From: Candidatus Rokuibacteriota bacterium
GTDB taxonomy: Bacteria > Methylomirabilota > Methylomirabilia > Rokubacteriales > CSP1-6
Direction of reading: 5' to 3'
DNA length: 41,118 nt
Assembly: GCA_016188005.1 (NCBI GenBank)
Contig: JACPIQ010000062.1
Span: 1 to 41,118, forward strand
Under the pieces are notes generated by a model, which saw only the letters and a program-made list of their open reading frames with translations, was not told the DNA's origin and searched no databases. Below, piece after piece: positions 1 to 41,118 of this stretch. How positions within the stretch are numbered: position 1 is the first letter of the stretch; each line of letters starts with the position of its first letter. Position numbers and translations under genes: made by a program.

Positions 1-141
1 AGCGGCCGGACTTACCTCCAGTCGGCGTGGTGGCTCACGGCGTTTCCGGGCCTCGCGATATTCGCCACCGTGCTGGCGGTCAACGCGCTGGGCGACTACA
101 TGCGCGACGCCCTCGACCCGAGGCTGCGGGACCGCGTGTAG
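1..141 (+). CDS. ABC transporter permease, DppC/OppC type (3' end only)
   Basis: Only the last 46 residues are in the window. They contain a hydrophobic stretch ([20 protein letters not shown]) followed by the ending [19 protein letters not shown] final membrane helix followed by LGDxxRDALDPRxR is typical of the C-terminus of DppC/OppC-family permeases of dipeptide, oligopeptide and nickel ABC importers. The rest of the transporter lies upstream of the window, so substrate cannot be judged. The stop is TAG at 139-141. Family assignment is good for such a short piece because the tail is characteristic. Confidence 0.8.
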
Positions 142-291
142 CGGCGCGCTGATCCTCTCGGCGGCGCGCCCGAGGTGGGGTCTTGACAGGTGTCGGGGTC
201 CTCGATGTCAGGCCCCGCCAGAACTTCTCCCGCGCACTCGCGGCGCTTGGGGTAGAGTCGGACGCGTGGAGGCTCGCAAGCAGCTGGTCAC
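142..291. other. Intergenic region before the tRNA
   Basis: No convincing gene is seen. A TAGAGT at 253-258 lies about 34 bases before the tRNA and could be its -10 box, but no good -35 box is present 16-18 bases upstream. A perfect TTGACA at 183-188 has no matching -10 box. Confidence 0.4.
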
Positions 292-368
292 GCGCCCGTA
301 GCTCAGTCGGATAGAGCGTCAGACTTCGAATCTGAAGGTCGGGGGTTCGATTCCCTCCGGGCGCGCCA
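292..368 (+). tRNA. tRNA-Arg (anticodon UCG)
   Basis: The sequence folds into a complete cloverleaf. The acceptor stem GCGCCCG (292-298) pairs with CGGGCGC (358-364). The D stem is GCTC/GAGC. The anticodon stem TCAGA/TCTGA encloses loop CTTCGAA with anticodon TCG at 326-328. The T arm is GGGGG-TTCGATT-CCCTC. Discriminator G365 is followed by an encoded CCA (366-368). The anticodon reads CGA arginine codons. Seventy-seven bases is a normal length. No repeated 3' end of the tRNA is seen in the window, so there is no evidence that it has served as an integration site. Confidence 0.97.
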
Positions 369-491
369 AATCTCCCACACGTTGCAGCGCAGTGCCGTTC
401 TCGCCCGTGACCGCCGGTGCCAATCACGGTGCCACAGTCGGCGCCCCTGCGTTTCCTCGCCGACATGAGTTGAGCTGTCGAAGGACTCCGT

Positions 492-1394
492 TCACGGCGA
501 GCGCTTCGGACGTAAGGCGCGCGTCAGCTCTTCCTCGAGCGCGTCGACGGCCGGCGCCAGCGCGCCGGCGTCCTGACCGCGGACCGTCCACACCCCCAGC
601 CGCAAGTCGTGTCCGCGAACACGCAGCACGCGCAGCTGCTGGCGCACCGGGCTACGGAGGACCCAGCGCTCGGGGACGAGTCCGAGTCCCGCGCCAAGCG
701 CGACGAGCGAGAGTCGGAGCTCGGAGCCGACCGCCTCGATCGCGACCTTCAGCGGCGCCTCGACACCGGCGAGCAGCTGGCGCAGCGAGCCGCGCGATGC
801 CTGGCCCTCGGAGCTCAGCACCCACGTCGCGCCTCCGAGGTCGGCCGGTGTCACCACTGACGGCAGCGGGCTCCGGCGTGAAGCGATCACGACGAGCCGC
901 TCCCGGGCGATGAGTCGGCCGGAAACGCCGCGAGGCAATCCCTCCTCGATGCCGCGATGCACCACCGCCAGCTCGAGCCCGCCCTCACGCGCTTCCTGGA
1001 CGAGGGCCGGGCTGGAACCCGAGCTGATGCGGACCTTCAGCCGTGGGAATGCGGCGCGAACGCGATCGAGCGGTTCGGCGATCCCCACGTCGAGCAAGCC
1101 CTGTGAGATCCCGACACGGCACTCGCCCATCACCGTGTCGCTCGCGGTCGGCCCCGGCTGCAGTCGTGCGGCGGCCTTGAGGACCTGCCGGCAGTGGTCG
1201 AGCGCGTCGCGCCCGGCGTGGGTCAGCCCCAGCGGCTTGGTCCGGCGGTCGAAGAGCGATCGGCCGAGCGCCTCCTCGAACCGCTGGAGCCGGCGCGTGA
1301 CGGCGGGCTGGCTCAACCGCAGGTGCCGGGCGGCCCGGTTCACGGAGCCGCTCTCGGCGACGGCGACGAAGGCTTCGATCTCATCGAGGGTCAT
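492..1394 (-). CDS. LysR-family transcriptional regulator
   Basis: A 300-residue protein of normal LysR length. Residues 1-60 form the winged helix-turn-helix (MTLDEIEAFVAVAESGSVNRA, then HLRLSQPAVTRRLQRFEEALG). The rest matches the two-lobed effector-binding domain. I start it at the ATG ending at 1394 because MTLDEIEAF is the usual LysR N-terminus; the open frame continues upstream, but the added residues are Arg-rich and lack family character. It is transcribed away from the long operon starting at 1466, across a short AT-rich gap holding a T-N11-A dyad. This is the standard arrangement for a LysR protein controlling a divergent catabolic operon, so it probably senses the operon's substrate or an intermediate. 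Confidence 0.93.
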   Translation of the reverse strand: MTLDEIEAFVAVAESGSVNRAARHLRLSQPAVTRRLQRFEEALGRSLFDRRTKPLGLTHAGRDALDHCRQVLKAAARLQPGPTASDTVMGECRVGISQGLLDVGIAEPLDRVRAAFPRLKVRISSGSSPALVQEAREGGLELAVVHRGIEEGLPRGVSGRLIARERLVVIASRRSPLPSVVTPADLGGATWVLSSEGQASRGSLRQLLAGVEAPLKVAIEAVGSELRLSLVALGAGLGLVPERWVLRSPVRQQLRVLRVRGHDLRLGVWTVRGQDAGALAPAVDALEEELTRALRPKRSP

Positions 1395-1420
1395 GCGACT
1401 TGTGCATTGTCTATCATGCA

Positions 1421-1435
1421 TTCGATTAATTTGAA
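1421..1435. promoter_or_regulatory. Candidate LysR operator (T-N11-A dyad)
   Basis: TTCGATTAATTTGAA is an imperfect 15-base dyad with TTC and GAA arms and fits the LysR T-N11-A rule (T1422, A1434). It lies in the only AT-rich stretch nearby (about 1405-1441), between the divergent LysR and UGSC-like genes. A second, looser pair CTATC (1411-1415) and GATAG (1437-1441) brackets it. Binding is inferred. Confidence 0.5.
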
Positions 1436-1465
1436 AGATAGGGTGCCGCGCGTGCACAGTGGCCC

Positions 1466-3094
1466 ATGCTGCCCACGGCGCAGAACTGGCTGGACCCGCG
1501 GCCGCAGCCACGAGGCGTGGCGCTGGCGTCCCGGCCGTCCGGCAGTCCTCGTCGCCTGGTGTGCTTCGACAACGGCAAGCTGAGCCCGCCGTATCACCGC
1601 TGGATGCCGATCCTGCCGGAGCTGGTCGCGCAGCTCGAGCGCCTCGGCCACGTGACCGTCGAGTGCAGCGACCTCTTGAGCGAACCCGTCGCGGATCACG
1701 CCGCGCACGTCGCTCGATGGCAGCGAAGCGGGATCGACGGCGTCGTCTTCGCCCTCTGCGACGCCGGCGTGACATTGCCGACGGTGCAGCTGGCGGCGGC
1801 GGCCGAGGCTGGTGGCATCCCCACCGCGATCGTCTGCACCGAACAGGTCATCGAGGTCGCCGCGGTCTCGGCCGGGTTCCTCGCACCGGGCCTGCCGTTG
1901 CTGGTCATCACAGGGGGTCGCCTCGATGGTCCCGATCAGCTCGTCGCCGCCGTCGCGGAGCTCGGCTCGGCGCTGCGCGACGCGATCAGCCAACCAGCGG
2001 CCGAGCTCCAGGCCCGCTTTCGCCGGAGCTTTCCATTCGTCGCCGCGCTGGCGCGGCGACCGGCGTCGACGGCTGCGGAGCCGTTCGCGGCGGTGGCCGC
2101 GCGCGAGTTCCTCACCGACGGGCTTCCAGTCACCGAACCGACCCGGGACCGGGTGGACGCGCTGCTCGCCACCGGCGACCGCGACCCGGAAGACCGCCTG
2201 GTGATGTCGATGGCGCCGAGCGGTTCGCCGCTCACCGTTCGTCAGGCCGCGATCTGCGCCGCGATGGCGGGCTGCGGTCCCGAGTGCTTTCTGCTCGTCG
2301 TCGCGGCGCTCCGAGCGATGGCGGCGCCCGAGTATCGGCTATCGCTCGCCTCGATCACTACGTACCCGGGCGCCAACCTGCTCGTGTTCAGCGGTCCCGC
2401 GGCCCAGGCGGCCGGCGTCGCTCACGGACGCGGCTGCCTCGGGCCCGCTCATCGCGCGAACCTCGCGATCGGGCGGGCCGTCGCGCTCACGCTGATCACG
2501 GTCGGCCGCGCGATTCCCGGGCTGTCGACGCTCTGCCAGCTCGGCTCTCCCGGGCAGATCGCCTGCTGCTTCGCCGACGACCCTCACGGTCCGCTGCCGC
2601 CGCTCCACACCGAGCTGGTCTCGCCCGGGGATTCCATCGTGCTCGTGCAGAAGTGCGAGTCGCCGCACAACGTGCTCGACCATCTGTCCTCCACGCCCGA
2701 GCAGCTCTTGGCGACGGTGGCCGCCGTGGCCGCGACGGTTGGCGGCAACAACGCCTACGTGCCCAGCGACCTCATCGTCATCCTGAATCCGGAGCACGCC
2801 GAGATCGTCGCGCGGGCAGGGTGGCGGCGGCGTGATGTGCAGCAGTTCCTCTGGCAGGAGGCCCGCAACGAGCGCAGCCGGCTGCACGGACGAGGAGCCA
2901 AGCCCGAGTGGCCCGCGGAGTGGAGCGCGCTCGATCGTGTGCCCGTCGCGCCCAGCCCGGACCGCATCTGGGTCGTCGTGGCCGGAGCGCCCGGGCCGCA
3001 TTCGATGGTGGCGAAACCATGGGGCTACGCGCAGGCCGTCTGGCAGCCCGTCCACCGCGCAGCCGTCGCCGATCGATGGCGCGGCGACACGTAA
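1466..3094 (+). CDS. UGSC-family-like protein lacking the redox Cys/Sec motif
   Basis: A 542-residue soluble protein. Residues 30-130 resemble the UGSC (seleno)protein domain: an RLVCFDNGKLSPPYHRW start, a hydrophobic strand, and then GGIPTAIVCTEQV, matching the GIPT-x-x-TE segment that follows the family's namesake motif. Where family members carry U/C-G-S-C-T, this protein has CDAGVTLPT (residues 98-106), so the catalytic Cys/Sec position appears to be lost or shifted to C98. The second half (about 235-440) matches the C-terminal domain found in long UGSC proteins: AGCGPE, RGCLGPAHRANLAIGRA and GGNNAYVPSDLIVILNPEHA. No biochemical role is established for the family. It is the first gene of the operon, 30 bases before the binding-protein gene. 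No clear ribosome site precedes the ATG, so the start is uncertain. Family assignment is moderate, from remembered motifs. Confidence 0.72.
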   Translation: MLPTAQNWLDPRPQPRGVALASRPSGSPRRLVCFDNGKLSPPYHRWMPILPELVAQLERLGHVTVECSDLLSEPVADHAAHVARWQRSGIDGVVFALCDAGVTLPTVQLAAAAEAGGIPTAIVCTEQVIEVAAVSAGFLAPGLPLLVITGGRLDGPDQLVAAVAELGSALRDAISQPAAELQARFRRSFPFVAALARRPASTAAEPFAAVAAREFLTDGLPVTEPTRDRVDALLATGDRDPEDRLVMSMAPSGSPLTVRQAAICAAMAGCGPECFLLVVAALRAMAAPEYRLSLASITTYPGANLLVFSGPAAQAAGVAHGRGCLGPAHRANLAIGRAVALTLITVGRAIPGLSTLCQLGSPGQIACCFADDPHGPLPPLHTELVSPGDSIVLVQKCESPHNVLDHLSSTPEQLLATVAAVAATVGGNNAYVPSDLIVILNPEHAEIVARAGWRRRDVQQFLWQEARNERSRLHGRGAKPEWPAEWSALDRVPVAPSPDRIWVVVAGAPGPHSMVAKPWGYAQAVWQPVHRAAVADRWRGDT

Positions 3095-3124
3095 CCACAC
3101 CGACCGACCATGGGAGACCGTCCG

Positions 3125-4183
3125 ATGAGAGTGCAGTCGCTGACCCGGCTACGGATCGTGTCCACGGCGCTCCTCGTCGCGATGGGCGTCGGCGTCCTCG
3201 CCGGCGCCGCGTCTCGTCCCGCATCGGCGCAGCCCGCCGGGGCTCCGGGTGCTGCGCCCGGCGTCCGAGGCATCAAGCCGGCGGCGATGACGCCGGTCAA
3301 GATCGCGATCGGCGGCGGGCTCAAGTCCGCGGCGTACTGGGACGTGATGGTGGCGGAGGCGCAGGGCTTCCTCGTGCAGAACAGGCTGCAGCCCGAGTTC
3401 ATCGAAGTGGCGGGCGGCCCGGACACCGTCCAGGCCGTCGTCGCGGGCTCGGCGGACTTCGGTGGCGCGGCGACCGATTCCATCGTCCGGGGCATCAACA
3501 AGGGTGCGCCGATCGCGATGATCGCCGGGGGCGCCTATCCCGCGCTCGCCCTGGTCACGGCGCCGGCGATCGACACGTACGAGAAGCTGCGCGGAAAGCG
3601 GATCGCCGTGACCAGCGTCACGGCGGGCTCGACACTCCTCCTCGTCGAGTTGCTCCGCGCCCATGGTCTCGGCGAGAAGGACGTCGAGTTCGTCCTGTCC
3701 GGCGCCACGCCGCAGCGGCTGGCCGCCGTCACCTCCGGCGCCGTGCAAGGCACCGTGCTCTCGCCGCCGGAAGACCTCACCGCCCAGAAGGCGGGCTTCA
3801 GGATCCTCGGTTACGTCAACGAGGCGGCCCGCTTCGTGTTCATCAGCCACATGGTGAGCAAGCCCTTCGCGGCGAAGAACCGCCCGGCCGCCGTCGCCTA
3901 CGCGAGGGCGATTCGCGATGCGAACCGCTTCCTGCTGGATCCCGCCAACAAGGCCGCGTCCGTCGCCGCGCTGAGGAAGTACACGAAGGCCTCGCCGGAG
4001 AACGCCGACGCCACGTACGACACCGTGATCGGCAAGCTGAAGGGCTTCGTCAAGGACGCGACGCCGACCGCGAAGGACCTCGAGGGGATGCTGAGGGTCG
4101 TCGAGCGTACCGACAAGATCAGCGGTCTCAAGACGGACACGTTCATCGACACGTCGTTCCTCAGGGACGCCGGGCAGCCGTGA
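3125..4183 (+). CDS. ABC transporter substrate-binding protein, NMT1/SsuA type
   Basis: A 352-residue exported binding protein. It begins with a basic segment and a hydrophobic helix (LLVAMGVGVLAGAA) ending in an ASAQ-like cleavage site, followed by an Ala/Gly/Pro-rich linker. The mature part has the NMT1/ThiY-like pattern: VKIAIGGGLKSAAYW, the EVAGGPDTVQAVVAGSADFGG segment, and YEKLRGKRIAVTSVTAGS. I chose the ATG at 3125 because GGGAGA at 3112-3117 is properly spaced from it; an in-frame ATG at 3110 would place that site inside the gene. It overlaps the permease gene (GTGA) and should feed that transporter. Relatives bind sulfonates, pyrimidines, aromatic acids and other small organics, so the ligand cannot be named. 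Confidence 0.9.
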   Translation: MRVQSLTRLRIVSTALLVAMGVGVLAGAASRPASAQPAGAPGAAPGVRGIKPAAMTPVKIAIGGGLKSAAYWDVMVAEAQGFLVQNRLQPEFIEVAGGPDTVQAVVAGSADFGGAATDSIVRGINKGAPIAMIAGGAYPALALVTAPAIDTYEKLRGKRIAVTSVTAGSTLLLVELLRAHGLGEKDVEFVLSGATPQRLAAVTSGAVQGTVLSPPEDLTAQKAGFRILGYVNEAARFVFISHMVSKPFAAKNRPAAVAYARAIRDANRFLLDPANKAASVAALRKYTKASPENADATYDTVIGKLKGFVKDATPTAKDLEGMLRVVERTDKISGLKTDTFIDTSFLRDAGQP

Positions 4184-5007
4184 CGCCCGCCGTGTCCGTG
4201 GCCGAGCGGGATCGGACCCGTTCACGCGGCGTCGGACGGCGCCGCCCTCGGCCCGTGCCGTTCGGCCTCGGCGGCCTGGTGGGACTCGCCATCGCGTGGG
4301 AGATCACCGCGCGAGCGATCGACAAGGAGATCTTCCTCGTCTCGTTCTCTCGCGTGCTGGCCGATCTGGCGGCCTGGCTCACGTCGGGCGACATGACCGA
4401 GCATCTCGTGGCCAGTGGCACGGAGTTCGTGCTCGGGTTCGGCCTGTCGATCGTGCTCGGTCTCCTCGTCGGCGGGGCCATGGGTCTCAGCCGGACCGCG
4501 CAGCGGATACTTGGCCCGCTGGTATCCGGTCTCTACTCGACACCGCTGATCGCCCTGACCCCGCTGTTCGTGATCTGGCTGGGGTTCGGGCTGTCCGCAA
4601 AGGTCGCGCTCGTCATGCTCGTGTCGCTGTTCCCGATCATCATCAACACGGAGACGGGGATCCGGCAGGTCGACCCGGCATACCTGGATGCGGTGCGTGC
4701 GTTCGGCGCGTCGCCGCTCCAGCTCGTCGCGAAGGTGCGTGTCCCGGCGGCGCTCCCGTTCCTCTTCGCCGGGATGCGGATCTCCGTCGCCCGCGCGACG
4801 ACCGGGATCTTCGTCGCCGAGCTCTTCGGCGCCCGCGCCGGAATCGGCTACTCGATCATCAACGCCGCGGCGTCGTTCAACACGGCGCGGCTGCTCTCGG
4901 GCATCGTCATCCTCGCGGGGTTCGGCGTCGTCATGTCCTGGCTCATCGGCGTTCTCGGTGACCGGGCGGCGCCGTGGCGCGTCACGGAGGAGCGGGAGTC
5001 GCGATGA
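4180..5007 (+). CDS. ABC transporter permease, SsuC/TauC type
   Basis: A 275-residue inner-membrane permease with about six helices. It is recognised by the cytoplasmic coupling loop YLDAVRAFGASPLQLVAKVRV followed by PAALPFLFAGMRISVARATTG, which is the BPD_transp_1 signature of the nitrate/sulfonate/taurine class. The GTG start at 4180 overlaps the TGA of the binding-protein gene (GTGA), and the end overlaps the ATPase start (ATGA at 5004-5007), so all three genes are probably translationally coupled. It should form a homodimeric channel with the ATPase. The first 25 residues are Arg-rich and cytoplasmic; a later GTG at 4192 or 4198 is possible. Confidence 0.92.
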   Translation: MTPAVSVAERDRTRSRGVGRRRPRPVPFGLGGLVGLAIAWEITARAIDKEIFLVSFSRVLADLAAWLTSGDMTEHLVASGTEFVLGFGLSIVLGLLVGGAMGLSRTAQRILGPLVSGLYSTPLIALTPLFVIWLGFGLSAKVALVMLVSLFPIIINTETGIRQVDPAYLDAVRAFGASPLQLVAKVRVPAALPFLFAGMRISVARATTGIFVAELFGARAGIGYSIINAAASFNTARLLSGIVILAGFGVVMSWLIGVLGDRAAPWRVTEERESR

Positions 5008-5828
5008 GCCCAGGGCAGCGAGTGAGCGGCGAGGCCGGCCGGATCGCCTGCGAGGGCGTGACGAAGGTCTACGAGCACCTGTCCGAGCCGCTCGTCGTCC
5101 TGGACGGCGTCTCGTTCGCGATCGAACCGGGCGAATTCGTGTCGCTCGTCGGTCCGAGCGGATGCGGCAAGTCGACGTTGCTTCGCATCATCCACGGGTT
5201 GACGCGGGCCACGTCCGGCCGGGTGACGGTGAACGGCGCGGACTCTCCGAGGCCTGCGCAGGATCGCGGCTTCGTGTTCCAGGGCGATTCACTGCTGCCG
5301 TGGCGGACGGTGGGGGCCAATGTCCGGATCGGGCTCGAGGTGCGGCGTGCGCCCCGCGCCGAGGTGCGGGCGGAAGTCGAGCGCCTCCTCGCCGTCGTCG
5401 GGCTCACGCGCTTCCGGCACCGCTATCCGCACCAGCTGTCCGGCGGCATGCGCCAGCGGGCGAACCTGGTGAGAGCGCTGGCCGTCGATCCTCCGGTGCT
5501 GCTCATGGACGAGCCGTTCGGCGCGCTGGACGCGCAGACCCGCGAGCTCATGCAGACCGAGCTCTTGAGGATCTGGGAGGCCCGGAAGAAGACGGTGCTC
5601 TTCGTCACACATTCCATCGAAGAGGCGGTCCTGCTGTCGGATCGCGTGCTCCTGATGACGGGGCGGCCCGGCCGCATCCGCGCCCAGTTCCGCGTCGACG
5701 TGCCGCGTCCGCGCGATCCCGAGGTCCGCCGCACCGCCTCGTTCGCCGAGCTGTGCCGGGGGATCTGGGAACAGCTCCGCGACGACGCGCTGGCTGCGTT
5801 CGAGGAGGAGACGAGGCTCGCAACGTGA
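5004..5828 (+). CDS. ABC transporter ATPase, SsuB/TauB type
   Basis: A 274-residue ATP-binding subunit with every motif intact: Walker A GPSGCGKST (about residue 50), Q-loop in FQGDSLLPWRTV, signature LSGGMRQR (about 146), Walker B LLMDEPFGALD (about 167) and switch histidine in VTHSIEEAV. The SsuB/TauB group is suggested by the MRQR signature ending and the SIEEAVLLSDRVLLM segment. The ATG at 5004 overlaps the permease stop and gives a natural N-terminus; upstream in-frame codons lie inside the permease gene. It powers import of the ligand of the NMT1-type binding protein. Its last codons overlap the hyuB start. Confidence 0.95.
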   Translation: MSPGQRVSGEAGRIACEGVTKVYEHLSEPLVVLDGVSFAIEPGEFVSLVGPSGCGKSTLLRIIHGLTRATSGRVTVNGADSPRPAQDRGFVFQGDSLLPWRTVGANVRIGLEVRRAPRAEVRAEVERLLAVVGLTRFRHRYPHQLSGGMRQRANLVRALAVDPPVLLMDEPFGALDAQTRELMQTELLRIWEARKKTVLFVTHSIEEAVLLSDRVLLMTGRPGRIRAQFRVDVPRPRDPEVRRTASFAELCRGIWEQLRDDALAAFEEETRLAT

Positions 5829-7483
5829 AACACAAGGACGCCTTCGATCCCGTCACGCTCGAGATCCTGTGGAGCCGGCTCCTCGCCATCGTCGACGAGT
5901 CGGCGCTGGCGCTCCAGCGCACCTCCTTCTCGACCACGGTGCGCGAGTCGAACGACTTCGCCGCGGTGCTGCTGGCTCCGGATGGCACGACGCTCGCCGA
6001 GAACTCGCTCGGCGCGCCCTCCTTCGCCGGCGTGATGACGCTGGTGATGCGCCACTTCCTCGATCGCTACCCCGCGGAGACCTGGCGCCCGGGCGACGTC
6101 GCGCTCACGAACGATCCGTGGTTCAGCACGGGCCACCTGCCCGACACGACGACGATCACGCCGATCTTCCATCGTGGCCGGCTTGTCGCGTTCACCGGCA
6201 ACACGTCCCACAAGGCCGACATCGGCGGGGTCGGCTACGCGGCCGACGCCGCGGAGGTGTTCGAGGAAGGCCTGCGGATCCCGATCTGCAAGGTGCAGCG
6301 CGGGGGCGAGCTGAACGAGGACGTCATGGAGTTCATCCGCGCGAACGTGCGTGTCCCGGACTCGGTCCTCGGCGATCTCCATGCGCAGATCGCGGCCGGG
6401 CACGTGTGCGGCGAGCGGGTCGTCGAGTTCCTCGAGGAGCAGGACGTGCCCGACCTCGCGGCGCTCGGCGATGCGATCCAGGGGCGCGCCGAGAGCGCGA
6501 TGCGCCAGGCGATCGCCGAGGTGCCCGACGGCGAGTACCGCTTCGAGATGGAGATCGACGGTTTCGAGCGGCCGACGCGCATCGTCGTCACCGTGCGCGT
6601 GCGCGGCGACGAGCTCGAGGCCGACTTCACCGGGACATCGGCACAGTCGCGCCGCGGCATCAACGCCGTCTTCAACTACACGTACGCCTTCAGCTGCTAC
6701 ACGGTGAAGTGCGTGCTCGACCCGTTCACGCGCAAGACGGGCGGATCGTATCGGCCGATGCGGATCATCGCGCCCGAGGGCTCGATCCTGAACGCGCGGC
6801 GACCCGCCGCGGTGAACGCGCGTTCGATGACCGGGCACTGCGTGTCGTCCGCGCTGCTCGGCGCGCTGAGCCAGGCGCTGCCCGACCGCGTCATCGCCGA
6901 CTCCGGCTCGTGCCCCGGGCTCCGCGTCGCGTGCTACGGCGTCGATCGCCACGGCAGCCGGTTCGCGCAGATCCTGTTCCCGAACGGCGGCATGGGCGCG
7001 CGCCCGCACGTCGACGGACTGTCCTGCACCGGGTTCCCGACCAACGCGGGCTGCGCGGCCGTCGAGGTCATGGAGGGCGTGGCCCCGCTCGTGTTCTGGG
7101 AGCGCGAGCTACTGCCGGACAGCGGCGGGCCCGGCCGCCAGCGCGGCGGCCTCGGCCAGCGCGTCGTGGTCGAGGTCGTGTCGAGGGAGCCCGTCGCGCT
7201 GTCGACGCAGTTCGACCGCATCGATCACCCGGCATGGGGACTGTTCGGCGGACTGCCAGGAGGAGCGGCGCGGCTCGTGATGAACGGCTCAGAGCGGGTG
7301 CCGGCGAAGGGACGCGTGATCGCGCGTCCGGGCGACCGCCTGACGATTCACTACGCTGGCGGCGGAGGATACGGTCCGCCAACCGAGCGCGCGCGGGCGC
7401 TGGTGGCGCGGGATCTGCGCGACGAGCTGATCTCCGCCGAGGCAGCGCGAGCGATCTACGGATACGACGGAGGCCCGCGATGA
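5825..7483 (+). CDS. hyuB: Hydantoinase B / oxoprolinase-type subunit
   Basis: A 552-residue HyuB-family protein. The N-terminus FDPVTLEILWSRLLAIVDESA and the following SFSTTVRESNDFAAVLLAPDG are characteristic, as are the segments NDPWFSTGHLPD and FTGNTSHKADIGG. Together with HyuA this subunit forms ATP-dependent cyclic-amide hydrolases (N-methylhydantoinase, 5-oxoprolinase, caprolactamase) or related acetone/acetophenone-type carboxylases; B subunits carry conserved metal and substrate residues. GTG at 5825 overlaps the ATPase stop (GTGA) and the end overlaps hyuA (ATGA). The length matches free-standing B subunits. Whether it opens a lactam, hydantoin or another ring, or carboxylates a ketone, cannot be told from sequence. 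Confidence 0.94.
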   Translation: MKHKDAFDPVTLEILWSRLLAIVDESALALQRTSFSTTVRESNDFAAVLLAPDGTTLAENSLGAPSFAGVMTLVMRHFLDRYPAETWRPGDVALTNDPWFSTGHLPDTTTITPIFHRGRLVAFTGNTSHKADIGGVGYAADAAEVFEEGLRIPICKVQRGGELNEDVMEFIRANVRVPDSVLGDLHAQIAAGHVCGERVVEFLEEQDVPDLAALGDAIQGRAESAMRQAIAEVPDGEYRFEMEIDGFERPTRIVVTVRVRGDELEADFTGTSAQSRRGINAVFNYTYAFSCYTVKCVLDPFTRKTGGSYRPMRIIAPEGSILNARRPAAVNARSMTGHCVSSALLGALSQALPDRVIADSGSCPGLRVACYGVDRHGSRFAQILFPNGGMGARPHVDGLSCTGFPTNAGCAAVEVMEGVAPLVFWERELLPDSGGPGRQRGGLGQRVVVEVVSREPVALSTQFDRIDHPAWGLFGGLPGGAARLVMNGSERVPAKGRVIARPGDRLTIHYAGGGGYGPPTERARALVARDLRDELISAEAARAIYGYDGGPR

Positions 7484-9561
7484 CGGCGCCGCGCATCGGC
7501 ATCGACGTCGGCGGCACGTTCACCGACTTCGTCCTGCTCGACGAGGCGCGCGGCACCGTCCATCTCGGGAAGTGCCTCACGACGCCCGCGGATCCCAGCG
7601 AGGGCGTGCTGGCGGGTCTCGCGGAGTTGCTCGACTCGTCGGGACGCCCGCTGGACGCCGTCGCCGCGGTGATCCACGGGACGACGCTGGTGACGAACAC
7701 GATCATCGAGCGGAAGGGGGTGAACGTCGGACTCGTCACGACCGAGGGGTTCCGCGACAGCCTCGAGATCGGCCGTGAGTTCCGCTATGACATCTACGAC
7801 CTCACGATCGAGCGTCCCGAGCCGCTCGTCCCGCGCTTTCTCCGCCGAGGGCTGCCCGGCCGCATCTCGGCCACCGGCGAGGAGCTCCGGCCGCTCGCGC
7901 TCGACGGGCTGCCGGCCATCGTCGATCTCTTCCGCGCCGAGGGCGTCACGTCGGTCGCGGTGTCGCTGATCCACTCCTACGCGAACCCGGTCCACGAGCG
8001 CGCCGTCGCCGAGGCGCTGGGCCGGCTGTTCCCCGAGGCGGCCGTGACGCTCTCGGTGGATCTCGTGCCGGAGATCCGCGAGTACGAGCGCACGTCGACG
8101 GCGGTCGCGAACGCGTACGTGCTGCCGATCGTCGCGCGCTACCTCGGGCGGCTCGAGGCATCGCTCCGCCAGCGCGGGCTGGCCGGACCGTTCCACCTGA
8201 TGCAGTCGAACGGCTCGCTCGTCAGCGCCCCCGCCGCCGCCGCGATGCCGATCCGGCTCCTCGAGTCCGGACCGGCGGGCGGCGCGATGGCGGCGCGGTT
8301 CTACGGTCAGCTCTCGGGCCACCCGAACCTCATCGCGTTCGACATGGGCGGCACGACGGCCAAGATGTGCCTGATCGACGACGGCGAGGTGGCCGTCGTC
8401 CACGAGTTCGAGGCGGCTCGCGTGCACCGGTTCAAGAAGGGCTCGGGCTTCACCGTGAAGGCGCCGGTCATCGAGATGATCGAGATCGGCGCCGGCGGCG
8501 GCTCGATCGCGCGTGTCGACCGCATGGGGCTGCTCAAGGTCGGGCCCGAGAGCGCCGGCGCCGATCCGGGACCGGCGTGCTACGGGCGCGGGGGCACCGA
8601 TCCCACCGTGACCGACGCGGATCTCGTGCTCGGCCACCTGAACGCGGGCTTCTTCCTCGGCGGCCGCATGAAGCTCGACCGCGACCGCGGCGCGGCCGCC
8701 GTGGAGAAAGGCGTCGCGGCCGCGCTCGGCGGCGACGTCGCCCAGGCCGCTGCGGGCATCCAGGAGGTCGTGAACGCGAACATGGCGACCGCCACGCGTC
8801 TGCACGTCGCCGAACGCGGGCGCGACTTGCGGAAGTACGAGCTCATCGCGTTCGGCGGCGCCGGTCCCGTGCACGCCTACCGGCTCGCGCAGCTGCTGCG
8901 CCTGCGCCGCGTGATCTTCCCGCTCGGCGCCGGTACCACGTCGGCGCTCGGGTTCCTCGTCGCGCCGATGGCCGTCGATCAGGTGCGGAGCTACGTCGGC
9001 CGGCTCGACGCGCTCGACTGGGCGCACGTCGCCGCGCTCTACGACGAGATGGAAGCGCGCGGGCGAGAGGCCCTCCACGAGCTCGGCGTCGCGGCCGAGC
9101 ACGTCACGATCGATCGCAGCGCCGAGATGCGATACGTCGGCCAGGGCTTCGAGATCCCGATGCCGCTGCCGGGAGGGCCGCTCGGGCCCGAGCGCCTCGC
9201 GGAGATCCGCTCGGCGTTCCTCGACGCCTACCGGCGGTTCTTCGGCCGCGCGCTCGAGGAGAACCCGGTGGAGGCGATCACGTGGCGCGCGACCATCAGC
9301 GGCCCGCGCCCGTCGCTGAGGCCGGAGTTCGCCGACACGGCCGGCGCCGACCGGAGTCCCGTCAAGGGACGGCGCCCCATGTACTTCGCCGATCAGCGCG
9401 GCTTCCTCGACGCGACGGTCTACGACCGCTACGCGCTCGCGCCCGGCGCCGCGGTCCATGGTCCCGCCGCGCTCGAGGAGCGTGAGTCGACGGTCGTCAT
9501 CGGGCCCGGCGCCGTCGGCCGCATCGATCCGTACTGCAACCTGGTGGTGGAGCTGCCATGA
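7480..9561 (+). CDS. hyuA: Hydantoinase A / oxoprolinase-type ATPase subunit
   Basis: A 693-residue HyuA-family protein with the ASKHA-fold phosphate motif near its start (RIGIDVGGTFTDFVLLD), the HGTTLVTNTIIERKG segment, and a second phosphate-binding motif in LIAFDMGGTTAKM (about residue 290). It also has the family segments GAGGGSIARVD and DPGPACYGRGG. HyuA activates the substrate carbonyl with ATP while HyuB completes hydrolysis or carboxylation. ATGA overlaps join it to hyuB upstream and to the AtuA-family gene downstream. In this operon the pair is the likely first catalytic step after uptake. If the substrate were 5-oxoproline the product would be glutamate, but the altered mutase downstream argues for something different. 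Confidence 0.95.
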   Translation: MTAPRIGIDVGGTFTDFVLLDEARGTVHLGKCLTTPADPSEGVLAGLAELLDSSGRPLDAVAAVIHGTTLVTNTIIERKGVNVGLVTTEGFRDSLEIGREFRYDIYDLTIERPEPLVPRFLRRGLPGRISATGEELRPLALDGLPAIVDLFRAEGVTSVAVSLIHSYANPVHERAVAEALGRLFPEAAVTLSVDLVPEIREYERTSTAVANAYVLPIVARYLGRLEASLRQRGLAGPFHLMQSNGSLVSAPAAAAMPIRLLESGPAGGAMAARFYGQLSGHPNLIAFDMGGTTAKMCLIDDGEVAVVHEFEAARVHRFKKGSGFTVKAPVIEMIEIGAGGGSIARVDRMGLLKVGPESAGADPGPACYGRGGTDPTVTDADLVLGHLNAGFFLGGRMKLDRDRGAAAVEKGVAAALGGDVAQAAAGIQEVVNANMATATRLHVAERGRDLRKYELIAFGGAGPVHAYRLAQLLRLRRVIFPLGAGTTSALGFLVAPMAVDQVRSYVGRLDALDWAHVAALYDEMEARGREALHELGVAAEHVTIDRSAEMRYVGQGFEIPMPLPGGPLGPERLAEIRSAFLDAYRRFFGRALEENPVEAITWRATISGPRPSLRPEFADTAGADRSPVKGRRPMYFADQRGFLDATVYDRYALAPGAAVHGPAALEERESTVVIGPGAVGRIDPYCNLVVELP

Positions 9562-11036
9562 GCGTCGAGCCGGCCGCGAGGGAGATGCGCTGCTTCGGCG
9601 CGTCGGGCCAGCTCGGGTACGGCATCCCCCGCGCCGCGTATCTGCGCGGGCTCGAGCAGGGCCCGGCGTACGTCGGCTGCGACATGGGCTCGACGGATCC
9701 CGGGCCCTACTTCCTAGGCGCGGGCGAGCCGGCCACCGGGTACGCGTCGCGCCGCGCCGATCTCGAGCTCGTGCTGACGACGGCGCGCGAGCGTCGGCTC
9801 CCCCTCCTGATCGGCTCCGCGGGGACGGCCGGCGGCGAGCCGCATCTTGCGGACACGGTCGACATCGTGCGGACGATTGCCGCCGAGCATGGTCTCCGGT
9901 TCCGCATGGCGGTGATCCACTCGGAGATCGACCGCGACTTCGTCCTCGACCGGCTGCGCAAGGGACGCATCGGACCGTGCGGCCGCGTGCCCGCGCTCAC
10001 GGAGCAGGACGTCGAGCAGAGCGTTCGCATCGTCGGGCAGATGGGCGTCGAGCCGTTCATCAAGGCCCTCGACGCGGGCGCGGACGTCATCGTCGCCGGC
10101 CGGTCGTGCGACACGAGCATCTTCGCGGCGATGCCGATCCGAAGCGGATTCGATCCGGGTCTCGCCATGCACCAGGCGAAGCTGATCGAGTGCGCGTCGG
10201 CCTGCGCCGACCCCGGCGGTCGCGACGCCGCGATCGCGTATCTGCGCGACGACCACTTCCTGATCGAGTCGCAGAACCCGGCGCGCCGCTGCACGCCGGT
10301 GTCGGTGGCCGCGCACAGCCTCTACGAGCAGCCGGACCCCTACCGCGTGTACGAGCCGGGCGGCATGCTGGACCTCCGCGAGTGCCGGTATGAAACCGTC
10401 GACGAGCGGATCACCCGGGTCAGCGGCAGCCGCTGGGTGCCCGCGCCGGAGTACACGATCAAGCTCGAAGGCGTGGCACACGTCGGGTACCGGGCGTTCG
10501 CGATGGGAGGCACGTGCGATCCGATCTTCATCGAGCACCTGGACGAGACCGCAGCCGCGGTGCGGGGGATCGTCGCCGGCGTGTTCCCGAAGCTCGCGGA
10601 GGGGCGCGAGTACCGGCTGCGGTTCCGGACCTACGGCCGGAACGGCGTGATGGGGGAGATCGACCCCGAGCCCGCCGGGCGCCCGCACGAGGCGTTCGTG
10701 ATCATGGACGTGGTGGCCGAGTCGGCGGACCTCGCGCACTCGGTCTGCGGCGTCGCGAAGCAGTACTTCCTGCACTACTTCTACGACGGCATCGTCGCCA
10801 CCGCGGGCAACATCGCGATCCCGTTCGGGCCGGACGTGATCCCGGGCGGCGCCGTGTACCGGTTCAACGTCTATCACCTCGTCACCGTGGACGACCCGTG
10901 CGAGCTCTTCCCGATGGAACTGGTCGACGTCACCGGGGGCCCCGAAATGGCCCCCCATCCCCCCCAACGCTCGGCGGCGCCCCGGGGAACCCGCGGCGCC
11001 CCTCGGGGACCCGAGAGGAGACGGTCGCATGCGTAA
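9558..11036 (+). CDS. AtuA-family (DUF1446) protein with an odd C-terminal tail
   Basis: A 492-residue protein of the AtuA/DUF1446 family. Supporting segments are CFGASGQLGYG, YVGCDMGSTDPGPYFLG, IGSAGTAGGEPHL, the DVIVAGRSCDTSIFAA strand-loop and EGVAHVGYRAFAMGG. AtuA is required for acyclic terpene degradation in Pseudomonas, yet relatives are widespread beside other catabolic genes and their reaction is unknown. The ATG overlaps the hyuA stop. After ELVDVTGG (about residue 463) the protein loses family character and ends in a Pro/Arg/Ala-rich tail encoded by C- and G-runs; the natural end may have lain there. The stop overlaps the TAXI gene by 8 bases. A DUF4387 gene follows the mutase genes, as commonly seen with this family. 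Confidence 0.88.
   Translation: MSVEPAAREMRCFGASGQLGYGIPRAAYLRGLEQGPAYVGCDMGSTDPGPYFLGAGEPATGYASRRADLELVLTTARERRLPLLIGSAGTAGGEPHLADTVDIVRTIAAEHGLRFRMAVIHSEIDRDFVLDRLRKGRIGPCGRVPALTEQDVEQSVRIVGQMGVEPFIKALDAGADVIVAGRSCDTSIFAAMPIRSGFDPGLAMHQAKLIECASACADPGGRDAAIAYLRDDHFLIESQNPARRCTPVSVAAHSLYEQPDPYRVYEPGGMLDLRECRYETVDERITRVSGSRWVPAPEYTIKLEGVAHVGYRAFAMGGTCDPIFIEHLDETAAAVRGIVAGVFPKLAEGREYRLRFRTYGRNGVMGEIDPEPAGRPHEAFVIMDVVAESADLAHSVCGVAKQYFLHYFYDGIVATAGNIAIPFGPDVIPGGAVYRFNVYHLVTVDDPCELFPMELVDVTGGPEMAPHPPQRSAAPRGTRGAPRGPERRRSHA
10935..11020 (+). promoter_or_regulatory. Intercistronic hairpins and ribosome site before the TAXI gene
   Basis: Two GC-rich hairpins lie in the tail of the AtuA gene: GGGGGCC (10935-10941) with GGCCCCC (10949-10955), and CTCGGG (11002-11007) with CCCGAG (11010-11015). 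The second ends where the ribosome site AGAGGAG (11014-11020) begins, 8 bases before the TAXI ATG. Such structures can stabilise the downstream mRNA or tune initiation for an abundant binding protein; function here is inferred. Confidence 0.4.
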
Positions 11037-12039
11037 GCGTGTGGTGCGCGGTGCCGGCGGCATCCTGGTTGCCCTGCTCGTCGTGCTGGCCGTGGTGACG
11101 CCGCTCGTGGCGCAGGAGCGGCGCACGCCGCCGCCCGGCGAGCCGAAGGTGAAGGCCCAGCGCTGGCAGATGGGGACGGCGCCGGTGGGCGGCACGTTCT
11201 ACACGCTCGGCGCGGCGATCTCGAAGCTCGCCAACGCGAAGGTGTCCGGTCTGCAGATCGTGGCGCAGGTGAGCCCCGGGTCGAGCGCGGAGAACTTCGA
11301 GCTCCTGATGGCGCGGCAGATCGAGCTCGGAATGTCGGACAACTTCCTCGCGATGACGAAGACGGGCAAACCGTGGAAGAACGTGCGACTGGCGTTCAGC
11401 CAGCACGCGAACACGGTCCACTTCGTGGTGCGCAAGGAGTCAGCGATCACGTCGCCGGCCGACTATCGCGGCAAGCGGGTCGCGGTCGGTAACCCGAACT
11501 CCGGCATGAACAACACCAACGAGAAGATCCTGGAGGCGGGCTGGGGCATCGCGTTCAAGGACATGGCGACGCGGCAGATCCACGTCGCCCCCGGCCTCCA
11601 GGGCATCAAGGACGGTCAGCTCGATGCCGTCAACATCCCGACCGGCGTCCCGGTCGCGAGCATCCTCGAGCTCGCCCGCACGACGCCGCTCCGGTTCCTG
11701 TCGTTGACGCCGGACGACATCCGGCGGATCCGGCAGAAATACCCCGAGTACAACAGCCTCACGATCCCGAAGGGCGCGTATCCTGGGCAGGATGCGGACG
11801 TCCACACCATCGGGACCGTCTCCTTCATGCTGACGCACGATCAGGTCGACGCCGACGCGATCTACTGGCTGACGCGGACCGTGTTCGAGAACCTGGCCGA
11901 GCTCAAGCAGGCGCACCCCGCGGCGAAGGAGTTCTCGGCCGAGAACGTGATCCGCTTCTCGGAGCCGTACGTCCAGGCGGGGATCGCCTTCCACCCGGGC
12001 GCGGCCCGATACTTCAAGGAGGTCGGACTCCTCAAGTAG
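11029..12039 (+). CDS. TAXI-family TRAP transporter solute-binding protein
   Basis: A 336-residue periplasmic binding protein. It has a basic start, a hydrophobic signal helix (GGILVALLVVLAVVTPLVAQ) and then the TAXI hallmark QMGTAPVGGTFYTLGAAISKL. Further family segments are SAENFELLMARQIELGMSDN and YRGKRVAVGNPNSGMN. AGAGGAG 8 bases before the ATG is a good ribosome site. The fused TRAP permease follows after 13 bases, so this is a TAXI-TRAP secondary importer driven by an ion gradient. It is a second, mechanistically distinct uptake system in the same operon as the NMT1-type ABC importer. TAXI ligands are mostly uncharacterised; glutamate/glutamine and other carboxylates have been reported. 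Confidence 0.95.
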   Translation: MRKRVVRGAGGILVALLVVLAVVTPLVAQERRTPPPGEPKVKAQRWQMGTAPVGGTFYTLGAAISKLANAKVSGLQIVAQVSPGSSAENFELLMARQIELGMSDNFLAMTKTGKPWKNVRLAFSQHANTVHFVVRKESAITSPADYRGKRVAVGNPNSGMNNTNEKILEAGWGIAFKDMATRQIHVAPGLQGIKDGQLDAVNIPTGVPVASILELARTTPLRFLSLTPDDIRRIRQKYPEYNSLTIPKGAYPGQDADVHTIGTVSFMLTHDQVDADAIYWLTRTVFENLAELKQAHPAAKEFSAENVIRFSEPYVQAGIAFHPGAARYFKEVGLLK

Positions 12040-12052
12040 GAGCCCGGACTGC

Positions 12053-13924
12053 ATGATCGACGCCCTCGAGCGAGGCGGTGGCCGGCTCCTCTCCGTGGTC
12101 GCGGTGGCCATGTCGCTCTTCCACCTCGCCACGGTCGACTACCGGTTCGTGGGCTTCGAGACCAAGTACATCCTGCACGTCGCCTTCGCGATCGTGCTGA
12201 TCGGCTGGAGCCGGGGCTTCGTTCTCAGGCCGGGCCCGGACCGCGTCCGGATCGACGCGCTGCTCGCCGGCGTGGTCGTGCTCGTCGCCACCGCCTACGC
12301 GCTGCGCTTCTTCTACGAGGCGGCAGAGAACCCGGTGAGGCGCCCCCCGCACGAGCTGCTGCTCAGCGTCCTCCTCATCCTGCTGCTCCTGGCGCTTTGC
12401 CAGCGCCTCGACGGGTGGGCGCTCGTGATCGTGATCGCGACGTTCTTCCTCTACGCGCTGTTCTCCGACTACGTGCCGGGCCCGTTCGGCCAGCGCGCGC
12501 TGCCGTGGCAACGGCTCGCGAGCCGGCTCTACCTGACCCAGGAAGGCATCTACGGTTCCATCACGGCGGTCTCCGCCACGTTCGTGTTCATCTTCATCCT
12601 CTTCGGTGCGTTCCTCGAGCAGTCCGGCGGCGGCGAGTACTACTCTCGCGTGGCGCAGGCGATCTTCGGCACCGCACGCGGCGGGGCGGCCAAGGTCGCG
12701 GTCGCCGCCAGCGCGTGCTTCGCGATGCTCTCCGGCAGCGCGCTCGCGAATGCCGCCTCCACCGGCCAGATCACGATTCCGATGATGCGGCGCGCCGGGT
12801 ACCGGCGGGAGTTCGCGGGCGCGGTCGAGGCAGTGGCCAGCATCGGCGGCGAGGTCACCCCGCCCGTGATGGCCGGCTCCGTGTTCGTGATGATCGCGCT
12901 CCTCGGCATCACGTACGGCACGGTGGCGAGGGCGGCGGCGCTGATCTCGGTGCTGTTCTACGTCAGCGTGTTCCTCTCCGTTCACGCGGAGGCGTGCAAG
13001 CAGGGGCTCCGCGGCATGCCGCGCGAGGAGGTGCCCCCGCTCTGGCCGACGCTCAAGGAAGGGTGGTACTACTTCCTGCCCCTCGTGCTCGTGCTCGGGC
13101 TCCTCATCGGATGGGACTATCCGGCGGAGCGCGCCGGACTGCTCGGCGTGCTGTCGATCCCCGTGGTGCTCCTCCCGACGAGGCACCGCATGACGTTCCG
13201 GCGGATGATCGCGGCGCTGCGCGGCGGCGCCATGCTCGGCGCCTCGATCGGCGTGCTGATCATCGCCGCCCAGATGATCGCATCACTGATCAACTTCACG
13301 GGACTGGGCCTCACGTTCTCCGAGCGCCTCATCGGCCTCGCCGGCGAGGAGCTCGTGCCACTGGTGATCCTGTGCTTCCTGGCGACCCAGATCCTCGGGC
13401 TGCCGCTGCCCGCGGTGACGACCTACATCATCCTGGCTGCGATGGTCGCGCCCGCGATGGTGAAAGCGGGCGCCAACCCGCTCGCCGCGCACATGTTCAT
13501 CCTCTACGGCGCGATGACGGCGGTGATCACGCCGCCGGTCGCGCCCGCCGCGATGCTGACCGCCGGCATCGCGGAGGCGAACTACCTCAAGACCTCGTGG
13601 GAAGCGATGCGACTCGCCGTGTCGAAATTCATCTTGCCGTTCATGTTCGTGTTCAATCCGGCCTTGCTGCTCGACGGCGATCTGCGCGACATCGTCTGGG
13701 CCACGTTCCGGGCCGCCATCGTCGTCGTCGCCTCCGTGGTCGCGGTGCAGGGCTGGGGGCTCCGGGCGGCGACGTGGCTCGAGCGCGTGCTGTTCGGCGT
13801 CGGCTGCGTCTTGCTGATCTCGCCGGCGGTGCTCGTCGACATGGCGGGCCTCGGCGTGATCGGCCTGGCGACGGCGCTGCACGCGATGCGGTCGGAGCCC
13901 GTGTCTGCCCGGGTCACGGGGTGA
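12053..13924 (+). CDS. TRAP transporter fused permease (DctQ+DctM)
   Basis: A 623-residue integral membrane protein combining the small and large TRAP subunits, as is usual for TAXI systems. An N-terminal set of about four helices precedes the DctM-like domain, recognised by FGAFLEQSGGGEYYSRVAQAI, SGSALANAASTGQITIPMM and VASIGGEVTPPVMAGSVF. These are the substrate/Na+ hairpin motifs of the large subunit. A second, symmetry-related loop has AVITPPVAPAAMLTAGIA. It couples an ion gradient to import of the solute delivered by the TAXI protein. TAGGAG upstream of the ATG serves as ribosome site. Confidence 0.95.
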   Translation: MIDALERGGGRLLSVVAVAMSLFHLATVDYRFVGFETKYILHVAFAIVLIGWSRGFVLRPGPDRVRIDALLAGVVVLVATAYALRFFYEAAENPVRRPPHELLLSVLLILLLLALCQRLDGWALVIVIATFFLYALFSDYVPGPFGQRALPWQRLASRLYLTQEGIYGSITAVSATFVFIFILFGAFLEQSGGGEYYSRVAQAIFGTARGGAAKVAVAASACFAMLSGSALANAASTGQITIPMMRRAGYRREFAGAVEAVASIGGEVTPPVMAGSVFVMIALLGITYGTVARAAALISVLFYVSVFLSVHAEACKQGLRGMPREEVPPLWPTLKEGWYYFLPLVLVLGLLIGWDYPAERAGLLGVLSIPVVLLPTRHRMTFRRMIAALRGGAMLGASIGVLIIAAQMIASLINFTGLGLTFSERLIGLAGEELVPLVILCFLATQILGLPLPAVTTYIILAAMVAPAMVKAGANPLAAHMFILYGAMTAVITPPVAPAAMLTAGIAEANYLKTSWEAMRLAVSKFILPFMFVFNPALLLDGDLRDIVWATFRAAIVVVASVVAVQGWGLRAATWLERVLFGVGCVLLISPAVLVDMAGLGVIGLATALHAMRSEPVSARVTG

Positions 13925-13981
13925 GCCCTGGGGGCACGGTCGAACGGGCCCACGGTGATCGAGACGGTCAGCGAGGGAATC

Positions 13982-14440
13982 ATGGGTGATGAGCTGCGAC
14001 GGGGTGTTCCGACGGTGATCACGGGCGTGGTGGGCGACGACATCCACGTCATCGGCATCCGCGTCCTCGAGCACGCGCTCCGCAACGCCGGCTTCACGGT
14101 CGTCTCGCTTGGCGCGCAGGTCGCGCCCGAGGAGTTCATCCAGGCGGCGGTCGAGACGGCGGCAGGCGCGATCCTGGTGTCGTCGCTCTCGGGTCACGCC
14201 GAGCTGTTCCTCCGCGACTTCCGCGCGAAGTGCGACGAGGCCGGCCTCGACGGGATCAAGCTCTACGTCGGCGGTTTCCTCGGCGTCGGGCGACAGAAGT
14301 GGGACGAGGTCGAGGCGAAGTACCGCGGCTTCGGCTTCGACCGTGTGTACGCGCCGGGGACGCCGCCCGAGCGGGCGATTGCGGATCTCCGGGCGGAGCC
14401 CGGCGCGCCGGCGGTCGCGGGCCCGGGGGGCCCCCGGTGA
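13982..14440 (+). CDS. glmS: Glutamate-mutase-like cobalamin-binding small subunit
   Basis: A 152-residue B12-binding subunit. It has the cobalamin motif D-x-H-x-x-G in GVVGDDIHVIG near the start, then SSL (VSSLSGHAE) and VGG (KLYVGGFLGVG). The stretch KCDEAGLDGIKLYVGG and the ending GFDRVYAPGTPPERAIADL match clostridial GlmS closely. The histidine of DxHxxG replaces the lower ligand of cobalt. I prefer ATG 13982, preceded by GAGGGA, to the in-frame GTG at 13955, because family members begin just before the first strand. About 15 extra Pro/Ala/Gly residues follow the normal C-terminus. It pairs with the large subunit encoded 58 bases downstream. Confidence 0.93.
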   Translation: MGDELRRGVPTVITGVVGDDIHVIGIRVLEHALRNAGFTVVSLGAQVAPEEFIQAAVETAAGAILVSSLSGHAELFLRDFRAKCDEAGLDGIKLYVGGFLGVGRQKWDEVEAKYRGFGFDRVYAPGTPPERAIADLRAEPGAPAVAGPGGPR

Positions 14441-14498
14441 GCTCGCAGGGCGAAGCGGGCCGACGCCGCGCGAGGCCCTCGGCCTGGAGGAGACTCCA

Positions 14499-15998
14499 GT
14501 GAGCCCGCGTGCGGTCGGGGGGCCGCCGAGCAACGTGCGGAACGCCCGGTGGACCGACGAGGAGTTCCAGGCCGTGCGCGCCCAGGTGCTGGCGATGTGG
14601 CCCACGGGCCGCGAGGTCGATCTCGACGAGGCCGTGGGCTTTCATCGCTCGCTCAAACCCGGCCAGAACCACGCCCGACGGCTGGCCGAGGCGCGGCGCA
14701 CGGGCCGGACGCTGATCCAGCCGCTCGCCGGCGTCGCCACGGTCGGCGGCCAGATCGCGCTCACGCGGTGCCTTCAGGACGAGGGTGGCGCCGACGTCGT
14801 GCCGACGCAGGTCGACAGCCTCACGCGGACGCTGCGGTTCGCCGAGGCGGAGACGAAGATCACGGAGAGCGAGCACGCGGGCCGGTCGCTCTTGAACGGA
14901 TTCCCGATCGTCAACCACGGGGTCGCGAAGGCGCGGCGCGTGGTGGAGCAGCTCCGCGTGCCGGTCGAGCTCAGGGCCGGGGCGCCCGACCTGCGCCTCG
15001 TGGCCGAGATGGCCTTCGCCTCCGGCCACTCCGGCTTCACGGTCGGCCCCATCTACTACACCTTCCACTACTCGAGCGGTGTCGAGCTCGCCGACTCGAT
15101 CCGCTACTGGCAGTACCTCTTCCGGCTCGCCGGCATCTACCAGGAGCGCGGCGTGCCGATCTCGCTCAACGTGCACGGCGCCCACAACTCGGCGCACTTC
15201 CCGCACAGCCTGCTGAACGCGGCGGTCGTGCTCGAGACGCTGCTCGCCGCCGAGCAAGGCGTGCGCAACGTCCACATCGACACGCGCTGCATGGGGAACC
15301 TGGTGCAGGACGTCGCGGCGGCGCGGATCGCGGCCGGCGTGGTGACGGACTACTGCCGCCGGTCGGGCTATCCCGACGTGAGCGTGTACACCGTCAACAA
15401 GACGTGGTCCGGTGCGTTTCCGCAGGACGAGCCGAAGGCCTACGCGCTGCTCGCGTTCAACTCGACGATCGGCGCGCTCGCCGGCGCCGACGAGCTGATC
15501 ATCAAGTCCGTCGAGGAGGCGGTCGGGGTGCCGGCGAAGGAGAAGAACGCGGCGTCGATTCGCTCCGTGCGCCACACGGTCGACATGGTGAAGGCGCAGC
15601 GCGTGCCGCTCGACGAGCGGGCGCTCGCGCGCGAGGCGGAGATGGTCGAGGCCGAGACGCGCGCCGTGGTCGACCGGGTGCTCGAGGTCGGCGGCGGCGA
15701 CCCGGCCGTCGGCATCGTCCGCGCGGTCAAGGCCGGGTACCTCGACGTGCCGTTCGCGGCCAGCCGTCACTGTGCGGGCAAGGTGCTGGTCGTCCGCGAT
15801 GCCGACGGCGCCGTTCGCTTCCTCGACCCCGGCGACCTGCCGATCCCGAAGGACGTGCTCGCGTACCACCGCGAGAAGATCGCCGAGCGCGAGGCCGTGC
15901 TCGGGCGTCCCGTCGGGTACCAGGAGGTCGTGGAGGACGTGCTCTTCCTCAGCACCGGCGTGCTCGCGGGCAGCGCGGCGCGGGCGGCCAGGACGTAG
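14499..15998 (+). CDS. glmE: Glutamate-mutase-like large subunit with altered substrate pocket
   Basis: A 499-residue TIM-barrel subunit of a coenzyme-B12 carbon-skeleton mutase. It aligns without gaps to Clostridium cochlearium GlmE as I recall it, with a constant offset of 10 from WTDEEF through to LLAAEQGV. R110 and R159 (R100, R149 in GlmE), Y187 and Y191 (Y177, Y181), and the K-x3-E pair in IIKSVEEA (K326, E330) are kept. The third claw arginine R66 is L76, and E171, which contacts the substrate amino group, is T181. A barrel loop has become VHGAHNSAHFPHS (225-237). These changes fit a substrate other than glutamate. GTG 14499 follows GGAGGAG with good spacing. Subunit identity is secure; substrate is unknown. 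Confidence 0.93.
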   Translation: MSPRAVGGPPSNVRNARWTDEEFQAVRAQVLAMWPTGREVDLDEAVGFHRSLKPGQNHARRLAEARRTGRTLIQPLAGVATVGGQIALTRCLQDEGGADVVPTQVDSLTRTLRFAEAETKITESEHAGRSLLNGFPIVNHGVAKARRVVEQLRVPVELRAGAPDLRLVAEMAFASGHSGFTVGPIYYTFHYSSGVELADSIRYWQYLFRLAGIYQERGVPISLNVHGAHNSAHFPHSLLNAAVVLETLLAAEQGVRNVHIDTRCMGNLVQDVAAARIAAGVVTDYCRRSGYPDVSVYTVNKTWSGAFPQDEPKAYALLAFNSTIGALAGADELIIKSVEEAVGVPAKEKNAASIRSVRHTVDMVKAQRVPLDERALAREAEMVEAETRAVVDRVLEVGGGDPAVGIVRAVKAGYLDVPFAASRHCAGKVLVVRDADGAVRFLDPGDLPIPKDVLAYHREKIAEREAVLGRPVGYQEVVEDVLFLSTGVLAGSAARAART

Positions 15999-16005
15999 GG
16001 CCGGG

Positions 16006-16320
16006 ATGGCGACGCTCAGGGAGATCGCGAAGGTCATCCGCACCAAGAACGCCGGGCCCTTCTACCTGACCGCCGACGTGATGTTCGACGACGAGGCGCT
16101 CTACCGGCGGGTGCTGGCGTCGAACGTGTTCGATCGCGCGGCGATGGCCGCGCTCTACCGGAGACCGCCCGACGACGTGACGGTCATCGCGCACGACGCG
16201 TCGCGCTCGATCAAGATCACGCTCGTGCGGCGGGTTCCGGCGGGCGACCCGGACGACACCGACATCTACGGAGCACAGCAGCACCTGCCGCTGCTGAACC
16301 TGCACATCCCGGACGTGTGA
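16006..16320 (+). CDS. DUF4387 protein
   Basis: A 104-residue soluble protein matching DUF4387, from the start LREIAKVIRTKNAGPFYLTAD to the end VIAHDASRSIKITLVRRVP and DIYGAQQHLPLLNL. DUF4387 proteins are usually encoded beside AtuA/DUF1446 genes, and the two are thought to work together, although no reaction is known. Here the partner AtuA gene lies about 5 kb upstream in the same operon, while DUF4387 sits between the two mutase genes and the mutase reactivase. The ATG is 7 bases after the mutase stop, and the end overlaps the next gene (GTGA). Confidence 0.88.
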   Translation: MATLREIAKVIRTKNAGPFYLTADVMFDDEALYRRVLASNVFDRAAMAALYRRPPDDVTVIAHDASRSIKITLVRRVPAGDPDDTDIYGAQQHLPLLNLHIPDV

Positions 16321-17714
16321 CCGTGCCCGCGGTCTTCCTGATCGACTTCGGCAGCACGTTCACGAAGATCGTCGCGGTGGATCCCGCAGCACCGCGCGTG
16401 CTCGCGCGCGTCCAGGCGCCGTCCACCGTCGACACCGACGTGCGGGTCGGGCTCGACGCAGCGCTCGGTGAGCTGCGTACCGCGCTCGGCACGCCGGCCG
16501 TGGCGGCCGGACGATTCATGGCGTCGAGCAGCGCGGCCGGCGGCCTTCGGCTCGCCGCCCTCGGGCTCGTGCCCGAGCTCACCGCGGAGGCGGCTCGGCG
16601 CGCGGCGCTCGGCGCCGGGGCGCGGGTGCTGCGCGTCTTCGCGCATCGCCTCAACTCCCGCGAGGCGGCGGCGCTCGAGGCGCTCGCACCCGAGATCGTG
16701 CTGCTGGCCGGCGGCACCGACGGGGGCAACAGCGAGGTCGTGCGTCACAACGCGGCCGCGCTCGCCCGGACCTCGCTGACGTGCCCGATCGTCTACGCCG
16801 GCAACAAGGACGCGACCGACGAGGTGGAGGCGCTCCTGCGCGCCGGCGGCAAGGACGTCGTCGTCACCGAGAACGTGCTGCCCGAGATCGGCCGGCTGAA
16901 CGTCGAGCCCGTGCGCGACGCGGTGCGTGAGCTGTTCATGCGCCGGATCGTGGAGGCGAAGGGCATGCATCGCGTGCGCCCGATGGTCGGCGACGTGCTC
17001 ATGCCGACGCCCATGGCCGTGCTCCTGGCGGCGGTGCTGCTCGCGCACGGCGTTCCTGGCGAGGCCGGCGTCGGCGACGTCGTGGTCGTCGACGTGGGCG
17101 GCGCGACCACCGACGTGCACTCCGCGGCGTCGGGGACGCCGAGCGATCCGACGTGGGTGGTGCGCGGGCTGCCGGAGCCGTTCGCGAAGCGCACGGTCGA
17201 GGGGGACCTGGGACTTCGCGTGAACGCGGGCTCCGTGCTCGAGGCGGCGGGAGGGGAGCGGCTCGCGTCGCTCGCGAGCCTTCCGGCGGCGCGCGTGACG
17301 ACGATGGTGGCGCAGCTCGCGCGCGAGACCGAGCGCGTCCCGACGACGCGCGACGAGCACGCGCTCGACGAGGCGCTCGCCCGCACCGCGGTCTCGATCG
17401 CGGTGGGACGCCACGCGGGGACCGTCGAGACCGTGTACGGCATCGCGGCGACGCCGGTCCAGGTCGTGCGGGGCAAGGACCTCACTCGTGTGGGCGTGGT
17501 CGTCGGGACCGGCGGCATCTTCGCCCACGGCGCGGCGCCGCGCCGCGTCCTCGAGGGCGCGCTGGTCGACGCGACGAGCCCGTTCTCGCTGCGCCCGCGC
17601 GATGCGCGGCTGCTGGTCGATCGCTCGTACCTGCTCTACGCGATGGGACTGCTGGCCGGCGACGACCCGCGGGCGGCACTTCGTCTCATGAAGCGACATC
17701 TCGTCGACGCCTGA
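16317..17714 (+). CDS. glmL: MutL/GlmL-type mutase-associated ATPase
   Basis: A 465-residue ASKHA-fold protein of the MutL/GlmL family. The first phosphate motif is FLIDFGSTFTKIVAVD, and the second is VVVDVGGATTDVHSAA (about residue 258). LLAGGTDGGNSEVVRHN and GGIFAHG are further family segments. GlmL-type proteins are encoded with glutamate mutase and are believed to reactivate it by exchanging damaged cobalamin using ATP. Its presence supports a functional B12 mutase here despite the altered pocket. GTG 16317 overlaps the DUF4387 stop. This is the last gene of the long operon; no clear intrinsic terminator follows. Confidence 0.92.
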   Translation: MTVPAVFLIDFGSTFTKIVAVDPAAPRVLARVQAPSTVDTDVRVGLDAALGELRTALGTPAVAAGRFMASSSAAGGLRLAALGLVPELTAEAARRAALGAGARVLRVFAHRLNSREAAALEALAPEIVLLAGGTDGGNSEVVRHNAAALARTSLTCPIVYAGNKDATDEVEALLRAGGKDVVVTENVLPEIGRLNVEPVRDAVRELFMRRIVEAKGMHRVRPMVGDVLMPTPMAVLLAAVLLAHGVPGEAGVGDVVVVDVGGATTDVHSAASGTPSDPTWVVRGLPEPFAKRTVEGDLGLRVNAGSVLEAAGGERLASLASLPAARVTTMVAQLARETERVPTTRDEHALDEALARTAVSIAVGRHAGTVETVYGIAATPVQVVRGKDLTRVGVVVGTGGIFAHGAAPRRVLEGALVDATSPFSLRPRDARLLVDRSYLLYAMGLLAGDDPRAALRLMKRHLVDA

Positions 17715-17817
17715 TCTCGGGCCTCGAGGAGCGCTTCCCCTGAGGTGTAGTATCGGTCTCAGCGGGCCCGGATCTCGGGGAGGAAGCGGAATGTCGACTC
17801 GACACGAGGAGGCGACC

Positions 17818-19182
17818 ATGGAGATCCCTCGAAGGGACGTCCTCAAGGGCGCGGCGGCCGGAGCTGTGGTGGCCGTGGTGGGGCAGGCCGTTGCCCAGCC
17901 GGCCACCGGGGCCGCCATCGAGCCCAATGATCGCGTGTTCATCTGCAATGAAGACTCGAACACTCTGGCAGTCATCGATCCGCGGTCCAACCGAGTGGAG
18001 ACCACCGTCAACCTCACGAGCTTCGACGAGGACCCGCGTCCGCCATTTCGGTTCGTGACGGGCGGGGTCATGCCGACCCATGCCGCCATGATCGCCAAGC
18101 CGCTCTATCACGGAGCCATCCTCATTCACGGGGCGGTTCCGTCGCCGGACGGGCGCTACGTCGTCTCGACCGGGCGGGGAAGCAGCAACGTGTACATCAC
18201 GGACACGACGGCCAAGCGCGTGATCGGCAGCACACCCAACCCCCAGGCCGGGCCCACCACGAACGCCGAGCGACTCACCACGGGTATCCTCGTGGGGCGC
18301 GAGCCCCACGAGCCGACCTTCACGCGCAACGGCAAGGAGATCTGGGTCACGGTCAGAGGCGAGGATCGGATCGCAGTCATCGATGCGGAGACGGCGTTCA
18401 GGGCGAGCGGGGGTGGCGAGTCCACGGCGCTGCGGAGCTATGTCTCGACCCTCAACGGGCCTGCCCAGGTCTGGTTCTCCGCGGACGGCCGTCTCGCCTT
18501 CGTGGCGAGCCAGAAGATGTCGCAGGTGGAGATCATCAGCGTGGACTATGACGCCGAGGGGCGCTCGCGGCCGACGAGCAAGGTGGTGGTGGACATCCGC
18601 GCCCAGGATCCGGTCGGGTTCACGCCCTTCCTCAAGCTGTCCCCCGACGGCACAGAGATGTGGCTGTCCCACAAGCTGGCGGACCGCGTCTCCGCCCTCG
18701 GCACGCGCGACCCCGGCCGGTCAGTCGATGTGGTGTCCCTCGGACCACAGGCCCGGCCCAACCACGTGGAGTTCGTCGAGAATGCCCGCGGTCGAGTCGT
18801 CTACGTGAGCCTGGCGCGCATCGACGACGGAGGACCCGGCGGGGTCGCTTCGAGCCAGATCGCCATCATCGATCGCGCTGCCCCGGCGGGGCGGCGGCAG
18901 GTGGCGGGGACGTTCTTCACACGGGGCCGCGAGGCCCACGGTCTCTGGACCAACCCGTCTCACACCCTGCTCTACGTCGCCCACGAGCAGGACGAGTTGC
19001 CGGGGACGCCCGCCGCCGGGCAGACGGTGGCGAGCGCTTTTGACGTCTCGAATCCGCTCGCGCCCGTCTTCCTGGCGCAGATCCCTCTGGGATCACTGAG
19101 TCTTCCCTCCGGCCAGCTCCGGAACAAGAAGAGCATCAATCTGGTCTACGTGCGGCCCGGCAGCCGGAGCCAGAGCGCCTGA
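17818..19182 (+). CDS. Exported YncE-like beta-propeller protein (Tat signal)
   Basis: A 454-residue protein. It starts with a twin-arginine-like signal (PRRDVLKGAAAGAVVAVVGQ) followed by repeated propeller strands such as RVFICNEDSNTLAVIDPRSN, YITDTTAKRVIGS, GKEIWVTVRGEDRIAVIDAE and GRLAFVASQKMSQVEIISVD. These are the D-x-A-x-x blade patterns of the YncE/surface-antigen seven-bladed family. I place the start at ATG 17818, 5 bases after GAGGAGG, because it puts RR at residues 5-6; ATG 17791 with GGGGAGGA ahead of it is a real alternative. Folding before export and a periplasmic location are inferred from the signal. It overlaps the DUF305 gene by one base. Function is unknown; relatives are associated with metal or cofactor handling. 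Confidence 0.85.
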   Translation: MEIPRRDVLKGAAAGAVVAVVGQAVAQPATGAAIEPNDRVFICNEDSNTLAVIDPRSNRVETTVNLTSFDEDPRPPFRFVTGGVMPTHAAMIAKPLYHGAILIHGAVPSPDGRYVVSTGRGSSNVYITDTTAKRVIGSTPNPQAGPTTNAERLTTGILVGREPHEPTFTRNGKEIWVTVRGEDRIAVIDAETAFRASGGGESTALRSYVSTLNGPAQVWFSADGRLAFVASQKMSQVEIISVDYDAEGRSRPTSKVVVDIRAQDPVGFTPFLKLSPDGTEMWLSHKLADRVSALGTRDPGRSVDVVSLGPQARPNHVEFVENARGRVVYVSLARIDDGGPGGVASSQIAIIDRAAPAGRRQVAGTFFTRGREAHGLWTNPSHTLLYVAHEQDELPGTPAAGQTVASAFDVSNPLAPVFLAQIPLGSLSLPSGQLRNKKSINLVYVRPGSRSQSA

Positions 19183-19526
19183 TGGCGGACCGGGCGCGGG
19201 AATTCTCTGGGGCCATGCACGCGGCGATGCAGGGCATGATGGCCGCCATGCATGGCGCGGCCCTGAGCGGCGATCCGGACCGGGACTTCCTGGCAATGAT
19301 GATCCCGCACCACGCGGGGGCGGTCGAGATGGCGCGGGTCGTGCTCGTACACGGTCGCGATCCCCTGGTTCGGCAGCTCGCCGAGGAGATCATCGCGAAC
19401 CAGCAGGCGGAGATCAGCGCGATGAACGGCCGCCTCGCGGTGCTCCGCCGCGGTCGCGATCTCGACCCGGGCGGGTTCCCGGCGATCGGCGGAACTCGAG
19501 GCCCGGTGGATCGGACGGGACCTTGA
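19182..19526 (+). CDS. DUF305 family protein without a signal peptide
   Basis: A 114-residue four-helix-type protein. The DUF305 core is clear: DRDFLAMMIPHHAGAVEMAR (about residues 32-51), then DPLVRQLAEEIIANQQAEIS. The HH and the many methionines (MHAAMQGMMAAMHGA) are features of the family, some members of which have been linked to copper. Most relatives are exported, but no signal peptide is seen here, and the last 25 residues are Gly/Pro/Arg-rich. It begins inside the stop of the propeller gene (TGATG), so the two are co-translated and may act together. Metal binding is inferred only. Confidence 0.88.
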   Translation: MADRAREFSGAMHAAMQGMMAAMHGAALSGDPDRDFLAMMIPHHAGAVEMARVVLVHGRDPLVRQLAEEIIANQQAEISAMNGRLAVLRRGRDLDPGGFPAIGGTRGPVDRTGP

Positions 19527-19605
19527 GGCTCGGCGGGCCGGGGAACCGGGGGCGCGTGGGCGCCATGGAGGCGGTATCCTCCGGAGCGCCCCGCCGGCTG
19601 GCCCC

Positions 19606-19998
19606 CTAGGCCTCGGCCCCGGGCTCGGCGAAGACCCGGCTGGCCGTGAGGAGCGCCTCGCGGATCAGCGGCACCCCCACGTAGCCGGACATGTGCAGGA
19701 GCGCCTCCGTCAGCTCCTCCGCGGTCCATCCCTGGCGGAGGGCCATGCGCAGGTGGATGGCCAGCTCCGCGTCGCGGCCCGTCGCCGCATCGGACACCAC
19801 GCAGACGAGGGTGCGCGTCTTGAGGTCCAGCCCGGGGCGCGTCCAGAGCGCGCCGAACAGCGTCTCGGTGGCCACGTCGATGAACTTCCGCATCACGGGG
19901 TCGCTGTAGGTGGTGCGGTTCGCCCGCTCGACATAGGCGTCACCCAGCAGCTGCCGCCGTACCTCGCTGCCCTTCCGGTACATCTCGCTCTGAGCCAT
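19606..19998 (-). CDS. Carboxymuconolactone-decarboxylase-like protein
   Basis: A 130-residue protein of the CMD family. The core is clear: FGALWTRPGLDLKTRTLVCVVSDAATGRDAELAIHLRMALRQGWTAEELTEALLHMSGYVGVP. The AhpD-type CxxC pair is absent, which argues against peroxidase-linked disulfide chemistry and for a PcaC-like branch. True 4-carboxymuconolactone decarboxylase acts in protocatechuate breakdown, but many relatives are orphan enzymes, and no other protocatechuate gene lies nearby. The ATG at 19998 has GAGGAGG a few bases upstream on its strand. It converges with the DUF305 gene and diverges from accC. Confidence 0.9.
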   Translation of the reverse strand: MAQSEMYRKGSEVRRQLLGDAYVERANRTTYSDPVMRKFIDVATETLFGALWTRPGLDLKTRTLVCVVSDAATGRDAELAIHLRMALRQGWTAEELTEALLHMSGYVGVPLIREALLTASRVFAEPGAEA

Positions 19999-20095
19999 GC
20001 CTGCCTCCTCGGGGTCCCCCGCGTGTGTGGGATAGTGAGTGGGCCGAGCTTAGCACGAGGTGGGGGCGTGACCGTCCCCGCGGGGCCGTTCCGCG

Positions 20096-20124
20096 TTGCC
20101 CGCATTCGGCACTCCTGCTAACAT
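20096..20124 (+). promoter_or_regulatory. Promoter of the accC operon, probably leaderless
   Basis: TTGCCC (20096-20101) and TAACAT (20119-20124) are separated by exactly 17 bases; each matches the sigma-70 consensus at 4 of 6 positions. The transcript should start near 20131, within about 2 bases of the GTG at 20133, and no ribosome site precedes that codon. Confidence 0.55.
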
Positions 20125-20132
20125 TCCTGCGC

Positions 20133-21638
20133 GTGAGCCCCCCCTTCAGGAAGGTCCTCGTCGCCAACCGGGGTGAGATCGCGGTCCGCGTCATCCGGGC
20201 CTGCCGCGAGATGGGGATGGCGACGGTGGCCGTCCACTCGGCGGCCGACCGCGAGTCGCTCCACGTCATGATGGCCGACGAGTCGGTGTATCTGGGCCCG
20301 CCCGCGCCGGCCGAGAGCTACCTCGCCATCGACAAGATCCTCGCGGCGGCCCGCGCCACGGGCGCCGAGGCCGTCCATCCCGGCTATGGCTTCCTGGCCG
20401 AGAACGCGGCCTTCGCCGAGGCCTGCGCCGGGGCGGGACTCGCTTTCGTCGGGCCGCCGGCCGCGGCCATGCGCGCCATGGGGGACAAGATGGCGGCGCG
20501 CCGCACCGCCATCGCGATGAAGGTCCCGGTCGTGCCCGGCACCGAGGATCCCGTGGCCGACGACGGCGAGGCGACGCGCGTGGCCGCCGACGTGGGCTAC
20601 CCCGTGATGATCAAGGCCGCCCTGGGCGGGGGCGGCAAGGGGATGCGGCTCGTGCGGAGCCCGGCCGAGCTGGCGGCGGCGCTGCGGGCGGCGCGCTCCG
20701 AGGCAGGCGCGGCCTTCGGGGACGCCTCCGTCTACATCGAGCGCTTCGTCGAGGAGCCGCGCCACATCGAGATCCAGGTCCTGGCCGACAGCCACGGCAA
20801 TGTGGTCCACCTGGGCGAGCGCGAGTGCTCCATCCAGCGCCGGCACCAGAAGCTCGTCGAGGAGAGCCCGTCGCCCCTCGTCACGCCGGAGATGCGCCGC
20901 CGGATGGGCGAGGCCGCCTGCCGCCTGGCGGCGGCCGTCAGCTACGTGAACGCGGGGACGGTGGAGTTCCTCGTGGACCGCGACCGGCACTTCTACTTCC
21001 TCGAGATGAACACGCGGCTGCAGGTCGAGCACCCCGTCACCGAGCTCGTCACGGGGCGCGACCTCGTGAAGGAGCAGCTCCGGATCGCCGCGGGGGAGAA
21101 GCTCGGCTTCGCCCAGGACGACGTGACCTCGAGCGGCTGGGCCATCGAGTGCCGCATCAACGCCGAGGACCCGTACGCGAACTTCATCCCGGCGCCGGGC
21201 CGCATCACGAGCCTCCGCACCCCGGGCGGCCCGTGGGTGCGCGACGACTCGGGCGTCTATGCCGGCTGCACCGTCTCCCGCTTCTACGACACGCTCCTGG
21301 CCAAGCTCGTCGTCTGGGGGGCGGATCGAGAGGCTGCCATCGCCCGGATGACGCGGGCGCTGGCGGAGTACCACGTGGCCGGGGTCCGCACGACCATCCC
21401 CGTCCTGCAGCACATCATGCGCCACCCGGACTTCGTGGCGGGGCGCCTGTCGACGTCCTTCATGGAGCGGCTCATGGCCGCGGAGCGCGCGGAGGCGGGC
21501 GGCCGGCGACGCACCGCCGCGCTCATCGCTGCGGCCCTCACCGCCTACGAGCAGGCGGGGAAGCGCGCACCCCTGCCTCCCGCGGCGGGCCCGAGCCCGT
21601 GGACGCAGGCCGGCCGTCCATCCCGGAGAGCCCTGTGA
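20133..21638 (+). CDS. accC: Biotin carboxylase subunit of an acyl-CoA/acetyl-CoA carboxylase
   Basis: A 501-residue ATP-grasp biotin carboxylase that loads CO2 onto the biotin of the carrier protein encoded next. The N-terminus FRKVLVANRGEIAVRVIRAC is nearly invariant in the family. GGGGKGMRLV is the glycine-rich ATP loop (about 166), followed by ECSIQRRHQKLVEESPS and EMNTRLQVEHPVTE (about 291), which carry the catalytic and metal residues. GTG 20133 is placed just before this start; a longer frame upstream adds no family sequence. About 50 extra residues follow the usual AccC end. No carboxyltransferase gene is in the window, so the substrate (acetyl-, propionyl- or another CoA) is unknown. 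The promoter suggests a leaderless message. Confidence 0.95.
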   Translation: MSPPFRKVLVANRGEIAVRVIRACREMGMATVAVHSAADRESLHVMMADESVYLGPPAPAESYLAIDKILAAARATGAEAVHPGYGFLAENAAFAEACAGAGLAFVGPPAAAMRAMGDKMAARRTAIAMKVPVVPGTEDPVADDGEATRVAADVGYPVMIKAALGGGGKGMRLVRSPAELAAALRAARSEAGAAFGDASVYIERFVEEPRHIEIQVLADSHGNVVHLGERECSIQRRHQKLVEESPSPLVTPEMRRRMGEAACRLAAAVSYVNAGTVEFLVDRDRHFYFLEMNTRLQVEHPVTELVTGRDLVKEQLRIAAGEKLGFAQDDVTSSGWAIECRINAEDPYANFIPAPGRITSLRTPGGPWVRDDSGVYAGCTVSRFYDTLLAKLVVWGADREAAIARMTRALAEYHVAGVRTTIPVLQHIMRHPDFVAGRLSTSFMERLMAAERAEAGGRRRTAALIAAALTAYEQAGKRAPLPPAAGPSPWTQAGRPSRRAL

Positions 21639-21654
21639 TCTCCGCCCCGCGGCC

Positions 21655-22152
21655 ATGAAGTTCGAGGCGCAGCTCGACGGGGCGACCGTGCCCGTGGAGG
21701 TGACGGGGCAGGACGGCCTGTTCCAGGTCGCCGTGGAGGGCCGGGTGCTGGAGGTGGACGCGCGCCCCGCCGCCGAGGGCATCTGGTCGCTCCTGATCGG
21801 TGGCGAGTCGGTGGTGGCGGACGTGAGCGAGGAGGACGGCGTCTTCGTGGTCCAGGTGGACGGCGAGACGTACCGGATCCGGGTGGAGGAGGAGACCCGC
21901 TACATCATCCGCACCCGTGGCGCCGCCGCCCCTCAGGGCGGCCAGACTCTCAAGGCCCCGATGCCGGGTCGGGTCACCCACATCGAGGTGGAAGTGGGAC
22001 GGGCGGTCGAGCCCGGCGACAGCTTGATCATCCTCGAAGCCATGAAGATGGAGAACGAGTTCGACGCGACGGTGCGGGGCACGGTCCGCGAGATCCGCGT
22101 GCAGGTGGGGCAGGCCGTGAACCAGGGCGACATCCTGGTGATCGTCGAGTAA
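21655..22152 (+). CDS. Biotin carboxyl carrier protein
   Basis: A 165-residue biotin carrier. The C-terminal biotinyl domain is intact (LKAPMPGRVTHIEVEVG, then ILEAMKMENEF, with biotin-accepting lysine at 131). The first 90 residues form a beta-rich region like the carboxylase-binding (BT) segment at the corresponding site in fused acyl-CoA carboxylases, rather than the Pro/Ala linker of classical AccB. This suggests that the pair belongs to a propionyl- or acyl-CoA-type enzyme in which the subunits are separate. It follows accC by 16 bases and precedes the transporter ATPase by 4 bases. Confidence 0.93.
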   Translation: MKFEAQLDGATVPVEVTGQDGLFQVAVEGRVLEVDARPAAEGIWSLLIGGESVVADVSEEDGVFVVQVDGETYRIRVEEETRYIIRTRGAAAPQGGQTLKAPMPGRVTHIEVEVGRAVEPGDSLIILEAMKMENEFDATVRGTVREIRVQVGQAVNQGDILVIVE

Positions 22153-22156
22153 CGCC

Positions 22157-22894
<738 letters not shown>

Positions 22895-22904
22895 GGAGGC
22901 AGTC

Positions 22905-23762
22905 ATGAAGAAAGTGCTCTTCCTGTTCCTGGTCGCAGGACTCGTGGCCGCGGCCACGACCCCGGCCCCGGCCGAGACGACGCTCGAGAAGATCAGCCGC
23001 ACCGGGGAGCTCACCATCGGCACCCGCACGGGGTCGCCGCCCTTCGCCTACGTGAACCCCAAGAACGAGTGGGTCGGCTTCTCCATCGACCTCGTGGAGC
23101 AGCTCATCGTGCCGGCCGTCTCGAAGAAGATCGGCAAGCCGGTCAAGCTCGTGAAGAAGGAATCCACTCCGCCGACCCGCATCCCGCTGCTCTCCTCCAA
23201 CGCCGTGGACCTCATCGCGGGCACCATGACGGACACGCGGACGCGGCGGGACAGCGTGGACTTCTCCCTCACCTTCTTCGTGACTGGCGCCCAGTTCCTC
23301 GTCAAGAAGGGCAGCCCCATCAAGGGCATCGGCGACATCGCCGGCAAGCGGATCGCCGCCCAGCAGGGCTCCACCAACGCCCGGATCATCCGCGAGCGGG
23401 TGCCGAGCGGTCAGCTCCGCGAGTTCCCCGACCAGCCCGCGGCCTTCCAGGCGCTACTGCAGGGCCAGGTCGACGCCTACACCAACGACGGCATCCAGCT
23501 CGCCGGGCTCAAGGTCAAGGCGCAGAACCCGGCGGACTGGGAGATCGTCGGCGACTTCTACTCCTACGAGCCCTACGGCATGGCGATGCGGAAGGGCGAC
23601 TCCGACTTCCGGGCGGCCGTGAACAACGGCCTGATGGACGGGATCGAGTCGCGGAAGTTCTTCGAGATCTACGACAAGTGGTTCGGCCCCAGGGGCGAGC
23701 TGCCGTACCCGATGACCGCGGCGGTCCGCGCCTTCATGCTCTACCAGGCCATCCCGAAGTAA
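22905..23762 (+). CDS. Amino acid ABC transporter substrate-binding protein
   Basis: A 285-residue periplasmic protein of SBP family 3. The signal peptide is MKKVLFLFLVAGLVAAATTP with cleavage near PAPAE. The mature start LEKISRTGELTIGTRTGSPPFAY and WVGFSIDLVEQL are the family hallmark. VDLIAGTMTDTRTRRDSVDFS and GDIAGKRIAAQQGSTNARII follow, and the second lobe has AFQALLQGQVDAYTND. This arrangement is close to glutamate/aspartate-binding GltI, so an acidic or polar amino acid is the likely ligand. AAGGAGG 5 bases before the ATG is the strongest ribosome site in this operon, as expected for the most abundant component. Confidence 0.94.
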   Translation: MKKVLFLFLVAGLVAAATTPAPAETTLEKISRTGELTIGTRTGSPPFAYVNPKNEWVGFSIDLVEQLIVPAVSKKIGKPVKLVKKESTPPTRIPLLSSNAVDLIAGTMTDTRTRRDSVDFSLTFFVTGAQFLVKKGSPIKGIGDIAGKRIAAQQGSTNARIIRERVPSGQLREFPDQPAAFQALLQGQVDAYTNDGIQLAGLKVKAQNPADWEIVGDFYSYEPYGMAMRKGDSDFRAAVNNGLMDGIESRKFFEIYDKWFGPRGELPYPMTAAVRAFMLYQAIPK

Positions 23763-23884
23763 GCGCCAACGCCCGAGCGGCGGGGCCGGGAGGCGCTCCG
23801 AACCCAGTGACGTTCCGTGGGTGAGGGGGGCGCCCCGGCCCCCCGGCGCTGCCCTCACGGCGGCAGTTCATCGGGCATCTTCCC

Positions 23885-24610
23885 GTGAGCTACCAGTTCA
23901 ACTGGTCGGTGCTGTGGAGCGGGCAGTCGGGGCAGTGGCTGCTCAGCGGCCTGCTCCTCACCCTCGAGCTGTCGGCCGCGGCCTGGCTGCTGGCGGTGAC
24001 GCTCGGGATCGCGGCGGGCGCCCTCCGCACGATGCCCTGGAAGCCCCTGCGCGCCCTGGCGACCTTCTACGTCGAGTTCTTCAGGAACGTGCCGCTGCTG
24101 GTCTGGATGTTCTTCTGGTACTTCGGCGTGCCGCCGCTCCTGCCGCGCGGCGCGCAGGACTGGGTCTTCGCCCACGGCCTCGAGCTCTGGGCGGCGGTCT
24201 GCGCGCTGGGCGTCTACAGCGGGGCGCGCTTCTCCGAGGTCCTCCGGTCCGGCATCCAGTCCATCCCGAGGACGCTCCTCGAGGCCTCGGTGGCCTCGGG
24301 GCTCACCGTGACCCAGGCTTACCGCTACGTGCTCCTGCCCATCGCGCTGCGCATCATCATCCCCCCGGCCACCAGCGAGTCGCTGAACCTGCTCAAGAAC
24401 TCCTCGGTGGCGCTCACCATCAGCGTGGCCGAGCTCACCTTCCAGACGCGGCAGATCGAGACCTACACCGCCAAGGCCATCGAGGCGCTGACGGCGGGGA
24501 CTCTCATCTACCTCGTGCTCTGCGTGACCGTTGCCTCCCTGATGGGGTGGGTGGAGCGGCGGACGGCCATCCCCGGCCTCATCACGGGCGGCAGAGGGAA
24601 GCGCGGATGA
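23885..24610 (+). CDS. Amino acid ABC transporter permease (GltJ type)
   Basis: A 241-residue permease of the HisMQ group. LLSGLLLTLELSAAAWLLAV, the segment FYVEFFRNVPLLVWMFFWYFG and the coupling loop IPRTLLEASVASGLTVTQAYRYVLLP are typical of GltJ-like subunits, with about five helices. The GTG at 23885 follows a 122-base gap that holds nothing recognisable. The stop overlaps an ATG (ATGA, 24607-24610) opening a short repeat-encoded ORF that leads to the second permease. It works with the following permease as a heterodimeric channel. Confidence 0.94.
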   Translation: MSYQFNWSVLWSGQSGQWLLSGLLLTLELSAAAWLLAVTLGIAAGALRTMPWKPLRALATFYVEFFRNVPLLVWMFFWYFGVPPLLPRGAQDWVFAHGLELWAAVCALGVYSGARFSEVLRSGIQSIPRTLLEASVASGLTVTQAYRYVLLPIALRIIIPPATSESLNLLKNSSVALTISVAELTFQTRQIETYTAKAIEALTAGTLIYLVLCVTVASLMGWVERRTAIPGLITGGRGKRG

Positions 24611-24813
24611 GTCTCGCGCGGCGGTCGCGGGCCCGGCGCTGGCGGGCGACAGCCCGGGCAGTTCCCGAGGGCGGGCACGTACTCGATGGCGCGTGCGCCC
24701 GGCGCGGGCCAGCGACAGCCCTGCGCCCGTCCGCCCGGCGCGGGCGGGCGACAGCCCCAGGTCCCGGCGCCCGGCGCGGGCGGGCGACAGCCCGGGTGCC
24801 CGCGCCATGGTAA
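24607..24813 (+). CDS. Arg/Ala-rich repeat-encoded ORF between the permease genes (speculative)
   Basis: A 68-residue ORF that fills the gap between the permeases. Its ATG overlaps the stop of the first permease (ATGA), and its TAA overlaps an in-frame ATG of the second (TAATG at 24811-24815). It consists of a 12-residue repeat, ARRGRATA plus four variable residues, encoded by the 36-bp DNA repeats. It may be a by-product of the repeat block rather than a protein with a role; its position could still let ribosomes pass from one permease to the next. No family is recognised. Confidence 0.3.
   Translation: MSLARRSRARRWRATARAVPEGGHVLDGACARRGPATALRPSARRGRATAPGPGARRGRATARVPAPW
24631..24793 (+). 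repeat. Four copies of a 25-bp GC-rich repeat, three at a 36-bp period
   Basis: Copies lie at 24631-24655 (variant), 24697-24721 (variant), 24733-24757 and 24769-24793 (the last two identical). The unit starts GCCCGGCGCGGGC and ends GGCGACAGCCC. It can fold into two small hairpins, GCCCG-GCG-CGGGC and GGGC-GACA-GCCC. The last three copies are 36 bp apart with 11-base variable spacers. This resembles a REP-like intergenic repeat. Confidence 0.85.
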
Positions 24814-25490
24814 TGCTGGATCTCGGGGTCATCTGGCGCAACCTGCCCTTCCTGCTGGTGCAGGGGTTCCTGGGCTTCGGCACTTTCGTGGGGGGGACCT
24901 TGCGGCTGGCCATCCCGGCCATCGTGCTGGGCTTCCTGCTGGGCATCTTCATCGGCCTGGGCCGGCTCGCGCCCCAGGCGTGGATCCGGCTGCCGGCCAC
25001 CCTCTACGTGGAGTTCTTCCGGGGTGTGCCGCTGGTGATGGTCATCTTCTGGATGTGGTTCATCATGCCCATGGTGCTCCAGACGGCTATCCCGGAGTTC
25101 GGGGTGGCGCTGGTGGCCTTCGTGGTCTTCGAGGCCGCCTATCTCGGGGAGATCGTGCGGGCCGGCATCCAGTCGGTGCCGCGCGGGCAGGTGGAGGCGG
25201 CGACGGCGGTGGGGCTCACGGGGCCGCAGACGATGCGGCACGTCGTCCTCCCCCAGGCGCTCAAGAACATGATCCCGTCGCTGGTGACGCAGTTCATCGT
25301 CCTGTTCAAGGACACCTCCCTGGCCTCCATCATCGGCTTCATGGACCTCACCAAGGCGGCCCAGGTCGTCAACAACCGCGAGATCCGCCCCTTCGAGCTG
25401 TACCTCTTCATTGCCGTGGTGTACTGGATCTGCACCTACTCCATGTCGCGCTACGCGCGCTCCCTGGAGCACAGGCTCGGCCCAGCCTGA
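24807..25490 (+). CDS. Amino acid ABC transporter permease (GltK type)
   Basis: A 227-residue permease of the HisMQ group. LVQGFLGFGTFVGGTLRLAI precedes the family segments LYVEFFRGVPLVMVIFWMWF and SVPRGQVEAATAVGLTGPQTMRHVVLPQALKNMIPS, the coupling loop. About five helices. The start is uncertain: ATG 24807 and ATG 24813 both precede LDLGVIWRNLPF, neither has a ribosome site, and a GTG at 24693 would add a repeat-encoded extension. It is the last gene of the carboxylase-transporter operon. Confidence 0.94.
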   Translation: MVMLDLGVIWRNLPFLLVQGFLGFGTFVGGTLRLAIPAIVLGFLLGIFIGLGRLAPQAWIRLPATLYVEFFRGVPLVMVIFWMWFIMPMVLQTAIPEFGVALVAFVVFEAAYLGEIVRAGIQSVPRGQVEAATAVGLTGPQTMRHVVLPQALKNMIPSLVTQFIVLFKDTSLASIIGFMDLTKAAQVVNNREIRPFELYLFIAVVYWICTYSMSRYARSLEHRLGPA

Positions 25491-25523
25491 GGCCGTCCGG
25501 CTCGCGCCGCGCGCCCCGCCGGC

Positions 25524-25552
25524 TTGACAAGGTCGGGAGCGCCCCGGATAGT
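25524..25552 (+). promoter_or_regulatory. Promoter of the DUF898 gene, probably leaderless
   Basis: TTGACA (25524-25529) is a perfect -35 box. GATAGT (25547-25552, 4 of 6 matches) follows after exactly 17 bases. The predicted transcript start falls at about 25559, next to the ATG at 25560, and no ribosome site is possible. Confidence 0.65.
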
Positions 25553-25559
25553 GCCCGCT

Positions 25560-26672
25560 ATGGCAGACCCTGACTCCTCCGCCGCCGGGCGGCCGTCGCC
25601 ATTCGCGAGGAAGCCGCCTCCGCCTCGGGACGCCGCTTCCGGGGGAACCGCATCGCCACCGCCGCTGCCCCCGCTCCCGTCCTCGGGGAGCTACCGCACC
25701 GATCCCAGCATCGTCGCCCCGCGCCGCGAGAGCCGCCGGCTCTTCTTCCACGGCAGCGGCGGCTCGCTGTTCGGGATCTTCATCGTCAACACCCTGCTCA
25801 CGCTCGTCACGCTGGGCCTCTACTACTTCTGGGCGAAGGTGCGGGTGCGGACCTACGTGCTGAGCCAGTCGGAGATCGAGGGCGACCGCTTCGCCTATCA
25901 CGGGACGGGGCGGGAGCTCCTCCTCGGTTTCCTCAAGGCCATCGTGTTCTTCGCGGTTCCCATCGTCGTGCTCAGCTTCGTGCGCGACGTTCTCGACGTC
26001 TGGGTGGGGCTCAAGGTGCTGGCCGGGCTGCTGGTCTATCTCCTGGTCGTCGTGTTCATCCCGGTGGCGACCGTGGGGGCCCGCCGCTATCGCCTCAGCC
26101 GCTCGTCGTGGCGGGGGATCCGCTTCTCGTTCCGGGGCCGGGCGCGGGACTTCGTGCGGATCTTCGTCGTGGGCTCCGCCGTGAGCTCGGTGACCTTCGG
26201 CCTCTACTACCCGTTCTTCGACGTCCAGCGCTACGCGTTCATGGCCGGCCAGGCGTGGTTCGGGACCCGGCAGTTCGGGTTCACCGGCGCCGGCCGGGAT
26301 CTCTTCGGGCCCTTCCTTCTGGCGCTGCTGCTGACACCGTTCACGCTGGGGCTCGTCTGGTTCTGGTACCTGGCGCGCCGGCGCCGGTACCTCTGGGACC
26401 ACACGACGTTCGGCGCGGCGCGCTTCCGCTGCGCGGTCACCGCGGCTCCGCTCTTCCGGTTGCTGGCCGGCAACCTCCTCCTCCTGGTGCTGACCCTGGG
26501 GCTCGGCTGGCCGTGGGCCAAGGTGCGCACGATCCGGTTCGCCTTCCGGTACCTGACGCTCGAGGGGCCGCTGGACCTCACGGCCATCCAGCAGGACGCC
26601 CGGGCCGCCTCGGCCACCGGCGAGGGGCTCGCCGGCCTTCTGGACGCGGGCGGCGGCTTTGACCTCGGGTAG
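25560..26672 (+). CDS. DUF898 membrane protein (YjgN-like)
   Basis: A 370-residue membrane protein. A Pro-rich cytoplasmic N-terminus (to about 55) is followed by repeated DUF898 units. Each has a helix ending in LGLYYFWAKVRVRTY or LGLGWPWAKVRTIRF, plus FAYHGTGREL or FGFTGAGRDL phrases; LYYPFFDVQRYAF marks another copy. Function is unknown; relatives are often paired with an M48 peptidase, as here. The start is set by the promoter, whose predicted transcript begins at this ATG. The end overlaps the peptidase gene by 14 bases. Confidence 0.9.
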   Translation: MADPDSSAAGRPSPFARKPPPPRDAASGGTASPPPLPPLPSSGSYRTDPSIVAPRRESRRLFFHGSGGSLFGIFIVNTLLTLVTLGLYYFWAKVRVRTYVLSQSEIEGDRFAYHGTGRELLLGFLKAIVFFAVPIVVLSFVRDVLDVWVGLKVLAGLLVYLLVVVFIPVATVGARRYRLSRSSWRGIRFSFRGRARDFVRIFVVGSAVSSVTFGLYYPFFDVQRYAFMAGQAWFGTRQFGFTGAGRDLFGPFLLALLLTPFTLGLVWFWYLARRRRYLWDHTTFGAARFRCAVTAAPLFRLLAGNLLLLVLTLGLGWPWAKVRTIRFAFRYLTLEGPLDLTAIQQDARAASATGEGLAGLLDAGGGFDLG

Positions 26673-27774
26673 CGTCAGGAGCGACTGGGAGGGCGTCTAC
26701 CTCGACGGGCGGACGCCGGCCCGCCAGCCCGCCCAGATCCGGCTCATGCGAGGCGGCCTCGAGGTGACCACGGCGAGCGGCGGGACCTTCTGGTGGCCGT
26801 ACGGCGAGATCCGGCAGACGCAGGGCTTCTACGAGGGAGAGCAGGTGCGCCTCGAGCGGGGCCGGGACCTCACCGAGGCCCTGCTGGTGGCCGATCCCGG
26901 ATTCCTGGCGAGCCTCCACGCGATCGCGCCCGAGCCGGCCTCGCGCTTCCATCACCCGGGCCGCCGCGCGCGGCGCGTCCGGCTCACGGCGCTCGCCGCG
27001 GTGGCGGTGCTCGGCATCGGGGCCGCCCTCTACCTGTGGGGGATCCCTGCCGCGGCGCGGGTCGTGGCCGCGCGCGTGCCCGTCTCGTGGGAAGAGCGGC
27101 TCGGCCGGTCGATCGTCGAGCAGCTGGTCCCGGCGGGAAAGGCCTGCGCGGAGCCGGCGCGCCAGCGCGTGATCGACGACCTCGTCAGAACGCTCACGGC
27201 GCCGCTGCCGCGCCTCCCCTACACGTTCCGTGTCACCGTCGTGAACGACGCGACGGTGAACGCGCTCGCGGCCCCCGGTGGCTTCATCGTGCTCTTCCGG
27301 GGTCTCCTCGAGCGCACGCGCACCCCCGAGGAGCTGGCTGGCGTGCTGGCCCATGAGATCGAGCACGTGCTCCAGCGCCACGCGACGAAGGCGCTGGTGC
27401 AGCACGTCTCCACGGGGCTCCTCTTCACCGCGGTGACCGGCGACGTGAGCGGCGTCATGGCCTACGGGCTCGAGAGCGCGCGCGTGCTCGGGGCCTTGCG
27501 CTACAGCCGCGCAGCGGAGGAGGAGGCCGATGCCGAGGGGCTCCAGCTGCTCCTGGCGGCGCGCGTCGACCCCGCGGGCATGATCGCGTTCTTCGAGGGG
27601 ATGGAGTCCCAGCGCGCCGCGGCCCCCGCCGTGCTCAAGTACCTCTCGACGCACCCCGCGACCGGGGATCGCCTCGCCCGGCTCCGCCAGCTGGCCCGCG
27701 GCGGGGGCCAGAGGCCCCCGGTACGGCTCCTCGAAGGCTACGAGTGGGCCGACATCCGCCGCATCTGCGGCTAG
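26659..27774 (+). CDS. M48 family metalloprotease with N-terminal DUF7092-like domain
   Basis: A 371-residue membrane-anchored zinc protease. Residues 10-90 (WEGVYLDGRTPARQPAQIRL to FLASLHAIAP) match the small N-terminal domain often joined to M48 peptidases. One membrane helix lies at about 107-127. The protease domain has HEIEH (232-236, two zinc ligands and the catalytic Glu) and the third-ligand region SRAAEEEADAEG (about 283-294), then STHPATGDRLARL. Relatives such as LoiP/BepA degrade misfolded envelope proteins. The TTG start at 26659 overlaps the DUF898 gene; it is chosen because the conserved N-terminal domain needs it. The stop shares CTAG (27771-27774) with the convergent reductase gene. 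Confidence 0.92.
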   Translation: MTSGSVRSDWEGVYLDGRTPARQPAQIRLMRGGLEVTTASGGTFWWPYGEIRQTQGFYEGEQVRLERGRDLTEALLVADPGFLASLHAIAPEPASRFHHPGRRARRVRLTALAAVAVLGIGAALYLWGIPAAARVVAARVPVSWEERLGRSIVEQLVPAGKACAEPARQRVIDDLVRTLTAPLPRLPYTFRVTVVNDATVNALAAPGGFIVLFRGLLERTRTPEELAGVLAHEIEHVLQRHATKALVQHVSTGLLFTAVTGDVSGVMAYGLESARVLGALRYSRAAEEEADAEGLQLLLAARVDPAGMIAFFEGMESQRAAAPAVLKYLSTHPATGDRLARLRQLARGGGQRPPVRLLEGYEWADIRRICG

Positions 27775-29171
27775 CGGCCGAGGGCCTCCAGCATCTCCTC
27801 CACGCGCGTGAACTTGACGCGCGGCCGGCCGGCGGCCTGGCCCCGGCTCACCTCCAGCTCGTTGAGCCTGAGCCAGTCCTGGAAGGAGAAGCACTTCGGC
27901 TGGCGCTCCCGGATGAGCCGCTCGGCGGCCTGCGCGGTGGGCGCGGCGGGCTGCAGCGTGAGCCCGGCCCCGAGATCCTCGAGCATGCAGGCTACCGTCT
28001 CGGCGGCGTCGGGCTTGTTGGTGCCGATCACGCCGCTCGGCCCCCGCTTGATCCAGCCCGCGGCGTACTCACCCACCACGGGCTGCTTCGTGCCGGGGTC
28101 GAGGACGCGCCCCTTCTCGTTGAGGATGACGTTCCAGGATTCGTTGAACGGCACCCCCGGCAGCGCGACGCCCCGATAGCCCACGGAGCGGAATACCAGG
28201 CCCACCGGGAGCTCCTCGACCGCGCCGGTCGGCTTCGGCTGGAGCGTGCCGGTGGCCGAGGCGTGCAGCGCGTTCCGGACGAGCCGCATCGCCCCCACCT
28301 CGCCCGCGGCGTTGCCGATGAGCTCCACCGGGGAGATCAGGAAGCGTAGCGTCAGCGTGCGCGCCTTGCCGCCGGGCTGGCGGCGCGCGAAGCCCTGGAG
28401 GATCTCGACCTTCTTGAGCGTGGCCCGATCCGGGTCGCGCTCCAGGGCGGCGCGGCTCAGGTCGTCCAGCGCCACCTCCTCCGGGCGCACCGCGATGTCG
28501 GCGTCGGCCAGTTCGCCCAGCTCCTTGATCTCGGGGTTGGTGAAGGCCGCCTGGGCCGGGCCGCGGCGCCCAAGGAGATAGACCTCCCTGATCCGGCTCT
28601 TGCGCAGCGCCTCCAGCGCGTGGTCCGCGATGTCGGTGGCCACGAGCTCCCCCGGGGTGCGGCAGAGGATCCGCGCCACGTCCACGGCCACGTTGCCGAC
28701 CCCCACCACCGCCGCCCGCTCCTGTGAGAGATCGAAGTGCAGATCGCGGTAGTCGGGGTGCCCGTTGTACCAGGCCACGAACTCCGTGGCCGGGTGGCTC
28801 CCGGCAAGATCCTCGCCCGGGATCCCCATGCGCCGGTCAGTCTGGGCGCCCGTGCAGTAGACGAGCTGGTGGTAGTGCCGGCGGAGGTCGTCCACGCTGA
28901 CGTGCTTGCCCAGCTCGACTCCGCCGAAGAAGCGGAAGCGCGGGTGGCCGGCGACCTTCTCGAAGGCGGCCGTCACGGACTTGATCTTCTGGTGATCCGG
29001 CGCCACCCCGGCCCGCACCAGCCCATAGGGGGTCGGCAGGCGGTCGAACGCGTCGATCCCGGCGACGAGCCCCTCCTGCTTGAGCAGCTGGTCGGCGGCG
29101 TAGAACCCCGTGGGGCCGGCGCCGACGATGGCGACACGCAGCGGCTGCGCCTCGGTTCCAGGTCGGATCAT
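27771..29171 (-). CDS. Ferredoxin/adrenodoxin-type NADP reductase (FprA-like)
   Basis: A 466-residue flavoprotein. The FAD motif VAIVGAGPTGFYAADQLL starts near residue 12 and is followed by PYGLVRAGVAPDHQKIK, typical of mitochondrial adrenodoxin reductase and bacterial FprA. The NADP site is AAVVGVGNVAVDVARIL. YLLGRRGPAQAAFTNPEIKEL and GWIKRGPSGVIGTNKPDAAET complete the family pattern. It would pass electrons between NADPH and a ferredoxin, for example to a cytochrome P450, although no partner is in the window. It lies 10 bases after the CBS gene on the same strand, so the two share a transcript. Confidence 0.94.
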   Translation of the reverse strand: MIRPGTEAQPLRVAIVGAGPTGFYAADQLLKQEGLVAGIDAFDRLPTPYGLVRAGVAPDHQKIKSVTAAFEKVAGHPRFRFFGGVELGKHVSVDDLRRHYHQLVYCTGAQTDRRMGIPGEDLAGSHPATEFVAWYNGHPDYRDLHFDLSQERAAVVGVGNVAVDVARILCRTPGELVATDIADHALEALRKSRIREVYLLGRRGPAQAAFTNPEIKELGELADADIAVRPEEVALDDLSRAALERDPDRATLKKVEILQGFARRQPGGKARTLTLRFLISPVELIGNAAGEVGAMRLVRNALHASATGTLQPKPTGAVEELPVGLVFRSVGYRGVALPGVPFNESWNVILNEKGRVLDPGTKQPVVGEYAAGWIKRGPSGVIGTNKPDAAETVACMLEDLGAGLTLQPAAPTAQAAERLIRERQPKCFSFQDWLRLNELEVSRGQAAGRPRVKFTRVEEMLEALGR

Positions 29172-29181
29172 TGGAGGCCTC

Positions 29182-29616
29182 TCAGGTCTGTTTCGCCAGG
29201 AGCTGGGTCTGCAAGGTCTCCAGCTCTCCCTCGTACTGGTCGCGCTGCGCCTTCACCAGGTCCCCGATGGAGACGATCCCCACCAGCGCCCCCTGGTCCA
29301 TCACGGGGACGTGGCGGATCCGCCGCTCGGTCATGGTGTGGGCGACGGTCTGCACGTCATCGTGCGGGGCGCCGATGATCACGTCTCGCGTCATCAGCCC
29401 GCTCACCACCAGGGCGAACACGCCCTCGTCCCGCGCCGCCCCGCGCACGATGTCGCGCTCCGAGAGGATCCCAACCGGCTGCTGGCGGCCGTCCACGACG
29501 ACCAGGGCGCCGATCTTGTGCTGGACGAGGAGGCCGAGCGCCTGCCGGATGGTCTCCTCCGGCCGGATCGTGACCACCCCGCGCCCCTTCCTCGCGAGCA
29601 GGTGTGCGATGTTCAT
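29182..29616 (-). CDS. Two-CBS-domain protein
   Basis: A 144-residue stand-alone CBS pair. CBS1 spans about residues 15-70 (VVTIRPEETIRQALGLLVQH, then VVDGRQQPVGILSERDIV) and CBS2 about 80-130 (HDDVQTVAHTMTERRIRHVP, then GALVGIVSIGDLV). Such pairs bind AMP, ATP, SAM or NAD and act as energy or redox sensors. The ATG at 29616 follows AAGGAGGG on the reverse strand with good spacing; a longer frame upstream adds only unconserved residues. It is co-transcribed with the reductase gene. Confidence 0.94.
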   Translation of the reverse strand: MNIAHLLARKGRGVVTIRPEETIRQALGLLVQHKIGALVVVDGRQQPVGILSERDIVRGAARDEGVFALVVSGLMTRDVIIGAPHDDVQTVAHTMTERRIRHVPVMDQGALVGIVSIGDLVKAQRDQYEGELETLQTQLLAKQT

Positions 29617-29729
29617 GGGAGACCCTCCTTCGGGAGCCGACAGGCCCCTTCGGTCCGATTGCCCTGGACCCCCAGATCCGGGCGCGTGCGACACACGAGT
29701 GACGATAACAAATTTCCGCCCCGCGAACA

Positions 29730-29745
29730 TGAGCCGACCGGCTCA
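29730..29745 (-). terminator. Hairpin after the GIY-YIG gene
   Basis: TGAGCC (29730-29735) and GGCTCA (29740-29745) form a 6-bp stem with a GACC loop, 23 bases past the stop of the reverse-strand GIY-YIG gene. No T-run follows, so it is at best a weak or Rho-assisted terminator. Confidence 0.3.
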
Positions 29746-29768
29746 GGGGGGAGTTCCGGGGCCCCGCG

Positions 29769-30017
29769 TCATGGGGTCTCTGCCCGCAGCAGCGCCTCCT
29801 TCTGCGGGCGAGTGAGCGACTTGATCCGGCGCTCTTCTCTCAGCGCCTGGCGCCACGCGCGCACCCGGCGCGCCCAGACCAGCTCGACGGGTAGCCGCGA
29901 GCGGGTGTAGCGCGAGGCGCGCCCGTTCCGATGCTGCGCGAGCCGCCGGGCGAGGTCCTTGGCGCTGCCCGTGTAGAGGGACCCGTCCCGGCAGCGCAGG
30001 ATGTAGATGCAGGGCAT
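29769..30017 (-). CDS. GIY-YIG domain protein (UPF0213/YhbQ-like)
   Basis: An 82-residue single-domain GIY-YIG protein. CIYILRCRDGSLYTGSAKDLARRLAQHRNGRASRYT has the two short Y-containing strands (YIL and YTG), the conserved Arg in DLARRL and the H of QHRNG; the family's late Glu lies in REERRIK. Small proteins of this type resemble UvrC-type nucleases and may cut damaged DNA. I start it at the ATG ending at 30017, where the domain begins; upstream in-frame sequence is Pro/Arg-rich and unlike the family. It lies downstream of the acyl-CoA ligase on the same strand. Confidence 0.9.
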   Translation of the reverse strand: MPCIYILRCRDGSLYTGSAKDLARRLAQHRNGRASRYTRSRLPVELVWARRVRAWRQALREERRIKSLTRPQKEALLRAETP

Positions 30018-30058
30018 GCTGGCCCCGGTTGACGGCGGCGCGCGCCGGTCCGGCCTGC

Positions 30059-30175
30059 TCAGCCTGGGCCGGGGCCGGGGGGCTCGAGGATGCGCATCCA
30101 GAGCGCGCGGCACTCCGCGGGCAGGGAGGAGAGCCGGCTCTCGACGTCGGCCACGGTCGCCTGGAGGAGGCTCAC
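30059..30175 (-). CDS. Possible 38-residue ORF coupled to the acyl-CoA ligase gene
   Basis: A GTG start overlaps the stop of the ligase gene (GTGA). It opens a short frame, [20 protein letters not shown] and onward, ending in a Pro/Gly tail. The first 25 residues have an amphipathic helical pattern. No family is recognised and the length is below what sequence alone can support, so this is only a candidate small protein. Confidence 0.3.
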   Translation of the reverse strand: MSLLQATVADVESRLSSLPAECRALWMRILEPPGPGPG

Positions 30176-31803
30176 GCCTTCGGCGGCCAGTCCTTGAAGC
30201 GCTGGCGCAGGACCTTCTTGTCGAACTTGCCCACGCTGGTCTTGGGGACGGCCTCGATGAAGGTCACCTCGTCGGGGAGCCACCACTTGGCCACGCGCGG
30301 GGCGAGGTAGTCGAGGATCTCCCGGGCGGTGAGGGAGTCCCGGTACTCGGGCTTGGGCACCACGCAGGCCAGCGGGCGCTCCTGCCAGCGCTCGTGGGGC
30401 ACCGCGATGACGGCGGCCTCCAGGACCTTCGGGTGGCCCATGATGGTCGTCTCGAGGTCCACGCTGGAAATCCACTCGCCGCCGGACTTGATCAGGTCCT
30501 TCGTGCGGTCGGTGATCTGGACATACCCCTCGGCGTCGATGGTGGCCACATCTCCGGTGCGGAACCAGCCGTCGGCGGTGAACTGCGCCTCGCCGGTGGG
30601 GTGGTTGTGATAGGCGCTGACGATCCAGGGCCCGCGCACCTGGATCTCGCCCACGCTCTTGGCGTCCCAGGGCTGCTCGCGGCCGGCCTCGTCCACGATC
30701 CGGAGGTCCACGCCGGCCACGGCGTAGCCCTGCTTGGCCTTGATGGCGTAGCGCTCGGCGTCGGGGAGCGCCTCCATGTAGGACTTGAGCCGACACGTGG
30801 TCCCCAGCGGGGTCATCTCCGTCATGCCCCAGGCGTGGAGCATGTTGGCGCCGTACTTCTTGTCGAAGGTCTCCAGCAGGCTCCTCGGCGCCGCCGACCC
30901 CCCGATGGGGATGCAGCGGACGGACGAGATGTCCCACTGGGGCTCCTTCTCCAGGATCGAGTGGATCGCGATCCACACCGTGGGCACCGCGCCCACGAAG
31001 GTGACGCGCTCGTTGTGGATCATCTCGATGATGTCGCGGGGCTGGGGGTTGGGGCCGCCGAAGAACTGGGTCGAGCCGTTCAGCACCCCCGCGAAGGGCA
31101 CGCACCAGGCATTGGCGTGGAACATGGGGACGATGTGGAGGATGACGTCGCGCTCCGAGATGCCGAAGGCGTCGGCCATGGACGAGGCGAAGGAGTGCAG
31201 GTAGATGGCCCGGTGCGAGTAGACGACGCCCTTGGGGTGGCCCGTGGTCCCCGAGGTGTAGCACATGCCCGCCGCATCGTTCTCGTCGAGCCGGGGCCAG
31301 TCGGTGACGGGCGTCGCCTCGCGCAGGAGCGTCTCGTAGTCCAGCGTGCCGGGGGGGAGCTCCCCGCCGGGCGTGTCCTTCATCAGGATCACGTGGCGGA
31401 CGGTCCGGAGGTCCTTCCGGATTGGCTCGATGACGGGCCAGAGGCTCGCATCGGCGATCAGCACCTGGTCCTCGGCATGCGTGACGATGTAGGTGATGTC
31501 CTGGGGCGCCAGCCGCAGGTTCACGGTGTGGAGCACGGCGCCCATCATGGGCGCCGCGAAGTAGACCTCCAGGTGACGGTGGGAGTTCCACGCCAGCGTC
31601 CCGACCCGATCGCCCTTCCGCACGCCGAGCTTCGCGAGGGCCCCGGCCAGGCGCGCCGTGCGGTCGGCCCAGTCGGCGTAGCTGAGCTTCTCGAGCCCCA
31701 CGCCCGGGACGCGGGTGCCGAGCACCTTCTTCGGATACACCCGGCGGGTCCGCTCGAAGAACTGGGTGAGGGTGAGCGGGTAGTCCATCATGAGACCCTT
31801 CAT
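30172..31803 (-). CDS. Medium/long-chain acyl-CoA ligase (AMP-forming)
   Basis: A 543-residue ANL-superfamily enzyme. The AMP-binding loop is [20 protein letters not shown], followed by [48 protein letters not shown] and a C-terminal catalytic lysine region ([18 protein letters not shown]). It activates a carboxylic acid to its CoA thioester with ATP. The GEWISS form and overall layout are typical of the FadD/AlkK group acting on fatty acids. The ATG at 31803 has AAAGGA six bases upstream on its strand; an internal MMDYPLT start is less likely. It is divergent from the aldolase-dehydrogenase gene. Confidence 0.95.
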
Positions 31804-31916
31804 GGCCGGTCCTTTCTCGCGGGCTTCGGTGGTCGCGCGCTGCCGCGGGCGCCCCGCCCCATGGGCGCCCCTAAGATAGGGGCGGCGCGCAGGACTGTCA
31901 ACGCGGGGCCGTCGCC

Positions 31917-31945
31917 TTTACCCGCCTGGGTGATTCGGGTATGGT
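31917..31945 (+). promoter_or_regulatory. Promoter of the aldolase-dehydrogenase gene, near-leaderless
   Basis: TTTACC (31917-31922) and TATGGT (31940-31945) are spaced by exactly 17 bases, each 4 of 6 against consensus. The transcript should start near 31952, about 3 bases before the ATG at 31955, leaving no room for a ribosome site. Confidence 0.5.
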
Positions 31946-31954
31946 GAGGGCGGC

Positions 31955-34018
31955 ATGAACTCGCGCTGGGACGACGCGGCGGCCCGCGGCCTCGACGATC
32001 TCGATCTCCTCGTCTACACCTCCCGCCTCGTCGGCGCCGAGACCTCGCTGGTGGTCTGGGGCGGCGGCAACACCTCCATCAAGCGCGCCGAGCGCGACCA
32101 CCGGGGGCGTGCGGCGCGCGTGCTGCGGGTCAAGGGCAGCGGGTCGGACCTCAAGAGCATCCAGCGGGAGCATTTCCCCGGCGTTCGCCTGGACGACATC
32201 CTGGCGCTCCTCGAGCGCGAGGACATGGGCGACCAGGAGATGGTGGACTATCTCCGCTTCGCCCTCCAGGAACCTGACGGCGCGCGCCCGTCCATCGAGA
32301 CCTTGCTGCACGGCTTCCTGCCGGCCGAGGCGGTGATCCACACCCATGCCGACGCGATCGTCTCCCTCACCAACAACACCCGCGCCGCTGACGTCCTCCG
32401 CGCGATCTATGGTGACGAGGTGGCGGCGCTGCCGTACCGCCGGCCGGGCTTCAGGATCTCGCGCGAGGTGGCCGAGCTTCTGCAGCAGCGGCCGGGGCTC
32501 CGCGCCATCCTCCTCGAGAAGCACGGGACGATCTGCTGGGGCGCGACGCCGAAGGCGGCCTACCTGGCGACGGTGGAGCTGATCAGCCGGGCCGAGGAGG
32601 CCATCGCGCAGCAGGCCCGCGGGCGGGTCCGCTTCGGGGGGGTCGCCGTCCCCGCGCCGGCCACCGAGGAGCGGAGAGCCGTGGCGCTCGCCGCGGCGCC
32701 GCATCTGCGAGGCCTCGTGGGCCGGGAGCGCCGCGCCATCGTGCTCTTCGACGATGCGCCCGACGTCCTGGAGTTCGCCGCCTCCCGCGAGGCCCAGGCG
32801 CTCTGCAACGTGGGCCCGGCCACTCCGGACCACACGATCTACACCAAGCGGCTGCCGTGCTTCGTCCCTGTGGACCGCCCCGCCGACCCGGAGGCGGTGA
32901 AGGCGGCCCTCGGCGCCTCCGTGGAGCGCTTCGTCGCCGACTACACCGCCTACATCCGGGCGCATGACCGGGAGGGGGCGGCGGCGCTCGCGGATCCATA
33001 CCCGCGCGTCGTCGTGGTGGCGGGACTCGGCATGTTCACCACGGGCAAGGACCGCCGCACCGCGGGCATCGTCAGCGACATCTATCACCACACGATCTCG
33101 GTGCTGGGGGCGGCCTCGTCCTTCGGGCCCTATGTCTCGCTCTCGGCGCAGGATGCCTTCGACGTCGAGTACTGGCCGCTCGAGCTCTACAAGCTCGCCC
33201 AGGCGCCCCCCGAGCGTGAGCTGTCGCGTCGCGTGGCGCTGGTGACGGGCGCCGCAGGCGCCATCGGGCGGGCGGTGGCGCTGCGCCTGGCCGCCGAGGG
33301 GGCGCACGTCGTGCTGGCCGACGTGGACGAGGCCGGGGCGCGCAAGGCGGCCGACGATCTCCGCACCGCCCATGGGGCGGGACGCGCCCTCGGCCTCGGC
33401 CTGGACGTGACGAGCGAGGCCTCCGTGCGCGCCGCCTTCGAGGAGACGGTGCGCGCCTATGGCGGGCTCGACATCGTCGTCTCCAACGCCGGCATCGCGC
33501 ACTCGGCGCCGGTGGATCGCATGGAGCTCGGCGACTGGGAGCGCTCCTTTGCGGTGAACGCCACGGGCCACTTCCTCGTGGCGCGCGAGGGGATGCGGCT
33601 CCTCGAGGCGCAGGGGCTCGGGGGCACCTTCGTCTTCGTCGCCACGAAGAACGTGATGTCGCCCGGCAAGGACTTCGCCGCCTACTCGGCGGCCAAGGCG
33701 GCGGAGGCCCAGCTCGCCAAGGTGCTGGCCCTCGAGGGTGGCCCGCACGGCATCCGCTCGAACATCGTGAACCCCGACGCCGTGTTCCGGGAGTCGAGGC
33801 TCTGGTCCGCCGAGGTCCGCCGCGAGCGGGCGCGCGCCCAGGGCATCGCCGTGGACGAGCTGGAGGAGTTCTACCGGAAGCGCAACATCCTCGCCCGGCC
33901 CATCCTGCCCGAGGACGTGGCCGAGGCGGTGCTCTTCCTCGCCTCCGACCGCTCGGCGAAGACCACTGGCTGCACGCTCACGGTGGATGGCGGCGTCAAG
34001 GACGCCTTTCCGAGGTAG
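31955..34018 (+). CDS. Bifunctional class II aldolase / short-chain dehydrogenase
   Basis: A 687-residue fusion. The N-terminal class II aldolase/RhaD-like half has TSLVVWGGGNTSIKR, the metal-binding pair in AEAVIHTHADAIVSLTNN and LEKHGTICWG. The C-terminal half is a complete SDR: the cofactor site VALVTGAAGAIGRAVALRLA (about 428), a DVDEA acidic turn suggesting NAD, SNAGIAHSAP, the catalytic YSAAKAAEAQ (about 577) and GCTLTVDGGVKDAFPR. Such fusions (YuxG/RhaEW type) act on sugar-phosphate or deoxysugar intermediates such as rhamnulose 1-phosphate, oxidising the resulting lactaldehyde. No sugar kinase or isomerase is in the window, so the substrate is not certain. Confidence 0.94.
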   Translation: MNSRWDDAAARGLDDLDLLVYTSRLVGAETSLVVWGGGNTSIKRAERDHRGRAARVLRVKGSGSDLKSIQREHFPGVRLDDILALLEREDMGDQEMVDYLRFALQEPDGARPSIETLLHGFLPAEAVIHTHADAIVSLTNNTRAADVLRAIYGDEVAALPYRRPGFRISREVAELLQQRPGLRAILLEKHGTICWGATPKAAYLATVELISRAEEAIAQQARGRVRFGGVAVPAPATEERRAVALAAAPHLRGLVGRERRAIVLFDDAPDVLEFAASREAQALCNVGPATPDHTIYTKRLPCFVPVDRPADPEAVKAALGASVERFVADYTAYIRAHDREGAAALADPYPRVVVVAGLGMFTTGKDRRTAGIVSDIYHHTISVLGAASSFGPYVSLSAQDAFDVEYWPLELYKLAQAPPERELSRRVALVTGAAGAIGRAVALRLAAEGAHVVLADVDEAGARKAADDLRTAHGAGRALGLGLDVTSEASVRAAFEETVRAYGGLDIVVSNAGIAHSAPVDRMELGDWERSFAVNATGHFLVAREGMRLLEAQGLGGTFVFVATKNVMSPGKDFAAYSAAKAAEAQLAKVLALEGGPHGIRSNIVNPDAVFRESRLWSAEVRRERARAQGIAVDELEEFYRKRNILARPILPEDVAEAVLFLASDRSAKTTGCTLTVDGGVKDAFPR

Positions 34019-34021
34019 CGC

Positions 34022-34942
34022 GTGCCCCCCATCCGGTTCGGCGTCTCGCTGTCGCCGCAGCCGCCCGAGCGCCAGTTCGCGCTCGCCCGGCGCGCCGAGG
34101 CCCTCGGGTTCGACTCCCTGTGGACCGGCGACCACATCTCCTTCCACAGCCCGCTCTACGAGTCGCTCACGCTGCTGGCGGCTTACGCGGGCCTCACGAC
34201 GCGGATCCGGCTCGGCAGCGCCGTCTACCTCCTGGCGCTGCGCCACCCCACGGTGGTGGCCAAGGTCACCTCCACGCTGGACGTGCTCTCCGCCGGACGC
34301 CTGATCTTCGGGGTGGGGGTGGGCGGGGAGAACCCGAAGGAGTTCGAGGCCTGCGGCGTGCCCTACACCGAGCGCGGGGCGCGCGTCACCGAGGGGATCG
34401 ACGTGATCCGGACGCTCTGGCGCGACACCCCGGCCTCCTTCAAGGGGCGCTTCACCCAGTTCGATGCGGTGAGCATCGATCCCAAGCCGGTGCAGCAGCC
34501 GGGCCCGCCCGTCTGGATCGGCGGGCGGTCGGACGCGGCGCTGGCCCGGGCCGGACGCCAGGGCGACGGCTGGATCTCCTACGTGATCCAGGCGCCGCGC
34601 TACGCCGAGAGCCTCGGGAAGATCCGCGCCGCCGCCGAGGCGGCCGGGCGCCCGCTCGACGGCTTTGCGCCGGCCCACCTGACCTTCATCACGCTGGGGC
34701 GCGACCAGGAGGCGGCGCGTGCCCTCTGGGTGGAGCGGCTCAGCCGGCGCTACGCCCAGGACTTCGGCCCGCTGGCCGAGAAGTACGGCTTCATCGGCAG
34801 CCCCGACCGCTGTGCCGAGCGGATCGAGGCCTTCATCCGGGCGGGCTGCCGCTACTTCGTGCTGAACCCCATCTGCCGGCCGGAGGAGCAGGCCGAGATG
34901 GTCGAGGCGCTGGCGGCCGACATCGTCCCCCGCTTCACCTGA
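34022..34942 (+). CDS. LLM-class flavin-dependent oxidoreductase (F420- or FMN-dependent)
   Basis: A 306-residue TIM-barrel oxidoreductase of the luciferase-like family. RFGVSLSPQPPERQFALARR, GFDSLWTGDHISFHSPLYE, TRIRLGSAVYLLALRHPTVVAK, RLIFGVGVGGENPKEFEACG and PPVWIGGRSDAALARAG are strong matches. The WTGDH form resembles the F420-dependent TIGR03619/MSMEG-type group, but FMN cannot be excluded. The GTG at 34022 is 3 bases after the aldolase stop, so both are in one transcript. Its stop is followed after one base by a palindromic REP-like element that may end the transcript. Confidence 0.93.
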   Translation: MPPIRFGVSLSPQPPERQFALARRAEALGFDSLWTGDHISFHSPLYESLTLLAAYAGLTTRIRLGSAVYLLALRHPTVVAKVTSTLDVLSAGRLIFGVGVGGENPKEFEACGVPYTERGARVTEGIDVIRTLWRDTPASFKGRFTQFDAVSIDPKPVQQPGPPVWIGGRSDAALARAGRQGDGWISYVIQAPRYAESLGKIRAAAEAAGRPLDGFAPAHLTFITLGRDQEAARALWVERLSRRYAQDFGPLAEKYGFIGSPDRCAERIEAFIRAGCRYFVLNPICRPEEQAEMVEALAADIVPRFT

Positions 34943-34943
34943 T

Positions 34944-35013
34944 GGGGTCAGGTCTTGAATTCCGACAGTATGGGAAGAGTTGCACAAAGTGCAGGATTTC
35001 AAGACCTGACCCC
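34944..35013. repeat. 70-bp palindromic REP-like element
   Basis: Left arm 34944-34963 and right arm 34994-35013 pair at 19 of 20 positions; the outer 16 bases (GGGGTCAGGTCTTGAA and its complement) are perfect. The loop carries a second hairpin, TGCAC-AAA-GTGCA (34981-34993). The ends GGGGTCAGGTCTTG / CAAGACCTGACCCC are the sequence I know from REP-type elements mobilised by IS200-like Y1 (RAYT) transposases in many bacteria. No transposase gene is in the window. Base use is far less GC-rich than the flanks, consistent with a mobile origin. The stem could also act as a terminator. Confidence 0.85.
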
Positions 35014-35029
35014 GGGGGGAGGGTAGCCC

Positions 35030-35737
35030 GTGGCACAGAGGGCGCGACAGTGCCGGGCCGAGGTGCTGGCGGTTCGCTCGCTCACTCGCGACGTGATCGA
35101 GGTGGACCTTCGCATGGTCGAGCCCGACGCGCTCGACTTCCAGGCCGGCCAGTGGGTCTCCGTCCCCTTCGGTCCGAAGACCGTCCGAGCCTACAGTATG
35201 GCCTCGTCGCCGACACGGCGGCGGGTGATCACCCTCTCGGTGGACGTCGCGCCCGCCGGCCTGGGGTCGGAGTGGGTGCGCTCGCTCAAGCCGGGCGACC
35301 CCGTCCAGTTCAAGGGGCCCACCGGCGGCTTCGTGTTCACCCGCGCCGACCCGCGGCGCGCGCTGTTCGTCGCGGAGGAGATCGGCATCGTGCCCATCCG
35401 CTCCATCCTCAGCGAGCTCTACGAAACCGGCTACGGGCGGCCCAGCGCCCTCATCTTCTGGGCGCGCGATCCCTCGTGGCTGATCTACGACGCGGAGTTC
35501 CGCTCACTGGCCCGGCGGTACCCGTCTTTCTCCCACTTCCCCGCCGTGCGCGAGGCGCCGCCGGGCTGGCGCGGCGAGAAGGGCGAGGCCCATGAGGTGG
35601 TGGACCGGCTCGTCCACAGCGTGGACCGCTTGCTCGTCTACGTCTGCGGCGGGGAGGCGACCATCAAGCAGGTGCGCGAGGCACTGGTGCGGAAGGGGAT
35701 GGACCGCAAGAGCATCCGCTGGGAGAGGTTCTGGTAG
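35030..35737 (+). CDS. FNR-like FAD/NAD(P) oxidoreductase domain protein
   Basis: A 235-residue stand-alone reductase of the ferredoxin-NADP reductase superfamily. The FAD-binding barrel has FQAGQWVSVPFG and VRAYSMASSP (about 52-61), the RxYS motif. Next come KGPTGGFVF, the NAD(P)-domain start ALFVAEEIGIVPIRSI (variant of the usual GTGIAPMRS) and the end VYVCGGEATIKQVREALVRKG. No iron-sulfur domain is attached, so it needs a separate partner such as an oxygenase or ferredoxin. The GTG at 35030 follows GGGGGAGGG with good spacing. It sits just after the palindromic element and 15 bases before the ThDP-enzyme gene. Confidence 0.92.
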   Translation: MAQRARQCRAEVLAVRSLTRDVIEVDLRMVEPDALDFQAGQWVSVPFGPKTVRAYSMASSPTRRRVITLSVDVAPAGLGSEWVRSLKPGDPVQFKGPTGGFVFTRADPRRALFVAEEIGIVPIRSILSELYETGYGRPSALIFWARDPSWLIYDAEFRSLARRYPSFSHFPAVREAPPGWRGEKGEAHEVVDRLVHSVDRLLVYVCGGEATIKQVREALVRKGMDRKSIRWERFW

Positions 35738-35752
35738 GGCGGAGGATCTCCC

Positions 35753-37405
35753 ATGGCCGACCTGACCGGCGGACATCTGGTAGCGCGCACGCTCAAGGAG
35801 GCGGGCGTCGGGCACATCTTCACCCTCTGCGGTGGCCACATCCTGCCCATCTACGACGGCTGCGTGACGGAAGGGCTCCGGGTCGTGGACATGCGCCACG
35901 AGCAGGCGGCAGCGCATGCGGCGGATGCCTATGCGCGGCTCACGCGGAACATCGGCGTGGCGGTGGTGACGGCGGGGCCCGGCGTCACCGACGCCGTCAC
36001 GGGCGTGGCCAATGCGTACTCGGCGCGGAGCCCGCTGCTACTCATCGGCGGCGCCGCCCCGCTGGGGCTTCGCGGGCTCGGCGCGCTGCAGGAAACCGAG
36101 CAGGTGGCGCTGCTCCGGCCGATCACGAAGGGCGCGTGGACCGTGCCCGAGACGCGGCAGATCCCGGAGGTGCTCACCACGGCCATCCGCAGCGCGCTCA
36201 CCGGGCGGCCGGGGCCCGTCTTCGTCGAGATCCCGGTGGATCTCCTCATGACCATGATCGAGGATCGGCTGGCGCCGATCCCCACGGCGTACGTCCACCG
36301 CGAGCGCCAGGCGGCCGATCCCGACTCGATCCAGCGCTTGGTGGATCTCCTGGCCCGTGCCGAGCGTCCCGTGGTGATCGCGGGCAGCGGCGTCTACTGG
36401 GATGGCGCGGCCAAGGACCTCGCAGCCTTCGCCGAGCGCGCGGGCGTGCCGGTGTTCATGAACGGCGCGGGGCGCGGCTGCCTGCCGAGCGATCATCCGC
36501 AGGCCTTCTCCCAGGCGCGGGGGTTCGCCCTCGGCCAGGCCGACCTCGTGCTCGTCCTGGGGACGCCGCTCGATTTCCGCCTGGGCTACGGCCGGCCGCC
36601 GAGCTTCGCCGAGGCGGCGCGGGTGGTGATGGTGGACTCGGACCCGGTGGAGCTGGGCCGGAACCGCCCCCTGGCCCTCGGTCTCTGCGGCCACACCGGC
36701 CTCATTCTCCGCCAGGCGGCCGACGCCCTGCCGGCCGGACTCTCCGGCCGGGTGGAGCGGTGGCGCGAGGCCGTGAGGCGGAAGGAGACCGACAGCCAGG
36801 CAAAGCTCGCCGTGGAGCGGCAGTCGGACGGCGTCCCCATCAGCCACTACCGGATGGCCCACGAGATCGCCGCCGTGGTGGACGCGGGCACGACCGTGGT
36901 GGGAGACGGCGGGGACGTGGTGGGCTGCGCCTCGAAGATCGTGGCGCTCCGGCGCCCCGGCCAGTGGCTCGACCCGGGCCCCTTCGGCTGCCTCGGCGTC
37001 GGGCCGTCCTTCGCCATCGCCGCCAAGCTCTTGCGCCCCGACCAGCGGGTGCTCCTGATCGCGGGGGACGGCGCCTTCGGGCTCAACGGCATGGAGATGG
37101 AGACGGCCGTGCGCTTCGGCCTGCCCATCACCGTGATCGTCGGTAACGACGGCGGCTGGGGGCAGATCCGCAACCCCCAGCTCTCCTTCTTCGGCGAGGA
37201 GCGGGCCGTGGCCACCTCGCTGCCCTTCACGCGCTACGACCTGATGGTGGAGGCCCTCGGAGGCCGGGGCGCGCACCTCACCGATCCGAAGGCGGTGCGT
37301 CCGGCCCTGGAGCGCGCGCTGGCGTCGGACGAGGTCTGGTGCCTCAACGTGGTCCTGGACCCGGGGGCCTATCGCCGGACGGGCCAGGTCTCCATGGCCA
37401 TTTGA
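35753..37405 (+). CDS. Thiamine-diphosphate enzyme, acetolactate synthase/2-hydroxyacyl-CoA lyase-like
   Basis: A 550-residue ThDP enzyme with all three domains: the N-terminal PYR domain with the catalytic Glu in MRHEQAAAHAADAYARLT (E50), the central domain (ERPVVIAGSGVYWDGAAKDL), and the C-terminal PP domain with the ThDP/Mg motif GDGAFGLNGMEMETAVRFGLP and a following IVGNDGGWG. These features group it with acetolactate synthase, oxalyl-CoA decarboxylase and 2-hydroxyacyl-CoA lyase. It lacks a neighbouring ilvN regulatory subunit, which argues against branched-chain biosynthesis. GGAGGA lies 5-10 bases before the ATG. It overlaps the glycosyltransferase start (TTGA). Confidence 0.93.
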   Translation: MADLTGGHLVARTLKEAGVGHIFTLCGGHILPIYDGCVTEGLRVVDMRHEQAAAHAADAYARLTRNIGVAVVTAGPGVTDAVTGVANAYSARSPLLLIGGAAPLGLRGLGALQETEQVALLRPITKGAWTVPETRQIPEVLTTAIRSALTGRPGPVFVEIPVDLLMTMIEDRLAPIPTAYVHRERQAADPDSIQRLVDLLARAERPVVIAGSGVYWDGAAKDLAAFAERAGVPVFMNGAGRGCLPSDHPQAFSQARGFALGQADLVLVLGTPLDFRLGYGRPPSFAEAARVVMVDSDPVELGRNRPLALGLCGHTGLILRQAADALPAGLSGRVERWREAVRRKETDSQAKLAVERQSDGVPISHYRMAHEIAAVVDAGTTVVGDGGDVVGCASKIVALRRPGQWLDPGPFGCLGVGPSFAIAAKLLRPDQRVLLIAGDGAFGLNGMEMETAVRFGLPITVIVGNDGGWGQIRNPQLSFFGEERAVATSLPFTRYDLMVEALGGRGAHLTDPKAVRPALERALASDEVWCLNVVLDPGAYRRTGQVSMAI

Positions 37406-38427
37406 AGATCGCCTTCCTGACGCCGCATCTCCGCATCGCCGGCGGTGTGCGGGCGATCCTGACCTACGCGGACCGTCTGGCCGGGCGCGGGCACGAGGTG
37501 TCGGTGCTCGTGCCGGCCGGGAGCGACGTCAAGGCCTGGTGGCGCAACCGCGGGGGTCGCGGCCCCGACTGGATGCCGGGCCTCCGCGCCCGGGTGCGCT
37601 GGGTCGGCTCATGGGAGCCCGAGCTTCTGCCGGATGGCGACGCGCTGGTCGCGACGGCCTGGCAATCGGCGCCCGCCGTGGCTGCGGCGCCGGCGCGCTG
37701 CGGCAGGAAGTTCTATCTCGTGCAGCACTACGAGAGCCTCTACCATGGTGAGCCCGCCCGCGTGGATGAGACCTATCGCCTCCCGCTCCGGAAGATCGTC
37801 ATCTCCACGTGGCTGGCCGGCATCATGCGCGAGCGCTTCGGGCAGGAGGCCCCGGTGCTGGTGACGCCGGTGGACCCGGCGCTCTTCCACCCGGTGCCGC
37901 CCGAGCGGGAGGATGGGCTCCTGCGCGTGCTGATGCTCCACCACGAGTACGACTGGAAGGGCGTGCCCGAGGGGCTCGACGCCTACGCGCGGGTGAGCGC
38001 GCGGCGCGCGGAGCTGAGGCTGGTGGGGTTCGGGGTCAAGACGCCGCGCACGCCGCTGCCGTACGACGAGTTCCTCGAGAACCTCCCCCAGGAGCGCCTG
38101 GCCTGGCTCTACAGCCGCTGCCCCATCTACCTCTGCCCGTCCTGGGACGAAGGGCTCGGGATGCCGCCCATGGAGGCCATGACCTGCGGGGCGGCGCTGG
38201 TCACCTACGATAATGGCGGCTGCCGCGACTACGCCCTGGACGGCGAGACCGCGCTGGTGGTTCGCCGGCGCGACGTGGACGCGCTGGCCCGGGCGCTCGC
38301 GCGCCTGGTGGACGAGCCCGACCTCCGCGACCGGCTGGCGCGGGCAGGGCGGGCGTGGATCCGCAGCCGCTTCGACTGGGAGCGCGCCACGGCCCGCATG
38401 GAGGCGCTCTTGACTGGCGGCCTGTAG
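37402..38427 (+). CDS. Family 4-type glycosyltransferase
   Basis: A 341-residue GT-B-fold glycosyltransferase. MKIAFLTPHLRIAGGVRAILTYADRLAGRGHEV is the classic start of GT4 enzymes, and YLCPSWDEGLGMPPMEAMTCGAALVTYDNGG contains the E-x7-E donor-binding motif near the end. I use the TTG at 37402, which overlaps the preceding stop (TTGA) and gives exactly this N-terminus; an upstream in-frame ATG adds residues with no family character. It probably transfers a sugar from a nucleotide or lipid donor at the inner face of the membrane. Substrates are unknown, and its operon partner is a ThDP enzyme rather than polysaccharide genes. Confidence 0.93.
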   Translation: MKIAFLTPHLRIAGGVRAILTYADRLAGRGHEVSVLVPAGSDVKAWWRNRGGRGPDWMPGLRARVRWVGSWEPELLPDGDALVATAWQSAPAVAAAPARCGRKFYLVQHYESLYHGEPARVDETYRLPLRKIVISTWLAGIMRERFGQEAPVLVTPVDPALFHPVPPEREDGLLRVLMLHHEYDWKGVPEGLDAYARVSARRAELRLVGFGVKTPRTPLPYDEFLENLPQERLAWLYSRCPIYLCPSWDEGLGMPPMEAMTCGAALVTYDNGGCRDYALDGETALVVRRRDVDALARALARLVDEPDLRDRLARAGRAWIRSRFDWERATARMEALLTGGL

Positions 38428-38874
38428 ATGAGTCACTTCCTGTTCTGGCAGCGATGGCTGGTCGTCCTCAGCGTGCTCACGTCGGTGTTCGGCCTCCTGC
38501 TGGCATTCCTGAGTCGAACAGCGCTCTTCGATGTCCTGTTCAACAGGCGAGTCGACCCGGTGTTCTGGGGCGACGGGGAGCCGGCCGCGGCGGCGCTGCT
38601 GTTCCAGGGGTGGATCTATGGTGTGGTGGGAGCGACGGTCGCCGGCTGGGGGGTGATGATGGCGTTCGTCGCGTGGCACCCGTTTCGCCAGAAGCAGAGG
38701 TGGGCGTGGAACTGCCTGGCCGCGGGGATGCTCGTGTGGTTCGTCGTGGACACCTCGATCACCCTCCATTTCGGGGTCGTCTTCAACGCGGCCTTCAACA
38801 CCATCCTGTTTGCCGCCGCCCTGGTTCCATTGCTCATGACCAGGAAGGAGTTCTCCGGCGAGGGCGGCGGATAG
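38428..38874 (+). CDS. Small four-helix membrane protein, unknown family
   Basis: A 148-residue protein with four predicted membrane segments: WLVVLSVLTSVFGLLLAFL (about 10-28), an AAALLFQGWIYGVVGATVAG region (53-72), LAAGMLVWFVVDTSITLHFG (96-115) and VVFNAAFNTILFAAALVPLL (117-136). Charged loops WHPFRQKQR and TRKEFSGEGGG lie on the cytoplasmic side. I do not recognise a family. It starts directly after the glycosyltransferase stop with no gap, so it is co-translated with that gene and may anchor or support it. Confidence 0.85.
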   Translation: MSHFLFWQRWLVVLSVLTSVFGLLLAFLSRTALFDVLFNRRVDPVFWGDGEPAAAALLFQGWIYGVVGATVAGWGVMMAFVAWHPFRQKQRWAWNCLAAGMLVWFVVDTSITLHFGVVFNAAFNTILFAAALVPLLMTRKEFSGEGGG

Positions 38875-38961
38875 ATCGGCCCTGACCCGGCCGGCCGGGA
38901 GCCAGAGCCAGGTCTTCCATATCTGGCGGTTCCAGCCCACATGACCCCCCATATGTCGAGC

Positions 38962-38990
38962 TTGATTACACTCAACACGTGATGTGTAAT
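38962..38990 (+). promoter_or_regulatory. imuA promoter with inverted-repeat operator
   Basis: TTGATT (38962-38967) and TGTAAT (38985-38990, 5 of 6) are 17 bases apart, giving a start near 38997 and a 25-base leader before imuA. A perfect inverted repeat ATTACAC (38965-38971) and GTGTAAT (38984-38990) spans both boxes with a 12-base spacer that includes CACGTG (38976-38981). A dimeric repressor bound here would block polymerase. The SOS repressor LexA is the natural suspect for an imuA promoter, but the sequence differs from the well-known LexA boxes. Confidence 0.6.
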
Positions 38991-39021
38991 ATCGGAACCC
39001 GGTAGTACAGGGCGATGCCCC

Positions 39022-39654
39022 ATGGCCATTCCGATCGAGACCTTGCCTCCGCCAGGGCGGGGTTCCACGGAGGTCGACCTCCTGCTGGGCGCCTTCCCCC
39101 GAGGGCGGCTCAGCGAGATCGTCGGCCCCTGGTCCTCGGGTGGCGAGAGCCTGCTCCTGGCCCTGCTCGCCCGCGCCACGACCAGAGGACGGCTCGCGGC
39201 TCTCGTGGACGGGGCCGATGCCTTCGACCCGGCGGCGGCCGCGGCGGCGGGGGCGGATCTCTCCTCGTTCCTCTGGGTGCGCTGCGGGGGAGACACTCTC
39301 CGGGCGCTGAGGGCGGCCGATCTCCTGGCGCGCTGCCCGGGATTCGCCGTGGTGGCTCTCGACCTTGACGAGAGGCTGTTGAGCCGACGGCAACCCGTTC
39401 CTCCCGCCGCGTGGCGGCGGCTCCAGCGCGCGGTGGAAGGAAGCGGGGCGGCGCTGGTCCTCCGCGCCTCTCGCCATGTCGCGGGCGCCGCCGCCGGCCT
39501 CGTGCTGGAGGTGGAGCGCGGGCGAGCGCAGTGGGTCGGATCGCCGCGCCCCACGCGGCTTGCTGGCCTCCTCTCCCGGGTCCGCGTGCTCCGCTCACAC
39601 GCGCCTTCTCCACTCCCGGCAGAGGGAGTGTGGACTTTCTCGTGGCGGCTATGA
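39022..39654 (+). CDS. imuA: ImuA-like RecA-related protein
   Basis: A 210-residue RecA-fold protein. DLLLGAFPRGRLSEIVGPWSSGGESLLLALLARAT is the RecA/ImuA N-terminal pattern, but the P-loop is GPWSSGGES (residues 35-43). The lysine that contacts ATP in true RecA (GPESSGKTT) is glycine 41, so ATP hydrolysis is doubtful, and a structural role is likelier. ImuA works with ImuB and the polymerase DnaE2 in damage-induced mutagenesis. The ATG overlaps a different-frame ATG at 39015; 39022 is used because its product has the family start. It is coupled to imuB by ATGA (39651-39654). Confidence 0.88.
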   Translation: MAIPIETLPPPGRGSTEVDLLLGAFPRGRLSEIVGPWSSGGESLLLALLARATTRGRLAALVDGADAFDPAAAAAAGADLSSFLWVRCGGDTLRALRAADLLARCPGFAVVALDLDERLLSRRQPVPPAAWRRLQRAVEGSGAALVLRASRHVAGAAAGLVLEVERGRAQWVGSPRPTRLAGLLSRVRVLRSHAPSPLPAEGVWTFSWRL

Positions 39655-40982
39655 GGCGGATCAGCTGTCTCCTGGCCCGCGATGAGGCGCTCCCGCTCGG
39701 GGAGGCGGAACAGCGCGCCCTGCTGGAGGTGGCGCTGGCTCACTCGCCCCGGGTGGAAAGCGCGGGGCCGGGACTCGCCTATCTTGACGCCACCGGTCTC
39801 AGGGGGCTCTTCGGTGAAGAGGCCGAGATCGGCGAGCGGCTCTGTCAGGTGGCGGCCGAGCTGGGGCTCTCGGTGCGGGTCGGCATTGCCGGGAGCCGGG
39901 CCGGCGCCCTCCTGGCGGCGCGCTGGGGAGACGGCGTCGCGGTCATTCCCCCGGGCGACGAGGCCGCCTATCTCGCCCCCGCCCCGCTTGCCCTCCTCGA
40001 TCTTCCGAAGGAGACGGCGCGGCTCCTGGAGCGCTGGGGGATCCGGACGCTGGGCGAGCTCAGCCGGCTCCCGACCCCGGCCCTCTTCGAGCGGCTCGGC
40101 GCCGACGGCCCGCGGCTCCAGGCGCTCGCTCGCGGAGAGGACCCGCGCCCGCTCTCCCCCTGGGCGCCTCCCCGCATGCTCGAAGAGAATGTCGAGGGCG
40201 ACTGGGCGATGGACACGCTCGAGCCCATCGTCGCCCATCTTGCCGATCTCGCCGGGCGGGTATGCGCCCGTCTCTCTCGCGAGGGGCTGTCGGGCGATGC
40301 CTTCGAGTGGTCCTGCCGACTCGACGATGGGACATCCCACGACGGGCGGTTCGTCGCCGCCGTCCCCACGGCGGACCCCGGTATCGTTGTTCACCTGCTC
40401 CGCGTGGCGCTCGAGTCCCGCCCCCCCCGGGCGGCCGTCACCGGCATCACGCTCCGGGCCCAGCCGGTCCGCGTCCCCTCGGTCCAGGAGACGCTGATTG
40501 GCTCCTCCCGGTCGAGCCCCCGCGCCCTCGCCGAGACCCTCGCCCGGCTCGCCGCGCTGATGGGGCCGGAGCGCATCGGCGTCCCCGTGCTCCTCGACAG
40601 CCACCGTCCCGACGCCATGCGGCTCGAGCCGTTCCGCCTCGCCGAGGCTTCCGAGGGAGGACGAAGGGGAGGAGGAGGCGCGAGGGGGGAGAGAGAGGAG
40701 GGAGAAGGCGGCGAGGCGCGAGGGGCCGTGCTGGCACTCTGCCGCCTCCGCCCGCCCCGCCCCGCCGCGGTGAGGCTCACCGCCGGCCGCCCCGTGCATC
40801 TCCGCTCCGATCTCCTCACGGGGAGCATCGTCGCCAGCGCGGGGCCATGGCGCGCCTCGGGGGAGTGGTGGGGCGAGCGCCCCTTCTTCCAGGACGAGTG
40901 GGACGTGGAGCTCGAGGGCGGCACGCTCTGCCGGCTCAGCCATGACGGCTCCACCTGGTTCCTCGCCGGCATCTACGACTAG
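39651..40982 (+). CDS. imuB: ImuB-like Y-family polymerase homologue
   Basis: A 443-residue Y-family-like protein, probably a catalytically inactive hub that links ImuA and DnaE2. RRISCLLARDEALPLGEAEQRALLEVALAHSPRVE is the ImuB N-terminus, followed by LAYLDATGLRGLFGEEAEIG, LGLSVRVGIAGSRAGALLAAR and LLERWGIRTLGELSRLP (helix-hairpin-helix). The acidic catalytic residues of true Y-family polymerases are not apparent at the usual places. Near residues 332-362 there is a Gly/Arg/Glu-rich insert encoded by an almost pure purine tract. The ATG overlaps the imuA stop. The expected dnaE2 gene does not begin in the remaining 136 bases. Confidence 0.9.
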   Translation: MRRISCLLARDEALPLGEAEQRALLEVALAHSPRVESAGPGLAYLDATGLRGLFGEEAEIGERLCQVAAELGLSVRVGIAGSRAGALLAARWGDGVAVIPPGDEAAYLAPAPLALLDLPKETARLLERWGIRTLGELSRLPTPALFERLGADGPRLQALARGEDPRPLSPWAPPRMLEENVEGDWAMDTLEPIVAHLADLAGRVCARLSREGLSGDAFEWSCRLDDGTSHDGRFVAAVPTADPGIVVHLLRVALESRPPRAAVTGITLRAQPVRVPSVQETLIGSSRSSPRALAETLARLAALMGPERIGVPVLLDSHRPDAMRLEPFRLAEASEGGRRGGGGARGEREEGEGGEARGAVLALCRLRPPRPAAVRLTAGRPVHLRSDLLTGSIVASAGPWRASGEWWGERPFFQDEWDVELEGGTLCRLSHDGSTWFLAGIYD

Positions 40983-41118
40983 CGTGAGTTTACCCCGGAG
41001 CTGGTGGGCGCTTCGGGAAACGGGCTGAAATCACGCGCGATTCTCGCCCGAGGAGCGTAGTTACTACGGAGTCGGGAGCAAGTCAAAGCCCACCGCCAGC
41101 CGCCGCGCTGGCTCGGGC
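40983..41118. other. Region after imuB with a 13-bp palindrome
   Basis: No gene start is recognised. CGTAGT (41056-41061) and ACTACG (41063-41068) form a perfect odd-centred palindrome with a single T between them. It could be an operator for the gene beyond the window edge. Confidence 0.4.

Follow-up and report, generated by a model that had tools for sequence, protein, structure and literature searches.

Does a protein that bears the name of glutamate mutase still act on glutamate when two contacts that define this substrate have been replaced and, if not, what does it rearrange? The question is raised by an open reading frame at 14499..15998 of the DNA analysed here (the window, 41,118 nt from the genome of a soil bacterium of Candidatus Rokuibacteriota; features whose coordinates are written with two dots lie on the + strand), which encodes a GlmE-like mutase large subunit of 499 amino acids with a re-tooled substrate pocket. 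Membership of the GlmE fold was judged by family score and TIM-barrel fold, and both were met. The protein scored 479 bits against TIGR01503 (cut-off 390), shared 43% identity with C. cochlearium GlmE, and had the glutamate mutase structures 6H9E, 1CB7, 1CCW and 1I9C as its best solved relatives (phmmer against the PDB, E = 1e-129), with residues 13-491 aligned to residues 3-480 of the clostridial enzyme. An earlier note on this DNA had proposed a constant offset of 10 between the two proteins. The alignment bore this out, the first gap being one residue near query position 376, and because the offset is constant up to about that point, residues 66-330 are free of gaps. An AlphaFold2 model (pLDDT 88, pTM 0.90) superposed on 6H9E_B and 1CB7_B with TM scores of 0.93 and 0.96, respectively (rmsd 1.5 Å, 479 columns), in agreement with this register, so that no arginine or glutamate is concealed at the altered sites by a register shift.

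Co-encoded partners and retained cofactor residues served as further marks of a GlmE-fold mutase, and all were present. The GlmS-like B12-binding small subunit (13955..14440; NF002612, 174 bits; PDB 1I9C_A, E = 4e-45) carries the Co-binding motif DxHxxG as DDIHVIG, the mutase-associated accessory protein GlmL/MutL is encoded at 16317..17714 (NF040745, 556 bits; cut-off 475), and G68 and N123 of the adenosine cavity as well as K326 and E330, which handle the radical, are conserved (C. cochlearium numbering). In glutamate mutase, the glycyl fragment is held by R66 and R149, with E171 at its amine, the acrylate fragment is held by R100 and Y177, and the residues lining the adenosine cavity include G68 and N123 (PMC10947579), roles that agree with the earlier description of the two altered sites as glutamate contacts. 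For glutamate mutase itself we looked for the complete arginine claw (R66, R100 and R149) and for the E171 contact with the substrate amine, and found neither. Codon checks confirmed that R66 is leucine (L76, CTC, 14724..14726) and that E171 is threonine (T181, ACG, 15039..15041), the latter in unambiguous register, and also confirmed the residues said to be kept, namely R110 (R100), R159 (R149), Y187 (Y177), Y191 (Y181), K336 (K326) and E340 (E330). Further changes went unmentioned in that description: H150 is alanine (A160, 14976..14978), T94 is Q104, P180 is H190 and F216 is H226, and the loops 212-226, 251-253 and 291-296 differ as well. The window protein thus resembles the C. cochlearium glutamate (methylaspartate) mutase (EC 5.4.99.1; 1CCW, 1I9C, 6H9E) in its fold, its GlmS and GlmL partners, its adenosine cavity and its R100, R149, Y177, Y181, K326 and E330, and differs from it at the sites just listed, in the absence of an ammonia-lyase and in its position on a separate branch (see below). 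At the level of sequence, then, the cofactor side and the acrylate contacts R100 and Y177 are kept, while the glycyl site (R66, H150, E171 and loops at about 212-226, 251-253 and 291-296) is rebuilt.

The pocket does not, however, argue in one direction only. Because R149, Y177 and Y181 remain, the amino-acid site partly survives, which counts against a different substrate, and the protein might still be a glutamate mutase in which Q104, H190, H226, the hydroxyl of T181 and R159 stand in for R66 and E171, with the part of the ammonia-lyase played by an unrelated enzyme or with 3-methylaspartate used as such. The retained R149, R100, Y177 and Y181 are in favor of that reading, as is the passing of the equivalog cut-off of TIGR01503. 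Moreover, among pocket residues invariant in canonical GlmE (a list drawn in part from the literature), 5/9 were changed in the window protein compared with 37/127 of the other canonical-invariant positions, an enrichment that was not significant with so short a list (p = 0.13).

A survey of homologues placed these substitutions in context. It comprised 133 distinct GlmE sequences from Bacillota, Chloroflexota, Spirochaetota, Dictyoglomi, Acetothermia, Alphaproteobacteria, NRPS clusters and the phylum of the window. The R66/R149/E171 trio was intact in 106 of them (93 with an identical 13-residue pocket signature), so that its loss in the window protein is not a matter of chance; divergent alphaproteobacterial, NRPS-linked and spirochaete sequences keep it too, and the joint conservation of the three residues across so wide a range weighs against a glutamate mutase with substitute contacts. 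GlmE matches were found in 86/299 sampled Bacillota genomes (the weakest not GlmE proper), with a single match in all but one, and the loci fetched for the best 30 of these matches were all canonical. The remaining 27 of the 133 sequences, the window's included, were non-canonical: E171, H150, N178, N212 and G296 were missing from every one, G68 was kept in all 27, and R100 was kept in 133/133. The Co-binding DxHxxG of GlmS was likewise conserved in 19/19 non-canonical copies tested and in the window GlmS. Deviant GlmE occurred in the window's own family (G036, G038 and G054), where R66 is kept and R149L, H150S and E171L are found, and in seven Chloroflexota genomes (G190, G238, G279, G507, G519, G523 and G533), where the pockets vary by subclade. 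Several genomes carried more than one full-length copy (seven in G519, five in G533, three each in G507 and G238); those of G519 lay on contigs C61, C99, C9, C14 and C15 (loci L146, L152, L156, L159, L161, L177 and L178), with an additional fragment. A first search of contigs with the window GlmE as the single query had given no match. The exact L66/T171 pocket was confined to one MAG among the 133 homologues, and since no homologue exceeds about 49% identity, its conservation cannot be judged. The expectation that this pair would mark a clade was accordingly not met: it occurs only in the window protein, and the pockets of the non-canonical group are many and different.

To place the window protein, a GlmE tree was computed with nine pocket columns left out. 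In this tree, 26/27 non-canonical sequences, among them the window's, fell on one side of a branch with an SH-aLRT support of 95, and the 27th (L129) took a basal position among the canonical sequences. The window protein did not group with characterised GlmE, and forcing it onto the canonical side was 17.7 log units worse and was rejected (p-AU 0.029). Its nearest relatives within the clan were two G519 paralogues with weak support (85); owing to its long end branch (1.02 changes per column), its position there is uncertain. The closest relatives with an R66/L149/L171 pocket were considered as orthologues and rejected, being placed in a different subclade.

Methylaspartate ammonia-lyase, the pathway partner of glutamate mutase, was found near 81/85 canonical GlmE loci as opposed to 0/23 non-canonical loci (Fisher 1e-19; some of the latter loci are short). 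It was absent from the window, as had been stated for the operon, and none was detected in the genome, which is 98% complete (best match 21 bits, below the 27-bit cut-off). In comparison with the methylaspartate pathway operon of glutamate-fermenting clostridia (glmSLE-mal-mesaconase-citramalate lyase), the window therefore shares a mutase and a downstream lyase, but its operon lacks the ammonia-lyase, and no mesaconase was found among the operon genes. Some canonical GlmE without an ammonia-lyase adjoin NRPS genes, a precedent that would favor a glutamate mutase here, yet no NRPS gene was present among the window genes scanned. With the separate branch and the want of an ammonia-lyase anywhere in the genome added to the broken trio, we regard the retention of glutamate mutase activity as improbable. 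By database naming the protein is a glutamate mutase, and its machinery is the same, yet it should not be filed as one, since the R66 and E171 contacts are missing, its place in the tree is apart from the characterised enzymes, and its pathway partner is absent. Instead, we think it probable that the window GlmE is the large subunit of an adenosylcobalamin-dependent carbon-skeleton mutase that has the GlmS/GlmE architecture but acts on something other than glutamate, although no activity data are available. The earlier suggestion of a B12 mutase for a different substrate is supported in this respect by the separate branch, the missing ammonia-lyase, the conserved cavity and R100, and the accompanying GlmS and GlmL.

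For such a mutase, a course can be proposed from the retained residues. Binding of the substrate would lead to Co-C homolysis, after which the 5'-deoxyadenosyl radical would abstract a hydrogen from the CH2 beside the kept carboxylate half; the substrate would fragment into acrylate, held by R100, and a stabilised radical X, and recombination would convert X-CH2-CH2-COO- to CH3-CH(X)-COO-, with X being something other than the glycyl radical. Loss of the contact for the ammonium and the want of an ammonia-lyase both point to an amine-free group as X. That the substrate is a non-amino compound is nevertheless an inference without biochemistry behind it.

What becomes of the product may be read from the remainder of the operon, whose order is HyuB, HyuA, AtuA, TAXI, TRAP permease, GlmS, GlmE, DUF4387 and GlmL, preceded, perhaps as part of the operon, by genes for a UGSC-like protein, an NMT1-type binding protein and an ABC ATPase. 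The AtuA protein (9558..11036) matched citramalate lyase subunit A (cmlA; PDB 9ERQ_A, E = 3e-112) and the DUF4387 protein (16006..16320; Pfam DUF4387, start codon checked) matched subunit B (cmlB; 9ERQ_B, E = 3e-18), so that homologues of both CmlAB subunits are encoded. The DUF4387 gene begins 7 nt downstream of GlmE and overlaps GlmL by 4 nt. Among 84 canonical GlmE loci, AtuA was present in 24 (23 with DUF4387; e.g., L047, L054, L095 and L115) and CitE-type genes in 31, and the two never occurred together (chance 1e-6), an exclusion that supports AtuA plus DUF4387 as a CoA-independent citramalate lyase. Thus, in canonical glutamate operons this pair is likely the citramalate lyase CmlAB (PDB 9ERQ). 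A DUF1446 gene has been noted beside mal in enterobacteria, and the fate of citramalate in some bacteria has been called unclear (PMC4682846). The enterobacterial gene is probably the A subunit of this CoA-independent lyase, and the linkage of AtuA and DUF4387 with ammonia-lyase operons indicates what probably becomes of citramalate in those bacteria.

The lyase of the window could not be equated with citramalate lyase, for which we looked for retention of invariant positions and grouping with 9ERQ. Its CmlA kept 110/157 columns that are near-invariant among ammonia-lyase-linked lyases, with several arginines lost, and its CmlB kept 20/25 positions invariant among the linked copies; in a tree with long branches, CmlA grouped with a Paracoccus copy, outside the branch of 9ERQ and the ammonia-lyase-linked proteins. 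Relative to CmlAB (9ERQ/9EVF), CmlA is homologous over its full length and CmlB is encoded directly between GlmE and GlmL, but the subunit genes lie 5 kb apart. A position outside the citramalate-lyase branch is as expected if the mutase and lyase steps have both changed substrate: a mutase without its glutamate contacts stands beside a drifted lyase, with the intervening ammonia-lyase step missing. The earlier note had asked whether the L/T sites define a clade linked to hyuAB and AtuA. The pair is not a mark of variant mutases, since AtuA/DUF4387 was found in 24/84 canonical operons and at 0/23 other non-canonical loci; nor is HyuAB, which none of the other non-canonical loci carries.

Glutamate mutase itself turns over L-2-hydroxyglutarate slowly. 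A CmlAB-type lyase would be expected to split a branched mutase product by retro-Claisen/aldol chemistry, and the most concrete candidate route, in which the specific substrate is a guess, would run from 2-hydroxyglutarate through 3-methylmalate to glyoxylate and propionate, as a hydroxy version of the methylaspartate pathway minus deamination and hydration. This would account for the loss of the ammonium contact through E171T, and neither a deamination nor a hydration would be needed, in keeping with the operon, which encodes neither; lyases of the CmlAB type use a 2-hydroxy dicarboxylate (PDB 9ERQ), and (S,S)-tartrate, a hydroxy-dicarboxylate, is bound in the claw of real glutamate mutase, an observation that also counts for a non-glutamate mutase feeding a CmlAB-type lyase in general. 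On the other hand, R66L weakens the hold on a carboxylate that a hydroxy analogue would retain, the arginine losses of CmlA suggest that the substrate resembles a C5 dicarboxylate less closely, and HyuAB is left without a role. We therefore hold this specific route to be rather unlikely as it stands.

HyuAB requires attention in its own right. HyuA (7513..9561) is an N-methylhydantoinase/5-oxoprolinase/caprolactamase-like ATPase subunit by Pfam and by PDB 7HK5 and 6YRA (NF050156, 533 bits, below the cut-off of 1000), HyuB is encoded at 5846..7483 (Pfam Hydantoinase_B, 496 bits), and transport may be served by a TAXI-type TRAP solute-binding protein (11029..12039; TIGR02122) and a fused TRAP permease (12053..13924; TIGR02123). 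The mutase substrate would come by way of HyuAB and the TRAP transporter, and it could be a larger or different-headed acid (e.g., an opened lactam, hydantoin or lactone) whose sole acrylate-side carboxylate is held by R100. Apart from the mutase and the lyase, the operon encodes no catalytic pair but HyuAB, which has a 4-nt overlap with CmlA, the glycyl end is altered by R66L, H150A and the loop changes at 212-226, and CmlA has lost several arginines, all of which would suit such an acid. The substrate of HyuAB, however, is unknown (closest are N-methylhydantoinase and 5-oxoprolinase), and no HyuAB occurs at other non-canonical loci, so that this reading remains a tentative possibility. 2-Hydroxyglutarate explains E171T, the missing steps and the lyase, yet leaves R66L and HyuAB unaccounted for, whereas an acid delivered by HyuAB explains the latter two better but is unspecified.

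The long branch, the single occurrence of the pocket and its origin in a MAG could also be taken to mean a non-catalytic or decaying copy, or an artefact of assembly or binning. The reading frame of 499 codons is open, catalytic and cofactor residues are kept, GlmS and GlmL are intact and the operon is tight, and the seven G519 and five G533 full-length paralogues with unlike pockets fit divergence of substrates rather than decay. The left flank, with tRNA-Arg(TCG) at 292..368 (ARAGORN), and the block to the right of 19617 both had matches on single contigs in two genus mates, with 85-97% identity at the DNA level, and the cargo between these edges (292-19617) was unlike in the three genomes (19.2 kb here, ~15 kb in G054 and ~4.4 kb in G055). 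Because both flanks are syntenic with genus mates, the mutase operon is physically part of this genome, as an island in a tRNA-Arg hot spot; an assembly or contamination artefact is rejected on this ground, and decay or artefact as a whole appears very remote.

We thus return to a mutase of non-glutamate type and to the group that it represents. The window protein has the marks by which we defined that group, i.e., E171 lost, R100 kept, no ammonia-lyase and a position outside the canonical branch. With the other members (G036, G038, G054 and the Chloroflexota) it shares the loss of E171 and H150, the conserved R100 and GlmS DxHxxG, and the absence of an ammonia-lyase, and it differs from them in that each subclade has another pocket and that their neighbors are MR_MLE enolase-superfamily, CoA-transferase, PrpD, UGSC or Tct genes, not CmlAB/HyuAB. 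These look-alikes are probably a hitherto unremarked group that rearranges other molecules. No description of a non-glutamate GlmE was found in the literature searched, nor anything on DUF4387, CmlAB or GlmE paralogues; most subscription journals lay outside that search, and an earlier description is not excluded. On balance, we lean towards a clan of non-glutamate GlmE/GlmS mutases, of which a single genome can carry as many as seven, in which R100 and the cavity are fixed and the site for the migrating group has been rebuilt repeatedly, each for another X-CH2-CH2-COO-, the window's member standing at the start of a catabolic route not yet described, with a CmlAB-type lyase as its last step; the unexplained role of HyuAB counts against our preferred reading of the window's own mutase.

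To our knowledge, the B12 carbon-skeleton mutases described so far fall into few classes, and every addition has opened a pathway. If the clan is what we propose, GlmE is not a one-reaction family. Since the rest of the pocket varies around an unchanged cofactor apparatus and a single fixed substrate arginine, the groups that can migrate in the GlmE radical mechanism become directly testable. TIGR01503 was passed by 5/6 non-glutamate GlmE proteins scanned, the window's among them, which makes the automatic label "methylaspartate mutase subunit E" look wrong for the whole clan.

Several minor observations concern neighboring genes. A link between the mutase and the biotin carboxylase/carrier/amino-acid ABC block at 19617-24658 was considered and is probably not specific, the block being widespread in the order and probably no component of the mutase system: the block also adjoins GlmE in G036 and G038, but its carrier has homologues in other genomes of the order, nearly all without GlmE (best 92%, in G055). 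In G038 (L043) and G036 (L044), biotin carboxylase, carrier, an MJ0158-like PLP protein and an amino-acid ABC transporter directly follow a GlmSLE with an R66/L149/L171 pocket, and no carboxyltransferase was seen among the neighboring genes scanned. In G054 (L045, 4606-4710), the GlmL match beside GlmE and GlmS spans just 35 residues, and this copy of GlmL looks truncated. The UGSC-like protein at the head of the island (1466..3094; weak Pfam UGSC match), whose association with the operon is uncertain, has homologues near 5/23 non-canonical loci (L144, L163, L164, L166 and L170) compared with 0/85 canonical loci. At L144 (G279), GlmSE with a Q94/A150/H216 pocket resembling the window's is flanked by two CaiB-type CoA-transferases and a methylmalonyl-CoA decarboxylase-like carboxyltransferase. 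MR_MLE enolase-superfamily genes, with no methylaspartate ammonia-lyase, adjoin GlmE of the L149/L171 and S66/D149 types at L139, L140, L142 and L143, with Tct transporters also adjoining at L139 and L140; methylaspartate ammonia-lyase is itself an enolase-superfamily enzyme.
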